Source of the DNA: Linnemannia elongata
Taxonomy: Eukaryota; Mortierellomycota; Mortierellomycetes; Mortierellales; Mortierellaceae
Direction of reading: 5' to 3'
Assembly: GCA_036320915.1 (NCBI GenBank)
Contig: JAXBDG010000002.1
Location: 1,798,001-1,862,000, forward strand
Length of the DNA: 64,000 nt
Shown: one piece after another, positions 1 through 64,000 of the stretch
Numbering within the stretch: position 1 is the stretch's first letter
How the letters are laid out: each line of letters opens with the position of its first letter
The notes under the pieces: generated by a model
Seen by the model: the letters and a program-made list of their open reading frames with translations, nothing else
The model's database searches: none
Told to the model about the DNA's origin: nothing
Translations under genes and position numbers: made by a program

Positions 1-1197
1 CCTCCTTCTACTACGTTCAGGTAAGGGTTGTAGTTCTGGTACCGACTCAAGCCAAGTCGGTCTCCGAACTTAGTTCCACAGAACCATGCCCAAACCCTGA
101 CAAGCACCGTTTTGGGACGTGGTTGGTTCCTGAGATCCCGAATCAACACTAACAGCGACCAACCGTGGACAATCACCACAATAATTTCCAGCGCCGTAAT
201 CGTGTACATCGTTGGCTGCTCCCTCTCGCCAAAGTCTAATCCTCCTCCTCCACTCCCGTCGATGTTCGTCGAATTGGGTTGGTGTGCCTGTTGTTGTTGA
301 GGAGAAGGCGCAATCACACCTGGCAAATGGTTCCGACGAAACTCGGCGCTGACGGCTAGCATAAATCCAACCGAGATCAACGACAATGTTCGGAAAAGAA
401 ACCTCAAACACCAAATCGCAAACGCTACCTGCGTCAGCCTCAACGACCGCCTCGTTGCAACCATAATCCCAATCAGGTTGTCCACAATCGACAATGACGA
501 TATCACAAGCAACGTGTAAATCGCTGTTGCCTCGGTCTGGCCCTCAAAGTCCAGTTCAAGGTTCGTCGCGCTCTGCAAAATCCGGATTTGATTCAAGAGT
601 GCCTTGCCTGGCCTTGATGGGACAGCGTGGTTGTTGTTGCGGCTGTTGCTGTTACTGTTGAGTTCACTGTCTCCGTTCTTGTTGTTGCTGGCGAAGGTAG
701 CATGGTGTGGAGTCGGATCTCGCAGAAGAATATCGTTTTGACTGTAGTCACTGAACGTTATCTGTGGGGTCCCGAACGCTATTGGCGAAGGTGACACCTC
801 GCCCGCAAGTGTGTCTCCTCTGTCTATCGGTGACAAACAGGTATGCCGAAGTGGGGGAGGAGAGAGAGCCAGAGGTAGGGAGTGAGAGGTAGGGAGTGAG
901 AGAGATAGAAGGTGTATAAATGCGTGTTTGAGTGCGTGTATAAGTGCGTTTGAGTGTGTATCTGCCTGTGTAGGTGTGTAGAGTTCCCCGTGTGTGTGAA
1001 GGAGAATGTACAAGGGTTGCGGAAGGATAAGAGGATACGTTACGGGTGTTGAGGGCGTCAAGGGCTTTGAACTGGTCGGTGGCGGTGAGGATGGTGTAGG
1101 CGGCATAGTAGATGCCATAGAGCGAGACAAAGGCCACAATCAGCCGTGGCCACTCTTGCTTGACCCGCTGTCGATAGCGTTGTATCGTCGTTGCCAT
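1..1197 (-). CDS. Multi-pass membrane protein, unrecognised, C-terminus off the window
   Basis: Two exons read as one protein: 1197-1044 begins MATTIQRYRQ, and 778-1 continues open to the window edge. The intron 779-1043 has GT-AG ends and keeps frame (codon split after one base). Most of exon 2 has no internal ATG start near its beginning, so simple ORF calling underestimates it. Four hydrophobic segments are visible: one in exon 1 (IVAFVSLYGIYYAAYTI), then segments near 480-540, 370-430 and 130-190 (minus-strand reading). A hydrophilic Gln/Gly-rich loop lies between segments 3 and 4, and an Asn/Ser-rich loop follows the intron. I do not recognise the family and assign no function. The 779-1043 intron is rich in GT/AG runs. 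Confidence 0.7.
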
Positions 1198-1459
1198 ATT
1201 TTGCTGATTTTGTATGTGATTGTCGTTTGTGCTCTTTGCGCGGCAGGGGTGAGTTGGTATTGTTGAAGTTTGAAGTGGAGCGAGACGAATGCGTGGATAG
1301 GAAAAGAAAAGAAAGAAAGAATAGAAATGGCAAGCGAAGGCGAAATTCATACCCCACCTCACCTGATTTAGTCGGCAGTGGGTGTGAAGACACAAAGCGA
1401 AAAGAGAGAGTCGGATAAACGCATTTATTTAGTTGTTTAGAAAGATGTCGGCTGCGCCA

Positions 1460-3321
1460 TTATGCTTGACGGATAACCAGGCCCCAGACAGCAAGGACTA
1501 TTATAGAATATAGGACACCAAAAGAACAACATTGTTAAAGGACTTCAAAATATAAGGAACAATCCTTCAGCTGACAAGGAACAAGTAGGCAAATGAGAAC
1601 ATACCCTTTTGACAACTGATGCGGCAGTGGCGCGCCCGGTCAGAGTCCCACTCGCCAGCAGCATAAAATGCACGCGCATGCTTCAAACACGACTCCTCGT
1701 GAAACTTTTGGTACAAACGAGTGTTGATCATTTGCTAGAAAGATGAACAAAGGCAATATTGCAAATAACACAAGGATTTAGCATCGTTTTCTTTAGAACA
1801 TTGAATACCGCGCTTGTGTTCAGGATATAACAGCAGCAACAGGCTTACCTCGCGGTCAGAAACGACAATCTCGGGGCGAGTTGCAGCATTGACAGTAAAG
1901 TCATTAGGAAGTACCCAGAAATCAGCTCCGCTCAGGTAAAGTTCAAACATGCATGCCGCATGGTTATCGCCGAATCTCTCAGGACACCATAGCATCTTGT
2001 CCCTCCGCATCACCACTGACGGACTGAAGTAAGGGTCGTAGTTTTGAATCGCACTCAGCCGTGTCTGGCCAGCCCATGCATTAAAATCCACGTTCCTGAT
2101 CGTCTTCTTCCAGGTCTTTTCCGAAAGCGACACCTGGCCCTCTCGGATGTACACCAACAACGACTCCTTGTCGGCGGGCAAGTTCGCAACGGACAACGCG
2201 GGAGCCAGCCCGACATCAGCCACAGTCATATCATCCTGAGAAGTCGATGTGGTCGTGGTCGAGACGTTAAATCCAGGCAAGACAAACACGTTTCCGGCTC
2301 TCAATTTCTCAATCCACTGAGGGTGCTCCTTAAAGCTCCTGGCCACGTTGGTCATGGGCAGTGAGCCGTCCGAGTCCATCAACAGGACGTAATCTGATCG
2401 AGCAAAGAATCGAGCCAGGTTGCGATGGAGGTTGGCCTGCTGTTGAATGGCGGTCTGTCGATGGGTTGCTGGGGTAGTTATCAGATGAATGTCGACCTGC
2501 TCCCGGACTTTGGGGTTGCTTGCCCACATGGCCCGCAAACGCTTGATCGGGCTTGGTGTTCCCGGGAGATCTGAGGGTTGGTCGATATGCAGCACTGCCG
2601 AAATGGGACCTGTACAAGAGAATCAATGAATGCGGACGTTAATTCCGTCTCATATCAATCAGGCTGAAGAAAAAAAGCTATAAGGCAAGCAAAAAAGGCG
2701 AGGCATCTTTCTTATATATAATACCTGGATAACGCTCCACAAGAGCGGCCAGCTCGGAGAGCTCGTCCTGGGGCACAAAGGTCGCAAGGGTGATGTCCTC
2801 TGGCTTGGGTGTTGAAGTCGAACGGATGTAGAAGGGCTGAATACTGTCCGTGATGGCGGGTGTATGGAAGGTAAACATCTTCGACAAGATCACACTCGAA
2901 GACAAGTTAGCCACCACTGAATAGGACGCATCTATACGCCAGAAAGATGATGAAGGATGGTTGGAATTAGGTCAATGACCACAATGGCGTCTCGATTCAG
3001 TCTTGTAGTTAATGGGTTGAATGGGAAGAGACGGATTAATTCAACTGGAGTGAAAAGCTTATCAAGGCTGCTTGCCGGCTTACCGGCGTCATATGTGCGC
3101 TGAAGGTCGAAGTGCTTGTATACGATGGGCTTTGGCTGGGAGTGGTAGGAGAAGATGTGCTTGAGGGTGAAGAGGGCGCAAAAGCCGATGTAGGCGACAA
3201 GGATTGTTTTTGCGGGCTTGGACTTTAGGACCTTAGCGATAGGATGGTTGGACCTGTAAGTCGGCGACGAGGCCCCGGATGAAGGGAGCAACGACGACGA
3301 GCTGTTCCCAGACTTGAACAT
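1460..3321 (-). CDS. GT49-like (LARGE/B4GAT1-type) glycosyltransferase, type II membrane protein
   Basis: Five exons fit in frame: 3321-3084, 2931-2725, 2609-1849, 1734-1605 and 1497-1460, giving 457 aa. All introns have GT-AG ends and matching phases. The N-terminus has a short Ser-rich cytoplasmic tail and one membrane anchor (ILVAYIGFCALFTLKHIF, about residues 40-57), as expected for a Golgi type II enzyme. The catalytic part contains a DxD-type motif in YVLLMDSDGSLP and a C-terminal block YDPYFSPSVVMRR followed by WCPERFGDNHAACMFELYLS, the pattern of the glycosyltransferase-49 family. Family knowledge: GT49 members transfer GlcA or Xyl/GlcNAc to glycans in the Golgi. Donor and acceptor here cannot be read from sequence. 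Good confidence in the family, low in substrate. Confidence 0.75.
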
Positions 3322-3673
3322 TTTTTTTGACTGTCGGATTTACAGTTGAGGTTGGGTAGAGTATGTGTTGAGATGGGATGAATACTGGGAAGAGATGAAA
3401 GAATAGAAAGAAGTTGCGGGTGCAGTTGATGGATGAGAGGCGGTTGATGATTGAGGGAGTGAGAGAGCGAGGATGATGAAACGGAAAATGAAAAACGACA
3501 AAGACAATAATAAAGATAATAAAGGGGCCTCTGCGGGTTGTGATAAGTGCGTTCCAAAAATAGAATTTTCAGCCAATTGTAAGAGCTAGATCAGGGACAC
3601 GGTTGGGACAGGGACTGGACAAAAGAATGGTATTGCAATATCAGTTACAACAGCGAACAACCTAAAAAGAAAC

Positions 3674-6600
3674 TCAGTACTCCTGGTCCTTCATCAACTG
3701 TCTCTGGTACAGAACCTGCTCCCGCTTCGCCTTGGCTCGGGCCTGGCGCGCCTGCGACTGCGTCTCGATCGCACTGGTCAAAAACTCCTCCACAGCCGTG
3801 CCTTGTCGCATCCTCAGGATCCTCAGCACCGTCTCAGGGTTGGGTGTCATTGATCCAGGACCTGGTCTCTTGGCCGCCGCTCCCGCAGGTCGGCGCTCAA
3901 AGTCACTCTGCTGTCGATTCAGCCGACCCCGACCAGGCACAGACAGCGATCGGTTGTACTCCTCCATTAACTCCTCGCTTGACGAGTCGTAGATCGGGCG
4001 AACGGTCAACAGGTCCTTGTACTTGGGAATCTCCAGCACCTTCAGAGGGAAACCATCGCCTGCATCACCACCATTCAAATAAAGTTTGATGAACTACGTA
4101 GTGATAATTTTACATACAAGAGTACAAAGAATTAGCTCATAACATCACCGTCCTGCCTTAGTAAAACCAGAAGCAAAGGGCTTGAGCAATGGCAAAATGC
4201 AAGAAACACGCGACACATACCTCGACAATCTTAAAAGCGACGTGCATCTCGATCTCGGTTAAGGGAGTGCGCGTAGATACCTCGGTCGAAAGTGGAGGCA
4301 CCAACAGGGACTCGATCGTGATAAGCATCTCCCTCCAGAGGCGAGTAATCACCATCGTCATTCCCTCTGTCGTCAAGTAGTCGTACAGGACCGGGAGCGA
4401 GTCTTCCAAGTAGTCAAGAAGCTGGCCCAATGCGTTGTCGCAGTCCTCGTCCGACACCTTGGTCACCTTGGCCGATGACACCGAGCTGTTGAAGAATCCA
4501 AGCAGCGAAGCCTTGGACCTAAAGTTGCTGAACAGCACCCTTTCCGTTAAACATGCTTGGACGCTTGGGATCATCTATGAATGATAAAAAAATTAGATAA
4601 AGGAGACATAAAAGTTGAGCATTAGAAATCAACCGCCTGGAAACAAGAGCAACTTCCATAGCAAAGAACTAGGGTAAAGGAGCTTACAGCGTCGACAATC
4701 ATGCCGCTGAGGTCAGCCTCCTTGCGCTTGAGAGATCGGAATGTTTTGCCAAAGAAGAATTGGACATCATCACGCTCGCCCTTCATCGTGATCCGCAACA
4801 AAAGTCGACCGATCTGTGCCAGATCCAGCCAAACATCGTGAGGCATGTAATCCTCGTACTCTTGAGGGTCAATGCATAGGTACTGCCAACCGCACAACCG
4901 GTTACTCTGTGTCTTCTCCGCGTCATAAACGCAAACGAGGTACGTGATTTCCTTGGTCAACGTCGTTTCGTAAACCTCGTTCCAGCGGGGGTTGATGTTG
5001 GCATAGATCGTCTTTGTTCTGAACAGCTCCTTCTCGTCGTGAGACAGAACCACATAGGGGTCACTCTTCTCATTCGTATCCATAGGAAGCAATCTCTCTG
5101 CAGATACAATAACCACCTCAAATTGATGAGGCTCCTCTTCTGTCTGCTCTGGCGCTGGCTCGTTGTCCCTCAGGATCTGGACTATCTCATCCACATCCAT
5201 ATCACGATATAGCTCATCCAATCGCTGGCGGACTGCCTCAATGTTGTTCATCAAAACACACATCTATAATAGAGTTATAATACATGGTCAGCGTAAAGAA
5301 TCTTGTCATTGAAAATGAAGCGAACACCGGATTACGCCAAGGAAAGGCACAAGGAATCGCACCTTGGGGGTAAAGACGAAGCGAGACGCCTTCTTGGCTT
5401 CGGCACTCTCAGACCGGAAAGTAAAAGATGCAAACTGCTCCGAGAACGACTTGGCCTCCTTGGACGTCACGGCAGAAACAGACGATGGCATGAACTCCAG
5501 GAACATTGACTCCATATATTGTGCGTACAGGTCGACAGCCTTGCAAAAGACCTTGGCCAGCTTCGACATGAATGTCGCACGCTGGTAGTCATTAGACCAG
5601 TTCAATCCACGAATCCATCGCAGAGGGTCGTAGAAAAATGCGAATAGATCGCTCGCAGACGAAGAGTGACCTGCACCTACACTCACTTCCTCAAACTAAT
5701 ATGGCAGTATCATGTTAGTATATATCAGCTTAATTGCAGCCGTTCTACGTGGTACTAATAAAGACGGCTTATATTCAACCTCCCATTCAACCTCAATAGG
5801 GAACACATACCTTATCTTGCTGAATAGCGGCTGTCACCCAGCCCAAAATAGAGGAGTCCAGGTCCTCCAGGTACTTAAGAACATACGGCCTGAACCATGT
5901 CGAGATGTTGAAGTGAACACTTGAACTACGGTATTACGGGGAACACAAGCGCGATCATTGGTGAGAACAATAACTGGGAACAGGCTTATGAACAGTATGT
6001 TTTGCCTATTAGCCTTACCTTGGCGCATACTCCTCAAAGAGCGAGACCAACTCACGGCATAGCTGATAGAGGGGGAAAACATCGCCCGTAGGCAACTTTC
6101 TTCCGTCCATGTTAGCCATGTTTTGCATTAGGGGCACAAAGTTCCTAAGGTTGTGCTCTACCACAATTCCAGCGACATCGACAGTTCTAAGACGACAAAT
6201 TATGGAAATCGTATAAGTTGCAAGGTTCACCCCAGCCAATATAACATTCTCATAACTACAGCCCATTCTAATTAACGATAGACACCAAATCGAAAGGTCC
6301 TTACCCGAACAATGGCTTGGGGAAACGCTTCTTCATGACGGCATGCTCGGAAACAATGTAAAGCGCCATCTGGGACAAGGGCACAGTCTCGTTCTCGTAG
6401 GGCACCTTCTGAATTTCTTCATCCTTTTCCCTGTACTTTTGGAATGATTCTGTCAATACTGTATCCGTAATATCGTCAAAAAATGGCTTGAGCTCGATGT
6501 TCAATCGCTGGTAGACCTCCTGTTGATGAACACGATCCAGAATCTCCAGCATGGGTCGGAAGTAATCCGCGCTGACGTTGCCCAAGTCTTTGATGTCGTG

Positions 6601-9600
6601 ATTGATATTGTCAAAGATCATGTGGTTCAGTCCTCCATAAACATCGCCCAACATGTTAACCTAAGCCAATGCAAATTCGAACAAGACAGAGTTAGAGCTG
6701 CCAGACTTTACCAACAACATGCTCTGCAGCTACAACCTCCTTCTTACCTCGGATATGTGCCACTGATGCACATCCGTATCCTTATAAAACTTTGCCTGGA
6801 GGAAATCGAGCAAGAAGCCGACCGAGACCTTAGCCTCTCTGTACCGCTCCTTGATGACTTCCATTAGTATGATTTCCCTCCAGCTGGACGTCAATCTCCA
6901 GCGAACACCGCATTCCTTCAACAGCGCCTTTGTTGGCGGAGAAATCAAGTTGGCAGCCATGTCGTCCTGATGGCGTGTGGCAAGGGCGTGGTCGACACAC
7001 ATCTCAAGTAGCAAGTGGTAGTATGCCTTCGGGTTCTGAGGAATAAACGTGAACTCGCTCTATATCAGTTGGAAATAGGTATAAGGAAGCGGTCACGTTA
7101 AGCACAACAGTCAATGATATTGCCTCATCGGTCTGTAACAAAGGCTCGACCACATCAACTCACGGAATGGAACTGTCGTGAAGGCATGTCAAGAGATGCG
7201 TGATGGCCCGCCGAGAGAGCGCGGATGTTTCCTGAAAGAGCTGACCGCTCTCTGTTCTTGAACTCCTCATGATGGTCCCTGTGATGGTAGTCGCCGATAC
7301 CAGGATATGGGAACGAATCCAACTCAAGGTTTGACGCACACTTCTTGAAATCCTCGATGGCAGCCTAGCAAGGCCACCAGTGCAAAGAGAAATACAATAT
7401 GTCAAGCGTATGTTCTTTTCTTCGCAGTATGCACATAAAACCACTAACAAGAGGTTATGGGCACGTACCTGCTTAGTTGAACTCTTACGGAGGTCATTCA
7501 TCTTGGAATGTCGGACGGTCTCTGGCATTCTGAAGAGCTCTTTGATAATCTTGGTAAGACCATCCGCCTGCGCGGCAGAGTTATTGGGCTTGACGGTCAC
7601 AGTCTTTACAAGACTGTCTAGGCGTTGCATGACGGCCTCGTGACCAGTGAAAGGATCCTTCTGGATGACATCGCGCAAGAGACCAGCCATGATGGCCATT
7701 TGAGCATCTCGGCTGGTGGTGGGTATATTCATCGATTGTTGAATCCTGGTCATTTCAATAGAGAACCCCAATACCAAGTCTTCTCCGTTGGTTGCTGTCT
7801 TAAACTTGGGCTCCATTGCAGTCAGGGCTTTTTTGACAACAGGGTCCTGGTATGCCATGTCCCTCCCGGCGTGAATATCCTTCAATCTTGGTTTCAAAGC
7901 CTTGATGAGATCCCTGTAGGTATCCTTGCTGGTAACAGGCAGGGGCTGTGATGGAGGGGTTACCTCGTCAGCTTGTGCCAGCAAAACGAGCCTGAGCAGA
8001 TAGGGATAAAGTTCATCGGGTGTCACCTTGGCAGGAGGCGCAGGAGCAGATGATGACATGTCGGGTGGATGGGCAGTTCCCGTCATTCCCGCCGCTCGAC
8101 GCAGAGTCTTACCACGTTGGATCATCGATGGAGCCTTCTGAACAGGGCGGTCCGACAATGCAGCAATAGACATGATTGGGTTTTGTGCAAACTCTGGCTG
8201 ATTCAAAATTGCCATATCTCCACCCAGTCGGCCGTGGTGTTGGTTGAGATGGCTGCTGTGGTTACTCAGGTTGTTGTGGTCGTTGTGATTGCTGTGGTTG
8301 TTCTGGTGAAGTTGGCTCTGTTGATGAGGCGAGGGCTGGAAGGAATTATGTTGGACTTCTTCGCGCCGTGAAGGCTGAGGCGACGGGAGGAATGGCTGAG
8401 ACACAGCTGGAGATGGAGTGGCGAATGGGGTTCCCTTGAATTGGCCAGAAGAAGGCGCAAGAGCCGGCGTCGAGACTGGATGAGTCGCTGCGGTATCGTT
8501 GTTGAAATGTTGCTGGGTATTATGGTCTACTGCTGGCTGTGGTGTATAGTTGCTGACGGGCCGTTTGGGTACCAAGCGCGAGACAGGCGGCGACTGGGAT
8601 GATGCTGGGGTATTAATAGGCCCATCTGACAGCGAGTATCTTTTTTGGTCGTCGGACTCTCCTCCGATCAAGGGTAACGGCTTGAAATAGTCAGCAGAAG
8701 ACGTCTGCTGAGAAGTATTGGACGCGGTAAGGGTAGTAGAGGTCGATAGTGTCGAGTTGGGCTTGGCCATCGCCTCAATGCTTTCCATCAATCCATCCAA
8801 TGAAATAGGGCTGTCGAGAGAATCCGCGACACCAAGGGGTTTACGAGCTGGTGTAGGAGGCGAGATATCGTCAATGGCGACTTTGATATTGGAGCTATCT
8901 CCGAACGGCGCGGATGAGGACGGTCTGAGATCCGAAATTTCAACCTTGACAGTGGGGTCGAATCCAGGAGTATGTGATGGCTGCGGGGTTGAGGGGAACT
9001 TAGGTGTATCCTTTTTGGTGGGCTTGTAGGTCGTCGAGGGGACAAAGGAGGTCGAGGGAACAAAAGTGGTCGAAGGCGTAAAAGTGGTCGAGGGAGCAAA
9101 GGTTGTTGGGGGTGTAAAAGAGGACGATGAAGGAGCAAAGGATGCTGGGGGTGTGAAGGTAGTTGGAGGAGTAAATGATGACGAGGAGTGAATGGTGCTG
9201 TTATTACCCTGGAATTTGACACCAGACGAGGGCAAAGGCGTCAAAGGAGTCTTGTTTTGCGACTGAGCAGACGAGGCAGGTTCAGCAGGTCTGAAGGGTT
9301 CGGGCTTGAAAGGTTCGATTTTCCTGATGGGTTCACGCTCTGGAATCTCTGTTGGGCGGCTATCCGCTTCCGAGAAGCTAGGCGACGATGGAAGATAGGA
9401 CACAGCCGTGGAGGACAGCGAGGGCGACACGGCCGCAGAATTGGGAATCGAAGGAACTGTCGAAGGTGATTGCAAAAGCGACGTTGCGTTAGGCTTCGCC
9501 AAGGGCTGGTACTCGTCGTCAAGAGGAATGAGCTCGGTGGGTCTGTCATCGGCGTCGTACGACTCCGTTGGATGCATTGAGGGTCGGTGTTGGCTTTGAG

Positions 9601-10666
9601 AGGTCTGGTAGCCGCTGGCATTCTGTGCTGCTGCAGAAGACGTTGATTGCCACGAGGAGCTGGGCGAAGGCATGCCGAGGGGCCTTACAGGGTCTTTTTG
9701 AGGCGAAGGGGCCGGAGCGGCCTGGTACTTTGTCTTTGGCTGGTACGATGTCGCTGGAAGGGCGGTCATTGGGTTCGCAAGAGGATTGGGAGGTACAACC
9801 GGGTGAGGAGGACGAATGATGGGATGTGCTGGTGGTCCTTCCGTGAACTTTGATGATGGTTGTGTAGATGTTGGGGGCATCTGAGCAGGAAGGTGGCTGG
9901 GTGTTAGCGCGGGTCTCATGTTGGGGCTATAAGGGCGTCCAGCAATCGATCCGTTGAACCCGGGCTGATTATTGAATGGTGGCATCGGCGGCTGGTTGTT
10001 GAATGCCTGCATAGGTGGTGGAGGCATTGCTGGCGAACCAAACGGTCTTGGCATAAATCCAGGCGATTGTCCAGGTGGTGGACCCATGCTATGCCCTGGT
10101 CCTGCTCCTGGTCCCGGTCCTGGAGGTCCGTGTTGAGGAGGGTATCCGTTATTTGGAGGCCTTCCCGAGATTGGCCACTCTTGCCTTGCCGGCGGCTGTG
10201 GCATCATCATCATGTTGGAGTGGTTGGGCGCAGGCGAGAATCCAGGTCGAGGACTACCTCCCATCCCTCCTGGCGTAGGTCCACCTCCTCCGCCTCCTCC
10301 TACAAAGCCATGGCCAGGTCCCATTCCATGATTGGGGCCAAACCCTTGCCCGTGTCCTGGCCCTGGTCCTGGTCCTGGTCCTGGTCCTGGTCCTGGTCCC
10401 AATCCTGGGCGTGGCCCACTGAACCCACCAGGGCCGTGGTTGTTGAACGCGGGAGGATATTGCGGCTGGGAGTGGCCGTTGTTAAAGCCAGACTGCTGTG
10501 GCATATTGGGAAAGTGGCCTTGGCTATAAGGCTGTTGTTGCTGGTGGTGGAGTGGGGGTCCAGGGGGTCTTGGACCACCAGGTATGTTGTTGTTATTCTG
10601 GTGAGGATATGCAGCAGGTGGTTGCCCTGGCATATAGGGAGGTCGATGGTAACGCGGGTCCGCCAT
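3674..10666 (-). CDS. Munc13/UNC-13-like protein with MUN region and C2 domain
   Basis: A long multi-exon gene. The first exon (10666 to about 7430) encodes roughly 900 residues of Pro/Gln/Ser/Thr-rich, probably disordered sequence. A helical region follows, starting near VTPDELYPYLLRLVLLAQ. Further exons (about 7370-5300) keep a continuous alpha-helical MUN/MHD-type pattern. The exon at about 5260-4690 holds a C2 domain: FEVVIVSAERLLPMD, KSDPYVVLS, and the Asp loop VYDAEKTQSNRLCG. More helices follow (4574-4210), and the protein ends in a basic tail at 4078-3674. The order helical-C2-helical matches fungal Munc13-like proteins such as S. pombe Git1/Ync13. Known role of the family: priming and tethering of exocytic vesicles, often at division sites or tips. 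Exon boundaries are approximate except start and stop. Confidence 0.8.
10362..10400. repeat. CCTGGT microsatellite coding Gly-Pro
   Basis: About six perfect tandem hexamers inside the first exon of the Munc13-like gene encode a run of Gly-Pro pairs in the disordered N-terminal region. Such a tract can vary in length between strains. Confidence 0.85.
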
Positions 10667-11968
10667 CTAGAGTGCTGATGGCGATGGAGGAAAGAGCGAG
10701 AGAGAGGGTCAGGTCCAATGAAGGATATTGTGTGGTAGTAGTGAGTAGTGTATGAGGGTGCAGGTGAACGAGAGGTCTCGTGAATAGGGCGGAACGGGAT
10801 GACCAAGGATGAGGACAGAATGGGACTTACCCAATGGATTGAACCACCTGGGGAGGGAGAAGGAAAAGGAGGGACAAAGAAGACTAAGGAAGGTTGGGGG
10901 GGGGGGTTTTCTTGTTGCCGTTCTTGCAAGAAAGAGAATGACGAGAAAGAAGAAGGAAGGCTAGGGGGAGGAAAGGGAAGGAAGTAGCGGTGGGGGTAGG
11001 GAGGAAGATGATGACTGAAGAAAGAAGAGAGGGAAAAGGCGAGGAAGAGTAGACGAGAGAAAAGCGGCTGGCTGCCCTTCTATTCTTAGACAGCCGTTAC
11101 CTGTTTCTTTTGTCCTTAAGAGTGCTATCTGGTCTACATCGACGTAACCGTGCCCATGTCCATGTCCATGTCTAATTCTCTCTCGCTCACTCGGTCACAC
11201 TTACACACTCGATGCTCCCAGCCTTGGTCCCCAGGGGTTGGACCAACCAGCCAAGGTCACTCGGCCTGAGGCAGGGACTGCCAGGAGTTGCCAGGTGGTT
11301 GCTTAGCCTCTTAAATTTGAACAGGGCAACATCTAATTACAGAGGTCAGCACCTTAACCTTCAAGAGTGCTCCTCCCAACAGCGTTGTCACTACACTCAT
11401 CAGTCCTCAGTCGGAAACCAGCGCCAAACGCCCTCCTATCTTTTCACCTCTGGCATCTTTTGGACATTCAACCCCCAACGCACCAATTGATAGAGAAACT
11501 TCAGCGATCGATCTGCGTGCTCATTACCTCGATTTTTTTCTGCTCTCTTCTCTGACCACCTTTGCTTATACAGGTCTCAAGGCGACGTCGGTCTCGTCGG
11601 TATTACCTTTCAGCGCTTCGCCTTTCTACGTTGGATAGTGCAAGGAGAGTCTGCATAACGAACGACGCCTTCAGCCTCAACTTCCCCAGCCCAAACAACA
11701 TTGAACCCTGTGACGACACACCTACGACGAAATCTCCACCCCTTCCTCCTGTTTGACGATATCCTAGCTACCATCTGGAGGCGCCACTTCGCCTTGACTT
11801 CGAGGACTAGGCCACCGATCCTCGGATCGTCCCGACCACTGTTGACCTGCTCATCAGTCAAGCTAATGCCTGGCTAGCTAGCCAAGAAAACGCCAGAACG
11901 AGAAATAGCCATGTAATCATTCCCAAAGTACGTATTTATTATATTTGGAAGGCAAGGAAGTGGTGATT
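10667..11968. other. Intergenic region between SMC2 3' end and Munc13-like 5' end
   Basis: No supported gene. 10670-11060 is strongly purine-rich on the plus strand (pyrimidine-rich in the minus-strand transcript), typical of a 5' UTR/promoter of the minus-strand Munc13-like gene. 11100-11940 holds only short overlapping ORFs without family features; it could be transcribed UTR of a neighbour. Confidence 0.5.
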
Positions 11969-14900
11969 TTACAGTTTGAGGCGCTTCGCGCCCACATGAG
12001 CCGCTGTCGACGAGGACGAAGGTGCCTCGTTCTCCTTTCCTGCCTCCACTCGACGACTGGAGGTCGAAGAAGACCCCTTGGAACCCCGAGATTGGTTTTG
12101 TGCCGTACGCTTTATATATGTAACACAGATGTCAGTTTGGTGATCTTCATCCATTGCCTGTTCTTGTTTATCCACATCTCAAACAATAAAAACAGTGCAT
12201 AGGAAGGCAACTACAAAAACAACAACAACAACAACAAAAATGACTCACCTCAACAATGGAAATGCCTTCCCTGAATCGTGCCTTGAAAAGGACATTGGCA
12301 TTGTTGAACATGCCCTCCTTAAGCGAGACGACAATAAACTGCGACCCCTTGAAGCGCGTCCGAAGGAGCTGGCCAATATTCTGAGTGTGTGACAGATCAA
12401 GCGCGGCGTCAACCTCATCCAAAATGTACATCGGGGCCGGCTTGAACTGCAACAACGACAGGATCAGCGCCAAAGCGATCAACGACCGCTGACCACCACT
12501 CAGCTCTGTCAGACTTGACTTCCAGACGCCTCCCAAACAGACCTTGACCTCCAATCCACCAGTGATGTTTTGTCCTTCCAGCAGCTGCAGTTTGGCATCA
12601 TTTCCGGGCAAGAGGTCGCCAAAAATCGCCCCAAAGTCGCCATTCACCTTGGTGTATGTTCGTTCTAGCGTCTCGTACTTGTAGTTGTCCAAGGTCACTA
12701 TCGTATCCTCAATCTTTGTCTTGTCCCTTTGAACCGTCGCCAACATCTGCTTCAGCGACGTCTCACGCTTCTCCTGACTCTCGAGCATAGTCATGACCTT
12801 AGGGTTCACCTTGTTCTTCATCGACGAATGCTTCTCATCCAACTGCTTCAACTTCTTGCGGCTCTCCGAGGGATTCTGTGTTGCAAAGTCGTACAGACCA
12901 CCAGATTGCCCAAACAGACTATGGTAGCGAGCGAGCAATAAAAAAGATGGCTCAGTACATCCAGTATGTGAATAATGTCAAATATCATTCAAGCATGCTC
13001 AAACGCGCCTAAAGTTTGTCAATGTTGAAACTTACTGCCTTTGATCCATGATCCAGTCATGCTCCTCCTCCAGTTCTTTGATAGTCTTCAACATTCCTTG
13101 CTTCTCCTTAGCCAGGCGATCGGTTTCGTGCGCAATGTTTTGAAGCTCCAAACGACTGTCGGCAAGAGTCTCAGCCTTCACCTTGGCGAGCGCCTCAAGA
13201 TCCTTCAGCTCTTCGTCGTAGGCACTCAGCTGGGCCTTCTCTCGCTCAAATTCGGCCTGAGCCTTCTCCAGCGAGGTCTCCAAGGTGCTGATCTCCGCCT
13301 GTAAAAGGTCGCGGTCACTCTTCAGGCTGGCGATCAAAGTGTCGCTCTCTGACAACTCCTGGGTCGCCATGCGAACATCCTTCTCCAGTTGTTCTACAAA
13401 GCATATATTAAACCACAATGTTAGTCGTGAGTACAACATGACAAGTATTTCACAGCGTAGACGTGATTTCTTCAGTACAATGCAATGTCATTTCTTACCA
13501 AGCTCAAGCTCTAGTGTTTGGTGCTCACGCTGCATGGCTTTGACGCGAGGGGCGTCCTTGACAAGTTTCGCCTTGGCTCTTGCATGGTTTTGCTATTAAT
13601 AATATAGGACGAGGGTAAGTTTTTGTATACCTGCCTGATAAAAGACATATGAACTATCACGTTAGGACAGGACTCACCATCAGCTCCTGCAGTTTCCCGT
13701 CTTTGTTGCTTTTGAAGTCGTTCATCTCCTTCTCAATTTCCTGACACCTTCGGATTGCATCCTTCTTCTTGACATTTCCTTCCTCGATGGCTGCCTTTGT
13801 AGTCTCCAGGTCCTTCTCCAACTGCTCAACCTTCTCCAACAACTGCACATGCTCACTTGCCGAGAGTTGCTGCTCGCAAAGACGAAGCTCATGGGTCTTG
13901 AGCTCCAACTTCTGCTTTGCTTCCGCGTAAATCCTGCCTTCCTTTGACAAGCTGGCAAGTTCCCGATCGAGTTCTTCAAGCCGCTGTCTATGATTCACCA
14001 GCTTAGACTTGAGGCCGTGCATCTCTTGAAGGCTGGTTAGAATTCCATCCCCGCTGGCCTTGGACCCTCCTTGAAGGGTTCCACTGGGGTCATAAACATC
14101 ACCTTCAAGAGTCACCGATTTCATCCTGATGTCTTGGTGAAAGGTAACTTTCTTGGCAGTCGCAGCATCGGCGCAGATGAGGGTGTTGCCAAAGATGTAT
14201 GCCATCGCCGTCTCCAAGTGCTGATCAAAGCCAATGAGCGTCAAGGCCAAGTCGACTTTACCCGGGACGAGCTGTTGAGCGGTCGCAATTTTCTATCAGC
14301 AAAAACCCCATTTATACGAAAACGTAAGCAGTCAGTCCTGAGTAATAACCTCTGGGTAATATCCCTTTTGAACAAGAAGTACTAAAGATTTACCTGTGCA
14401 TGGGCCCTGAAAGCTTGAATCTTATTAAGAGGAATAATTGTAACACGCTTTCGCAGCTTCCCATTCTTGAGCAATTGAGACCCGACCACCTCGTTCTCGA
14501 CAACGACCTGTTTAAAATCAGAAAAAATATGTCAAAGATTGCACTTTCCGTTTTTTAACGTCGATTTCCAGCGCATCGCACAACAAGGCAGGGGGTGACA
14601 AGAAAATTTTACCTGGTAAAGACGCCCTCCGGCGCAAATCTCGAGGGCAGTGGCTGCATGGCTATGCGCGGGAAGGACTGTGAACAATTCCGCTACCAAA
14701 CCCTTGACAGTGGACCGGTCAAAGTTGGGAGTGGGGTTGTGGTACTGGAATTCTAGCCGCGACAGCTTGCGGGACATGAACTCCATCTGTTCCGAAATCT
14801 TTGCGATGGCCTCTGCCTGCGAAGCCTTTTCGATGAGCAAAGCGCGTTCCTTTTCAGGGTCAAATGTCTGACGGCGCAAGGCATCTTCGTACTGCCTGAC

Positions 14901-16734
14901 TTGATGCTTAGCTGCCTCCAGCGCTTCCCCCAGACCCTTGTTGCTCCGCTGAGCAGCCGCAGCCTGCTTTCTCTTGTCAACCAAGTCAACCTCGAGATGC
15001 TTTAGCTTGAGTTTCGACTGCTCAACCAGGGTGGTTTCCTGTGCGACCGTTGCCTTGACTCGCTGCAGTTGCTCCATGTATCCGTTTTCGTGACCCTCTT
15101 CAGCGGCGAGGCCTGTCGAGAGTGTTTGGATCAACTCTTCGTTCATGCGGACTTGTTCCTGCTGCTTGTCATAATCACGCTTGAGGTCGTTGTAGGTGAC
15201 TTTCAGCTTCTCGAACTCAGATAACTTCTCGTGCTTGCTCTTCTCTGTCTATACAGCAAGGGAAAAGAAAAAGGCATTGATGTGTGAGAACAAAAAAGGA
15301 GTACCTTGTAATAGAAGTAATAACAAACTTGGTTGTTTCCACATTTGAAGAATATACAACGAATCTTACCTCTTTATGAGATTTGATGAGACTAGCTCGA
15401 TTATGCTCTTCCTCCTTTACCTCTTTGCCTTTCAAATCCCGCTGCGTCTTGACCTTCACCAGATCCTTGGACAAGTCCTTGACTGCAGCATCTAATGTCT
15501 GGAACTTGCCTCCCAGAGTCATCTCCTTGAGTCGGTTGGTGGTGATGGACTCTATGTCCCGTTGAATGTTGGAAATGGCCAACTGCAGTTGCTGGATATC
15601 CTCATTAGTCTGGGTCGTCAACGCCATTTTGGCTTCATAGTCATCCTTGGCTTTCGAGTACCGTTGCTAAAGCCAAATGAAAATGAGAAAAGTGTAAGCA
15701 TTGGAGTGGTGGACATCATGAAGACGCTGCCCACTGGCGATAGGGCAATGATGCCATAACATAAAAAAAAACCTGCATATCTCAGATACCTCGTATCGTG
15801 TATAGTCGTAGGAGACCACAATGCGTGAGAGTCGCTCGATTTCCGTCTGTGTCTTTTGAAACTCGAGGTAAGCTCTCTTCTCCCCGCGCAGCTTGTCCAA
15901 TTTAGGCACAATCTCCTCGGCGAGTAACTGTGTGATCTCGGCCACCTTCTTGTCTTTCTTTGCGATCGTCTTAAGCGCCTTTTCCTTTCTTTCCTCGAAC
16001 ATGCGTGTACCAGCCGCCTCTTCTATCATGGCAAGGACCTCTGGGGGCTTCATGTTGAGAACCTTTGTAATACGACCTTGCATGATGAGAAAGTGGGGGT
16101 TGTTGATGTTGAGCTGAACCGACTGGAAGAGGTTCTGGACAACGTTTTGTTGCATGGAGTGTCCGTTTACCAAGAATTTGCTCCGCCCTCCGACCAAGAT
16201 CTAAATCCAATGAGGAGAAATTGCTTGTCAGCTTCATATCTTCTGTCCGGCCCATGTCCTAATACATTGAGTTACAAGAACACTCTCTCACCTGGCGAGT
16301 GACAGTAATTTGTTTGAATGATTCGAATCCGACTGGGCATTGCTTGGGGTCGTTGTTGTCGAACACGACAGTGACGGTGGCCTTGGTCACGCCTGCCTGG
16401 CCTCGCTTGTAAATGAGATCCTGAATGTTGCTTGCTCGTACCTGTTTAAAATTCGAGGAGAGAATGGCAGCTTGTTTTAGTCGGACAAGTTGACATGTAC
16501 CATAAGACAATGTCAAGCAAGACCTTCAAATTTATATGCTATTTTGCCAATTGAGGGTGACTTGACCTGCGACCAGTTGGTGATGCCGAGAACGAAGCAG
16601 ATGGCATCGAGGACGTTTGACTTCCCAGAACCGTTGAGTCCCGTGATGGCGTTGAACGAGGGGTCCCAACCTGGGATGGATGTTCGAGTTGCATAACTCT
16701 TGAACCCGTCAATGATGAGTTCCTCAATATGCAT
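11969..16734 (-). CDS. SMC2: Structural maintenance of chromosomes protein 2 (condensin ATPase)
   Basis: A multi-exon gene, about nine to ten exons. It starts with [20 protein letters not shown], the canonical SMC2 opening, followed by Walker [10 protein letters not shown] and [10 protein letters not shown]. Two long coiled-coil arms (about 16.2-14.9 kb and 14.2-12.9 kb) flank a hinge around [20 protein letters not shown] / [15 protein letters not shown]. The C-terminal head carries the ABC signature [17 protein letters not shown] and Walker [20 protein letters not shown]. The last exon (from about 12110) ends with a Ser/Glu-rich tail KENEAP...KRLKL. Known role: with SMC4 and the CAP subunits it forms condensin, which compacts mitotic chromosomes. 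It lies 143 bp downstream of the cis-prenyltransferase stop on the same strand. Confidence 0.95.
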
Positions 16735-16877
16735 TTTGGTCCTTCGAAAGCGAGAGGGTTGGTTGTTGTTGCCAATCAAAAGGAAGCAAAAGGTGATGTT
16801 GTATGTTGTCAACAAACAAAAGACGAACGAGACGCGCTCTCTTTTTCCTCGCTAAGAGTGACTGCCCTTTTATTGGC

Positions 16878-18456
16878 CTATTGCAAGTGCACAATCGGAC
16901 AGTTAGGGAGGTGGCCCCGGTGGTGCAGAAAGCTGCTTACCCGCTGCTTCTTCTCAAGCATCGAACCGCACGGCGGCTCCGCTACTGAAGTCTCATCTAT
17001 CTCGCAAGTCACCAGCGTCGACTCGGACGAGTTCCTCTGGCTCATCATCACAAAGTCCTCCTGCTCTAACGACGCCCCTCCCATAATAATATCTATATTA
17101 GGCTCTTCTTCTTCTTCCCCTGTCCCTTCTCCTCGACCGTGCTCTCTCCTCGACTGGGCAATGGATGTCGCTCTCAGCTGATATCGTAGCAGAATCGGCA
17201 ACAGTTTCCAGAACGTAAACTCAGGCCAGAAACAGTCTACAAACTCGACATGACATGCCCTTGAACTCTGCCAGAGCATGAAGTCACTGAGCCGAATCTC
17301 TCCTGAAGTGCGGATCAAAATATCCATTGGTGGACAGGAGCGGGTATAGAGACTCTCCTCCAACACGCTCGTCGATATATCACTATTGTGCATGAAGATA
17401 CCAAGCGATTTGTGAGTCAGTTAGCTGAGTGAAGTAAACCCATCAGACTATATTAACAAGATATCATGACATTTAATAACAAACACAGACGACCAGATTT
17501 ACCTAGGGTTGAGATCATGGGCCTCAATGCCGCTCACCAAAGATCGAGTTGCCATAGTAAGTTCCTCCCGGGATGTGTAAGGGAAGCACATGTTCAGGAT
17601 GGCGCGGTTGTTCTTCTTGGTGAGATCAACTGCCTTACGGATAACCTTCCGAACATCTTCTGGAAGTAGTGAAGTGTCGCCTAAGACCCGGATCCCGATG
17701 CCATACTGTCGGACGAGCTCACTATGAGAATTGCATGGTGGCGTTGAAAATTGGTTAATGAATACGTGGACACCGCTGTTTATTTGTTTGTGCCTGCAAA
17801 TACAATGCAATCGGATCCCACATATGATCAAAATTTAAAAACCAAACGTGTCTGAGCCCACATCTGACAGCCGCTCAGATACGCTCACGCCTACAAGCAT
17901 ATCCTCTCTGCCTAACTACCTCCTGCCCCAGAAGCAGGCTTTCATATGCCAATCGTATCGAGGAATGATCGTATGAAAAAATAAAAGTAGTGAGTGGTAG
18001 CCATTTAGTCCTTCCAATCACTTTACCTTTGTTCACATAGTTCGGCAAGCTTTGTTTTGGCCAATTCCATGAGTGTCTCCACTTGATCGGCCGGTCTCTT
18101 AAAGTTCTCAATGCTGAAAGCATATACCGTAACAACTTTAACGCCCATCTCCATACACACTGCCAAAATCTAAACATACATCCAAAGAGTTGGCGTACGA
18201 CTCGGATGGTTAGTTGTAGAGTCCTTCTGACGCAAAAAAAAAAAAAAATGAACTGATGCAAATATTTAACACAAACTAACGAACGAACCTCTTCAAGAGT
18301 TTCATAACCAAGGTAGTATCCTTTGCCGTTGCCGACATGGACCTTGCGCCCATAGCGACGGTTTCCGTCCATGATAAGGCCGATGTGTTGGGGGATCGAG
18401 CCACACTGCAGTGCCTTGATGGCGACCGCACGCATTGTTCTGTTGAATGTCGACAT
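16878..18456 (-). CDS. RER2: Cis-prenyltransferase (dehydrodolichyl diphosphate synthase)
   Basis: Four exons: about 18456-18295, 18172-18034, 17723-17503 and 17386-16878. Motifs are in family order: HIGLIMDGNRRYGRK (catalytic Asp loop), VVTVYAFSIENFKR, LNMCFPYTSREEL and DILIRTSGEIRLSDFMLWQS (substrate phosphate-binding RTSGE block). The family condenses isopentenyl diphosphate onto farnesyl diphosphate in cis to make the dolichol precursor for N-glycosylation and GPI anchors, at the ER. The C-terminus carries an unusual Glu/Arg/Ser-rich extension of about 100 residues beyond the conserved fold. The name RER2 is by family and copy type; an Srt1-like paralogue cannot be excluded. Confidence 0.9.
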
Positions 18457-18774
18457 GAGGGAAAAGGGAGGGTTTTTTTTCGTTTTCTATTCTTGATTCG
18501 TTAGTTGTGGTGGTGTGATCATGTGTATGAATGTACAATTGAGTAAGGTAGAATGCAAGTGAGGGAAAGGTGTCAGTGAAGTGCAAATGAAGGAGCAGCG
18601 GAATAAGAAGATTCTAGGTAATAGTCTACTCTGGATCACGTGACTAATGACCAATCACAGGGCGACAAAGCACTCTGTCATTTCTCTCCCATCGTTTTAT
18701 TTCTTCATCTCATCATCATCATTCTTCTTCATCTCCCTCCCCCTTGTTTACAAACCCCGTAAAATCAGAAAAAA

Positions 18775-19956
18775 ATGGTCTCGTTTAAGCGCGCCTTGGT
18801 CTTTGTCGTCGCCGCTGTGGCCCTTGCAGCCTCCGCACATGCTGGAAAGGGTCCTGTCATCACCAACAAGGGTAAGTCAACTCCTCATTCCAACCCAATT
18901 CGAACCATGTTCTAGAAATCTTGGAATACTTACATATTTTAATCAACTTTTTCATTTTTTCTTGTCACATCTAATTTAGTCTACTTTGACATTGAGCAGG
19001 ATGGCAAACCCATGGGCCGTGTTGTTATCGGTCTTTTCGGAAAGGTAAACATCCTAAACATACAAATAGCAACGGAAGCAAGGACGACAAATCTAAGTGC
19101 TATGTGATTAACGAGCATGCGTATAAACTCGATGCTGATACTGGTACGACGGTGTTATTGTTATTAGACTGTCCCTAAGACTACAGAGAACTTTCTTGAG
19201 CTCGCCAAGGGTACCCATGGCTTCGGCTATGCCGGATCGTCCTTCCACCGTGTCATCAAGGTACATTTGTTTGTATCTTAGTGTTTATAATCTAACCTAC
19301 CGTCATTTAATGACCTGTCTTGTCAAACCTTACTAATTATATTTGAACTGTTCGTATTCTTGACTCTACTTAGGACTTCATGATTCAAGGAGTACGTACA
19401 ACTGAGCAAGATCCAGAAAAAATAGAAGGGATGCAATGCAATGCTCTGGAAGGACGGTGCTAATTTGCATTTGTGATGTACTTTTATTTCTGATAGGGTG
19501 ACTTTACCAATGGTAACGGAACTGGCGGCAAATCGATCTTCGGAGCGAAGTTTGCTGATGAGAACTTTAAGCTTCGCCACACGGGCCCTGGAATTTTGAG
19601 TATGGCCAACGCCGGCAAGGACACCAACGGATCCCAGGTAGCGTATCGCTCGCTTGTTGTCTAACGATTTATATATCTGTTAAGCGGTCGTGTATTCTCT
19701 GACTCAAAGACGTTTTCTGTATTTGTTAATCCCCACGCCCCTTCACACTATGTAGTTCTTTATTACGACTGTTAAGACCTCGTGGTTGGACGGACGCCAC
19801 GTTGTTTTTGGCACTGTCATGGAGGGCATGGATGTTGTTACTGCAATTGAGAACACGCCCACTGCCTCCGGTGATCGCCCCAAGGCTGCCGTCACCATTG
19901 TCGCCTCTGGCGAGCTTGAGATGGAGGCTGATAAGGTCGTCCATGCTGAGCTGTAG
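18775..19956 (+). CDS. Secretory-pathway cyclophilin (peptidyl-prolyl cis-trans isomerase B type)
   Basis: Six exons: 18775-18871, 18980-19044, 19168-19260, 19374-19391, 19497-19637 and 19756-19956. All join in frame with GT-AG introns, and one exon is only 18 nt. An N-terminal signal peptide ([17 protein letters not shown]) is followed by a cyclophilin domain with FHRVIK (catalytic Arg), [22 protein letters not shown] and [11 protein letters not shown]. The protein ends in VVHAEL, resembling an HDEL-type ER-retention signal, so residence in the ER lumen is likely. Known function: speeds Pro isomerisation during folding of secreted proteins. It is divergent to the prenyltransferase, with about 320 bp between the start codons. 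Confidence 0.93.
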
Positions 19957-20148
19957 AAAATAAAATTGATAGCGGTGGCTTTGCTCACTTTGTATCTCCT
20001 AACAGTAGTTGCTTCACTTTGTACCGCAATGCTTCTTCGTCTTCTATACCGTTGACAGACCTGCAAAAGCAACCAAACATCGACGCCTACAACAAAAGCG
20101 CCCCGGCATCCACAGGAGGGTCGATCAAGTACCGTCTATCTTGCGACA

Positions 20149-20631
20149 ATGGCCGACAGCAGCGACCCGCTCGAGGTCTTTATCGCCTTGCTGCCACACC
20201 ATCGACAATACCACGGTCAACTCGCCTCTGACCTCGACCACATCCTCACCTCTAAACAACAAGCCTTGTCTTCCATGCAACCAACAGTCCCCACTGCGCG
20301 TCCACGAAACGGCCACAATACCACAACCACAACCACAACCACTGCTCCTGGCTTTGCCAAGCAGGTCAAGCGATTAATCAACCAGAGCATGTCAACCCTC
20401 ACGCGATGGACCAAGCTTCTGAATGCACCTACTGCCTCGGACATCGTCCCACTGCAAGGTCCTCCAGATTCGCAACCCGCTCTCATCACTCCTTCGCCGG
20501 GTAAAGCAGAAGCTGTGGTAAATGCTGGTAGAAACCCGGCACGTGAAATTCAAAGTCTATCGGCTGCAGGATCGACCAAGAAGGCTTTCCAGGAGTTTTT
20601 CGCGCTGTGTCCAACAATATCTAATATCTAA
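20149..20631 (+). CDS. Small unrecognised gene, 3' end clipped by a Helitron
   Basis: About 160 codons beginning MADSSDPLEVFIALLPHHRQ. A helical N-terminal third (HGQLASDLDHILTSKQQAL) is followed by a Thr-rich low-complexity stretch. The frame runs straight into the Helitron at 20627 and stops at 20631-20633. If the Helitron is removed in thought, the frame continues at 22372 for a few codons to a natural TGA, so the insertion replaces only about four C-terminal residues. I do not recognise the family. A non-coding origin cannot be excluded. Confidence 0.4.
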   Translation: MADSSDPLEVFIALLPHHRQYHGQLASDLDHILTSKQQALSSMQPTVPTARPRNGHNTTTTTTTTAPGFAKQVKRLINQSMSTLTRWTKLLNAPTASDIVPLQGPPDSQPALITPSPGKAEAVVNAGRNPAREIQSLSAAGSTKKAFQEFFALCPTISNI

Positions 20632-20948
20632 TATTACAAAGCGACTGTAGTGGTCACCTGAGTTACTGTGATCACCTGATATAGTTCGCAGTCACATTCA
20701 ATCAAATCGGTCGTAAATCACATGATTTTACTGCATCTATTGATGAAGGGCGTGCAACTGACGAACGCCACTAAATTTCCAAACCTTCCCTTGGTGTTAA
20801 CTAAGCAAAATTGCATGTCCCCTAGAAAGCAAGCGACCAAGCAAAGCGCTAACTAAGAGTGCGTGTACTCTAGAATCTTCCAGCAACATTATTTCCTCCT
20901 CTAACGACTTTAAAACGTCTCGCGGCTAGGATTTTTCTTGGATTTTTT

Positions 20949-20983
<35 letters not shown>

Positions 20984-21470
20984 CCTGTTTCCTCAACTAC
21001 AACCTTACATCTGCCACAACTTCAATTTTCATATTCATATCTCACCAGTCAGCATGCCTCCCACTCACCGTGTTTCTCTTACCCTCATCTGGTGTGCGGC
21101 CGCCTCAAAATATACTGTTATCATTCCCTCCTCTCCTTCCTCGCCTCATGTCAATAGAGCTATCACCACACCCAATGCAATCGCTTCTTCGTCCTCCTCC
21201 TCTTCCTCTATTAGTAGGTGCATCAGGTGCCGTGGAAACGATCACCAAAGGTCAACGAGTCGACGCTGCCCGTCAATGAACATATGTATTTTTTACCTGG
21301 TGTTAAAAAAATCCAAGGAAGGGCCACCGTGAAGTAAATTTTGAAAGGAAAGAGCGAAGGGCATCAATGCAAGAAAAATTCAAAAAAAAGGAAAGGGGAC
21401 CAATATTAGATAAACAAAGAGGCGTTTCCTTATTTTCTCTCTCTTTCTCTCTTCGCTCTCTTCTCCCTCG

Positions 21471-21525
<55 letters not shown>

Positions 21526-22371
21526 GGCCGCGGTAGCTGTTTTTCATGAAGACAGTGATGGTAGCTACATCGTTAAAGTAATCCCATGTTGCTCGCATTT
21601 TTGTCTCTTCTTTTCTATTTTTTTTTCTTCATCAAGCTCCAACCTCAAATTAATCATTTACCTGCCTCTGCTACACTCATTTTAATCATACCTACCTAAG
21701 CTGTCACTGACATGCTCTCCCACTCGCCGTCTCCCTCTTATATTCACCTACACCCCCACCATTGCAACTGACAAAAGATTTGTTGGATGAATCTCAACGG
21801 GAAGGGAAAGGCAAATTTGTGACCGAGATACAAACACACATGTGCAGCACTCATCCTTTCCATACAAGAAGCAGGGGGCGTAGGGGTGATGACATATCGA
21901 CGATTGCGAGAAGCAGGCATGAAAAGGTAAAGGAAGATGAAAAAAGTGGCAGTGAAGGTAGCAGAGAAAGAATTCCCATGTGGCATAGGAACTCAGCTTT
22001 CCATGTTGACACCCAGGAAACCCGCAAATAAAAGTATTGTGGAACTTCTGCTCAGTTGACATGTCGACCAAGTGAAAGACCCAGAACCCAAACGACAACT
22101 ACGCCTGTCATTCGTATGTGTACAGCACTATAGCACCAGGGAGGACGAGTGAAGAGTGAAGGGTGAAGAGTTCAATTTTTTTACACCAGAGAGGCGGTGA
22201 CTTTGCGTGCTTCAAGACATAATAAAAAAAACGGAATTGTGGGGTCGCAGAGTCTCTTTGAAAGTAATGGGGTGGGAAAAATGGTGATTGGACGCGGCGA
22301 AGCCGTGGTCGATCGCCATGCAAAAAAAAGAAAAAATGAAACCGCGAGCGAAGCCGCGGGCACCATTCTAG
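20627..22371 (+). mobile_element. Non-autonomous Helitron, copy 1
   Basis: It begins TCTAATATTAC (Helitron 5' TC), with A just before it, and ends ATTCTAG (3' CTRR), with T just after. A GC-rich hairpin (CCGCG-agcgaag-CGCGG) lies about 12 nt upstream of the 3' end. There is no target duplication; insertion is between A and T. All four are textbook Helitron features. No Rep/helicase ORF is present, and the internal ORFs are short or homopolymer-derived. Internal poly(T) tracts (about 37 nt at 20943 and about 50 nt near 21475-21524) explain most of the 30-bp length difference from copy 2. Confidence 0.88.
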
Positions 22372-22859
22372 TTGCAGCAAAAAGATGATAAAACGCCTCA
22401 GCGTCAATGGAACATGAGGCCACGTTTTAAGGCCTAAAATGGATTTACAGACATAGAAACATACTCCTACCCAGGAGACTATCCAAGTCCTGTATTTTCT
22501 ACCCTGAACTGCAATGGCGACATGGGCTTTTGAGGTTTGCCATAGCACTGGCGTGCAGAACAACACCCATGTACTGTGGTTGGTGAATGGGTAATAGCGC
22601 AGGTTATACCTTTGCATATTACTCTCAAATAAAATGTTTTGTTTGACCGTTAAACCTCGATTAGCCAGCTATTCAGGACAACATTTTTGTTCCACACCCA
22701 TGCAAACCCCACTCATAGCTGGATTGGTGGTTAATTTTTTTTACTCAATTTTTAAAAACACCAAGGTCATCAAGAATCAGGATTTAGTGTAGAAACATGA
22801 CCTTGATATTTTTAAAATATACAAGATACGCAAAAGTATAAGCTAGCCTAAAATATTAT
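22372..22859. other. Island left margin, no gene; includes one B-repeat relative
   Basis: No supported coding region. 22740-22860 contains two TTTTTAAAAA-like palindromes and a diverged copy of the sequence ending the B repeat of the 6.5-kb element (aagatacgcaaaagtataag then gctagcctaaaatatt), so the mobile island begins by about 22740 if not earlier. Confidence 0.5.
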
Positions 22860-23965
22860 CCTGTGTTCAACTTCAAGAACTCATCTTGCAGGTTTGCCAT
22901 ACTCTACATATCGTCAAGCATTTTGGCAACTGGGATGTACTCCAAAGTTTGCTCCATTGCACCATTGTTGAGTGGGTAATCGAACCCACCTCTCATCCAC
23001 GCAGAATGTATGAGCGCTGTCTCTACGTCGAGTAGTCCTATTAGTTTCTTGATGTTGAGAAGCAAAAGGCACAGCTGTAACTGCATATTGTAGGTATCCA
23101 CGTTTGTTACCAAAACAGGTTGACGATTGTGGTGCTTTGCAAATAATGTACCTAGATCTCGAAATACAGCTTTCATCTGGGAACGGAAGCTACCAAACGT
23201 TTTGTTGTAGCTTAATTCATCCTTGTTCAACTCTTTTCCATGGTGCTTACGAAGGGATAGCAAAAGTTCCTCTTGCTGATGTCGTCGCTCTCATCCACAA
23301 GTTTCTTGATGTACCGTGTGTACCCTCCATCAACTACAATACAATCAAGTGGATAGATGTGCTTGTGCAGCTTCATCCGAGGAGCATGCTTCCGTCGTTG
23401 TGGTCACTACATGGTAGCGAATTGGAAACAAGAATTGCCATTTCGTTGCAGTTCATGCATATTTGGGCTCTTACTCCTGCCTTCTCAAGCTTAAAGGAGT
23501 ACATTTCGGCACTTGTTTTTTGCTCGCATGAGAGACGAGTGTCATGACCATCAAAGTGCAAGGTGACATGCTTGAAGTGAGAAGTTTTGACAATTTTTGC
23601 AGATGAAAGTCGTATATGGATGTTGGAGAGCATGGTGCTGAGTGCCTCCGATATCAACTTAATATGTACCTTGCGATGAGTTTTGTAGAACATAGTATGG
23701 ATGGCATGAAAGCTGCTTTTGGGAATGCGCAGTGACAGTGCATCCATCGCAACACCGGTCACCAAATGGTACAATACCCGTCGACCTTTCTCCACTTCAC
23801 GATAGGGCCCAGGGTAAATGGCATTAGGCCAAAGGAAGACAAGAAAGTAGAAAACAGGCACATGCCCAAGTCTGTTTATCAGCGTATTCTTAACTTCCTT
23901 TATGCGCGCATATAACCCATGAAATATTTACAAATGTTGCATGAACTGGTGGAGACAAAGGGTTA
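22860..23965 (-). pseudogene. Decayed D gene, subfamily B (DDE_Tnp_4-like nuclease)
   Basis: Reading on the minus strand follows the intact subfamily-B gene at 42505-43806 for its whole length: YPGPYREVEKG, FKHVTLHFDGHDTR (first Asp present), then frameshifts, then SFRSQMKAVFRDLGTLF. The expected catalytic Glu (QMEALFG in the intact copy) is Lys here. There are stops after the N-terminal helix and before the final NLQDEFLKLNTG. Clearly inactive. It is the leftmost D relic of the island. Confidence 0.8.
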
Positions 23966-24104
23966 TAGATTTTAAAAAGACTGCATAGATAAAAAGTACA
24001 CATCCATAATAGACGGTAATATCCAGTTGCAATGGAAAAAGAAGTGGTAACGAATGAGTGCTAACATATTTACATTTCTTCATGCTAGTAAAATCAGGTG
24101 TAAA

Positions 24105-24148
24105 TGGGGGGGCGTAGTTTTAGGTTGGCCGATGGTCTGACCCCCCAC
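24105..24148 (+). repeat. G/C-run hairpin leader, copy 1
   Basis: T-G7 arm at 24105-24112, then a loop with TTGGCCGATGG, then a C6 arm at 24141-24146. It is diverged in the inner stem. It lies about 130 nt upstream of the S ORF. Confidence 0.7.
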
Positions 24149-24281
24149 CTTCAGCCTTTTCCATTACATTTTCGCACCCTTGTAAAAACCTCGACACCAG
24201 GCATTATCAAGGGTGCGATTGACGTTATCATACATGTTACACCGCTGTCCTGCGTAAGTCATTACTCACACCCATTTTATC

Positions 24282-24590
24282 ATGCCGATACGTTTAACTA
24301 AATCACGCCAGCAAGATGTTGTTGCAGATTTTATCTATGACAAAAAACTGGAGATATACATATTTATCTACTTACATGAATTCCTGGATTACCATCGTAA
24401 ACTCTTTCCACAAGATGCCACAACATTCGGCACTGACGGCATAAAGAAATTACTGCAAGCATCGTCTCAGGCCATCCGTGAGAAATACGCGAAGATGGAT
24501 TGCTCACTGAGAAGGCAGCTGGTGAATACATGCGTAGAAAAAATGAGAGGCCACATTGCGGTGTTTTTAAAAGCTAAATTACAGTATTAA
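24282..24590 (+). CDS. S protein, diverged copy
   Basis: 102 codons. It shares with the other three S copies an N-terminal QQDVV-DF, the block FIYLHEFLDYHRK and a C-terminal helix. No known domain is recognised; the protein looks all-helical. It is followed 29 nt later by the R start, with a TTTTTAAAA palindrome between. The splice-donor-like GTGAGT seen in the other copies is GTGAAT here. Confidence 0.5.
   Translation: MPIRLTKSRQQDVVADFIYDKKLEIYIFIYLHEFLDYHRKLFPQDATTFGTDGIKKLLQASSQAIREKYAKMDCSLRRQLVNTCVEKMRGHIAVFLKAKLQY
24564..24572. promoter_or_regulatory. TTTTTAAAA palindrome at the S/R junction, unit 3
   Basis: A/T palindrome overlapping the end of S and about 50 nt before the R start. 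The same position carries it in every S-R pair. Confidence 0.5.
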
Positions 24591-24618
24591 CAACTACAAA
24601 GGCAAATTATATATACTA

Positions 24619-26145
24619 ATGCTCTCGCACGAGTCTCTCATCAACATCACGTTTAATCAGGTAGCACACTTGCTATCCAATGTTGGCACGCTCAAGTCCG
24701 AACCAGAAGGCAGCGAGGAACAAACGGAGTTCGCCAAGGTTTCTAAGCTATTCTATGACTCCATGATGTTTCGGAGCTTGTACAGTTACTAGAATGGTGC
24801 CCGCGGCTTCGCTCGCGGTTTCATTTTTTCTTTTTTTTGCATGGCGATCGACCACGGCTTCGCCGCGTCCAATCACCATTTTTCCCACCCCATTACTTTC
24901 AAAGAGACTCTGCGACCCCACAATTCCGTTTTTTTTATTATGTCTTGAAGCACGCAAAGTCACCGCCTCTCTGGTGTAAAAAAATTGAACTCTTCACCCT
25001 TCACTCTTCACTCGTCCTCCCTGGTGCTATAGTGCTGTACACATACGAATGACAGGCGTAGTTGTCGTTTGGGTTCTGGGTCTTTCACTTGGTCGACATG
25101 TCAACTGAGCAGAAGTTCCACAATACTTTTATTTGCGGGTTTCCTGGGTGTCAACATGGAAAGCTGAGTTCCTATGCCACATGGGAATTCTTTCTCTGCT
25201 ACCTTCACTGCCACTTTTTTCATCTTCCTTTACCTTTTCATGCCTGCTTCTCGCAATCGTCGATATGTCATCACCCCTACGCCCCCTGCTTCTTGTATGG
25301 AAAGGATGAGTGCTGCACATGTGTGTTTGTATCTCGGTCACAAATTTGCCTTTCCCTTCCCGTTGAGATTCATCCAACAAATCTTTTGTCAGTTGCAATG
25401 GTGGGGGTGTAGGTGAATATAAGAGGGAGACGGCGAGTGGGAGAGCATGTCAGTGACAGCTTAGGTAGGTATGATTAAAATGAGTGTAGCAGAGGCAGGT
25501 AAATGATTAATTTGAGGTTGGAGCTTGATGAAGAAAAAAAAATAGAAAAGAAGAGACAAAAATGCGAGCAACATGGGATTACTTTAACGATGTAGCTACC
25601 ATCACTGTCTTCATGAAAAACAGCTACCGCGGCCCAAAAAAAAAAAAAAAAAAAAAAGCGAGGGAGAAGAGAGCGAAGAGAGAAAGAGAGAGAAAATAAG
25701 GAAACGCCTCTTTGTTTATCTAATATTGGTCCCCTTTCCTTTTTTTTGAATTTTTCTTGCATTGATGCCCTTCGCTCTTTCCTTTCAAAATTTACTTCAC
25801 GGTGGCCCTTCCTTGGATTTTTTTAACACCAGGTAAAAAATACATATGTTCATTGACGGGCAGCGTCGACTCGTTGACCTTTGGTGATCGTTTCCACGGC
25901 ACCTGATGCACCTACTAATAGAGGAAGAGGAGGAGGACGAAGAAGCGATTGCATTGGGTGTGGTGATAGCTCTATTGACATGAGGCGAGGAAGGAGAGGA
26001 GGGAATGATAACAGTATATTTTGAGGCGGCCGCACACCAGATGAGGGTAAGAGAAACACGGTGAGTGGGAGGCATGCTGACTGGTGAGATATGAATATGA
26101 AAATTGAAGTTGTGGCAGATGTAAGGTTGTAGTTGAGGAAACAGG

Positions 26146-26181
<36 letters not shown>

Positions 26182-27955
26182 AAAAAATCCAAGAAAAATC
26201 CTAGCCGCGAGACGTTTTAAAGTCGTTAGAGGAGGAAATAATGTTGCTGGAAGATTCTAGAGTACACGCACTCTTAGTTAGCGCTTTGCTTGGTCGCTTG
26301 CTTTCTAGGGGACATGCAATTTTGCTTAGTTAACACCAAGGGAAGGTTTGGAAATTTAGTGGCGTTCGTCAGTTGCACGCCCTTCATCAATAGATGCAGT
26401 AAAATCATGTGATTTACGACCGATTTGATTGAATGTGACTGCGAACTATATCAGGTGATCACAGTAACTCAGGTGACCACTACAGTCGCTTTGTAATATT
26501 AGATGCCGATGGCAGTTCGAAAGGAACGGAGGTAGAAAAGTACATTGCTGAACTGCGCGATGCATTAAACCATATTGAGTTGGTCGTTGAGTCTGTAAAG
26601 CTAACCCACTCAGGCCAATTATGAGAGTGTGATGAAGATTTATACTTTTCGGAACATATGCTTAGACGCTACAGAAGATTGTTTGATAGGAAAGTATTTG
26701 CACCAGGATATACTGCCATAAAGGTGTCACTGGATTACCCCTGTGCAAAGAAAGTGATACTCATTTTGGCCAATGTGTTGCCTCATTTACAAGAGAGCTC
26801 TATAGTATTGCACGACATATATTTCGCCCATGACTGCAAGTATAATACAACTCGCGCAATCTTACGGAAACTCCTTCGAGAAACCAATACGATGGAAGTT
26901 GTGGATGATCTATGCAAAGTTGGGCACCACTGCATTTCGTGGAGGAATACAGCAGAGAACGCAAAATGCATCCGATACAAGGTGTATAACAAATTTGCGC
27001 AGATTATGGAGAGTGCCGAGGTGCGAAACAGTCTTGGTTCTCGCATGGAGGACTTGGTGGAGAAAGGGAACACATTTTCACAGCGGGCCAAACGATACAG
27101 GAAGTACGGTTATACTTGTGCTGAAATTACCTTTACGGTCCGTCATTGAGACCCCTCTGGGAATACCAAGACGAAATGGATGAGGCAAGCGCACTGTTAC
27201 AAGATTACCACACATATAAATGTTCTTTCGAAGCACAGTGGCAGGAACGAGTGAGATGCATTACGTCGATGGTGGCTCTACATTTCCAAGAGAGTAACTG
27301 TTTGCATATTACCATTGGTGGAATTCCGTTACCTCCAAGAAGTACAGATATATGTAGAAGAACGTTGACCCCGCCATTGTTCCGTTGTTGCTGGCTAACT
27401 ACTCCCTTAACGATAGACCTATATACTACATAAACGCAAGTGTGGGCGGCGAAGGTAACGTGGAGATTGGTGATACAGTAACATACATGCGAGAGCCAGG
27501 ATGTACTGCCATTACATTAGTTCCTGGTTCGCAAAAAGGCATGCTTCCTTCCAGGGATGCATGTCGTAGTGGTGGTATTCGTAAATTTTGCAATGTGGGA
27601 ATTGATGCATTTGACAATATCTCTATTGCCTGGCCAAAACGTGTTCATACCAACAATAGTGCCCCACTGGCAGAAATCATCGAATGTGAGGGTGATGATG
27701 TAGACACAAATGTTTTGCATATGAAGGCTATTCGGCCTTCGTAGTATATTGCAGTCGACCAAATTCTACAGCCGGGTATAGAGTCAGAGAGTTTCGCGGT
27801 GATCGTCGTTGGCATTTTATTACAAAGTGTGGCTTAAAGGTGCGCGCTGGAAAATCTTTGCATCACATCTGGAAAGAATGGCGTGTGGACCATTTCGTGC
27901 AATAAGAACGGTTCGTTCACGTGGCACTGATGACATCAAGTGCGAGCGCGTTTGA
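24619..27955 (+). pseudogene. R gene (unit 3), split by Helitron copy 2 and frameshifted
   Basis: N-terminal part at 24619-24788 (MLSHESLINITFNQVAHLL). The remainder begins at 26504. Removing 24789-26503 restores an exact codon series across the site (SLYSY then ADGSSKGTEVEKYIAELRDA). The downstream part shows all R family blocks: VLHDIYFAHDC, HHCISWR, IRYKVYNKFAQIMES, NSLGSRMEDLV, EITF, LLANYSLNDRPIYYI, REPGCTAITLVPGSQKGM, and ends DDIKCERV-stop at 27955. It has several frame breaks (near 26620, 27130, 27290, 27740). Convergent with the D relic; 18 nt separate them. Confidence 0.75.
24789..26503 (-). mobile_element. Non-autonomous Helitron, copy 2 (inverted relative to copy 1)
   Basis: Reverse complement of copy 1 over its full length. 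It has the same TC start (at 26503), CTAG end (at 24789) and A/T insertion site. It is shorter by 30 bp, mainly in poly(A/T) tracts. The insertion splits the R gene precisely. Because two inverted copies lie 2.4 kb apart, the pair could be mistaken for long terminal inverted repeats of one element. Confidence 0.88.
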
Positions 27956-27973
27956 TATGACAGATCTTTCTGT

Positions 27974-29198
27974 TCATACACTGGCTGCGATATCATCGCC
28001 TTTGTTTGACATTTGTTCATCATCATCTGAAACAACATCCAATCCCAGAAAGTTCTCCTGTAGCCTTAGCAACTCACGACCATTTTCCAGCTTGTTTTGC
28101 ATTGTAACTGTTTGTGTTAACCCGGAACAAGTTGCTTCTCTTGTGGATAATCCACTCTTTCATTCATCCAGGCAACTCTTCGATATTCATAGCCTGAGCA
28201 AAGTTGCGAACATTTAGCAAGAGAAGACTCAGGCTGCAAGGTTAAACTCCTTTTTGCACGCAGTTCACACAATCTCCTTGTTATTAAACTTGGTAAATGT
28301 TTTCATGAGATCCCCAAAAGTAGTCTCTGAAATGGATCGAAATCCACTAAACCTAGTATTAAAAGTGGATTCCTCTTCATAAAGTGGCTGTAGTCGTTTC
28401 TTGCGGATTGGAAAGCTCTTCTAACTGTTCTTTCTCCATAAGATCAGGTATCCGCTGTGTGTATCCACTATCAAGGGCGATACAGGCCATGCTGTCGATC
28501 TTCTTGCCAATGCCCATCTCTAGCAGCATTTTGCCATCGTTATCATCACGGCATGATGCAGATTTAGATACGAAGAGAACCATCCCATTGGCATCGATAG
28601 CATCTTGTGTTGCCAAACCTGATTTCTTGAGCTTAAACGAGTACATTGCGGCTTTATCCTCTACATATGTTGCTCGAGAATCATTACCATCCAGCATGAT
28701 TGTTACATGCTTGAATAGCTCTGGATTTTTCCAGTTGGATGTTCGAATGCGATTTTCCAAGGTTGAGAACATGGATGCAAAGCGGCGTTTAATCTCCTTC
28801 TCGAATAATGCATGCTCGGCCTTGACGAATCTGCTGTATATAACATGGAATGTAGACTTTGGCATGTACTGTGCCATGGAATCCATAGTCTCTCCAGCCA
28901 AGAAAATGTATAAACATGCAATTCCTTTCTCCATTGCATTATATGGCCCGGGGAAATAGCGTTTATTCTAAATTTTAGACAGAAAGAAAAACACCGCGAT
29001 GGATCCAAGACGCTTCTCCGACAAAGTTTTCATATCCTGTATTCTCCTAATTTGCTTAAACTCTGATCGATGAAACGTCTTGGACTTTGGACACATTGGC
29101 CAAGGCTCATCGAGAAATCCCCATTCGTACTCCAACAGCTCTTCAAACAGTCGTACAAGTTTCTTTGGCATAGGTTTATCTCCAATAGCAGTTGCCAT
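27974..29198 (-). pseudogene. D gene relic, subfamily C
   Basis: Minus-strand reading follows the split subfamily-C gene at 39621-47384. N-terminus GDKPMPKKLVRLFEELLEYE, then a frameshift near 28970, then FPGPYNAMEKGIACLY and HVTIMLDGNDSRAT with the first Asp. CIALDSGYTQ keeps the second Asp. Frame breaks follow after about 28380. It ends with a Glu/Asp tail near 27980. Inactive by frameshifts; G-to-A type changes (GHDSRA to GNDSRA) are also seen. Confidence 0.78.
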
Positions 29199-29318
29199 GA
29201 CTTTGCATTTGGCAAAATAGGGAGCTACACACAGAAAAATCTCAATTATCCCTTGATTTCACAAGCGATGGATGTTAAACAAAGGGATGGGTATAGCATT
29301 ACAACAGCCGTAATACAA

Positions 29319-29354
29319 CCTGAGACCATCGGCCAAACCAAAGCTTCACCCCCC
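29319..29354 (-). repeat. G/C-run hairpin leader, copy 2 (decayed)
   Basis: Reverse orientation. G6 arm (29349-29354 as C6 on plus) and the loop TTTGGCCGATGG are retained, but the matching C-run is lost (reads CTCAGG). Confidence 0.55.
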
Positions 29355-29711
29355 ATTGGTCTCCCATTTAGACTACATAAAAGATACATATATCATGACA
29401 CTCTTTCCGCACGTTTGTTTTTGGAATACAGCTAGATAACCCCATCCATCAGAGATTCGTTGCTTTCGTATCTGTACTCTTTTTAAAAACTCCATCCTTA
29501 TTTATATTTACTGCCACTGTATAATACGTATGACCATTGGGACCAACACGACTCCCAGTGGAGGGCATCTTGGACTGTGGGGGAACGATCACGGGTGTTC
29601 TACATCTTGTGTGCAGCCTTCAAGATTACAAAGCAACATTTATTTCTAATTGTTGGCATTCAAGACTTGAAGCAACACAACATGAGCAGCTTTTTCGGAA
29701 AATAATACAAT

Positions 29712-30597
29712 CGACAGGGGAAATCGTCTGTATCCCTAATACAATAGGAAGCACCAAAGAAGGGCGATCGCCTATAATTTCGGGCAGCTTTTAAAAAGTA
29801 GGGATACAGGAGTCAGAGGGTTTGTATAGATGGGAGTGGTGGGTAAGAAGAGGCGGATAATATGGGTGGTGGTGCAAAGGAGAGGCAAGTGGTGTTTCGG
29901 GGAGGGGGGTGGCTTTCCACTGGCCGATGCTTACGACCCCCCCTTGGTCCACTTGAGGTGTATTTGGAGATGTCTCTTGGCTGTGCAGTGCTGTCTCTGA
30001 GCATCTCCCCGGGCAGGTATTGGAACCCGCTTTTGCTGGTACAATAGACGAATCTTGAATAGTTAGCTGAGGGTAAGTTGTGGCGGTAGTCCATCAACGT
30101 ACCCCCTCCAATGTCTGAGTCCAAATTTCCAAAAAAAAAAAAAGCTCAACGCCTGCTTGAATGCAATACTTGTGGAGGAATGAGGATTTCTTGAGAATCC
30201 ACGGCCATTGTACCTTACCACCAAAAAGTTCCACCGATCGGAGCTCAAGCCAATTAACAACATGCAGCACATGAAGAAGGAGGTCATAGGCAAAATAGGA
30301 GCCATTGGTGAGCTCTTCTTTCCCACAACCCTTTGGAACAAGGTGCATTTCTCAGGTCCATACAAAGCAGTGGAGAAAGGTATTGCCTTCCTGTACTATC
30401 TTGTTTCAGGCGAGTCTATGGAGTCCATGTCTGTGTTTTTGTCGAGGTCTAGCTTCTATGAGATCCACAGAACTTTCTTCAAGACCGAGAAGAGGCTGTT
30501 TGAGAAGGAGATGACGAGATGTTTTGCCAACATGTTTTCCACGCCTGAAATCCGTATGAGGTCCGCCGCATGGGGTAAGCCACAGATGTTCAGGCAT
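29712..30597 (+). mobile_element. Type-1 leader plus truncated D gene (chimeric fragment, copy 1)
   Basis: Type-1 terminal leader (TAATACA..GGAAGCACC near 29735, CTTTTAAAAAGTAGGG near 29790, the hairpin, then the conserved GGTGTATTTGGAGATGTCTC block) followed by the first third of a subfamily-A D gene. It breaks at 30597 exactly where the GGGAGTCATCC terminus of unit 1 begins. The same chimera recurs at 50573-51470. Confidence 0.75.
29904..29943 (+). repeat. G/C-run hairpin leader, copy 3
   Basis: G6 arm, loop CTTTCCACTGGCCGATGCTT, C7 arm. One mismatch in the inner stem. Confidence 0.75.
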
Positions 30598-30620
30598 GGG
30601 AGTCATCCGGGTCCAGTATA
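30111..30620 (+). pseudogene. Truncated D gene, subfamily A
   Basis: Starts ATGTCTGAGTCC like the intact gene at 34981. An A13 run near 30130-30143 shifts the frame. The frame resumes through FHRSELKPINNMQHMKKEV and FSGPYKAVEKGIAFLYYLV to MFRHG, where it runs into the terminal repeat and stops at 30619-30621. All three catalytic acidic residues would lie downstream and are absent. Confidence 0.8.
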
Positions 30621-30781
30621 GAGGGGCTTTGCATGATGTGTGAGAGGATGCTGCATAGGTGAACATATGTTTTAAAAAGTAGGTACCGGGGATGGATGAG
30701 TCCAGGATAGAGGGGAACGTACAGTAGATCTGGGTAAAAGAAGAAAGCTATGAGAGGTTGTGCTGCATGAAAGACCTCGAA

Positions 30782-30824
30782 GGGGGGGTTGTAGCTTTAC
30801 TCTGGCTGATGCCCTCAACCCCCC
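30782..30824 (+). repeat. G/C-run hairpin leader, copy 4
   Basis: Stem GGGGGGTTG with CAACCCCCC, loop containing CTGGCTGATGCC. Part of the left leader of unit 1, about 100 nt upstream of S. Confidence 0.8.
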
Positions 30825-30928
30825 TATGGTGTTATCCATTGCTGATGACCTACGGTATATGGGTGATGTACAGGTAAGGAATGACAAATCGGCGGTATGG
30901 TAGACAAGGTGCCCCAAAGACAACAACA

Positions 30929-31210
30929 ATGCCTATTCCAGATACACATAAATCTTTGCAGCAGAATGTCGTCGCCGAATTTATCACGGACCATCGCTTA
31001 GAGACCTGTTTGTATGTGTACCTTGATGCATTCATGGATATTCACCGCGCTAACTCTCCTGACTTTGGGGAAACCTGGTGTCCACATACTATCTACTCGA
31101 TGCTGGAAAAGGTATACAAGGGTATCCGACGTGAACTCTCTGAGAAAGGACTGTTGACCAATGAAGCTGCTGGTGAGTACCTTATACGCACTGAGTCGAA
31201 GGCCACCTAA
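30929..31210 (+). CDS. S protein, unit 1
   Basis: About 93 codons from MPIPDTHKSLQQNVVAEF. An upstream in-frame ATG at 30881 exists, but the start at 30929 matches the MPVSHEKSFQQ start of other copies. Conserved blocks are HRLETCLYVYLDAFMDIHRA, EKVYKGIRREL and LLTNEAAGEYL. It is predicted helical with no known domain. The codons for AAG-GEY spell a perfect splice donor (CTG|GTGAGT) in three of four copies, so S may be the first exon of an S-R fusion instead of a separate protein. R starts 33 nt after the S stop. Confidence 0.55.
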   Translation: MPIPDTHKSLQQNVVAEFITDHRLETCLYVYLDAFMDIHRANSPDFGETWCPHTIYSMLEKVYKGIRRELSEKGLLTNEAAGEYLIRTESKAT

Positions 31211-31215
31211 GAGAG

Positions 31216-31224
31216 TTTTAAAAA
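31216..31224. promoter_or_regulatory. TTTTAAAAA palindrome at the S/R junction, unit 1
   Basis: Lies 6 nt after the S stop and about 20 nt before the R ATG. Confidence 0.5.
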
Positions 31225-31243
31225 GCAAGAATCCATTAACAAC

Positions 31244-32931
31244 ATGTCACGGTCAAAGGAGGCTATAATCAACGAGATCCTCAATAAGTACACGCACAAC
31301 CTTGCCGGCGTTGGCCAATGTGGTCGTCTTGGAGCTACCAAACGCCAGGGGTTCACACGGTTCTCCAAGACGTTCTGTGACAGTATGGTCTTTTGGGCTC
31401 CGGTCAACTCTGCCGATGAAAAGGTCAAGGGTAAGTCCATTGGCAAATATTTTGCTGACTTACGTGAAGCATTTGGCAAGGCGGATCTACCTTACGATTC
31501 CATCAAATCGCTGCATAGTGGCACTCTGCTGGACCATAAGTATATCTCAGCTGACATCCAAACCGCACATGCACAAGAGAATAGCAATGGACCATACTCT
31601 GCCGGATTTATCTCTATCATGGTGTCTCTCTACCATTGCCGTGCCAAAAAGGTGGTCATGGCCATGGTTGCCATCCTGCCTGTCCTTCGGAAGCGGTACC
31701 TTGTCCTGCATGACATCGACATGACGCATGACTGCAGGTATGTATCAACCCGGACCTATTTGGAGAGGCACTTGAAGGCTAAGGGCATTTCAACGATAGT
31801 CAACGATCGCGGACGTGTGGGTGACCATTGCGTGACCTGGTTTGCTCCTGCAGACAATGCCCAAAAAATCAGGTACAAGGTCTATAACAAGCTGGTCCAG
31901 ATGCTCGGAAGCGCGGATGTGCGAAAGAGTCTCGGCTCAAGGATGGAGAATATAGTTGCCAATCCAGATGAGAAGTTCACCAGGACTCTATTGCGCCGAG
32001 GGATCATGGCCTTTCACGGCTGGAGTTAACCTTTATGGCTCAAGGCTGCACCCTCTGGCAGTCTACCGAGATAGGACGGATGATGCGCGTAGACTTTTGG
32101 AGGGCTGCACCACGTTTGACTACAGCTATGAGCAACACTGGATAGAACGTGCTGAGCTTATAAAGGCCATGGTCGTGGTGTATATCCCTGGAAGCAAGGT
32201 CTTTGCATACTGCCACTAGTGGAACTCCACAACCCGCAAGATGTACGGCTATACGTGGTCCAAAGTTTCAGCGCCGCTTGCCATGCACCTGGTTGCCAAC
32301 TACTCGTTCAACGACCGTCCCATCTACTATGTGGAGGCCAAAGTTAGCGAGAATGGTACAGTGGAGGTCACCAAGGAGAAGATGTATGAGAGAGAGCCAG
32401 GCTGCAAGGCCAAAACATTGGTACCAGGTGGTTCCAAGGGTATGTTCCCCTCATACGCACTGTTCGACCGCGAAGTATATAAGTTTGCCGACATGGGTAT
32501 TGTACCTGTGGGCAATATCCGCATTGGATGGCCAAAGAGGCGATACCACAAGGAGAGTGCACCATTAGCTGTCCTTGTGGAGCACTGACCTGATGATGGG
32601 CAGTATGTTAAGCATATGCGGAATATGCACTCATCTACCTTTGGAACCGGCCACAATGTGCTTGAGCCAGGTCGCATATATACATACCATTGCAGCAGCA
32701 GGCCTAAAGGAGGTTCGCGGTGCCTTGTACTGGCATATAATTATGGACTGTGGTACCAGAGTTAGGGCCGGCAAGTCCCTCAGTGCCCTGTGAGAAAGGT
32801 GGCGGGGAAAATATAGGGGAACGAATGGCCAAGTAAGAATCCACCATGTGCCAAAGATGACCTTCCTTGCAGAACGCATAGTCCGCTCCAAAGGCACAAA
32901 CGACATGAAGTGTAAGCTGGTCCATAAGTAA
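31244..32931 (+). pseudogene. R gene, unit 1, near-complete with two breaks
   Basis: About 560 codons of R. N-terminal helix MSRSKEAIINEILNKYTHNL; VLHDIDMTHDCRYVSTRTYL; VNDRGRVGDHCVTWFAP; IRYKVYNKLVQMLGSADVRK; SLGSRMENIV. The frame shifts near 31990-32030 where LTFYGS follows. An in-frame TAG sits at 32217-32219, where other copies read the second Trp of CHWWNS. A further frame change is near 32585, and the end is KCKLVHK-stop. The KVYNK ... RLELTFYG spacing recalls the YdK ... RvE core of Rep_trans-type replication initiators, but this is a weak, hand-seen resemblance. Confidence 0.7.
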
Positions 32932-32943
32932 CGTACGGTAAGG

Positions 32944-32953
32944 TTTTTAAAAA
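32944..32953. promoter_or_regulatory. TTTTTAAAAA palindrome between convergent R and D, unit 1
   Basis: Perfect 10-nt palindrome, 13 nt after the R stop and 31 nt from the D stop. A bidirectional terminator/poly(A) role would fit but is not shown. Confidence 0.5.
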
Positions 32954-32983
32954 CTTGGTACATGCTGTTACAGAAATCAGGCC

Positions 32984-34192
32984 CTACAGTTCCTCGTCAT
33001 CCTCCGACATGTCCATTCCCAAGAACGCGTTCTGGAGTTCCTGTAGTTCAGATCCATTCTGTAGCCTATTTTGGACAGTCTCTACCTCGGAGTTCTGCAG
33101 GACAGGCTTATTGGTGGTTGGATAGTCGAATCCATCCTCTATCCATTCCATATGGTGGGGCAGTATATCCAGGCTGAGGTTGTTGGACATATTACGTACA
33201 TTTAGCAGCAGAAAGCACAGCCGCAACATCATGTTAACCTCCCTCTTGTCGGTGGTACGGATGGCGTCTTTATGGTTGAACTTGGCGAAGGTGGATCCGA
33301 GGTCGCCAAAGGTATTTTCAACCATAGACCTGAATCCTGCGAACATCGTATTAAAGGTAGCCTCATCCTCATCCAAGGGCTGTCCATTGCGCTTACGTAT
33401 GGGAAAACAAAAGTTGCGAATATCCAGGGTGTCCTCTTTCTCCAGGAGCTTGGGTATATGTTGTGGGTATCCACCATCAAGGCCAATGCAGTCCACCTCA
33501 TGAATCCTTTTGGCCACACCCATGTCAACCAGCATGGTACCATCGTTGTGTTTCTTACATGACTCGGACTTGGACACAAAGACCACCATGTTGTTGACGT
33601 CTATGCATACTTGTGTGCGGAGGCCTGACTTCCTGAACTTAAAGTTGTACATCTCCGACTTTAACTCCCCGTAGGTTGCCCGTGTGTCATGGTCATCCAG
33701 CAGCAGTGTTACATGCTTGAACATCTTTGGGTTGCTCCATCTGGCCGATCGCATGCGTATCTCCGGGGTGGAAAACATGGTTGAAAAGCACCTTGCCATT
33801 TCCTTGTTGAACAGGCTCCTTTCCTCCTTGAAGAACGTGCGAAAGATCTCATAGAAGGAAGACCTGGGCATGAACACCGACATGGACTCCATGGATTCTC
33901 CAGGGACAAAAAAGTATAAGAAGGCAATACCCTTTTCCAGTGCCTTATACGGACCGGGGAAGTATACTTTATTCCACAGGACCGTCAGGAAGAAGTATAC
34001 CGCAACAGCCCCCAGCTTGGACATAACCGCTAATTTCATGTGTCGCATACCCTTGATGACCTTGAACTCAGACCGGTGTGCCCTACGAGTTTTTGGGTAC
34101 ATTGGCCAGGGATCATCCAAAAAGGTCCACTCATCCTGGATAATCGACCTGAACAAATCTTGTAGATTTTCGGGAACGTTGCCGCTTGACAT
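32984..34192 (-). CDS. D protein, unit 1: DDE nuclease of the DDE_Tnp_4 (Harbinger/IS5-like) type
   Basis: Intact 402 codons, no introns. An N-terminal helical domain (LFRSIIQDEWTFLDDPWPMY, EFKVIKGMRHMKLAVMSKLG) precedes the RNase-H-like core. First Asp in HVTLLLDDHDTRATY, second in VDCIGLDGGYPQHIP, Glu in FRSMVENTFGDLG. FCFPIRKRNGQPLDEDEATF precedes the Glu, as in Harbinger nucleases. The C-terminus is acidic (GMDMSEDDEEL). Family knowledge: such enzymes cut and join DNA during transposition, and Harbinger elements need a partner DNA-binding protein. R or S may play that part (inference). Confidence 0.85.
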   Translation of the reverse strand: MSSGNVPENLQDLFRSIIQDEWTFLDDPWPMYPKTRRAHRSEFKVIKGMRHMKLAVMSKLGAVAVYFFLTVLWNKVYFPGPYKALEKGIAFLYFFVPGESMESMSVFMPRSSFYEIFRTFFKEERSLFNKEMARCFSTMFSTPEIRMRSARWSNPKMFKHVTLLLDDHDTRATYGELKSEMYNFKFRKSGLRTQVCIDVNNMVVFVSKSESCKKHNDGTMLVDMGVAKRIHEVDCIGLDGGYPQHIPKLLEKEDTLDIRNFCFPIRKRNGQPLDEDEATFNTMFAGFRSMVENTFGDLGSTFAKFNHKDAIRTTDKREVNMMLRLCFLLLNVRNMSNNLSLDILPHHMEWIEDGFDYPTTNKPVLQNSEVETVQNRLQNGSELQELQNAFLGMDMSEDDEEL

Positions 34193-34300
34193 GTTTGTGT
34201 TTTATATCCAGTAATTACCTGGTCTACCATACCGCATTTGTCATTCCTTACATGTACATCACCCATATACCGTAGGTCATCGGCAATGGATAACACCAAA

Positions 34301-34345
34301 GGGGGGTTGAGGGCATCGGCCAGAGTAAAGCTACAACCCCCCCCC
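34301..34345 (-). repeat. G/C-run hairpin leader, copy 5
   Basis: Right leader of unit 1, inverted. G9 and C6 runs as read on the minus strand, loop CTCTGGCCGATGCC, about 110 nt upstream of the D start. Confidence 0.8.
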
Positions 34346-34775
34346 TTCGAGGTCTTTCATGCAGCACAACCTCTCATAGCTTTCTTCTTTTACCCAGATC
34401 TACTGTACGTTCCCCTCTATCCTGGACTCATCCATCCCCGGTACCACCTTTTTAAAACATAGGCTCATCTATGCAGCATCCTATCACACACCTTGCAAAG
34501 CCCTTCTAACTGGACCCGGATGACTCCCACTTCTTTTGCCCAGATCTACTGTACGTTCCCTCCATCCTGGACCCATCCTGCCCGGTACCACCTTTTTGAA
34601 ACATATGCTCATAATACATGAGGAAGCACCATAGGAGTGGTCGATCGTGTATAATTTCAGGCAACTTTTAAAAAGCATGGATACAGGAGGCAGAGGATTT
34701 GTATAGATGGTAGTGGTGGGTAAGAGGAGGTGGATAATATGGGTGGTGGTGTAAAGGAGAGGCCAATGGAGGTTC

Positions 34776-34818
34776 GGGGGGGTTGTAGCTTTCCACTGGC
34801 CGATGCTTACAACCCCCC
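34776..34818 (+). repeat. G/C-run hairpin leader, copy 6 (best stem)
   Basis: Perfect 11-bp stem GGGGGGTTGTA / TACAACCCCCC with the loop GCTTTCCACTGGCCGATGCT. About 160 nt upstream of the D start of unit 2. Confidence 0.88.
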
Positions 34819-34980
34819 TTTGGTCCATTCGAGGTGTATTTGGAGATGTCTCCTGGCTCTGCAGTGCTGTCTCTGAGCATCTCCCCTGACATGTATTGGA
34901 ACCCGCTTTTGCTGGTATCATAGGCCCATCTTGAATGCTCTGGGTATGGCAGGTGTGGAGGCCTTTCTTCAACATACCCA

Positions 34981-36186
34981 ATGTCCGAGCCCAAAATCCC
35001 AAAGAAGCTCAACGCCTGCCTGAATGCAATACTCGCGGAGGAGTGGGGTTTTCTTGACAATCCATGGCCATTGTACCCTACCACCAGAAAGTTCCACCGA
35101 TCGGAGCTCAAGCCAATTAACAACATGCACCACATGAAGGAGGAGGTCATAGGCAAGATAGGAGCCATTGGTGTGTTCTTCTTTCTCACAACCCTTTGGA
35201 ACAAGGTGTATTTCTCAGGTCCATACAAAGCAGTGGAGAAAGGTATTGCCCTCCTGTACTATCTTGTTTCAGGCGATTCTATGGAGGCCATGTCTGTGTT
35301 TTTGCCTAGGTCTAGCTTCTATGAGATCTACAGAACTTTCTTCAAGACCGAGAAGAGGCTGTTTGAGAAGGAGATGACGAGATGTTTTGCCAACATGTTT
35401 TCCACGCCTGAAATCCGCATGAGGTCTGCCGTATGGACTAACCCACGGATGTTCAGGCATATTACACTGCTGCTGGATGGTCATGATACCCGGGCAACAT
35501 ATCGCGAAACCAAGGCCAAGATGTACTCATACAAGCTTAAGAAGTCTGGCCTCAGGACCCAGGTGTGCATAGACATCAACCACATGGTGCTCTTTGTCTC
35601 CAAGTCCGCTCCATGTAAAGACAACAACGACGGCAGCATGATGGTAGAAATGGGCCTGGCAAACAAGATCCATGAGATGGACTGTGTAGGTGTTGATGGC
35701 GGATATACACAGCATATCCCTACCCTGCTTGAACGTGAGGACTCTCTGGATGTAAGGAACTTTTGCTTCCCTATCCGCAAGAAACCGGGACAGGACTTGG
35801 ACGAGCATGAGGCCTTATTTAACTCCGAGTTCGCTGGCTTCAGGTCCATGATCGAGGCCACATTTGGGGATCTTGGGCGTACATTTAGAAAGTTCAACAA
35901 CAAGGAGTCCATACGTACTACAGACAAGAAGGAGGTTAACATGATGATGCGCCTATGTTTCCTGCTGATGAATGTCCGTAATATGTCCAATTCTCTTAAC
36001 CTTGAGGTACAACCCCACCATATGGCATGGGCAGAGGATGGGTTTGACTATCCACGTAAGCAGTCTGTCTTGGTGCAGTCCCAGGTAGCCACGGTGCAAA
36101 ACAGGCTGGAGAGCGGTGCAGAGCTGTTGCGACTACAGGAAGAATTCCTTGGGATGGATCTGTCAGATGAGGATGAGATGATCTGA
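34981..36186 (+). CDS. D protein, unit 2: DDE nuclease of the DDE_Tnp_4 type
   Basis: Intact 401 codons, no introns, clearly paralogous to the unit-1 D. N-terminal helical region (LNACLNAILAEEWGFLDNPW), then HITLLLDGHDTRATYRE (first Asp), DCVGVDGGYTQHIP (second Asp), NFCFPIRKKPGQDLDEHEA and FRSMIEATFGDLG (Glu). Acidic C-terminus FLGMDLSDEDEMI. It starts right after a leader shared with the S-R side, so both transcription units of one element probably use the same promoter type. Two TTTTTAAAAA palindromes follow the stop. Confidence 0.86.
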   Translation: MSEPKIPKKLNACLNAILAEEWGFLDNPWPLYPTTRKFHRSELKPINNMHHMKEEVIGKIGAIGVFFFLTTLWNKVYFSGPYKAVEKGIALLYYLVSGDSMEAMSVFLPRSSFYEIYRTFFKTEKRLFEKEMTRCFANMFSTPEIRMRSAVWTNPRMFRHITLLLDGHDTRATYRETKAKMYSYKLKKSGLRTQVCIDINHMVLFVSKSAPCKDNNDGSMMVEMGLANKIHEMDCVGVDGGYTQHIPTLLEREDSLDVRNFCFPIRKKPGQDLDEHEALFNSEFAGFRSMIEATFGDLGRTFRKFNNKESIRTTDKKEVNMMMRLCFLLMNVRNMSNSLNLEVQPHHMAWAEDGFDYPRKQSVLVQSQVATVQNRLESGAELLRLQEEFLGMDLSDEDEMI

Positions 36187-36192
36187 GCCAAG

Positions 36193-36241
36193 TTTTTAAA
36201 AACCTGTGCCATGCTACGACCTACGTCCAAGTTTTTAAAAA
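36193..36241. promoter_or_regulatory. Duplicated TTTTTAAAAA palindrome between convergent D and R, unit 2
   Basis: Two copies (36193-36202 and 36232-36241) in a short near-repeat (CAAGTTTTTAAAAACC), between the D stop and the R stop. Confidence 0.5.
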
Positions 36242-36262
36242 CCTATGCCACGCTACCACCAT

Positions 36263-38004
36263 CTAAGTCCTCACCAAGACGCACTTCACGACAGACATAC
36301 CTCTGATTTTAACCTTTCTCTCTGCCAAAAACCTCATCTTGGGGATTTTGTGTATGAGAACCCCGCCATGGTTTCCTCTGTATTGGCCTCTCCATCTTTC
36401 CCAGATGCCTTCAAGGGACTTTCCAGCCTTGACCTTGAGGCCACATTCGGTGACCAAGTGCCAGTAGCTGTTTCCCCGGAAATCTGCCAACCCTGCGGCA
36501 ACAACGGTATATTCTGTGCCTGGGACAAGGATGTTGTAATCAGCAGTAAACAAGGTGGAGTGCGGCTTCTTCATCCACCAGACATATCCTTCATGGCTAT
36601 CGGATGTAGGCTTCTCAACAAGGATTGCTAATGGCCTACTCTTCTTGCTATGCTTCTTCTCAGGCCATCCAATGGAGATATTCTTATGCTCCACAATGCC
36701 AACCTCCGAGAACTCGTAGACAAGTCCCTCACAGGTGTCTCGAGAGGGAAACATGCCTTTGGTCTTGCCAGCCACCAATGTCATGGCTGTGCATCGAGAT
36801 TCCCTCTCGTAGACCTTTTCGCTGATAATCTCCACCACTCCAGCGTCATCCACCTTGACCTTGATGTAATGGATAGGCCTGTCGTTGAAAGAGTAGTTGG
36901 CCAGCAGCAGGGGAACAAGTTTGGATCCAACGTTCTTCCACATGTATCCATACTTTTTGGAGGTCACCGAGTTCCACCAATGGCAGTAGGCAAAGACCTT
37001 CTTGGCAGGTATATGCACTGCGACCATGGACTCTATGTAGTTGGCCCTTTCTTTCCACATCTCCTCATAGCTGTAGTCATAGACACGACAAGTGCTCAGC
37101 AGGGCCCTTGCATCAGCCAAGTGGGCCAGGTACTCGTCCAAAGACAACAAGGTACTACCATAGAATGTCAGCTCCAGGCGGGACATCCCATGGTCCTTGT
37201 GGCGAAGCAGCCTTGCCATGAATCTTTTGTCATCATCAGCTACAAGACCCTCCATCCTTGACCCAAGACTCTTACAAAACCTCAGCGCTCTCTAGGATCT
37301 GTACAAACTTGTTGTAGACCTTGTAGCGGATGTTCCTGGTGTCATCTGAACTGCCCATCCAGGAGATACAATGGTCACCCACACGACTACGGTCCTTGAT
37401 GACTGTGGTGATACCATTCCGCAACAGATTTTGCTCAACAAGACGACGTTCTGTGACATATCGACAGTCGCGGGTCATGTTTATGTCATGAAGTACCATA
37501 TGCTTGCATCTGAGGGTCTCCAGCATGGGTGACAATGCCAACACAGCCCTCTTTGCTCGGCACTGTTTCAGGGACATCTTAATGGCAATGTACCCCATGT
37601 GGAGGGACTGTCCAGCAAACTCTGCGGCGTACGCTTCCTTCATTTCCTCTGAGAAATACTCCTCGCCTTTTTTTTTTTTTTTTTTTTGGGAACGTCAATG
37701 AGAAATACTCCTCGCCGATATTTGTACCCGTAGTAATCATCTTAATAGAGTCACAGGGCAAGGAGTGCCTACTACAAAGCTCACGCAACTCTGCCATGTA
37801 CTTCCCAATGGTTACTCCCTTGGTGTCCTCTGACAAGGTATTGTAAAGTCCCCACATAACCAAGCTGTCGCAAAACATCTTGGAAATCTTTGCAAAGCCC
37901 TGTCTACTCTCTCTGCGGGAACAGGACTGCCTACCAAAGTCAGCCAAATTACCGATGTACTTCTTAAAAACCTCGTTGATAATGGACTCGTTTGATCTTG
38001 TCAT
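36263..38004 (-). pseudogene. R gene, unit 2, one frameshift plus an A-tailed insertion
   Basis: Longest readable R. Start MTRSNESIINEVFKKYIGNL at 38004. A 49-nt insertion lies at 37668-37716. Then VLHDINMTRDCRYVTERRLV, DRSRVGDHCISWMGS and IRYKVYNKFVQILESAEV, followed by a one-base insertion near 37283. The rest, 37255-36263, is open: MSRLELTFYGSTLLSLDEYL, FAYCHWWNSVTSKKYGYMWK, LLLANYSFNDRPIHYIKVKV, GMFPSRDTCEG, ISIGWPEKKHSKK, VVAAGLADFRGNSYWHLVTE, GLKVKAGKSLEGIWERWRG. The C-terminal 330 residues match no family I can name. The first half recalls Rep_trans proteins only weakly. Confidence 0.72.
37650..37716 (-). mobile_element. Short A-tailed retroposed insertion with 18-bp target duplication
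   Basis: On the minus strand: GGCGAGGAGTATTTCTCA, TTGACGTTCCC, about 20 A, then GGCGAGGAGTATTTCTCA again. A poly(A) tail between identical 18-bp repeats is the mark of target-primed reverse transcription. The same insertion, with about 24 A, occurs in the R fragment at 50235-50304. Confidence 0.8.
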
Positions 38005-38026
38005 GGTTGAAGTGTGTTTGGGCAAA

Positions 38027-38036
38027 TTTTTAAAAA
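38027..38036. promoter_or_regulatory. TTTTTAAAAA palindrome at the S/R junction, unit 2
   Basis: Perfect palindrome in the 36-nt gap between the S stop and the R start on the minus strand. Confidence 0.5.
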
Positions 38037-38040
38037 CCAC

Positions 38041-38325
38041 TCAGGCCAACCATGGCTCACTGGATCGATTCATCACATACTCACCAGCTGCCTTATTTGT
38101 AAGAAGTCCGTGTTTTAGGAGCTCTACGCGGATACCTTTGTAAACCTGCTCTAACATCTCATACATAGCATAGGGATCCCATCTGTCCACAAGGTCAGGA
38201 TACTTAGCGCGATGGGTATCGAGGAATGCATCGAGGTAAACAAACATACAGTACTCAAGACGATGATCATCTACAAATTCGGCGACAACATCCTGCTGGA
38301 AAGACTTTTCATGGGAAACAGGCAT
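38041..38325 (-). CDS. S protein, unit 2
   Basis: About 94 codons from MPVSHEKSFQQDVVAEFVDD. Contains HRLEYCMFVYLDAFLDTHRA, YEMLEQVYKGIRVELLKHGL and LLTNKAAGEYVM. Same helical pattern as the other S copies. The codons for Ala-Gly-Glu-Tyr include GCTG|GTGAGTATG, a consensus 5' splice site. R follows 36 nt downstream. Confidence 0.58.
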   Translation of the reverse strand: MPVSHEKSFQQDVVAEFVDDHRLEYCMFVYLDAFLDTHRAKYPDLVDRWDPYAMYEMLEQVYKGIRVELLKHGLLTNKAAGEYVMNRSSEPWLA

Positions 38326-38493
38326 GATGATATATTGGGTACCAGTGCGACGTCCACAACCCGCCAACGCAGAGCATTCAAGATGGGCCTATGATACCAG
38401 CAAAAGCGGGTTCCAATACATGTCAGGGGAGATGCTCAGAGACAGCAATGCATAGCCAAGAGACATCTCCAAATACACCTCGAATGGACCAAA

Positions 38494-38537
38494 GGGGGGG
38501 TGTAAGCATCGGCCAGTGGAAAACTACACCCCCCCCC
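38494..38537 (-). repeat. G/C-run hairpin leader, copy 7 (compensatory stem change)
   Basis: Stem on the minus strand GGGGGGGTGTA / TACACCCCCCC. The T:A pair of copy 6 is replaced by G:C on both arms, while the loop CCACTGGCCGATGCT is unchanged. This is the clearest covariation. Confidence 0.88.
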
Positions 38538-38745
38538 AAACCACCATTTGCCTATCCTTTGCACCACCACCCATATTATCCACCTACTCTTACCCACCAC
38601 TACCATCTATACAAATCCTCTGCCTCCTGTATCCATGGTTTTTAAAAGTTGCCTGATATTATACACGATCGACCACTCCTATGGTGCTTCCTCATGTATT
38701 AGGGATGTGGACGATTGCCTAAATAAGTACCCTCAGAGCTAGCAG

Positions 38746-39145
38746 AAAACGAGTACACACCTTCCGTTCAAGGGAAAATTCAATAAGAGAGTGTATTATG
38801 TTTTTCAGCTCTGAAAAGGCTTAATGTGAACAGATGTATGAAATTCCTTAATAAGGAAATTCTTTTCTTATTTTGCAGAATCTCATCTTTTTGTAGTCAT
38901 TCATTTTAGGGTTTTTCAGGATTGTTAGGGTTTCTGGTGACTTCCAGATTTTAGGGTTTTTTCAGGGTTTTATCAGGGTTTTTTTAGGGTTTATCATGGA
39001 TATATTTGAAGATTTTTAGTGGTCAAGTGTTGAGTACTGTTATGGTTTATTGCGATCATTGAAATTTCATTCTTTTATGTATTTTGGAAGACAATTTGTG
39101 GGGACTCATACTGGTGCAGTATGGCAATCGTCCACATCCCTAATA
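38746..39145. other. AT-rich spacer with telomere-like TTTTAGGGTTT runs between two leader ends
   Basis: No gene. 38904-38998 contains several TTAGGGTTT / TCAGGGTTTT units separated by T runs. The spacer is flanked by inverted copies of GGCAATCGTCCACATCCC (complement up to 38736; direct at about 39128-39145), so it may itself be a small non-autonomous insertion or the gap between two elements. Confidence 0.5.
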
Positions 39146-39187
39146 CATGAGGAAGCACCATAGAAATGGTCGATCGTGTATAAAATC

Positions 39188-39290
39188 AGGGAATCGTTTT
39201 GGGTCTAAATGTGTATATATGTCAGAGAATGGCAAAAGGGAATCGTCTTGGGTCTAAATGTATATATATGTCATAGAATAGCAAAAGATG
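39188..39290. repeat. Tandem duplication of about 50 bp
   Basis: Two near-identical units beginning GGGAATCGT.TTGGGTCTAA, followed by TATATATGTCA and AGAATGGCAAAA-like sequence. It lies just inside a solitary type-1 leader end at 39146-39185. Confidence 0.7.
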
Positions 39291-39459
39291 TTGTTAAAAG
39301 TTGTAAGAATACAGAGGGATGGAGTTTTTAAAAATATTACAAATATCAAAGCAAGAGATCCACAATGGATTAGCTGGTATACATGTATTACAAAAAAAAA
39401 TGGTAAGGAAGGAATGTCAAGGTACACGAATTTTTTATGTAGGAGAAATCGTTGGTGAA

Positions 39460-39502
39460 GGGGGGGGGGGAAGCTTTGGTATGGCCGAGGGTCTCACCCC
39501 CC
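39460..39502 (+). repeat. G/C-run hairpin leader, copy 8
   Basis: G11 and C6 runs, loop GGTATGGCCGAGGG. Upstream of the subfamily-C D gene (start 39621). Confidence 0.7.
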
Positions 39503-40160
39503 TTTGTTACCAATTTCGTACACTATTGTTAGACTTTTTAAGCTTACCGTGGCAGATAGATGCAAAGGATGAATTGACGTTATTATGTGGGTAAAACCTG
39601 TCTTTCGTTGAAATGCAAAAATGGAGCCTGACACCAGAGATAAACCTATGCCCAAAAAACTTGTGCGACTGTTTGAAGAACTGTTGGAGAACCAATGGGG
39701 ATTTCTTGATGAACCTTGGCCAATGTGTCCAAAGATCAAGACGTTTCATCGTTCAGAGTTGAAGTCCATTACAAGAATACAGGATATGAAGGCCTTGTTG
39801 ATGAGGCGGCTTGGATCCATCACCGTGTTTTTCTTTCTGTCTAAAATTTGGAGCAAACACTATTTTCCTGGACCATATAATGCGTTGGAGAAAGGAATCG
39901 CCTTTCTTTATTTTTTCGTGGCTGGAGAAACCATGGATTCCATGGGGCAGTACATGCCAAAGTCCACATTCCATGCCATTTACAGCAGATTCGTCAAGGT
40001 CGAGCATGCATTGTTCGAAAAGGAGATTAAACGATGTTTTGCATCCATGTTTTCGTCTTTGGAAATTCGCATTCGAACATCCAACTGGAAAAATCCACGG
40101 CTATTCAAGCATGTAACAATCATGTTAGATGGTCATGACTCGCGGGCAACGTACGGAGAG

Positions 40161-41154
40161 GGCGACCATCCAAGCATAAGATATACAGCATAGACTTTTA
40201 AAAACAAGGAATATACCTTGCGCATTAGCTTCCACTTGTATTTATCACCTGGTTCTAATCTCCAAGTACAAGTTACATGCAGAGCACCTGCACCAAACTT
40301 TTATACTCTAGCCTGTCGATGATATTACATTGCGAATAATCTGCTCATGTTTCGTTGCATTACGTCTTGAATGTCAGGCGACCATCCAAGCATAAGATAT
40401 ACAGCATAGACTTTTAAAAAACAAGGAATATACCTTGCGCAATAGCTTCCACTTGTATTTATCGCCTGGTTCTAATCTCCAAGTACAAGTTACATGCAGA
40501 GCACCTGCACCAAACTTTTATACTCTAGCCTGTCGATGATATTACATTGCGAATAATCTGCTCATGTTTCGTTGCTTCACGTCTTGAATGTCAGCAATTA
40601 GAAATAAATGTTGCTTCATACTCTTGAAGGCTACACACAAGATGTAGACCACCCGTGATCTTTCCACCGACAGTCCACGATGCCTTCCACTGTGATAACA
40701 TGGAGAACGAACAGAGATTTCGTGTGGACATCATCTAGTCTCAACAGGGATTGCTATAGTATACCTGCTCACCATGACTTGATTCCACCATGAATCCTGC
40801 TTGTTGATGACCTTGATGTTTTTAAAAATATACAAGATATGCAATAGTATGAGCTAGCCTAAAATATTCCCCTCAGCAATTAGAAATAAATGTTGCTTCA
40901 TACTCTTGAAGGCTACACACAAGATGTAGACCACCCGTGATCTTTCCACCGACAGTCCACGATGCCTTCCACTGTGATAACATGGAGAACGAACAGAGAT
41001 TTCGTGTGGACATCATCTAGTCTCAACAGGGATTGCTATAGTATACCTGCTCACCATGACTTGATTCCACCATGAATCCTGCTTGTTGATGACCTTGATG
41101 TTTTTAAAAATATACAAGATATGCAATAGTATGAGCTAGCCTAAAATATTCCCC
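40161..41154 (+). repeat. Left terminal array A-A-B-B
   Basis: A units of about 216 bp start at 40161 and 40377; B units of about 281 bp start near 40594 and 40875. A contains GACTTTTAAAAA, and B ends with ATGTTTTTAAAAATATACAA followed by GCTAGCCTAAAATATTCCCC. Confidence 0.85.
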
Positions 41155-41840
41155 TAGCTGATACGATCTCTACCCACACATTCACGGCATAAAAAAACAC
41201 ACCAATAACTGTGTAAGTGGATTTTCACGAAATAAACGATGTGTATTATACTACACCCTATTTTCACAACACATTCACATCACGAAGCTACCAATACATT
41301 TATGACATAAAAAACTCACCAATAATTGTGTAAGTGGATTTTCACGATTTAGACAGTTCTTATACATAATCCCATGCAGACGCGACACATCTTTTCCATT
41401 TTAACATCTGACAAAGCAACCCATACATTCATGGGTTTTTTATCTCTGTCTTATTTTTTTAAAACCTTACCAATAACTGTGTGAGTGGATTTTCACGAAG
41501 TACGCGATACATGTTTCTGTCTGTTCCATCATGAAATAGCTGATACAAATCTCTATCGGTACGATACAACCATTCACGAAATAAACGATCCATCTGCTTA
41601 TCTGATGCATCATGAAATAGCTGATGCAAAACCTTGTAGGAGTTACGATACATTCACGAGAATAACGATAGAAATAGTTTGTTTTGCAAAACTGCTAGAT
41701 AACCAACACGACCATTCATGCTTAAGATCCATGGCATGAACGTTTTAAAAGGGGGTCCATGCTCTGATCTATAACCTACACTGATGGCTACTATACCAAT
41801 AACCTATTACACGATAAAACATCTTGTATGCATGTTGTCT
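41155..41840. repeat. Imperfect repeats of about 125 bp, no gene
   Basis: Recurring phrases ACCAATAACTGTGTAAGTGG and TTTTCACGAAATAAACGAT (near 41205, 41315, 41470, 41560) and CATGAAATAGCTGAT (near 41529 and 41610). No convincing ORF. Two TTTTTAAAA motifs (41457, 41743). Confidence 0.6.
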
Positions 41841-41912
41841 TTAGTAGGCGGGAATAGTTACAAAAATATCTGATCTTTTCGACCATGAATCCTGACTGTT
41901 GATGAGTGTATC

Positions 41913-42230
41913 CTACTGGTCCATGGTTAACTTTCTAACTTTTTTTGTCAGCTTGGAAATTTCTTTATCCATATTCTCAACGTGTTCTGCAAGGTCTTGT
42001 ACTATTGCCACTTGTTTTTTTAGTTGTTTAACATAGCTTTGATGGCTCTTTAGGATCTTGTCTTGTTTCTCCAATATTTTGTCGATCTTGTCATGCATCG
42101 AGACAAGACCAACCTTTCTGCGAGTGACTGCCAAGGCTACGGCACATTTTTTACATGTGGTAGGATTTGTTTTATAAAAATCCTCTGCCTCTTTTCGTAC
42201 TTTACACTCTACACATTTTTTCTGTGACAT
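41913..42230 (-). CDS. Small zinc-ribbon plus coiled-coil protein
   Basis: 105 codons. N-terminal Cys pairs KKCVECKVRKEAEDFYKTN and TCKKCAVAL form a likely four-Cys zinc ribbon (CxxC-x15-CxxC). From residue 45 there is a continuous heptad-like coiled coil (HDKIDKILEKQDKILKSH, then NMDKEISKLTKKVRKL). No family name can be given. Such ribbon/coil proteins occur in phages and large DNA viruses, but also in transposons. It is divergent from the D gene downstream, with a TTTTTTAAAAAA palindrome between. Confidence 0.6.
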   Translation of the reverse strand: MSQKKCVECKVRKEAEDFYKTNPTTCKKCAVALAVTRRKVGLVSMHDKIDKILEKQDKILKSHQSYVKQLKKQVAIVQDLAEHVENMDKEISKLTKKVRKLTMDQ

Positions 42231-42504
42231 TGTATGTTATTCGGCCCAAGCGTGTTTTTTGCCTTCTTATCACTCCATTTTGTCTATTCTAAATTATTGG
42301 ATAACCTCGCGTGTTTAGACTACATGTAGTGCTACTTGCCTTCCACTAAACCACCAACAATAGTATATTTTTTTAAAAAACATGTAATGTGCTTTCAAGC
42401 CTTTTGCATAACATAATATTTTACAGCTGATGTGCGATATAGGATAATAGTAAGACACTGACACATTCACCAACAGCAAAACCTATAAAAGAGGAAAGTA
42501 CATC

Positions 42505-43806
42505 ATGACTTTAAATCAGCATTTCAACCACCTTCTCGACAAACAATGGTTGTTTCTTGAGGAAGGGTGGCCATTTGTTCCAGTAAGCACAAACAATCGT
42601 ACTGTTAACAAGGAGGTAGCATTCATGAAAACTATAAAGTCCACACTCATGGCGCGTCTTGGTGCCATTCCAGTCTTTTTCTTTCTTACAGTTATATGGC
42701 CAAATGTAAAGTACCCTGGCCCGTATCGTAAAGTAGAGAAGGGTCTTGTGCTTCTTTACCATTTGGTGAAAGGTGCATCTATGGAACAAATGTCGCCGTT
42801 TCTTCCAAAGAGCAGCTTCTTTGCTGTCTATTCCACGTTTTACAAGACAGAATATACCGCGCATGACAAGTTTATTACATCTTGTCTTGCCAACATGTTC
42901 TCAACAATTACCATTCGTCTCTTGTCAGCTAATAAGAAGAATCCTCCGCTCTTTAAACAAGTTACATTGCATCTTGATGGCCATGATACCAGGGCGACCT
43001 ATCAAGGTGAGACTTCTGCAGAGATGTATTCTTACAAGCTAAAGAAATCTGGTCTGCGCACTCAAGTCGTAATGGACTGTAATGGTATGGCACTATGGGT
43101 GTCCAAGTCTGCATCATGTAAAAACTATGCTGATGGTACAATGTTGCTCTCGATGAAGTTGGATAAAAAGATGCATGCAATGGATTGTGTGGCTGTTGAT
43201 GGAGGGTACACACAGTTTTTAAAGACACTAGCCGAAAAGTCTGATCTTACTTTGCATAACTTTACACATCCATTTCGAAGGAAGAAACATCAGGATCTGA
43301 CCTCACAAGAGACCGAGTACAACTCTATATTTGGAAGCTTTCGTTCACAGATGGAGGCACTATTTGGAGAACTAGGCAGTGTGTTTGAGCGACATAACAA
43401 CCGAGCTCCTATAATTACAGAGAAGAAGAATACATACAACCTACAGATGAAGTTGGCCTTGCTGCTTTTAAATATCAAGAGAATGGTAGCAATGTTAAAG
43501 CTTACTTCTGAGCCAATTCATACATCTTGGATGCGTGATGACTTCGACTACCCAGGCGAGAACCAAGATGTCGAACAAACAATGGACTACTTTCCTATAA
43601 ATGCATTACTGGAGGATGGTGATACCATGGCAAGGATGCAAGAAGAGTTTTTGGGTATGGCCATTGGTGATGAAGACATTACAATGGACCATATGCAGGA
43701 ACACGCCACCATTGGTTTTGCGATCCCCAGATGGAGTGCAAAACGTAAATCTGCAGCCATGACGAATAAGACGCAAGATGCAGATGGTGAGGATCATGAT
43801 CTGTAA
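42505..43806 (+). CDS. D protein, subfamily B, carried by the 6.5-kb element
   Basis: Intact 433 codons, no introns. N-terminal helical part (LNQHFNHLLDKQWLFLEEGW), YPGPYRKVEKGLVLLYHLV, QVTLHLDGHDTRATYQGE (first Asp), DCVAVDGGYTQFLK (second Asp), NFTHPFRRKKHQDL, FRSQMEALFGELG (Glu). A longer tail with an acid patch and KRKSAAMTNKTQDADGED distinguishes it from subfamilies A and C. CTATAAAAG lies only 15-21 nt upstream of the ATG. Likely the transposase of the 6.5-kb element. Confidence 0.86.
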   Translation: MTLNQHFNHLLDKQWLFLEEGWPFVPVSTNNRTVNKEVAFMKTIKSTLMARLGAIPVFFFLTVIWPNVKYPGPYRKVEKGLVLLYHLVKGASMEQMSPFLPKSSFFAVYSTFYKTEYTAHDKFITSCLANMFSTITIRLLSANKKNPPLFKQVTLHLDGHDTRATYQGETSAEMYSYKLKKSGLRTQVVMDCNGMALWVSKSASCKNYADGTMLLSMKLDKKMHAMDCVAVDGGYTQFLKTLAEKSDLTLHNFTHPFRRKKHQDLTSQETEYNSIFGSFRSQMEALFGELGSVFERHNNRAPIITEKKNTYNLQMKLALLLLNIKRMVAMLKLTSEPIHTSWMRDDFDYPGENQDVEQTMDYFPINALLEDGDTMARMQEEFLGMAIGDEDITMDHMQEHATIGFAIPRWSAKRKSAAMTNKTQDADGEDHDL

Positions 43807-43944
43807 GAACTTTTTACAAATATGCACAAGGATGATGCCTTTTAGTTTTTTTTAAAAAAGTGCTTAGATGCTACTCGTCTTGTTGTTGTAGGAATATCTA
43901 ACAGATATTTTATTTCTTCCAATTTTCCGATAACAATTATAAGC

Positions 43945-45858
43945 ATGTACGTCCAGTTGACCGAGATTGTCTCCAAAGCCGCCAAGCTGTTTTGCAACAT
44001 AACAGGAGTGGAGCTGACGGCAAAGCAAGTAAAGAAGATTATCAAAGCACTTGCTGACGATGACAATGTGCAAAAGCACTATTTTTGCGAGGCTAAATGT
44101 GTCTCGTCCGAGCGCATTTGCATGAAGAAAGTAGATGATGAGGGCATGTGTTGTTATATTCATGATCCTGATCGCAAGTGCCAGGGAAACAACATCAGTG
44201 GCGTTAAATGCCGTTCTGTTGCAAAGGTAGGTGAAACACACTGCCGTCGACATCTCGACCAAGCAGGGAGGCATGTAAAGAGGAGCACGAAGGTATCCAC
44301 AAGCAGCGAAGATGAGAGACCTGCCAAAAAGGTCAAACGTGATGCTAAAAAGACAAAGAATCGTCACAGTTCTATAGATTCAGACGCTGATGACTCTGCA
44401 GAGGACAAGATTCGCAGGAAAAAAGCAAAGAAACCTCGTACTCCTGAGCATGTCGATGCAGATGTTGATGATTCTTCAGAGGATGACACACCACGCATGA
44501 AGTCCAAGGTCAAAGAATCGCGGCACTCACACACTCTAGAGGATACCAACTCTGAGGAGGAAGAGGATGAGAATGTATCTGATAGAGAGTCCAGTTATGG
44601 CGCATTGCCGCTAAGCTCAAAGGTGTTTGACATTACGTCCAAGAAGAAAGTACCATCTGCAAAGAAGGGAAAATGGGTCAAGTGTCCATTCAACGATAAC
44701 CTTGAGTATGCCAGAAACTTTACAGTAAATGGTAAACACATCTTGAAGTTGCGAAAAAAAGACGCTTACCACCATTTGTATACAGCAAAGAACTTGTCCG
44801 CAGATGATACAGTTTTCCAAGACTTGACAAGCAAAGAAAGTCGTATTCTCGAGAAGATGGGTCTGCGTCAAACAACAAAGGCGGAGAACCAAAAGATATT
44901 CCCAGATGAGTCCGATGAGGAATCCGACGACAAAGAGGCATCTGAAGATAAGGAATCCGATGGTTCCAACGAATCATCTGAAGATAAGGAATCCGATGGT
45001 TCCAACGAATCATCTGAAGAAGCTGAGGCGGAAAAGTTGGTGAAAGGAAATAAAAAGCCCAAGCCTACGAGCATATGCAAGGGTTTTACTAAACCAGGCG
45101 CAAAGTGCACAAAGCCTGTTGCCAAGGGTGAATATTGCACATTGCATCATACTCAAGCATCCAATCATGTAAGCAAAAAGAATGTTACATGGGAAACGTT
45201 TCCTTTGGCAGACAACCTAGAATACACATATGACATTTGTATTAGAGGTAGATATCCTCTGAAAAAGCGTAAAGAGGATTTAGTTGTTAAGTTGGTAACA
45301 AAGGAACAACTCTCACGTCCAGATGAATGGTATATGGGTACGATGACTCTTCAAGACAAGGAGGAACTTTTTATTATGGGACTTGTGCCAGAAGAGTATA
45401 AGCCTTGCCCACAACAGAAACAAGCAGATAACATAGCTGACAACTGCTTAGATGAAGAACAATCGGATAGCTATGATAGCAAGTATGATGACGATTCCGC
45501 ATTCCTCATAAGTAGCTTGCACAAGATTTCTCCCATAGCTGATAACTGTTTGGATGACGAACAATCGGATAGCTATGATAGCAAGTATGATGACGATTCC
45601 GCATTCCTCATAAGTAGCTTGCACAAGAATTCTCCCATAGCTGATACCTGTTTGGATGACGAACAATCGGATAGCTATGATAGCAAGTATGATGACGATT
45701 CCGCATTCCTCATAAGGACGATGCAAAAATATGTCGTCCGAAAACTCTTGGTGAAACCAGGGAAGAAGCCCTCGATAACACCTCCCTTGGAGACTATCAA
45801 CGAGGACCCTCCCTTGGTCAGACGTAAGGTAACATTGGAGGCTGACGATGAGCCATAA
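43945..45858 (+). CDS. Z protein: acidic, repeat-rich, with three Cys/His knuckles
   Basis: 637 codons. Three knuckles of the C-x8-10-C-x9-C-x2-H type: around residues 50-72 (CVSSERICMKKVDDEGMCC then YIH), 79-103 (CQGNNISGVKC ... CRRH) and about 370-400 (CKGFTKPGAKC ... YCTLHH). The knuckles are separated by Ser/Asp/Glu/Lys-rich linkers with nuclear-signal-like KKVKRDAKK. Two related folded blocks begin with KWVKCPFNDNLEYARNF and TWETFPLADNLEYTYDI. Near the C-terminus are three 33-residue tandem repeats (DEEQSDSYDSKYDDDSAFLI) and an earlier 14-residue duplication (EDKESDGSNESS). Knuckles of this kind are frequent in large DNA viruses and some transposons. A DNA-binding partner of the DDE enzyme is the simplest guess. 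Function unknown. Confidence 0.7.
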   Translation: MYVQLTEIVSKAAKLFCNITGVELTAKQVKKIIKALADDDNVQKHYFCEAKCVSSERICMKKVDDEGMCCYIHDPDRKCQGNNISGVKCRSVAKVGETHCRRHLDQAGRHVKRSTKVSTSSEDERPAKKVKRDAKKTKNRHSSIDSDADDSAEDKIRRKKAKKPRTPEHVDADVDDSSEDDTPRMKSKVKESRHSHTLEDTNSEEEEDENVSDRESSYGALPLSSKVFDITSKKKVPSAKKGKWVKCPFNDNLEYARNFTVNGKHILKLRKKDAYHHLYTAKNLSADDTVFQDLTSKESRILEKMGLRQTTKAENQKIFPDESDEESDDKEASEDKESDGSNESSEDKESDGSNESSEEAEAEKLVKGNKKPKPTSICKGFTKPGAKCTKPVAKGEYCTLHHTQASNHVSKKNVTWETFPLADNLEYTYDICIRGRYPLKKRKEDLVVKLVTKEQLSRPDEWYMGTMTLQDKEELFIMGLVPEEYKPCPQQKQADNIADNCLDEEQSDSYDSKYDDDSAFLISSLHKISPIADNCLDDEQSDSYDSKYDDDSAFLISSLHKNSPIADTCLDDEQSDSYDSKYDDDSAFLIRTMQKYVVRKLLVKPGKKPSITPPLETINEDPPLVRRKVTLEADDEP

Positions 45859-45880
45859 AACCTTTTTAAAACCTTTACTA

Positions 45881-46658
45881 GGCGACCATCCAAGCATAAG
45901 ATATACAGCATAGACTTTTAAAAAACAAGGAATATACCTTGCGCAATAGCTTCCACTTGTATTTATCGCCTGGTTCTAATCTCCAAGTACAAGTTACATG
46001 CAGAGCACCTGCACCAAACTTTTATACTCTAGCCTGTCGATGATATTACATTGCGAATAATCTGCTCATGTTTCGTTGCTTCACGTCTTGAATGTCAGCA
46101 ATTAGAAATAAATGTTGCTTCATACTCTTGAAGGCTACACACAAGATGTAGACCACCCGTGATCTTTCCACCGACAGTCCACGATGCCTTCCACTGTGAT
46201 AACATGGAGAACGAACAGAGATTTCGTGTGGACATCATCTAGTCTCAACAGGGATTGCTATAGTATACCTGCTCACCATGACTTGATTCCACCATGAATC
46301 CTGCTTGTTGATGACCTTGATGTTTTTAAAAATATACAAGATATGCAATAGTATGAGCTAGCCTAAAATATTCCCCTCAGCAATTAGAAATAAATGTTGC
46401 TTCATACTCTTGAAGGCTACACACAAGATGTAGACCACCCGTGATCTTTCCCTCCACAGTCCACGATGCCCTCCACTGTGATAACACGGAGAGCGAACAG
46501 AGATTTCGTGTGGACATCATCTAGTCTCAACAGGGATTGCTATAGTATACCTCCTCACCATGACTTGATTCCACCATGAATCCTGCTTGTTGATGACTTT
46601 GATGTTTTTAAAAATATACAAGATATGCAAAAGTATGAGCTAGCCTAAAATATTCCCC
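45881..46658 (+). repeat. Right terminal array A-B-B
   Basis: A at 45881-46096, B at 46097-46377 and 46378-46658, in the same orientation as the left array and nearly identical to it (for example the last B differs by a few substitutions such as CCTCCAC for CACCGAC). Confidence 0.85.
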
Positions 46659-47416
46659 GAGGATAAAGGTGCAATGTACTCGTTTAAGCTCAAGAAATCA
46701 GGTTTGAGAACACAAGTTGCTATCGATGCCAATGGGATGGTTCTCTTTGTGTCCAAATCGGTACCATGCCGTGATAACAACGATGGCAAAATGCTGCTAG
46801 AGATGAACATTGGCAAGAAGATCGACAGTATGGACTGTATTGCCCTTGATGGTGGATATACAAATTACATTGCTGATCTGGTGGAAAAAGAAAAGTTGGA
46901 AGAGCATAACTTTTGTTTTCCTATCCGCAAGAAACGCATGCAGCCACTTCATGAAGAGGAGTCCAATTTTAATGCTCTGTTTGGTGGATTTCGATCCATG
47001 GTGGAGGCAGTTTTTGGGGATTTCATGAAAACATTTGCCAAGTTTAACAACAAGGAGATTGTGCGAACTGCATGCAAAAAGGAATTTAATCTTGCATTCC
47101 GCCTTTGTCTTCTCTTGCTAAATGTTCGCAACTTTGCTCAAGCAATGGACATCGAAGAGTTGCCGCATCATCGTGCATGGATGAATGAAGGAGTGGATTA
47201 TCCACGAGAGAAGCAGCTTGTTCCGGAGTTAACACAAACAGTTACAGTTCAAAACAAGCTTGAAAATGGTCTTGACTTGCAAAGACTGCAAGAGAAGTTT
47301 TTGGGATTGGATGTGGCCTCAGATGATGATGATGATGATGAACCAATGTCGGATGACAAAGATGGTGATGCGGCGAGCTTATGAGGAACAGGACTCTTTC
47401 ATATATGTATTCCAAA

Positions 47417-47426
47417 TTTTTAAAAA
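47417..47426. promoter_or_regulatory. TTTTTAAAAA palindrome between convergent D and R, unit 4
   Basis: Perfect palindrome, 33 nt after the D stop and a few nt from the R stop. Confidence 0.5.
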
Positions 47427-47431
47427 GCTTC

Positions 47432-48590
47432 TCAAATACGCTCACACTTGATATCATCTGTCCCACGCGAGCGAACCACACTTACTGTATGGAACTCCAT
47501 GAACGGCACACCCTTAACACTGCCAATTCTCTGTGGGCCTTTAAGATGGTTCACACGCCATTTCCCCCAGATCTTGGCCAAAGATTTTCCTGCGCGTATC
47601 TTTAATCCACACTCTGTAATAAAATGCCAACGATGAGTGCCACGATATTCTCTAAATCCAGCTGCCACAATAGTATAGTTTGTATCAGGCTCTAGAATTT
47701 GGTGGCCTGCAGTATACATGGAGACATGAATGGCTTTTAGATGCAAAACATTTGCGTCTTCATCGCCCTCACATTCGAAGATTTCTGCCAGAGGGGCACT
47801 ATTGTTTGTGTGAACATGTTTTGGCCAAGCAATGGAGATATTGTCGACTTCTACAATTCCTACATTGCAAAATTTACGAATACCACCACCACCACGACGA
47901 CATGCATCCCTGGAAGGAAACATGCCTTTTTGCGAACCAGCAACTAATGTAATGGCAGTACATCCTGGCTCTCGCATATATGTCGTTATTTCGCCAAGGA
48001 CAACTTTCTCCTTCTTTACACATGCTTCCATATAGTATGCAGGTCGATCGTTAAAGGAATAGTTAGCCAGCAATAAAGGGATAATGGCGGGTTTAACCTT
48101 GCTCCACATGTATCCGTATTTCTTGGAGGTAAGGGAATTCCACCAATGGCAGTATGCAAACACTTCCTCCTTTGGAAAATATATAGCCGCCATCGATGTA
48201 ATGCATTTTGCACGTTCCTGCCACTGTGCTTCAAAGGAACATTTAAATGTTCGGCACTCTTTCAAGAGTTCTCTTGTCTTGTCCATTTCGTCTTGATATT
48301 TCTGAAGAGGTCTCAAAGATGGACCATAAAATGTTAGCTCAACACGCGTATAACCATTCTTTTTATATCGTTTAACCCGTCGTGCAAATGTTGTTTCTTT
48401 CTCCACTAAGTCCTCCATACGAGAACCAAGGCTCTTTCGAACCTCTGCACTCTCCATAACTTGCACAAAGCTCCCTCTGTTGGATCTCTCCATGAGATGC
48501 AATGGTGCCCAGCTTTACGTAAATCATCTACAACTTCCCCAGCGTTTGTTTCTCGGAGAAGTTTCTGCAGAATTAGCCAAGTTGTATTAA
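47432..48590 (-). pseudogene. R gene fragment (unit 4), N-terminus lost at a palindrome
   Basis: The C-terminal two thirds are open from 48502 to 47432: VMESAEVRKSLGSRMEDLVE, TRVELTFYGPSLRPLQKYQ, FAYCHWWNSLTSKKYGYMWS, LLLANYSFNDRPAYYMEA, TAITLVAGSQKGMFPSRD, HRWHFITECGLKIRAGKSL. Upstream of 48502 the frame shifts (HHCISWRDPTEG in another frame), and homology ends near 48590 beside the palindromic element. The best example of an undamaged R C-terminal region. Confidence 0.72.
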
Positions 48591-48710
48591 CCCCCGTCAA
48601 ATATGGAGAGTATTTTTATTTCGTCTTTCATTTCGTTTTTATTTATGAAGGTCGAAATGGCCGCGAAAAAGTCTACTAAAAGAGGTAAAACGAAACGTCC
48701 TATTCAGAGC

Positions 48711-49222
48711 TAGGCTCGCTTTCATCCGTTTCATATTACGAGGGTTGGAAATCTTTTCGATTTCTTTTGGACACTCTTCATATGACGGCTGGGAGGCATC
48801 TAGGCTCGCTTTCATCCGTTTCATATTACGAGGGTTGGAAATCTTTTCGATTTCTTTAGGACACTCTTCATATGACGGCTGGAAGGCGTCCAGCGTACCT
48901 AAAGGGGATCCCTAAAAGGAAAGTTGTTAAGGGTTTTACACAGGCGTAGAACATTTTTTTTTTGAGAAATCACGAAGGTGCTTCTACGCCTGTGTAAAAC
49001 CCTTAACAACTTTCCTTTTAGGGATCCCCTTTAGGTACGCTGGACGCCTTCCAGCCGTCATATGAAGAGTGTCCTAAAGAAATCGAAAAGATTTCCAACC
49101 CTCGTAATATGAAACGGATGAAAGCGAGCCTAGATGCCTCCCAGCCGTCATATGAAGAGTGTCCAAAAGAAATCGAAAAGATTTCCAACCCTCGTAATAT
49201 GAAACGGATGAAAGCGAGCCTA
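48711..49222. repeat. Palindromic foldback element, 241-bp arms, 30-nt loop
   Basis: Arms 48711-48951 and 48982-49222 are perfect inverted repeats as far as I compared them; the loop 48952-48981 contains a T10 run. Each arm holds two tandem copies of a unit of about 92 bp starting TAGGCTCGCTTTCATCCG, and the internal differences between the two copies (TTTTGGACAC versus TTTAGGACAC) are mirrored in the other arm. It sits where the R gene breaks off. Confidence 0.88.
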
Positions 49223-49414
49223 CTTTTTTTCTGCCAACTCTGAAGAAATTTAATATAGTAGGAAGCACCAGAGAGGCGGGCGATCGTCTATAATTTCGGG
49301 CAGCTTTTAAAAAGTAGGGATACAGGAGTCAGAGGGTTTGTATAGATGGGAGTGGTGGGTAAGAGTAGGTGAATTATATGGGTGGTGGTGCCAAGGAGAG
49401 GCAAGTGGTGGTTA

Positions 49415-49457
49415 GGGGGGGGTTGTAGCTTTCCACTGGCCGATGCTTACAACCCCC
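49415..49457 (+). repeat. G/C-run hairpin leader, copy 9
   Basis: Stem GGGGGTTGTA / TACAACCCCC, loop as in copy 6. Confidence 0.85.
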
Positions 49458-49624
49458 TTTGGTCCATTCGAGGTGTATTTGGAGATGTCTCTTGGCTATG
49501 CAGTGCAGTCTCTGAGCATCTCCCCTGGCATGTATTGGAACCTGCTTTTGCTGGTATCTTAGGCCCATCTTGAATGCTCTGTGTTGGCGGGTTGTGGACT
49601 TCGCAATGGTGCCCAATATATCAC

Positions 49625-49895
49625 CATGCCTGTTTCCCATGAAAAGTCTTTCCAGCAAGATGTTGACGCCGAGTTTGTTGACGATCATCGTCTTGAAAAC
49701 TGTATGTTTGTTTACCTGGATGCATTCCTCGATACCCATCGCGCTAACTATCCTGACCTTGTGGATAGATGGGATCCCAATGCTATGTTTGAGATGTTAG
49801 AACAGGTTTACAACGGTATCCGCCTAGAGCTCTTAAGTTACGGACTTCTTACAGATATGGCTGCTGGTGAGTATGTGATGAAACGATCCCAGTGA
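49625..49895 (+). CDS. S protein, fourth copy
   Basis: About 89 codons from MPVSHEKSFQQDVDAEFVDD. Keeps HRLENCMFVYLDAFLDTHRA, FEMLEQVYNGIRLELLSYGL and AAGEYVM, with the GTGAGTATG donor-like codons. Closest to the unit-2 S. A TTTTTAAAAA palindrome (49916-49925) precedes the R fragment. Confidence 0.52.
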
Positions 49896-49947
49896 GCCAT
49901 GGTTGGCTTGAGTGGTTTTTAAAAATTTGCCCAAACACACTTCAACC

Positions 49948-50550
49948 ATGACAAGATCAAACGAGTCCATTATCAATGGGGTTCTTAATACGTACAGCAG
50001 TAATTTGGCTGACTTTGGTAGACTGTCCTGTTGCCGCAGAGAGATAGACAGGGCTTTTCAAACATTTCCAAGATGTTTTGCGACAGCTTGGTTATGTGGG
50101 GACTCTACAATACCTTGTCAGAGGACACCAAGGGAATAACCATTGGGAAATACATGGCAGAATTGCGTGAGCTTTGTAGTAGGTACTCCCTGCCCTGTGA
50201 CTCCATTAAGATGGCTACTTCAGGTACAAATATCGGCGAGGAGTATTTCTCATTGACGTTCCAAAAAAAAAAAAAAAAAAAAAAAAGCCGAGGAGTATTT
50301 CTCAGAGGACATGAAGCAAGCGTACGCCGCAGAGTTTGCTGGACAGACCCTCCACATGGGGTACATTGCCATTAAGATATCCCTGCAACAGTGCCGAGCA
50401 AAGAGGGTTGTGTTGGCATTGTCACCCATGCTGGAGACCCTCAGATGCAAGCATATGGTACTTCATGACATAAACATGACCCGCGACTGCCGATATGTCA
50501 CAGAACGTCGTCTTGTTGAGCAACATCTGCTGCGGAATGGTATCACCACA
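49948..50550 (+). pseudogene. R gene fragment, N-terminal third, frameshifted
   Basis: MTRSNESIINGVLNTYSSNL, then a frameshift near 50030-50045. It then carries the same A-tailed insertion as unit 2 at 50235-50304 (A24; TSD with one mismatch), continuing to VTERRLVEQHLLRNGITT and ending at the terminus repeat at 50551. Confidence 0.78.
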
Positions 50551-50757
50551 GGGAATCATCCGGGTCCAGTATAGAGGCAATTGTCTACGTCCCCAATACA
50601 GGAGGAAGCGCCATAGGAGTGGGCGATCGTGTATAATTTCAGGCAACTTTTAAAAAGCATGGATACAGGAGGCAGAGGATTTGTATAGATGGTAGTGGTG
50701 GGTAAGAGGAGGTGGATAATATGGGTGGTGGTGCAAAGGAGAGGCAAATGGTGGTTT

Positions 50758-50826
50758 GGGGGGGGGGGGGGGTTGTAGTTTTCCATGGACCGATTGCTAC
50801 ACCCCCCCCCCCCCCCCCCCCACCCC
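50758..50826 (+). repeat. G/C-run hairpin leader, copy 10 (expanded runs)
   Basis: G15 and a C run of about 19, followed by ACCCCCCC. The loop has mutated to CCATGGACCGATTGC. Runs this long may be unstable or misassembled. Confidence 0.7.
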
Positions 50827-50990
50827 CCCTTTGGTCCATTCGAGGTGTATTTGGAGATGTCTCTTGGCTATGCAGTGCTGTCTCTGAGCATCTCCCCTGA
50901 CATGTATTGGAACCCGCTTTTGCTGGTATCATAGGTCCATCTTGAATGGTCTGCATATGGCTGGTTGTGGAGGCCTCTTCAACATACCCA

Positions 50991-51494
50991 ATGTCCGAGT
51001 CCAAAATCCCAAAAAAGCTCAACGCCTGCTTGAATGCAATACTCGCGGAGGAGTGGGATTTTCTTGAGAATCCATGGCCATTGTACCCTACCACCAAAAA
51101 GTTCCACCGAGCGGAGCTCTAGTCTATTAACAACATGCAGCACATGAAGGAGGAGGTCATAGGCAAAATAGGAGCCATTGGTGTGCTCTTCTTTCCCACA
51201 ACCCTTTGGAACAAGGTGCATTTCTCAGGTCCATACAAAGCAGTGGAGAAAGGTATTGCCTTCCTGTACTATCTTGTTTCAGGCGAGTCTATGGAGTCCA
51301 TGTCTGTGTTTTTGCCGAGGTCTAGCTTCTATGAGATCCACAGAACTTTCTTCAAGACCGAGAAGAGGCTGTTTGAGAAGGAGATGACGAGATGTTTTGC
51401 CAACATGTTTTCCACGCCTGAAATCCGTATGAGGTCCGCCGCATGGGGTAAGCCACAGATGTTCAGGCATGGGAGTCATCCGGGTCCAGTATAG
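50991..51494 (+). pseudogene. Truncated D gene, subfamily A, second chimera copy
   Basis: Starts ATGTCCGAGTCCAAAATCCC. An in-frame TAG sits at about 51118 (GAGCTCTAG, where other copies read Leu-Lys). The frame then stays open through HMKEEVIGKIGAIGVLFF to MFRHG and the terminus repeat; stop at 51492-51494. Lacks the catalytic core. Confidence 0.8.
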
Positions 51495-51624
51495 AGGGGC
51501 TTTGCATGATGTGTGAGAGGATGCTGCATAGGTGGACATATGTTTTAAAAAGTAGGTACCAGGGATGGATGAGTCCAGGATAGAGGGGAGCGTACAGCAG
51601 ATCTGGGTAAAAGAAGACCTCGAA

Positions 51625-51665
51625 GGGGGGTTGTAGCTTTACTCTGGCCGATGCCCTCGACCCCC
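51625..51665 (+). repeat. G/C-run hairpin leader, copy 11
   Basis: G6TTGTAG arm, loop TTTACTCTGGCCGATGCC, TCGACCCCC arm. Confidence 0.75.
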
Positions 51666-51715
51666 TTTGGTGTTATCCATTGCCGATGACCTACGATATA
51701 TGGGTGATGTACACT

Positions 51716-52022
51716 GCATTATAATCTTGATGACTTGGAGAAACATAAGACTACTCATGTTTATATCCCCCAAGGTCGATGATGCCTACTACACCGATAA
51801 TTACTGCGCGATATAAGATTTTGTATAGATATTCTCCGTGCTCGAAGGCCAAAGTTATGGTATGACAATACAGGTTGACGCGTTTTATGCATGAACGCCG
51901 ACTGTTGATGACCACCCAGTTTCTAAAAAGATACGACGTATGCATGATACTATCTTATCCCTTCGATTGTCAATGGCAACACTAGGATAATTGTAACTGC
52001 GTTTTCGGCGCAGGGAAGAAGT
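51716..52022. other. Right margin of the island
   Basis: No gene. 51880-51960 is a diverged relative of the B-repeat end (CGACTGTTGATGACC, then TTTCTAAAAAGATACGACGT). The last island-type sequence is near 51960. Confidence 0.45.
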
Positions 52023-54680
52023 CTAGTTCGAATTATGTAGGTAGGGGGTCTCTGGAGACTGTCCGGTTCGACACAGAAGCAACGGCCTTGTGAAGTTCTT
52101 GATCCAGGTTTCTCCAGCGACCGCTATGTTCTGGGCACCGATTGCGTCGCGGTGCAGCCATCTCCCACAGTTCAGACAAACGCATGATCGTATTGTGGGT
52201 TTGGCCAGTCGGCACGCGTTTCCAGCCTCAAGACATGTAGGGCATATGGTAGACGTCAAATGCCTGTCCACCAAGACAACGACGTGCCCGGCGGCCACCG
52301 CCTATTCCCTTAATCATACACCAAGTAAAGATGGTCAGCGCCTTTTTTTTTTTTTTTTTTTTTGAGTATCAGGTTGGACAGAAACAACAAGGAGAAGACA
52401 AATACAATAAAACAAAAAAAAAAAAAAACTTTACCTTTTGTGCAAAGGTGACCTTGAAGGCCTTGTGCGGAGAGGCAAGGTTTAAACCAGTTCGAAAAGA
52501 CCCGTTTCCATAATAGAAGAGCGTCTTCTTGGTGCATGCCTTCAAAATAGCATAGACGGCCCAATCCACTCTGCTTTTTTTGCCTGCTTTAACGACCATT
52601 CCATCGCTTTGATCCGGTTGACTCCGTAAAATCCGTGGAGTAAGCCTTGAACTTGAAAGAATCGACCTGTTGAAGTCTCAAGGTCCTTGACTTGCTCGTG
52701 TTGCTGGGATGGAAGGATATTTTGAATGTCTGAGATGGTTGGCAGAGATATGGAGTTGTCGAGTTGAATGTTGTCATGTCCGGCCCATAGCTTGCCCTCA
52801 ATCTGCTGACCTTGACCAACGTGAACCTTCCTTGACTTCAACTCCTCCATTTTGTAACGATGGGCGAACACTGGTTGGTAGAGAGCTTTCCGGTTAACAA
52901 CCAGGTTCTTGACTTCAATGGCAGGGGTAAGGATCCGGTTGCTCAATGTGGGCGGATGAGGCAGACTTTGATCTCCACAGCTTTTGGTGTCGAGACAGGC
53001 CCGCAAAACTCTGCAAAAGGGTTTGCCTCACCGGGGTCCACTCCCCAAATATCAGTATCTTCGACGGAGGAGGCCCCAAGCTCTCTCAAGATCGACTCCA
53101 AGGTGGGGAATCGATTTTCGATCCTGTATATAGGCACGTATGCGGTCCTGCTTCTGTAAGGCTTGGTCGTGTCATAGCAAGTAACATGAAGCTCCTTGCC
53201 ACTTGTCGTAAATGTGTTGCTGAGCGCGAATCGCTGGGGGTGTTGTGTCAGATCTTGCGGGATGTGACTGGTTGGCAAAGGTGGAGGACTTCTGTTGCAC
53301 GTGACGCCTTTTTCTTTGCAGTCTTTGGCGTAGTTCGAGAAGGAGAAGCAGTTGTCCAAGTAGGAGTGGAGAACGGTGGGAGCAAAGATGGTTGGATAGT
53401 TGTTGGCAAGGGTATCCATTGTCGTAGACCGTCTCCCGTATGATGTTTGTTGAACAGAGCGCGACCTCTTAATCTCGTTGGGTTCCCCGTAAAAAAGAAT
53501 CCTGATCAGTTCTCCATGTTTCGATGCCTCCTTGGCGGTCATGATCTTGAGGGCTGCAGCAGAAGCTGGGTTGGGTTTTCCTTTGCTTGACCACAAGACA
53601 TGCGGCAGAGCCCGCTCCTCAGATGTAATGAATGGATCGGAGAACTTATGGCGAAGGCAAAAGACGGGTCGCATAGATGGCGGAAAACTTCTAGCCTCTT
53701 TCCACCAACGACGGATGTGTTGATCAGCAAACTGCATCTTGGGATCGTCTTCGTTATCGCCATCCTCGATCTCCTTGTCCTGGCCGTCCTCCTCGTCGTC
53801 TTCGCCAGGGTTAATCCTTTCCTCCAATGCTGTGTCTGGAGCACTTTGGCCTCCTTCAACAGGCGGGGCTTCCTGCTTATCCTGAACGATCCAGCGGGTA
53901 AATCGGTCTTATTCCACCCGCACTTTAACATCTATTTAAGAGCCAAACAAAACCTGTGGGTTAGTATTTGAAAAAATGGTATGGGCTAAAAGGATTGTAC
54001 AGCCATACATATATAACACATACCTGTCGCCCAATCGTAAATGGCATATCCCGAAAATGCTTTCTCAGTTGAAGAGAGAATTCCGCCGCTGCATCCACAA
54101 CCAACCGTCCGAGACAGATTGAATCCTTGTTGACTGGCTGAAAACCTGGTAGGATTTGACAAAAGTGATGAAAAGCAACCATCGACATCTCCTTTGCGGC
54201 CTTCAACTCTTGCTTGACTGTTGGGGGACCGCTCTTGATTTTCCCATTGAGGATAAGGGAGAAAAGATGCTTGACGATTGCGGTCCCGGCGTTCTTTTCC
54301 AATATCAACTCAAGTACGTCAAAGGTCGCTTCTGCATCCTCCTCGCCAGCAACTGCACCCAATGCTTCCGACCCATCCTCGCCTTCCGAACCACCCAAAA
54401 GCTTGTCCATGATCATAATCTCCACTGCTCGAAAAACAAACATCCGAGCCTCTGCCATTGTGGATACCGCCGAGTTAATCCTAGCCACCATGTCTTGGAT
54501 GTCCTTCTCGTCGAGTAGAGCAAGTCGTCCAGTCTCGTGCACCGGCAACAGTGCTCGTCGCATGCATCCATGAACACTACCGATTGTTTGTGTTGACGTT
54601 GCAAATGTTCCTGAGAATCCAGATTTAAGTTGACAGACAGCGGATTTGGACTTCCTCGGTTTGCGCTTCTTCTTGCTCAT
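52023..54680 (-). CDS. Fanzor-like RNA-guided nuclease (TnpB relative), possibly frameshifted
   Basis: Exon 1 54680-54024 (basic start MSKKKRKPRKSKSAVCQLKS), intron 53882-54023, exon 2 from 53881. RuvC-I is DIWGVDPGEANPFAEFCG near 53040-53000. A change of frame near 52965-52905 can be explained by a short intron after VEIK. The A7 run at 52574-52580 shifts frame between KAMEWSLKQAKKAE and VDWAVYAILKACTKK. RuvC-II-like LFYYGNGSFRTGLNLASPHK follows. Intron 52302-52434 is GT-AG and in phase, then VDRHLTSTICPTC, CLNCGRWLHRDAIGAQNIA (zinc ribbon and RuvC-III Asp). This order is that of Fanzor/TnpB OrfB. Family knowledge: Fanzors are eukaryotic RNA-guided DNA nucleases. The guide RNA, normally from the 3' flank, was not identified. 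The A7 shift may be a real lesion or an assembly error. Confidence 0.8.
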
Positions 54681-55035
54681 TTGTCGCGAGTTTGTGCTGG
54701 ATTTCTGCTGGGACGAAGAACCGTTTGTCGCTTTGGATGTGCCCTAATCGTTACTGGAGTCCGTGCTCTTGATAGAGGGAGTTGACTACTTCCGTACGCA
54801 GGGCTTGGGCACAGTCATCTTGGCCAGCTCCGCCTCGTCGACCTTGGGGGCGGCGTGGATATCGACGGTTCTGACTGAATACCTCTTCTGAATATCGGTC
54901 ATGGATTTGAACCCAAGTTGAGAGAAGGAGTGAGAGTAATGAGTAAAATGAATTATACAACGAAGAGTAAAAAGTCAACAAAACTCGATACATCATTAAA
55001 GGGTAACTACACAACTACACTTACTGCGATTGTCT
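54681..55035. other. Intergenic region, one 38-codon minus-strand ORF
   Basis: 54902-54786 (minus) reads a 38-residue peptide starting MTDIQKRYSVRTVDIHAAPK and ending KPCVRK. Its composition looks protein-like, and it may be a lost exon of the Fanzor or of the nuclease gene next door. No other support. Confidence 0.3.
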
Positions 55036-56744
55036 CTACTGCTTGTGTTTGGCTTCAGACCTCTTCGCCTTGAATCGATCCTTCCGCCGCTGCTGATGCT
55101 TCAACGATCTTCTCCGCTTCCGGGTGCCTTTGGAAACCTTCTTGAATCCTTGATGGGTGGATGTTGACGGGAGTCCTGATTCGATTTTCGTATTTGTGTC
55201 CATGTCCATGTACTCGGCAGGACAAGGCTCGACCGTCGAGACCTGCTCTGATGGTGGACGTTGTATGAAGGTGTGGATGTCGTTCCTGGACTGCTGAGAC
55301 TGCTGTTGCTGGTTTTTGCGAGAATACGGTTCCTGTAGGATCGTGGTAATGATATCGTGCGAGTGAGGACTTTCATTATCCGGCTCCAGTGGTTCTTGCA
55401 GAGGCGTCTCCATCCTTTCAACAAATGCGGTGACGGCGTGGCGGAAATATTCTGGGCCGATCTGGATGATTTCCTGTTGCTGGCGCCGAGTAGAAGTCTG
55501 CTGCGTCGACTTTGTCTTCCGTTTCCCCAGTTGACGCCTGACCTCGTCCAGATACTGTTGAATGAATGGCATCAAAGCCTCGGCCCTGTAGTTGTTGTCT
55601 CTAGATCCTCCTAGCGGTCCCAGGCTTGTCAGATCAAAGTCTCGTATAATGTCGCAGTTCCTGAGAAGCCCAAAGTACGGAAGATTCTTGAAGTAATCAT
55701 TGGAGGTGACGATAGATGCAAGTAGAAGGTGCTGCTCCGACGGCAGATCTAGGCGGTTCAGGAGCTTGGTCTTGTCGAACAACTGCAACTCTCTCGTCTT
55801 GCCCACAGACATCATGATGTGGCGAATCCCTTCGTAGACCATCAAATCGCTGTCGGATGTCACTACCACGACATCGTCGGGATCTGAGGCGTCCTGACAC
55901 ACTCTTGAGAGGCATGTGTCCGCTTGATACGGACACTGGTGGATCCGCCAACCCTGCTCTCTCAAAACTGGGAGGATATTTTGGTCGAGACTCTCTCGGG
56001 GTAGGCGATAGTTGTTTTTGCAGGTCCGAAAGAGTTGTTTTGTCGACCGGGTTGAGCCGCTGACCTTCGTCTGTAGGTTGTTCAAAGACCGCTCCAGGGT
56101 CTTGTTGCGCCTCCGGTGTTCTCCACGCTTTTGCTGATGGTGATCCGTCCATACGGATAACGGTTGCCTTCTTGTCGAATGCCTTGGACATGATGTCATC
56201 CAGAATGAATGCGATTGCCCGGAAGGTCTATTTAGTTTAATAATAATAATAAAAAAAGGTTAGAAGAATCAAGACGAGCGATCATTTTACTTCAAACGAA
56301 ATGAATATAAACACTTTCGTGGGTTACCTGCTGACTCTTCATGTCGACAGGGGACAGACCGTCCGGGTTGAGGAAGACCTTCTTGTAGCCGAGTCGGTCA
56401 ATACTGTCCTCGATCAGCTCATCCAATGTTCGTTTGGCATCAAAAGGAATGGTGACATCAAGGGATGGGGTGTAGGAGGATGGGTTGTGCTCGGCGATGT
56501 CCTTCCTTTTTCGTGATCTTGCGGTCACTTCGATCTCCAACTGCAATTCCGGGGCAGGCGTCTCTGTTACGGAGTTAGACCTGGTCTTGACGCGTTGTTG
56601 GAGAATGTGAAATGCACGTGTCTGTAGCAGGCGGAAGAAGCGGCACAAGAAATCCACGTGTGTTGATTTTCCTTCTTTGCAGGAGACCCCAGATACACCC
56701 CCGCTCTCGTGCAGCTCTTTGGGAAGGCCTCGGATTCCCATCAC
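55036..56744 (-). CDS. XPG/FEN-like structure-specific nuclease, one apparent frameshift
   Basis: Exon 1 56744 to about 56329 starts MMGIRGLPKELHESGG, the typical XPG N-terminus. An in-phase intron (donor CAG|GTAACC, acceptor AAATAG) leads to TFRAIAFILDDIMSKAFDKK and VIRMDGSPSAK. Near 56120 the sensible reading changes frame (to KRGEHRRRNKTLERSLNNLQ), then runs open to 55036. The XPG-I-type block HQCPYQADTCLSR ... VVVVTSDSDLMVYEGIRHI carries the metal-binding Asp/Glu region. SIVTSNDYFKNLPYFGL is the helix-hairpin part. The C-terminus is very basic (KKVSKGTRKRRRSLKHQQRR). Whether the frameshift is a lesion, an error or an unrecognised intron is open. Role by family: cleavage of flaps or other branched DNA/RNA. 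Confidence 0.65.
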
Positions 56745-57839
56745 TATTGTGATTTCCTAAAAAAAAAGATGACGTGAGTATTTCGTGTTGAAGCGAAGTA
56801 TGGCGCTGCATCAGCGGTTCTTCGTTGCATATATATAGACATACGTGTGGAACCGTGAGTGAAGTTGTCGACTTGGTTTCCGATCTGATGTAGAGGTTGT
56901 TATCCGAGGTCTTAGGAATACGACAGCCGTGCAAGACTAGTGGGAAATAATAATGAAAACGACGGTTAGAATCGGTGTATGGGCTTCATGCATCGACTTG
57001 CACGTTCATTTGCGCCTTGCAGCGACATACTTGATGGTGGCGGGTGGGTTGGGCGGACAGGTGGTAAAGAGGAAAGAAAAACAAAACACCTGCTTGTGCT
57101 GCTAATGAGTGAGGGGAAGAAAGACAAAGAATGATAGAAAAAGAAGTAGAGAGAATAGACAAGGAAGAAAGAAAAAGAATAGACAAGAAAGAAAGAAAAA
57201 GAATAGACAAGAAAGAAGGAAAGAGATTAGAAAAGGGAAGAAGGAAAGAGAAAAGACAAAGAAAGAAGAAGGAAAGAGAGTAGAAAAGGAAGAAGGGAGT
57301 TATTAGTGACAACGAATTGCTATCATGTCCTTGATCATTGATCATTGATAGAAGCACATTTGTCTTGGTTGAACACGAAAGCGATCAATCGCAGTTGCAA
57401 TTTGTCTAAATCGAACGCGACTTTTTCATCCTTCGGATGAAATCTCGATTGGAGGGATGTGCGAGGAAAAAAAAAAAAAAAAGAGAAAGAGAAGGCGACA
57501 TTCAGAGTGGTTCGGGATGCATGTGCCTGCGTATGTCTTCAAAGGACACAGAGGATGAGAAAACGGGTTTATTGATTCGGAGTGCGCGAAACTGTGCTCT
57601 CGGCGTCAAGTTTCGCTTGTTCATAGTATCAGCAACATGTATTTCCCTTTCTTTCTTTCTTCATCGCCAGGTGATTTGTTGAAGTAAAGCAATCCAAGCA
57701 GAGCCCTTTTTTATGAAGAACTATTCAAACGGTCGCTATGAGGATGATGAATAATTCTATACAAAGGTAGACAACAGTTAACTAGGGAAAGATATAAGGT
57801 TGGGTATGTCAAAGAGGTAGAAAAATAAGTAAAAACAAA
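56745..57839. other. Intergenic region with purine-rich AGAAAGAAAAAG tract
   Basis: 57109-57300 is an almost pure A/G tract of imperfect units (GACAAGAAAGAAAGAAAAAG-like). No supported gene. The ORFs over it are composition artefacts. Confidence 0.6.
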
Positions 57840-58580
57840 CAGAAATACGATGTGCATCTTAACTGAACAGTACGACTGCGAGAGCACTGCCATGAGAACG
57901 CCGCCGTCTTGAACATTCAACTCCATAGCAACATTCAGCGCAAAGTTGGTGTGTCTCAAGATATATCCTTCCAGTAGCCATAAATTCTGTCTTTTCATTC
58001 TTCAAAACCTCCTCGACCTGAGGACCATCCATAATAGTCCTGACTGGGACAACAGCCAATCCAGGGGCGGCACGCTTGATCTGCTGGGCAAAGGGAACTT
58101 GGTACCCTGGGGCGGTGAAGACCTTTTTCTAAGCAGTGTTGCCATCCGAGAAGACGTGCAGGACAACAATACGCCCCACTTGGCAATCTAGGTCGTCTGT
58201 TCAATCTCCCACGTGTCTTAATCCCTCAACTTCATCCTTCAAATCCAAAGCCGAAACTCTCAAAAAGCTAGGCTTCTCAGTTGGGAAGTTGGCCCGGACA
58301 ATCTTGACAACCTCCAAGACGAACCGAGCCTTGTTCTTAAGAGTGCCATCATAATGGTCCATACATTGCTTGGTGAGGGTAGCAAAAACTTAAGGAGAAG
58401 ATACCCATGAGCACCATGGATTTCGACAGTGTCCATTCTTGCGCGGGCGACACGGGCGGCAGCCACACCAAAAGTGTCGATGACCTGATGGATCTCGGCG
58501 AGGGCGACTTGCTGGGGGAGCGGCGGTACTTATCCCATTGGAGGTGTACACCACATGAGGGGGCGATCGCGTCTTCGAGC
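57840..58580 (-). pseudogene. Old yellow enzyme (NADH:flavin oxidoreductase) relic
   Basis: Minus-strand reading in shifting frames: AEIHQVIDTFGVAAARVARA, MDTVEIHGAHGYLL, KFLLPSPSN, DGTLKNKARFVLEVVKIVRA, FLRVSALDLKDEVEGLRHVG; then, after frame breaks and internal loss, YQVPFAQQIKRAAPGLAVVP, VRTIMDGPQVEEVLKNEKTE, RHTNFALNVAMELNVQDGG. These are the C-terminal half of the OYE barrel in order. The N-terminal half is absent or unreadable. At least four frame changes, so not functional. Confidence 0.78.
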
Positions 58581-60136
58581 TAGAAGGCTGACTCGAGGAG
58601 CTTTATATATGGTGCTTCAGCGGACAATAGTTGGGGCTTAAAAAGAACGCTCTGTCGTTTCCAGTTGTAGAGTTGGCTCGGTCTCCTAACCCGTCTCATT
58701 AAAAACCTGGATAAATCGAAAAAATTATGGTGCATTTTTGCACCACAAACAAACTAAGAGATACTAAAATATTTCCCATACACGATCAACAAAAACGCCA
58801 GTTCCTACTGGTGTGGTGATGTGAACGGGGATCGTTCACTTGTTCACGTTTCTGTCAATTCCCGGGACAAACGGGTTAAGGGGTATTTAGCTAGTAATAA
58901 AAACGAAGGATGGAGCAAATCAGCTCCTCCTGCTTTTTCTGATTTATTTAACCGACTTTTGATTTTTGTCCTTGACATCGAACTGGAAGTCCTCGATATA
59001 CTCAGGTATACCATCGCCTTCCTTTATGGATGCGCACCCGCGCTCGTCCCATTGACAACGATCAAGATCCCGTTCAGATCCCTTCCTTTCGCTACGTTAT
59101 GTGCCGCCAATCGATACAAATCATCCATAGCATGCCCTGTCCACGAGTCCGCCAGACCTCCGCTGTTGTAGCCCAACACCCGACCACAGGCCGACAGATC
59201 GTCTAACGGCGTAAACAGCACACAACACATCGATTTGGGGACCAATCCCTCTCAGCAGCAACAATCCAAGGGTCTACTTCATTGTCAGCACTCTTTTCCT
59301 ACCTATGTCTCGATCAACAACAATATGCGGTCTCCTTGGAACTCTCCCAGTCGTTCTTCAGAGAACTCAGTCCTTGACGCTCTCGGTGCCATTTGGCTAA
59401 TATAGATTCCCTTTCCCCCTTTTATTATCCCTTTTGTCACCCCTTTGTATTATTATCTGTAGAAGCAGAACCCTCGCATTTCTCGCATACCCCGCGCTCA
59501 TCCTCGCTCCCGTTGGAACCACGAGATCCCTCTGGTCCCATCTCGGTAAGCGACCCGAGACCTTATCTTCTTGCGCGCGAGCGTTGTTCTGCTTGTTCTT
59601 AGTAAGTAGTTCCCTTTATTTATTAATGGACATCCGTCCCATATTCCACTAAGTAGACCGTACACGCCTTCAACCGTCGTCTTCCTTCCACGCTTTGGGC
59701 CCTTCCCCACCCCTTTTCTTTGGATCCCAAGCCCTCCTGAGCATCATCAGGTAAGGGCCAATATCCCTCTTTTGTTGGCGGTTGCATTCTTGTAGTTATA
59801 GTATCTTAGTGGTTAGTACTTTTTGTTAATAGATAGTAATCATCGTTATAGATCCACTTCACCACACTGGTAAGCGGCAAATTTGAAACGACCACTGTAT
59901 TAGTCAATCTAGCATAATATCTACCAGGAATATGGGGGACGAGGGGATGGGAAAAATGAGCTGTGGCATGAAATGGATGATCCCGAGTGGACCGAGATGA
60001 AAGCGCTTGGAAAGGGTGAGAAGGTCGCCGTGGTTTTTACGACAGCTCGGGATGTGACACCTATTGTGTTTAATTTGCAGCACGTACCCTATTAAAACGG
60101 TTGTTGGGGGATCAGTAGAGGCTTAAAACGAGGTGT
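58581..60136. other. 1.5-kb stretch without a secure gene
   Basis: Minus strand 59245-59027 reads a plausible fragment (VPKSMCCVLFTPLDDLSACG, LADSWTGHAMDDLYRLAAHN, LNGILIVVNGTSAG), followed in another frame by IPEYIEDFQFDVKDKNQK and a stop near 58890: a possible decayed gene of unknown family. Plus strand 59935-60094 reads an open frame after a good acceptor (CTACCAG): KNELWHEMDDPEWTEMKALG, then VAVVFTTARDVTPIVFNLQH and a stop. It could be the last exon of a plus-strand gene with GTAAG donors at about 59546, 59752 and 59870, but no coding upstream exon is recognised. Confidence 0.35.
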
Positions 60137-60393
60137 TCATTTACTTGGCAAGTCGAGAGCGTTGACACTGTGATGGCTGCTTTGGTTGAAAGGGCGGTAG
60201 AAGCATGCAGTCATGGCGGGGAATGTAGAATAATTTTCCTGATCCCAATTCGTTCCAATGACCACGTAACTATGATATCCCTGTGTAGCCAATGGCGCAA
60301 TTGTGTCGAGTGGCTGGTCCAAACGGGTCGCCGCTGTTCGGGCTGATGTTGACATATATGCGATAATGTAAGTTGCAATGTTACCTTTTGTAT

Positions 60394-63300
60394 CTAGGAT
60401 CCAGTCTTCAGAAAACAAGGTATACCATATACCACCGTAGCCGCACCAACCAAATACTTTAGTCTGCACTCCTCCCTGGCCTCCTTGACTGCCTCAACAA
60501 TCGACAGTCTTGGCCTCTGCAAAGTGTGGCGCGTCCTTGTATCAGGGACGCTGGAATAGTCGCTGTCGCCGTGCGATCCCTCCATAGCCGAGGCGGATAG
60601 CCAGACAAAGTTTCGAGATGAGTTTGTCAAGGCACGTTCGTTTCCCTTGCCAGAGCTGTCGTCAAGTCCCCAGAGTGTGAAGAGTGCTTTGCTGAAGCGG
60701 TCCAGATCTCGATCAGTAACATCCCAAAGATTCGCCACAACCGTCGGGCAACCCGCCAGCATGTAGTCCATCACGTTCCCGGTAGGATCGAACTCTCCAC
60801 TGCCCCTGATCAATCCCGAACTGCAGCCGAGTAAAATGGAAACCGCACAATGCCCAAGCTTTCGTATCTGCGTCGGCTTGATGTACTGTTCGCCTCCAGA
60901 GTGACCAAAGTAGCTGTCATGATCCCAGAAAAAAAAAAAAAAGCCCCACCCCCCAAACAACTCTGATTAGTTTGAGCGGGAAAATGATAGATTTGTGGAA
61001 AAAAAAAATTATAAAAAAGACTTACATGTACAAGTCGTTCTTGCTAAGACCTTGAATGCACTCTATGTCCAAGGGCGTGCGACCAATGATCCCGTTCCAG
61101 CCTGGCTGGGCTTTCACATAGTCCTTGAACTCCTCTTCCGTGTTCCTCAAGTCTTTGCCGGGGTTCAGCAGATAAAACGTCTTTTGCCCATCGACCTCCA
61201 GATCTCTCCAATAGTGTTCTTCGACGAAAGTCGTGCTCTCCTCCGCTGTGTTGTTCGTTGGCTTAGGACAATCCTGAGGTTGAGATTGAGAGAGGAGATG
61301 TCGCTGCTGAAGAATCCGGTCCCGCAAGAACCAGATAGACGGCACTCTCGATACTGCTTCATCTCTCAGAACGGGGCACGATTCCCAGGGGAACATTTGT
61401 AGGTGCTTGTCAAGGACCAAGATGATATGGGCACCTTCGTCATAGCCATTATTATTAGCCGCAACCTCAGCTTCCCAGTAGCACCGTAGCGCCTCTCGGA
61501 TCTGCGTCGCGACGCGACCGAATTGCTCCTCGGAGTACTCAATAAAGGGTGACGTTGCGGACCAAGGACTGTCAATGTTTGAAGCATCCATGGGCCCAGG
61601 TACCGCAACGTTCTTGAAGAGATAGGCGTCCAGCAAAAAGTAGATCAGGTCGCACAGTTCCGACTTGGTAGGTTGGTCGCCCAGGTTCAGTATAGCGCGG
61701 CAGAGGTCGATATTGATCTCAGTCTGGACTACGGAGGCTCCTTCCGAATCGGTATGTCTTCGGTCAACGGTTCGCGAATTGCGAGCGGGAGTCGCTGGCA
61801 GAGTGTTGCTCGCCTGCGACATAATCCATTCCAAAGTCTTCTTGAAATCCAGCAAGTTCTCCTCGCTCGCCGGTGTGTTGTGCGACTGGATTAAGCCCTT
61901 CAGTCCACAAAGCCACTGATCCTCCATTGTGCTCAGTAAGAAACGCAAGCGATCATTCAGGTTCTGGCGTCGGCTCCACCACTCAGTCTTGGCCTCCTTA
62001 GTCATTTCAACAGGCTGGCGATTGGACGGAGAGGTTGTGGATGTCGCCCCAGAGACCCTCGTTGCAGGAATGTGGCCTGAGATAGCTGTCGACGCAATCG
62101 AAAGTGTTTCCTGGCTCTCCTTCATAATGTCCTGTAGTTCTTCAAATGCCCTAGCGTACGACAGAGGCTCTGCCCTAGCAGTATCCTGCTCCCCACCGAT
62201 TTCCCCTACAGAGCCTAAATCCAATCCAGCGTCCCCATCTCCTTCTCGAAGCTGGGCTCGATTCAAGGGAAGGCAGACAACCAGGGGCATCGTGTTGGAG
62301 CGAAGGCGGTTGACGTAGAGTACACCACGGTCGACATCCATCGTGAGGGAGACCACTGTCCAGTTCTGCGGCAAGATGTCAACAATGTTCCGCTGGAAAG
62401 CCAAAGAATCGTCCGCCGTCCCCGACATCATCTTGGCATCCTGGTCGTACATCCTGTCCAACTCTTCCAGGAATGATCTGTCGTTGCCCAGTGTCGATGA
62501 AGGATGCAGCAATAACTTGTGATTTAACTGCGCTTGTTTTCCTAAGCGGGTCTGGTGCCTATCACAACCCATATTTGCATCCTCCCTCACCTCCACGTCG
62601 TCATCTTGGGAACCTCCGATATCGCTGTCAGTATCGGGCGCTGGGAACAGCCGCAAGGGACGAGGTTTTTCCAACCCATCAAAGGGGACAATCTTGTGCT
62701 TGTGGCGCTGTGACTCTGATCCAAGACGAAACTGCGACTCTCCAGTCTCCTGCGACTGGACGTGCTGTTCATCCCTGCTCGTAATATCCTTTGGCCAGGC
62801 CTGATCTTCTTGTGGCAACGTCGGGTGAAGCTTTTGCTTGATCAATCCTTGCATCTCTCTCCGCTGAGTGACAGCCTTCGCCATCTCTAATGAGCAAGCA
62901 GCTCGGGCAGCCATTTTCCACACGTCCGACTGCCGATTCGATCGCTCCCCGCTCGGCATGGCTTTCCCTGTAAAATCGCCCTTGAGAATCTCAACGTGGA
63001 GGCAGGATTCCAGTATAGCAAGGTGGGCGAGCCTGGAGCAAATGTCCGCGACGACATGGGTTGGGCAATTGTGGAGGGAGCTTTGAAACGCGCCAATAAG
63101 GTGGGTTCTAGCTTCGACCAGGATGTCCATGTACTGTCGGGTCGAATTCAGCTTCCCTCGCAAGAGCCCTGAGATTCCCAGTCGAGGACTGGGAGCGTTC
63201 TGAACTAAAGGTTGCTGAAATACGAGTTGTGAACGGCGACGGCGCGACATCCTAGTAACCCGCACAGAAGGCGACGACGACGGGTAGACCGGGTGGGAGT

Positions 63301-64000
63301 CCAACAGATAAAATGTATTACCCTCGATCGGCTCAACAGCCTGGATCAACGATGTCGATGAAGAAGCCAACCCCTGTGCTTGGTTTATCTGGAAGAGACC
63401 GATGGCCAGAGCCGACTCAGGGATCATGGCATACATCAAGTGCTTGGCCATCGCATCCTCCAACTCCAACATCAACATCTTGGCCATGGTGAGGTGATAC
63501 TCCGCGGACGTAAGCGCCGTGGGATCCTCCTCTCTGGATTTTTCGATCAACTCCCTCGCCTGAGTTCGTTGCCCCAGGCGATTGAAGATGAGACTTGTTC
63601 GGTATCCCATCGTAGCTTTGATCTCACTCAATGAAACACACTCCAGCTTCTCAGTTCCAGGTGATCCGCGAGTAGAATCCATCTCCAGCGACTTCTGCGA
63701 CGGATGGTGACTCGTCCCTTGGCGCTGGTATAGGGTCACCAGTCTCTTTTCCCTGGGCGTTTGAGGTTCTCGTATCACCAGTTGTTCCAGGCCCATGATA
63801 ACTGACTTGTCCATCAAGTACGTCAGAATCTCATCCGTCCGATAGTAAGCGCGCAGCGATCGGTCGAATCTCTCGGTAGCAAAGTATAAATCGCCATGTA
63901 GCAGTTGGACTCGCGCGTCCTGAATCTCCAACGACCCAACAACAGTATCCAAGTCGTCATCGTCCATCACCAGATCATGGAGGATTTGCTGGCTCTCCTC
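60394..64000 (-). CDS. ESP1: Separase (caspase-like cohesin protease), N-terminus off the window
   Basis: Two exons: over 64000 to 61026, and 60913-60394. The intron 60914-61025 is GT-AG and joins DLYI to YFGHSGGEQYI. That joint carries the catalytic His; the catalytic Cys is in SILLGCSSGLIRG. Upstream, MFPWESCPVLRDEAVSRVPS is the conserved separase block before the active site. The frame is open to the right edge (EESQQILHDLVMDDD), so the N-terminal half is missing. Known role: cleaves the kleisin subunit of cohesin at anaphase after securin is destroyed. The C-terminus ends YGIPCFLKTGS. With SMC2, two chromosome-segregation genes flank the mobile island. Confidence 0.93.

What the first reader, a model, noticed from the sequence alone, without database searches (positions are those of the whole stretch)
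30598..38745. A three-gene transposon family (S-R-D) with a DDE nuclease and two unknown partners
Units 1 and 2 show the same layout in opposite orientations: S and R in tandem converging on D, between inverted leaders of about 300 bp. At least two more degenerate units (24.1-29.4 kb and 39.4-48.6 kb) repeat it, with diverged D subfamilies. The D proteins keep Asp, Asp and Glu in the DDE_Tnp_4 spacing. Classical Harbinger elements have a nuclease plus a Myb-like protein. Here R (about 560 aa) and S (about 95 aa) show no Myb pattern, so this may be a new branch of the PIF-Harbinger/IS5 superfamily or a different system built around such a nuclease.
Basis: partly seen in the sequence, partly recalled or inferred. 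Interest (0 to 1): 0.9.

Follow-up and report, generated by a model that had tools for sequence, protein, structure and literature searches.

The report
Fungal transposon with phage-like replication starter
In a fungal genome, three-gene mobile elements that lie mostly near likely chromosome ends pair a predicted cut-and-paste transposase with a protein predicted to be a rolling-circle replication starter of the kind known from phages and bacterial plasmids, which would likely be the first such enzyme recognised in a eukaryote.

Summary
Two units of about 4 kb, U1 (30598-34528) and U2 (34612-38719), lie in opposite orientation: S and R in tandem converge on D, between inverted repeats of 313-350 bp (94-95% identical). 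In the 51 Mb genome, 43 of 45 long R matches have a convergent D 47-223 bp away; 36 also have S. 49 of the 62 best D matches lie within 40 kb of a contig end. Three of 12 copies with both ends read show a 3-bp target duplication; one sits in a host gene whose paralogues show the empty site.

D is a DDE_Tnp_4 nuclease of the PHIS (Harbinger/Pangu) kind. R is the surprise. It has no family match, but a confident model of a relative resembles TBP and bacterial Rep_trans relaxases, and R keeps most of their catalytic residues in order, on matching strands: D48, DxD162x[A/T]xD166, KxY217xK219xxQ222, RxE263. One relative matches the M13/IKe gene II family (E 1.6e-6). R units carry a conserved hairpin near their ends; the R-less sister element does not. 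R and D are co-inherited across species (Mantel r 0.92).

Likely mechanism: D inserts; R nicks the hairpin to replicate the element. R's chemistry is inferred. S is unexplained.

The parts
30598..34528 (+). Unit 1 (U1): S-R>  <D transposon unit, ends GGGAGTCATCC...GGATGACTCCC
   Evidence: TIRs 94% identical; ends shared with isolated copies L044 and L045
30598..30910 (+). U1 left terminal inverted repeat (about 313 bp)
34217..34528 (-). U1 right terminal inverted repeat
30929..31210 (+). U1 gene S (93 aa from this ATG; the open frame starts at 30881)
   Evidence: family
31244..32931 (+). U1 gene R, broken (frameshift near 32.0 kb, stops near 32218 and 32587); relative of intact 565-aa R copies
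32984..34192 (-). U1 gene D, open 402-aa DDE_Tnp_4 nuclease
   Evidence: Pfam E 2.5e-9
30782..30824 (+). U1 left hairpin, G-run stem with loop core GTAGCTTTACTCTGGCTGATG
   Evidence: DNA fold z -2.67
34301..34344 (-). U1 right hairpin (inverted); not folded by itself
34612..38719 (-). Unit 2 (U2): D> <R-S transposon unit; left end lacks about 18 nt of the terminus
   Evidence: TIRs 94.6% identical; right terminus read
34612..34959 (+). U2 left terminal inverted repeat
38353..38719 (-). U2 right terminal inverted repeat
34981..36186 (+). U2 gene D, open 401-aa DDE_Tnp_4 nuclease
   Evidence: Pfam E 8.4e-13
36263..38004 (-). U2 gene R, broken (poly-T insertion with short duplication near 37.67-37.71 kb, frameshift near 37.27 kb)
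38041..38325 (-). U2 gene S, 94 aa, helical low-confidence model
34776..34818 (+). U2 left hairpin
   Evidence: DNA fold z -3.59
38494..38537 (-). U2 right hairpin (inverted)
   Evidence: DNA fold z -2.62
31216..31224 (.). TTTTAAAAA palindrome between S and R of U1; the others of U1 are at 30670, 32944 and 34449
36193..36202 (.). TTTTTAAAAA palindrome between D and R of U2; the others of U2 are at 34666, 36232, 38027 and 38639
29719..30597 (+). Partial unit: left TIR plus first part of D, cut off by the left end of U1
24105..29357 (+). Degenerate unit 3 with inverted hairpin cores at 24114 (+) and 29327 (-), S, R and D remnants
39461..48600 (+). Degenerate unit 4: D split at about 40160/46659, R C-terminal part 47432-48493 (-); hairpin core found at its left end only

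Best explanation
These are two neighbouring copies of a three-gene DNA transposon of about 4 kb, in which D is predicted to be the DDE transposase that inserts the element and R is likely a rolling-circle initiator of the Rep_trans type that would nick a hairpin in the terminal repeats to make extra copies. Shown: the three-gene units between TIRs, their numbers, their place near contig ends, 3-bp target duplications at three copies and an empty site for one of them, strong purifying selection on D and R, co-inheritance of R with D across species, and invariant residues in R that match most of the published Rep_trans catalytic set in order. Inferred: that R has the Rep_trans fold and chemistry (Y217 as nucleophile; D48, D162 and E263 holding the metal). 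Inferred with less support: that the hairpin is R's nick site, and that D excises or copies the unit while R drives replication of the excised form before reinsertion, as NicK does for ICEBs1. The role of S is unknown; a small helical accessory or DNA-binding protein is my guess.
For: Unit structure and linkage. Target duplications AAT, AAT, TTA. Empty site in an F-box-like gene family: L045 joined at one repeat copy aligns with paralogue L174 without a gap at the junction. R fold: AlphaFold2 on P0004 (a relative, 69 sequences), mean pLDDT 93.7, pTM 0.86. Foldseek in the PDB: TBP 1mp9 E 7.4e-4, Rep_trans 4cwe E 3.8e-3 (rank 5), 4cij E 7.7e-3 (rank 7). Foldseek in BFVD: inovirus Rep A0A8S5Q7Q4 E 7.7e-4 (rank 6) and A0A345MNV4 E 3.0e-3 (rank 18; named as a PF02486 initiator in PMC13107129). 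Paper passages give the Rep_trans residues and compare their sheet with TBP (PMC4797284; PMC5714925). In R: D48 68/69, D162 69/69, D166 68/69, K215, Y217, K219, Q222, R261 and E263 69/69, on separate strands with Q222 on the following helix. P0083 hits phrog_702, the M13/IKe gene II family (E 1.6e-6). Hairpin core: 10 window places, all in terminal repeats of units or partial units, inverted in U1, U2 and unit 3, none in the R-less element at 40160-46659. Selection. Mantel r 0.92, 0 of 9999.
Confidence: 0.58

Rival explanations
1. R is a non-catalytic, TBP-like DNA-binding partner of the transposase, doing for D what the Myb protein does for Harbinger elements; the element is plain cut-and-paste.
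Against: K215, Y217, N218, K219, Q222, R261, E263 and D162 are invariant in 69 of 69 and coincide with most of the Rep_trans catalytic set in order and strand; a pure DNA binder has no evident reason to keep them. P0083 matches a replication-protein family.
Confidence: 0.22
2. R is an active nickase, but its job is to process ends: it nicks or resolves the TIR hairpins, or helps insertion near telomeres, without rolling-circle replication.
For: 49 of the 62 best D matches lie within 40 kb of contig ends, and element end motifs lie 59-247 bp from the telomere array at 4 of 5 ends with an array. The hairpin is present at both ends of U1, U2 and unit 3.
Against: Known relatives are replication initiators or relaxases (PMC5714925 passages). 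Isolated copies far from contig ends are complete.
Confidence: 0.12
3. The copies spread mainly by recombination between subtelomeres; transposition is old or rare.
For: Most of the best D matches sit near contig ends. Nine of 12 copies with both ends read have no target duplication, and several begin or end inside other copies. Near-identical copies occur on many contigs.
Against: Two isolated copies inside host genes have TIRs 98-99% identical and 3-bp duplications. Purifying selection on R and D.
Confidence: 0.18
4. The units are integrated viruses or linear plasmids rather than transposons.
For: Long inverted ends and a phage-like Rep are seen in small DNA replicons (recalled, from no call).
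Against: None of the three genes matches a capsid or polymerase family; a DDE transposase is present; 3-bp duplications; no relatives found in viral contigs, phages or plasmids at the sensitivity used.
Confidence: 0.05

Closest known systems
[quoted passage not shown]
   Same: DDE transposase of the same superfamily, TIR starting GG, AAT target duplication at two copies, similar length (about 3.5 kb average in the paper), a further ORF without known motif (PMC4482050 section 6)
   Different: TIRs of 311-350 bp against 11-40 bp in the paper; TTA at one copy; three genes; R recognised as Rep_trans-like; no tree with Pangu transposases could be made here
PIF/Harbinger
   Same: PHIS-type nuclease, 3-bp target duplication (TTA at one copy fits TWA), an accessory gene
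   Different: No Myb/SANT protein; R and S instead
Rep_trans relaxases (PF02486: pT181 RepD, RepSTK1, ICEBs1 NicK, inovirus RstA) and M13/IKe gene II protein (Phage_CRI)
   Same: Predicted TBP-like sheet; D / DxAxD / YxKxx[E/Q] / RxE residues in order; candidate catalytic Tyr on a strand, not a helix
   Different: Found in a eukaryote, inside a DDE transposon; extra C-terminal half (about residues 300-562) of unknown role; no significant match to the PF02486 profile; motif I Arg and motif II not clearly kept
Rep-Arvir, archaeal viruses and plasmids (PMC13107129)
   Same: Rep_trans-like fold recognisable only from structure
   Different: Archaeal replicons; KHYYM motif instead of YxK
Helitron and Replitron (Replitron recalled)
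   Same: Eukaryotic transposons thought to use a rolling-circle nickase
   Different: HUH nucleases without a DDE transposase; no long TIRs (recalled)
ICEBs1 / Tn916
   Same: An integration enzyme paired with a Rep_trans relaxase that replicates the excised element (PMC5714925 passages)
   Different: Bacterial, conjugative, with a tyrosine recombinase instead of a DDE transposase (recombinase type recalled)

Membership tests
PHIS superfamily (PIF/Harbinger, Pangu, ISL2EU, Spy, Nuwa) | DDE_Tnp_4-type transposase with D, D, E catalytic residues | tested here: met
   PF13359 above cut-off for three window D proteins; candidate triad D166, D239 and E292 at least 97% conserved in 108 proteins
Pangu group | 5'-ANT-3' target duplication | tested here: inconclusive
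   AAT at two copies, TTA at one, none at 9 of 12 with both ends read
Pangu group | TIR usually starting AG or GG | tested here: met
   GGGAGTCATCC in the U1 subfamily
Pangu group | TIR of 11-40 bp (range reported in PMC4482050) | tested here: not met
   TIRs of 311-350 bp in four units
Pangu group | Transposase falls in the Pangu clade | not testable with these tools
   No Repbase or Pangu sequences held
PIF/Harbinger or Nuwa | Second protein with Myb/SANT domain | tested here: not met
   No Pfam match for L044 R and none of Myb kind for S; none for P0004 and only scattered weak ones among 69 members, of which 25 of 56 families were shown
PIF/Harbinger | TWA target duplication | tested here: inconclusive
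   TTA at one, AAT at two of the three copies with a duplication
Rep_trans (PF02486) | Match to the curated Pfam profile | tested here: not met
   No hit in hmmscan of L044 R, not among the 25 of 56 families shown for 69 members, nor in the genome search
Rep_trans (PF02486) | TBP-like curved sheet | tested here: inconclusive
Rep_trans (PF02486) | Motif N' Asp; motif III YxKxxE; motif IV W/LxRxE | tested here: met
   D48; YNKxxQ (Q also in RepSTK1); [LYMFI]-[ST]-R-x-E (motif definitions)
Rep_trans (PF02486) | Motif I RxD | tested here: inconclusive
   DxDx[A/T]xD: the metal Asp (69/69), A or T (64/69) and second Asp (68/69) are kept, the Arg is D (67) or S (2)
Rep_trans (PF02486) | Motif II T/SxY/ExG | tested here: inconclusive
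   A strand with CxS[WFY] stands there
Rep_trans (PF02486) | Metal-dependent nicking through Tyr | not testable with these tools
   No experiment possible
Phage_CRI / M13 gene II (phrog_702) | Match to the family profile | tested here: inconclusive
   1 of 69 (P0083, E 1.6e-6); own alignment of 10 scores P0083 9.5 bits against 1.7 for the best of 475 reversed or shuffled controls
HUH relaxases / Helitron | HUH motif with Tyr on a helix | tested here: not met
   Y217 lies on a strand; no HUH motif among the invariant and nearly invariant columns

The most novel reading that the evidence does not exclude
A new class of eukaryotic transposon that joins two chemistries: a DDE transposase cuts the element out and pastes it in, and a Rep_trans-type rolling-circle initiator, the first in a eukaryote, nicks the hairpin in its ends and amplifies the free form in between, so that the element lives like an integrative plasmid of the nucleus. 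The motif-less second ORF reported for Pangu elements may be the same kind of protein.
Probability: 0.4. Interest if true: 0.95.

Novelty: new variant of a known kind. Interest (0 to 1): 0.85.

Why it matters
[quoted passage not shown] A eukaryotic member would put the fold family in all three domains. It would also show a transposon that adds its own replication step to cut-and-paste movement, bearing on how cut-and-paste elements gain copies, a question otherwise answered by host repair. It offers a testable identity for the motif-less second ORF of Pangu elements, and a tractable nicking assay (one protein, one hairpin).

Tried and rejected
Tried and led nowhere: R against PDB sequences, single and as profile (nothing better than E 0.14 and 1.4); D against PDB sequences (none); Pfam on 69 R members (scattered hits at E 0.006 or worse among the 25 of 56 families shown); NCBIfam; tblastn of P0083 in phages (none) and plasmids (two places at E 3 and 6); R in IMG/VR and in one genome per bacterial or archaeal species, patterns found but no relative; D in IMG/VR, no pattern found. 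Profile-profile comparison failed also for its positive control, so I do not count it heavily against R. My first two phage controls were wrong choices: Pf1 ORF430 matches no Pfam family and B5 Orf9 is Rep_1. A motif regular expression built from RepDE/RepSTK1 matched 56 of 75 R of at least 480 aa, 0 of 7500 shuffles and 0 of 120 D, but only 1 of 14 RstA-type and 0 of 10 gene II proteins, so it is specific but not sensitive and is no proof of membership. S: AlphaFold2 model pLDDT 68.9, three helices; no fold search made. Absence of a fold family from the VIA list is not used as evidence.

Considered and rejected: R as Myb protein; the D50 and 637-aa element as part of the same three-gene unit (it lacks R, S and, in the window copy and the part held in L046, the hairpin core). 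My first count of target duplications was 2; on checking the copy near C1:4481.4 kb also has TTA on both sides, hence 3 of 12.
Full report
WHAT IS THERE. The window is G000:C12:1798001-1862000 of a 51.1 Mb genome in 32 contigs. An S relative at 94% identity comes from Linnemannia elongata, so a Linnemannia-like mortierellomycete is likely (inference). U1 (30598-34528) and U2 (34612-38719) show the layout claimed: S and R in tandem, D convergent, between inverted repeats of 315 and 350 aligned columns, 94.0 and 94.6% identical. Isolated copies L044 (C1:2474000-2480000) and L045 (C28:616800-622500) have complete D, R and S (for L044; for L045) and TIRs 98-99% identical. A TTTT(T)AAAA(A) palindrome stands four times in U1, L044 and L045: once in each TIR, between D and R, and between R and S. 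U2 has a fifth between D and R.

LINKAGE AND PLACE. D gives 103 matches genome-wide, R 84 and S 67. Of the rows taken into (74, 60 and 59), 43 of 45 R matches longer than 300 aa have a convergent D 47-223 bp away and 36 have S as well; 42 of 55 D longer than 350 aa have R; 43 of 59 S have R downstream. Of the best 62 D matches (about 400 bits or more), 49 lie within 40 kb of a contig end, where 5% would be expected. Three of the other 13 are on C2, whose length I did not have. Eight contig ends were looked at for telomeres; five hold an array (unit mostly CCCTAAAAAA), and at four of these a transposon end motif lies 59-247 bp from the array.

MOBILITY. Both ends of the U1 subfamily (GGGAGTCATCC) were read at 12 copies. 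Three have the same 3 bp on both sides: L044 AAT, L045 AAT, the copy near C1:4481.4 kb TTA. Nine do not, and several begin or end inside other copies. Two further copies showed one end only. L045 interrupts an F-box-like gene (my naming). Reading one copy of the repeat gives an open frame that aligns with paralogue L174 without a gap at the junction; L175 has a gap a few residues before it, and L176 lacks one residue right at it. So insertion with a 3-bp duplication is well supported for isolated copies; the arrays have been reshaped since.

D. D is DDE_Tnp_4. Of its 189 relatives 120 were listed; those with names are Mortierellomycota and Apophysomyces, and many of the distant ones have a chromodomain. 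A candidate triad D166, D239, E292 is kept in at least 97% of 108 sequences (U2 plus 107 of the 120 listed, those of at least 380 aa).

SELECTION AND CO-INHERITANCE. Among 16 distinct intact R and 22 D sequences in the loci held, R of the U1 and U2 types differ by dN 0.37-0.39 with synonymous sites saturated (pS 0.77-0.80), and D of these types by dN 0.22 with dS 2-3. In the public proteins, 12 of the 95 R share the exact longest-contig length with one of the 120 listed D. All 12 pairs share at least one source (read). One pair has adjacent locus tags (Haplosporangium BGZ52_005333 and 005334), and the L. elongata contig of 271981 bp also bears an S (P0098). For the 10 short contigs the null was mean 2.0, maximum 8 in 2000 trials. 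Eleven of the 12 pairs give a Mantel r of 0.92 between R and D distances, with 0 of 9999 permutations as high; I dropped the 271981 pair because its R and D are short.

HAIRPIN. Between subfamilies the TIRs differ except for one stretch (direct repeat family D7): a G-run, a loop core GNAGYTTTNNNNTGGCYGAKG, and a C-run. With up to 2 mismatches the core occurs 10 times in the 64 kb window, each in a terminal repeat of a unit or partial unit, inverted in U1, U2 and unit 3; the right end of unit 4 shows none. With 3 mismatches allowed it does not occur in 40160-46660, the R-less element, nor near the second copy of that element in the 8 kb of L046. As DNA, three of the four U1/U2 hairpins were folded and beat shuffles (z -2.6 to -3.6), as does 49416 (-2.7); 24105 (-0.23) and 39461 (-1.7) do not clearly. 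Pairing is best in the proposed register (75.6% against at most 68.0% when slid), and one pair switches T-A to G-C; the covariation score is reached by 45 of 500 shuffles, so support is modest. Rep_trans origins expose the nick in a hairpin (PMC5714925), which makes this the likely target of R (inference).

R-LESS SISTER. Nine D matches of about 50% identity lack R. Each has a match to the 637-aa protein of window 43945-45858 starting 268 bp downstream, one of them partial. So the D lineage exchanges partners, and R is tied to the hairpin-bearing units.

MECHANISM. D likely cuts and inserts (family knowledge plus target duplications). R likely nicks the TIR hairpin through Y217 and primes replication of the donor or of an excised form, raising copy number before reinsertion, in the way NicK replicates excised ICEBs1 (PMC5714925). 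None of the steps by R is shown.

NOVELTY. [quoted passage not shown] My literature searches (listings only, except the papers named) showed no eukaryotic Rep_trans and no such fungal element; the library lacks most subscription papers, and Repbase is not held. Pangu elements (PMC4482050 section 6) share the ANT duplication, GG ends and a second ORF without known motif, but have TIRs of 11-40 bp. PMC12730594 (passages) describes other fungal PHIS elements with three proteins and no Myb, but with a TET/JBP gene. I therefore call it a new variant of a known kind, with a fair chance of being more.

Noticed in passing
window 40160-46659: A second element splits the D gene of unit 4. It has a D of about 50% identity (42505-43806), a 637-aa acidic protein with cysteine clusters (43945-45858) and a 105-aa Cys-rich coiled-coil protein (41913-42230, -), flanked by direct repeats built of 283-bp tandem copies (40376-41155 and 45880-46659). 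The D and 637-aa pair recurs at nine places, this one included.
   Followed up: partly
window 30598 and 51471: The same junction (D cut at the same place, then the U1 end) occurs twice in the window, so a segment with a truncated unit was duplicated.
   Followed up: no
window 48711-49222: A perfect 241-bp inverted repeat with a 30-bp spacer, itself made of 90-bp tandem copies.
   Followed up: no
L018, L033, L011: Some units carry an extra 259-bp copy of the terminal segment, so that two GGGAGTCATCC ends follow one another.
   Followed up: partly
L044 582-930: The isolated copy on C1 sits in a gene that looks like a Crinkler-type effector (recalled); flanks not joined, not examined further.
   Followed up: no
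contig ends (L046, L048, L049, L050, L034): The telomere repeat is mostly CCCTAAAAAA with a variable number of A, unlike the usual fungal TTAGGG (recalled).
   Followed up: no
R residues 300-562 (P0004 numbering): The C-terminal half has its own conserved motif F-x-Y-x-H-W-x-N and LANYSFNDRP; its fold and role are unknown.
   Followed up: no
window 20874-21332 and 25797-26216: The same 92-aa stretch is encoded twice in opposite orientation, a dispersed repeat outside the units.
   Followed up: no
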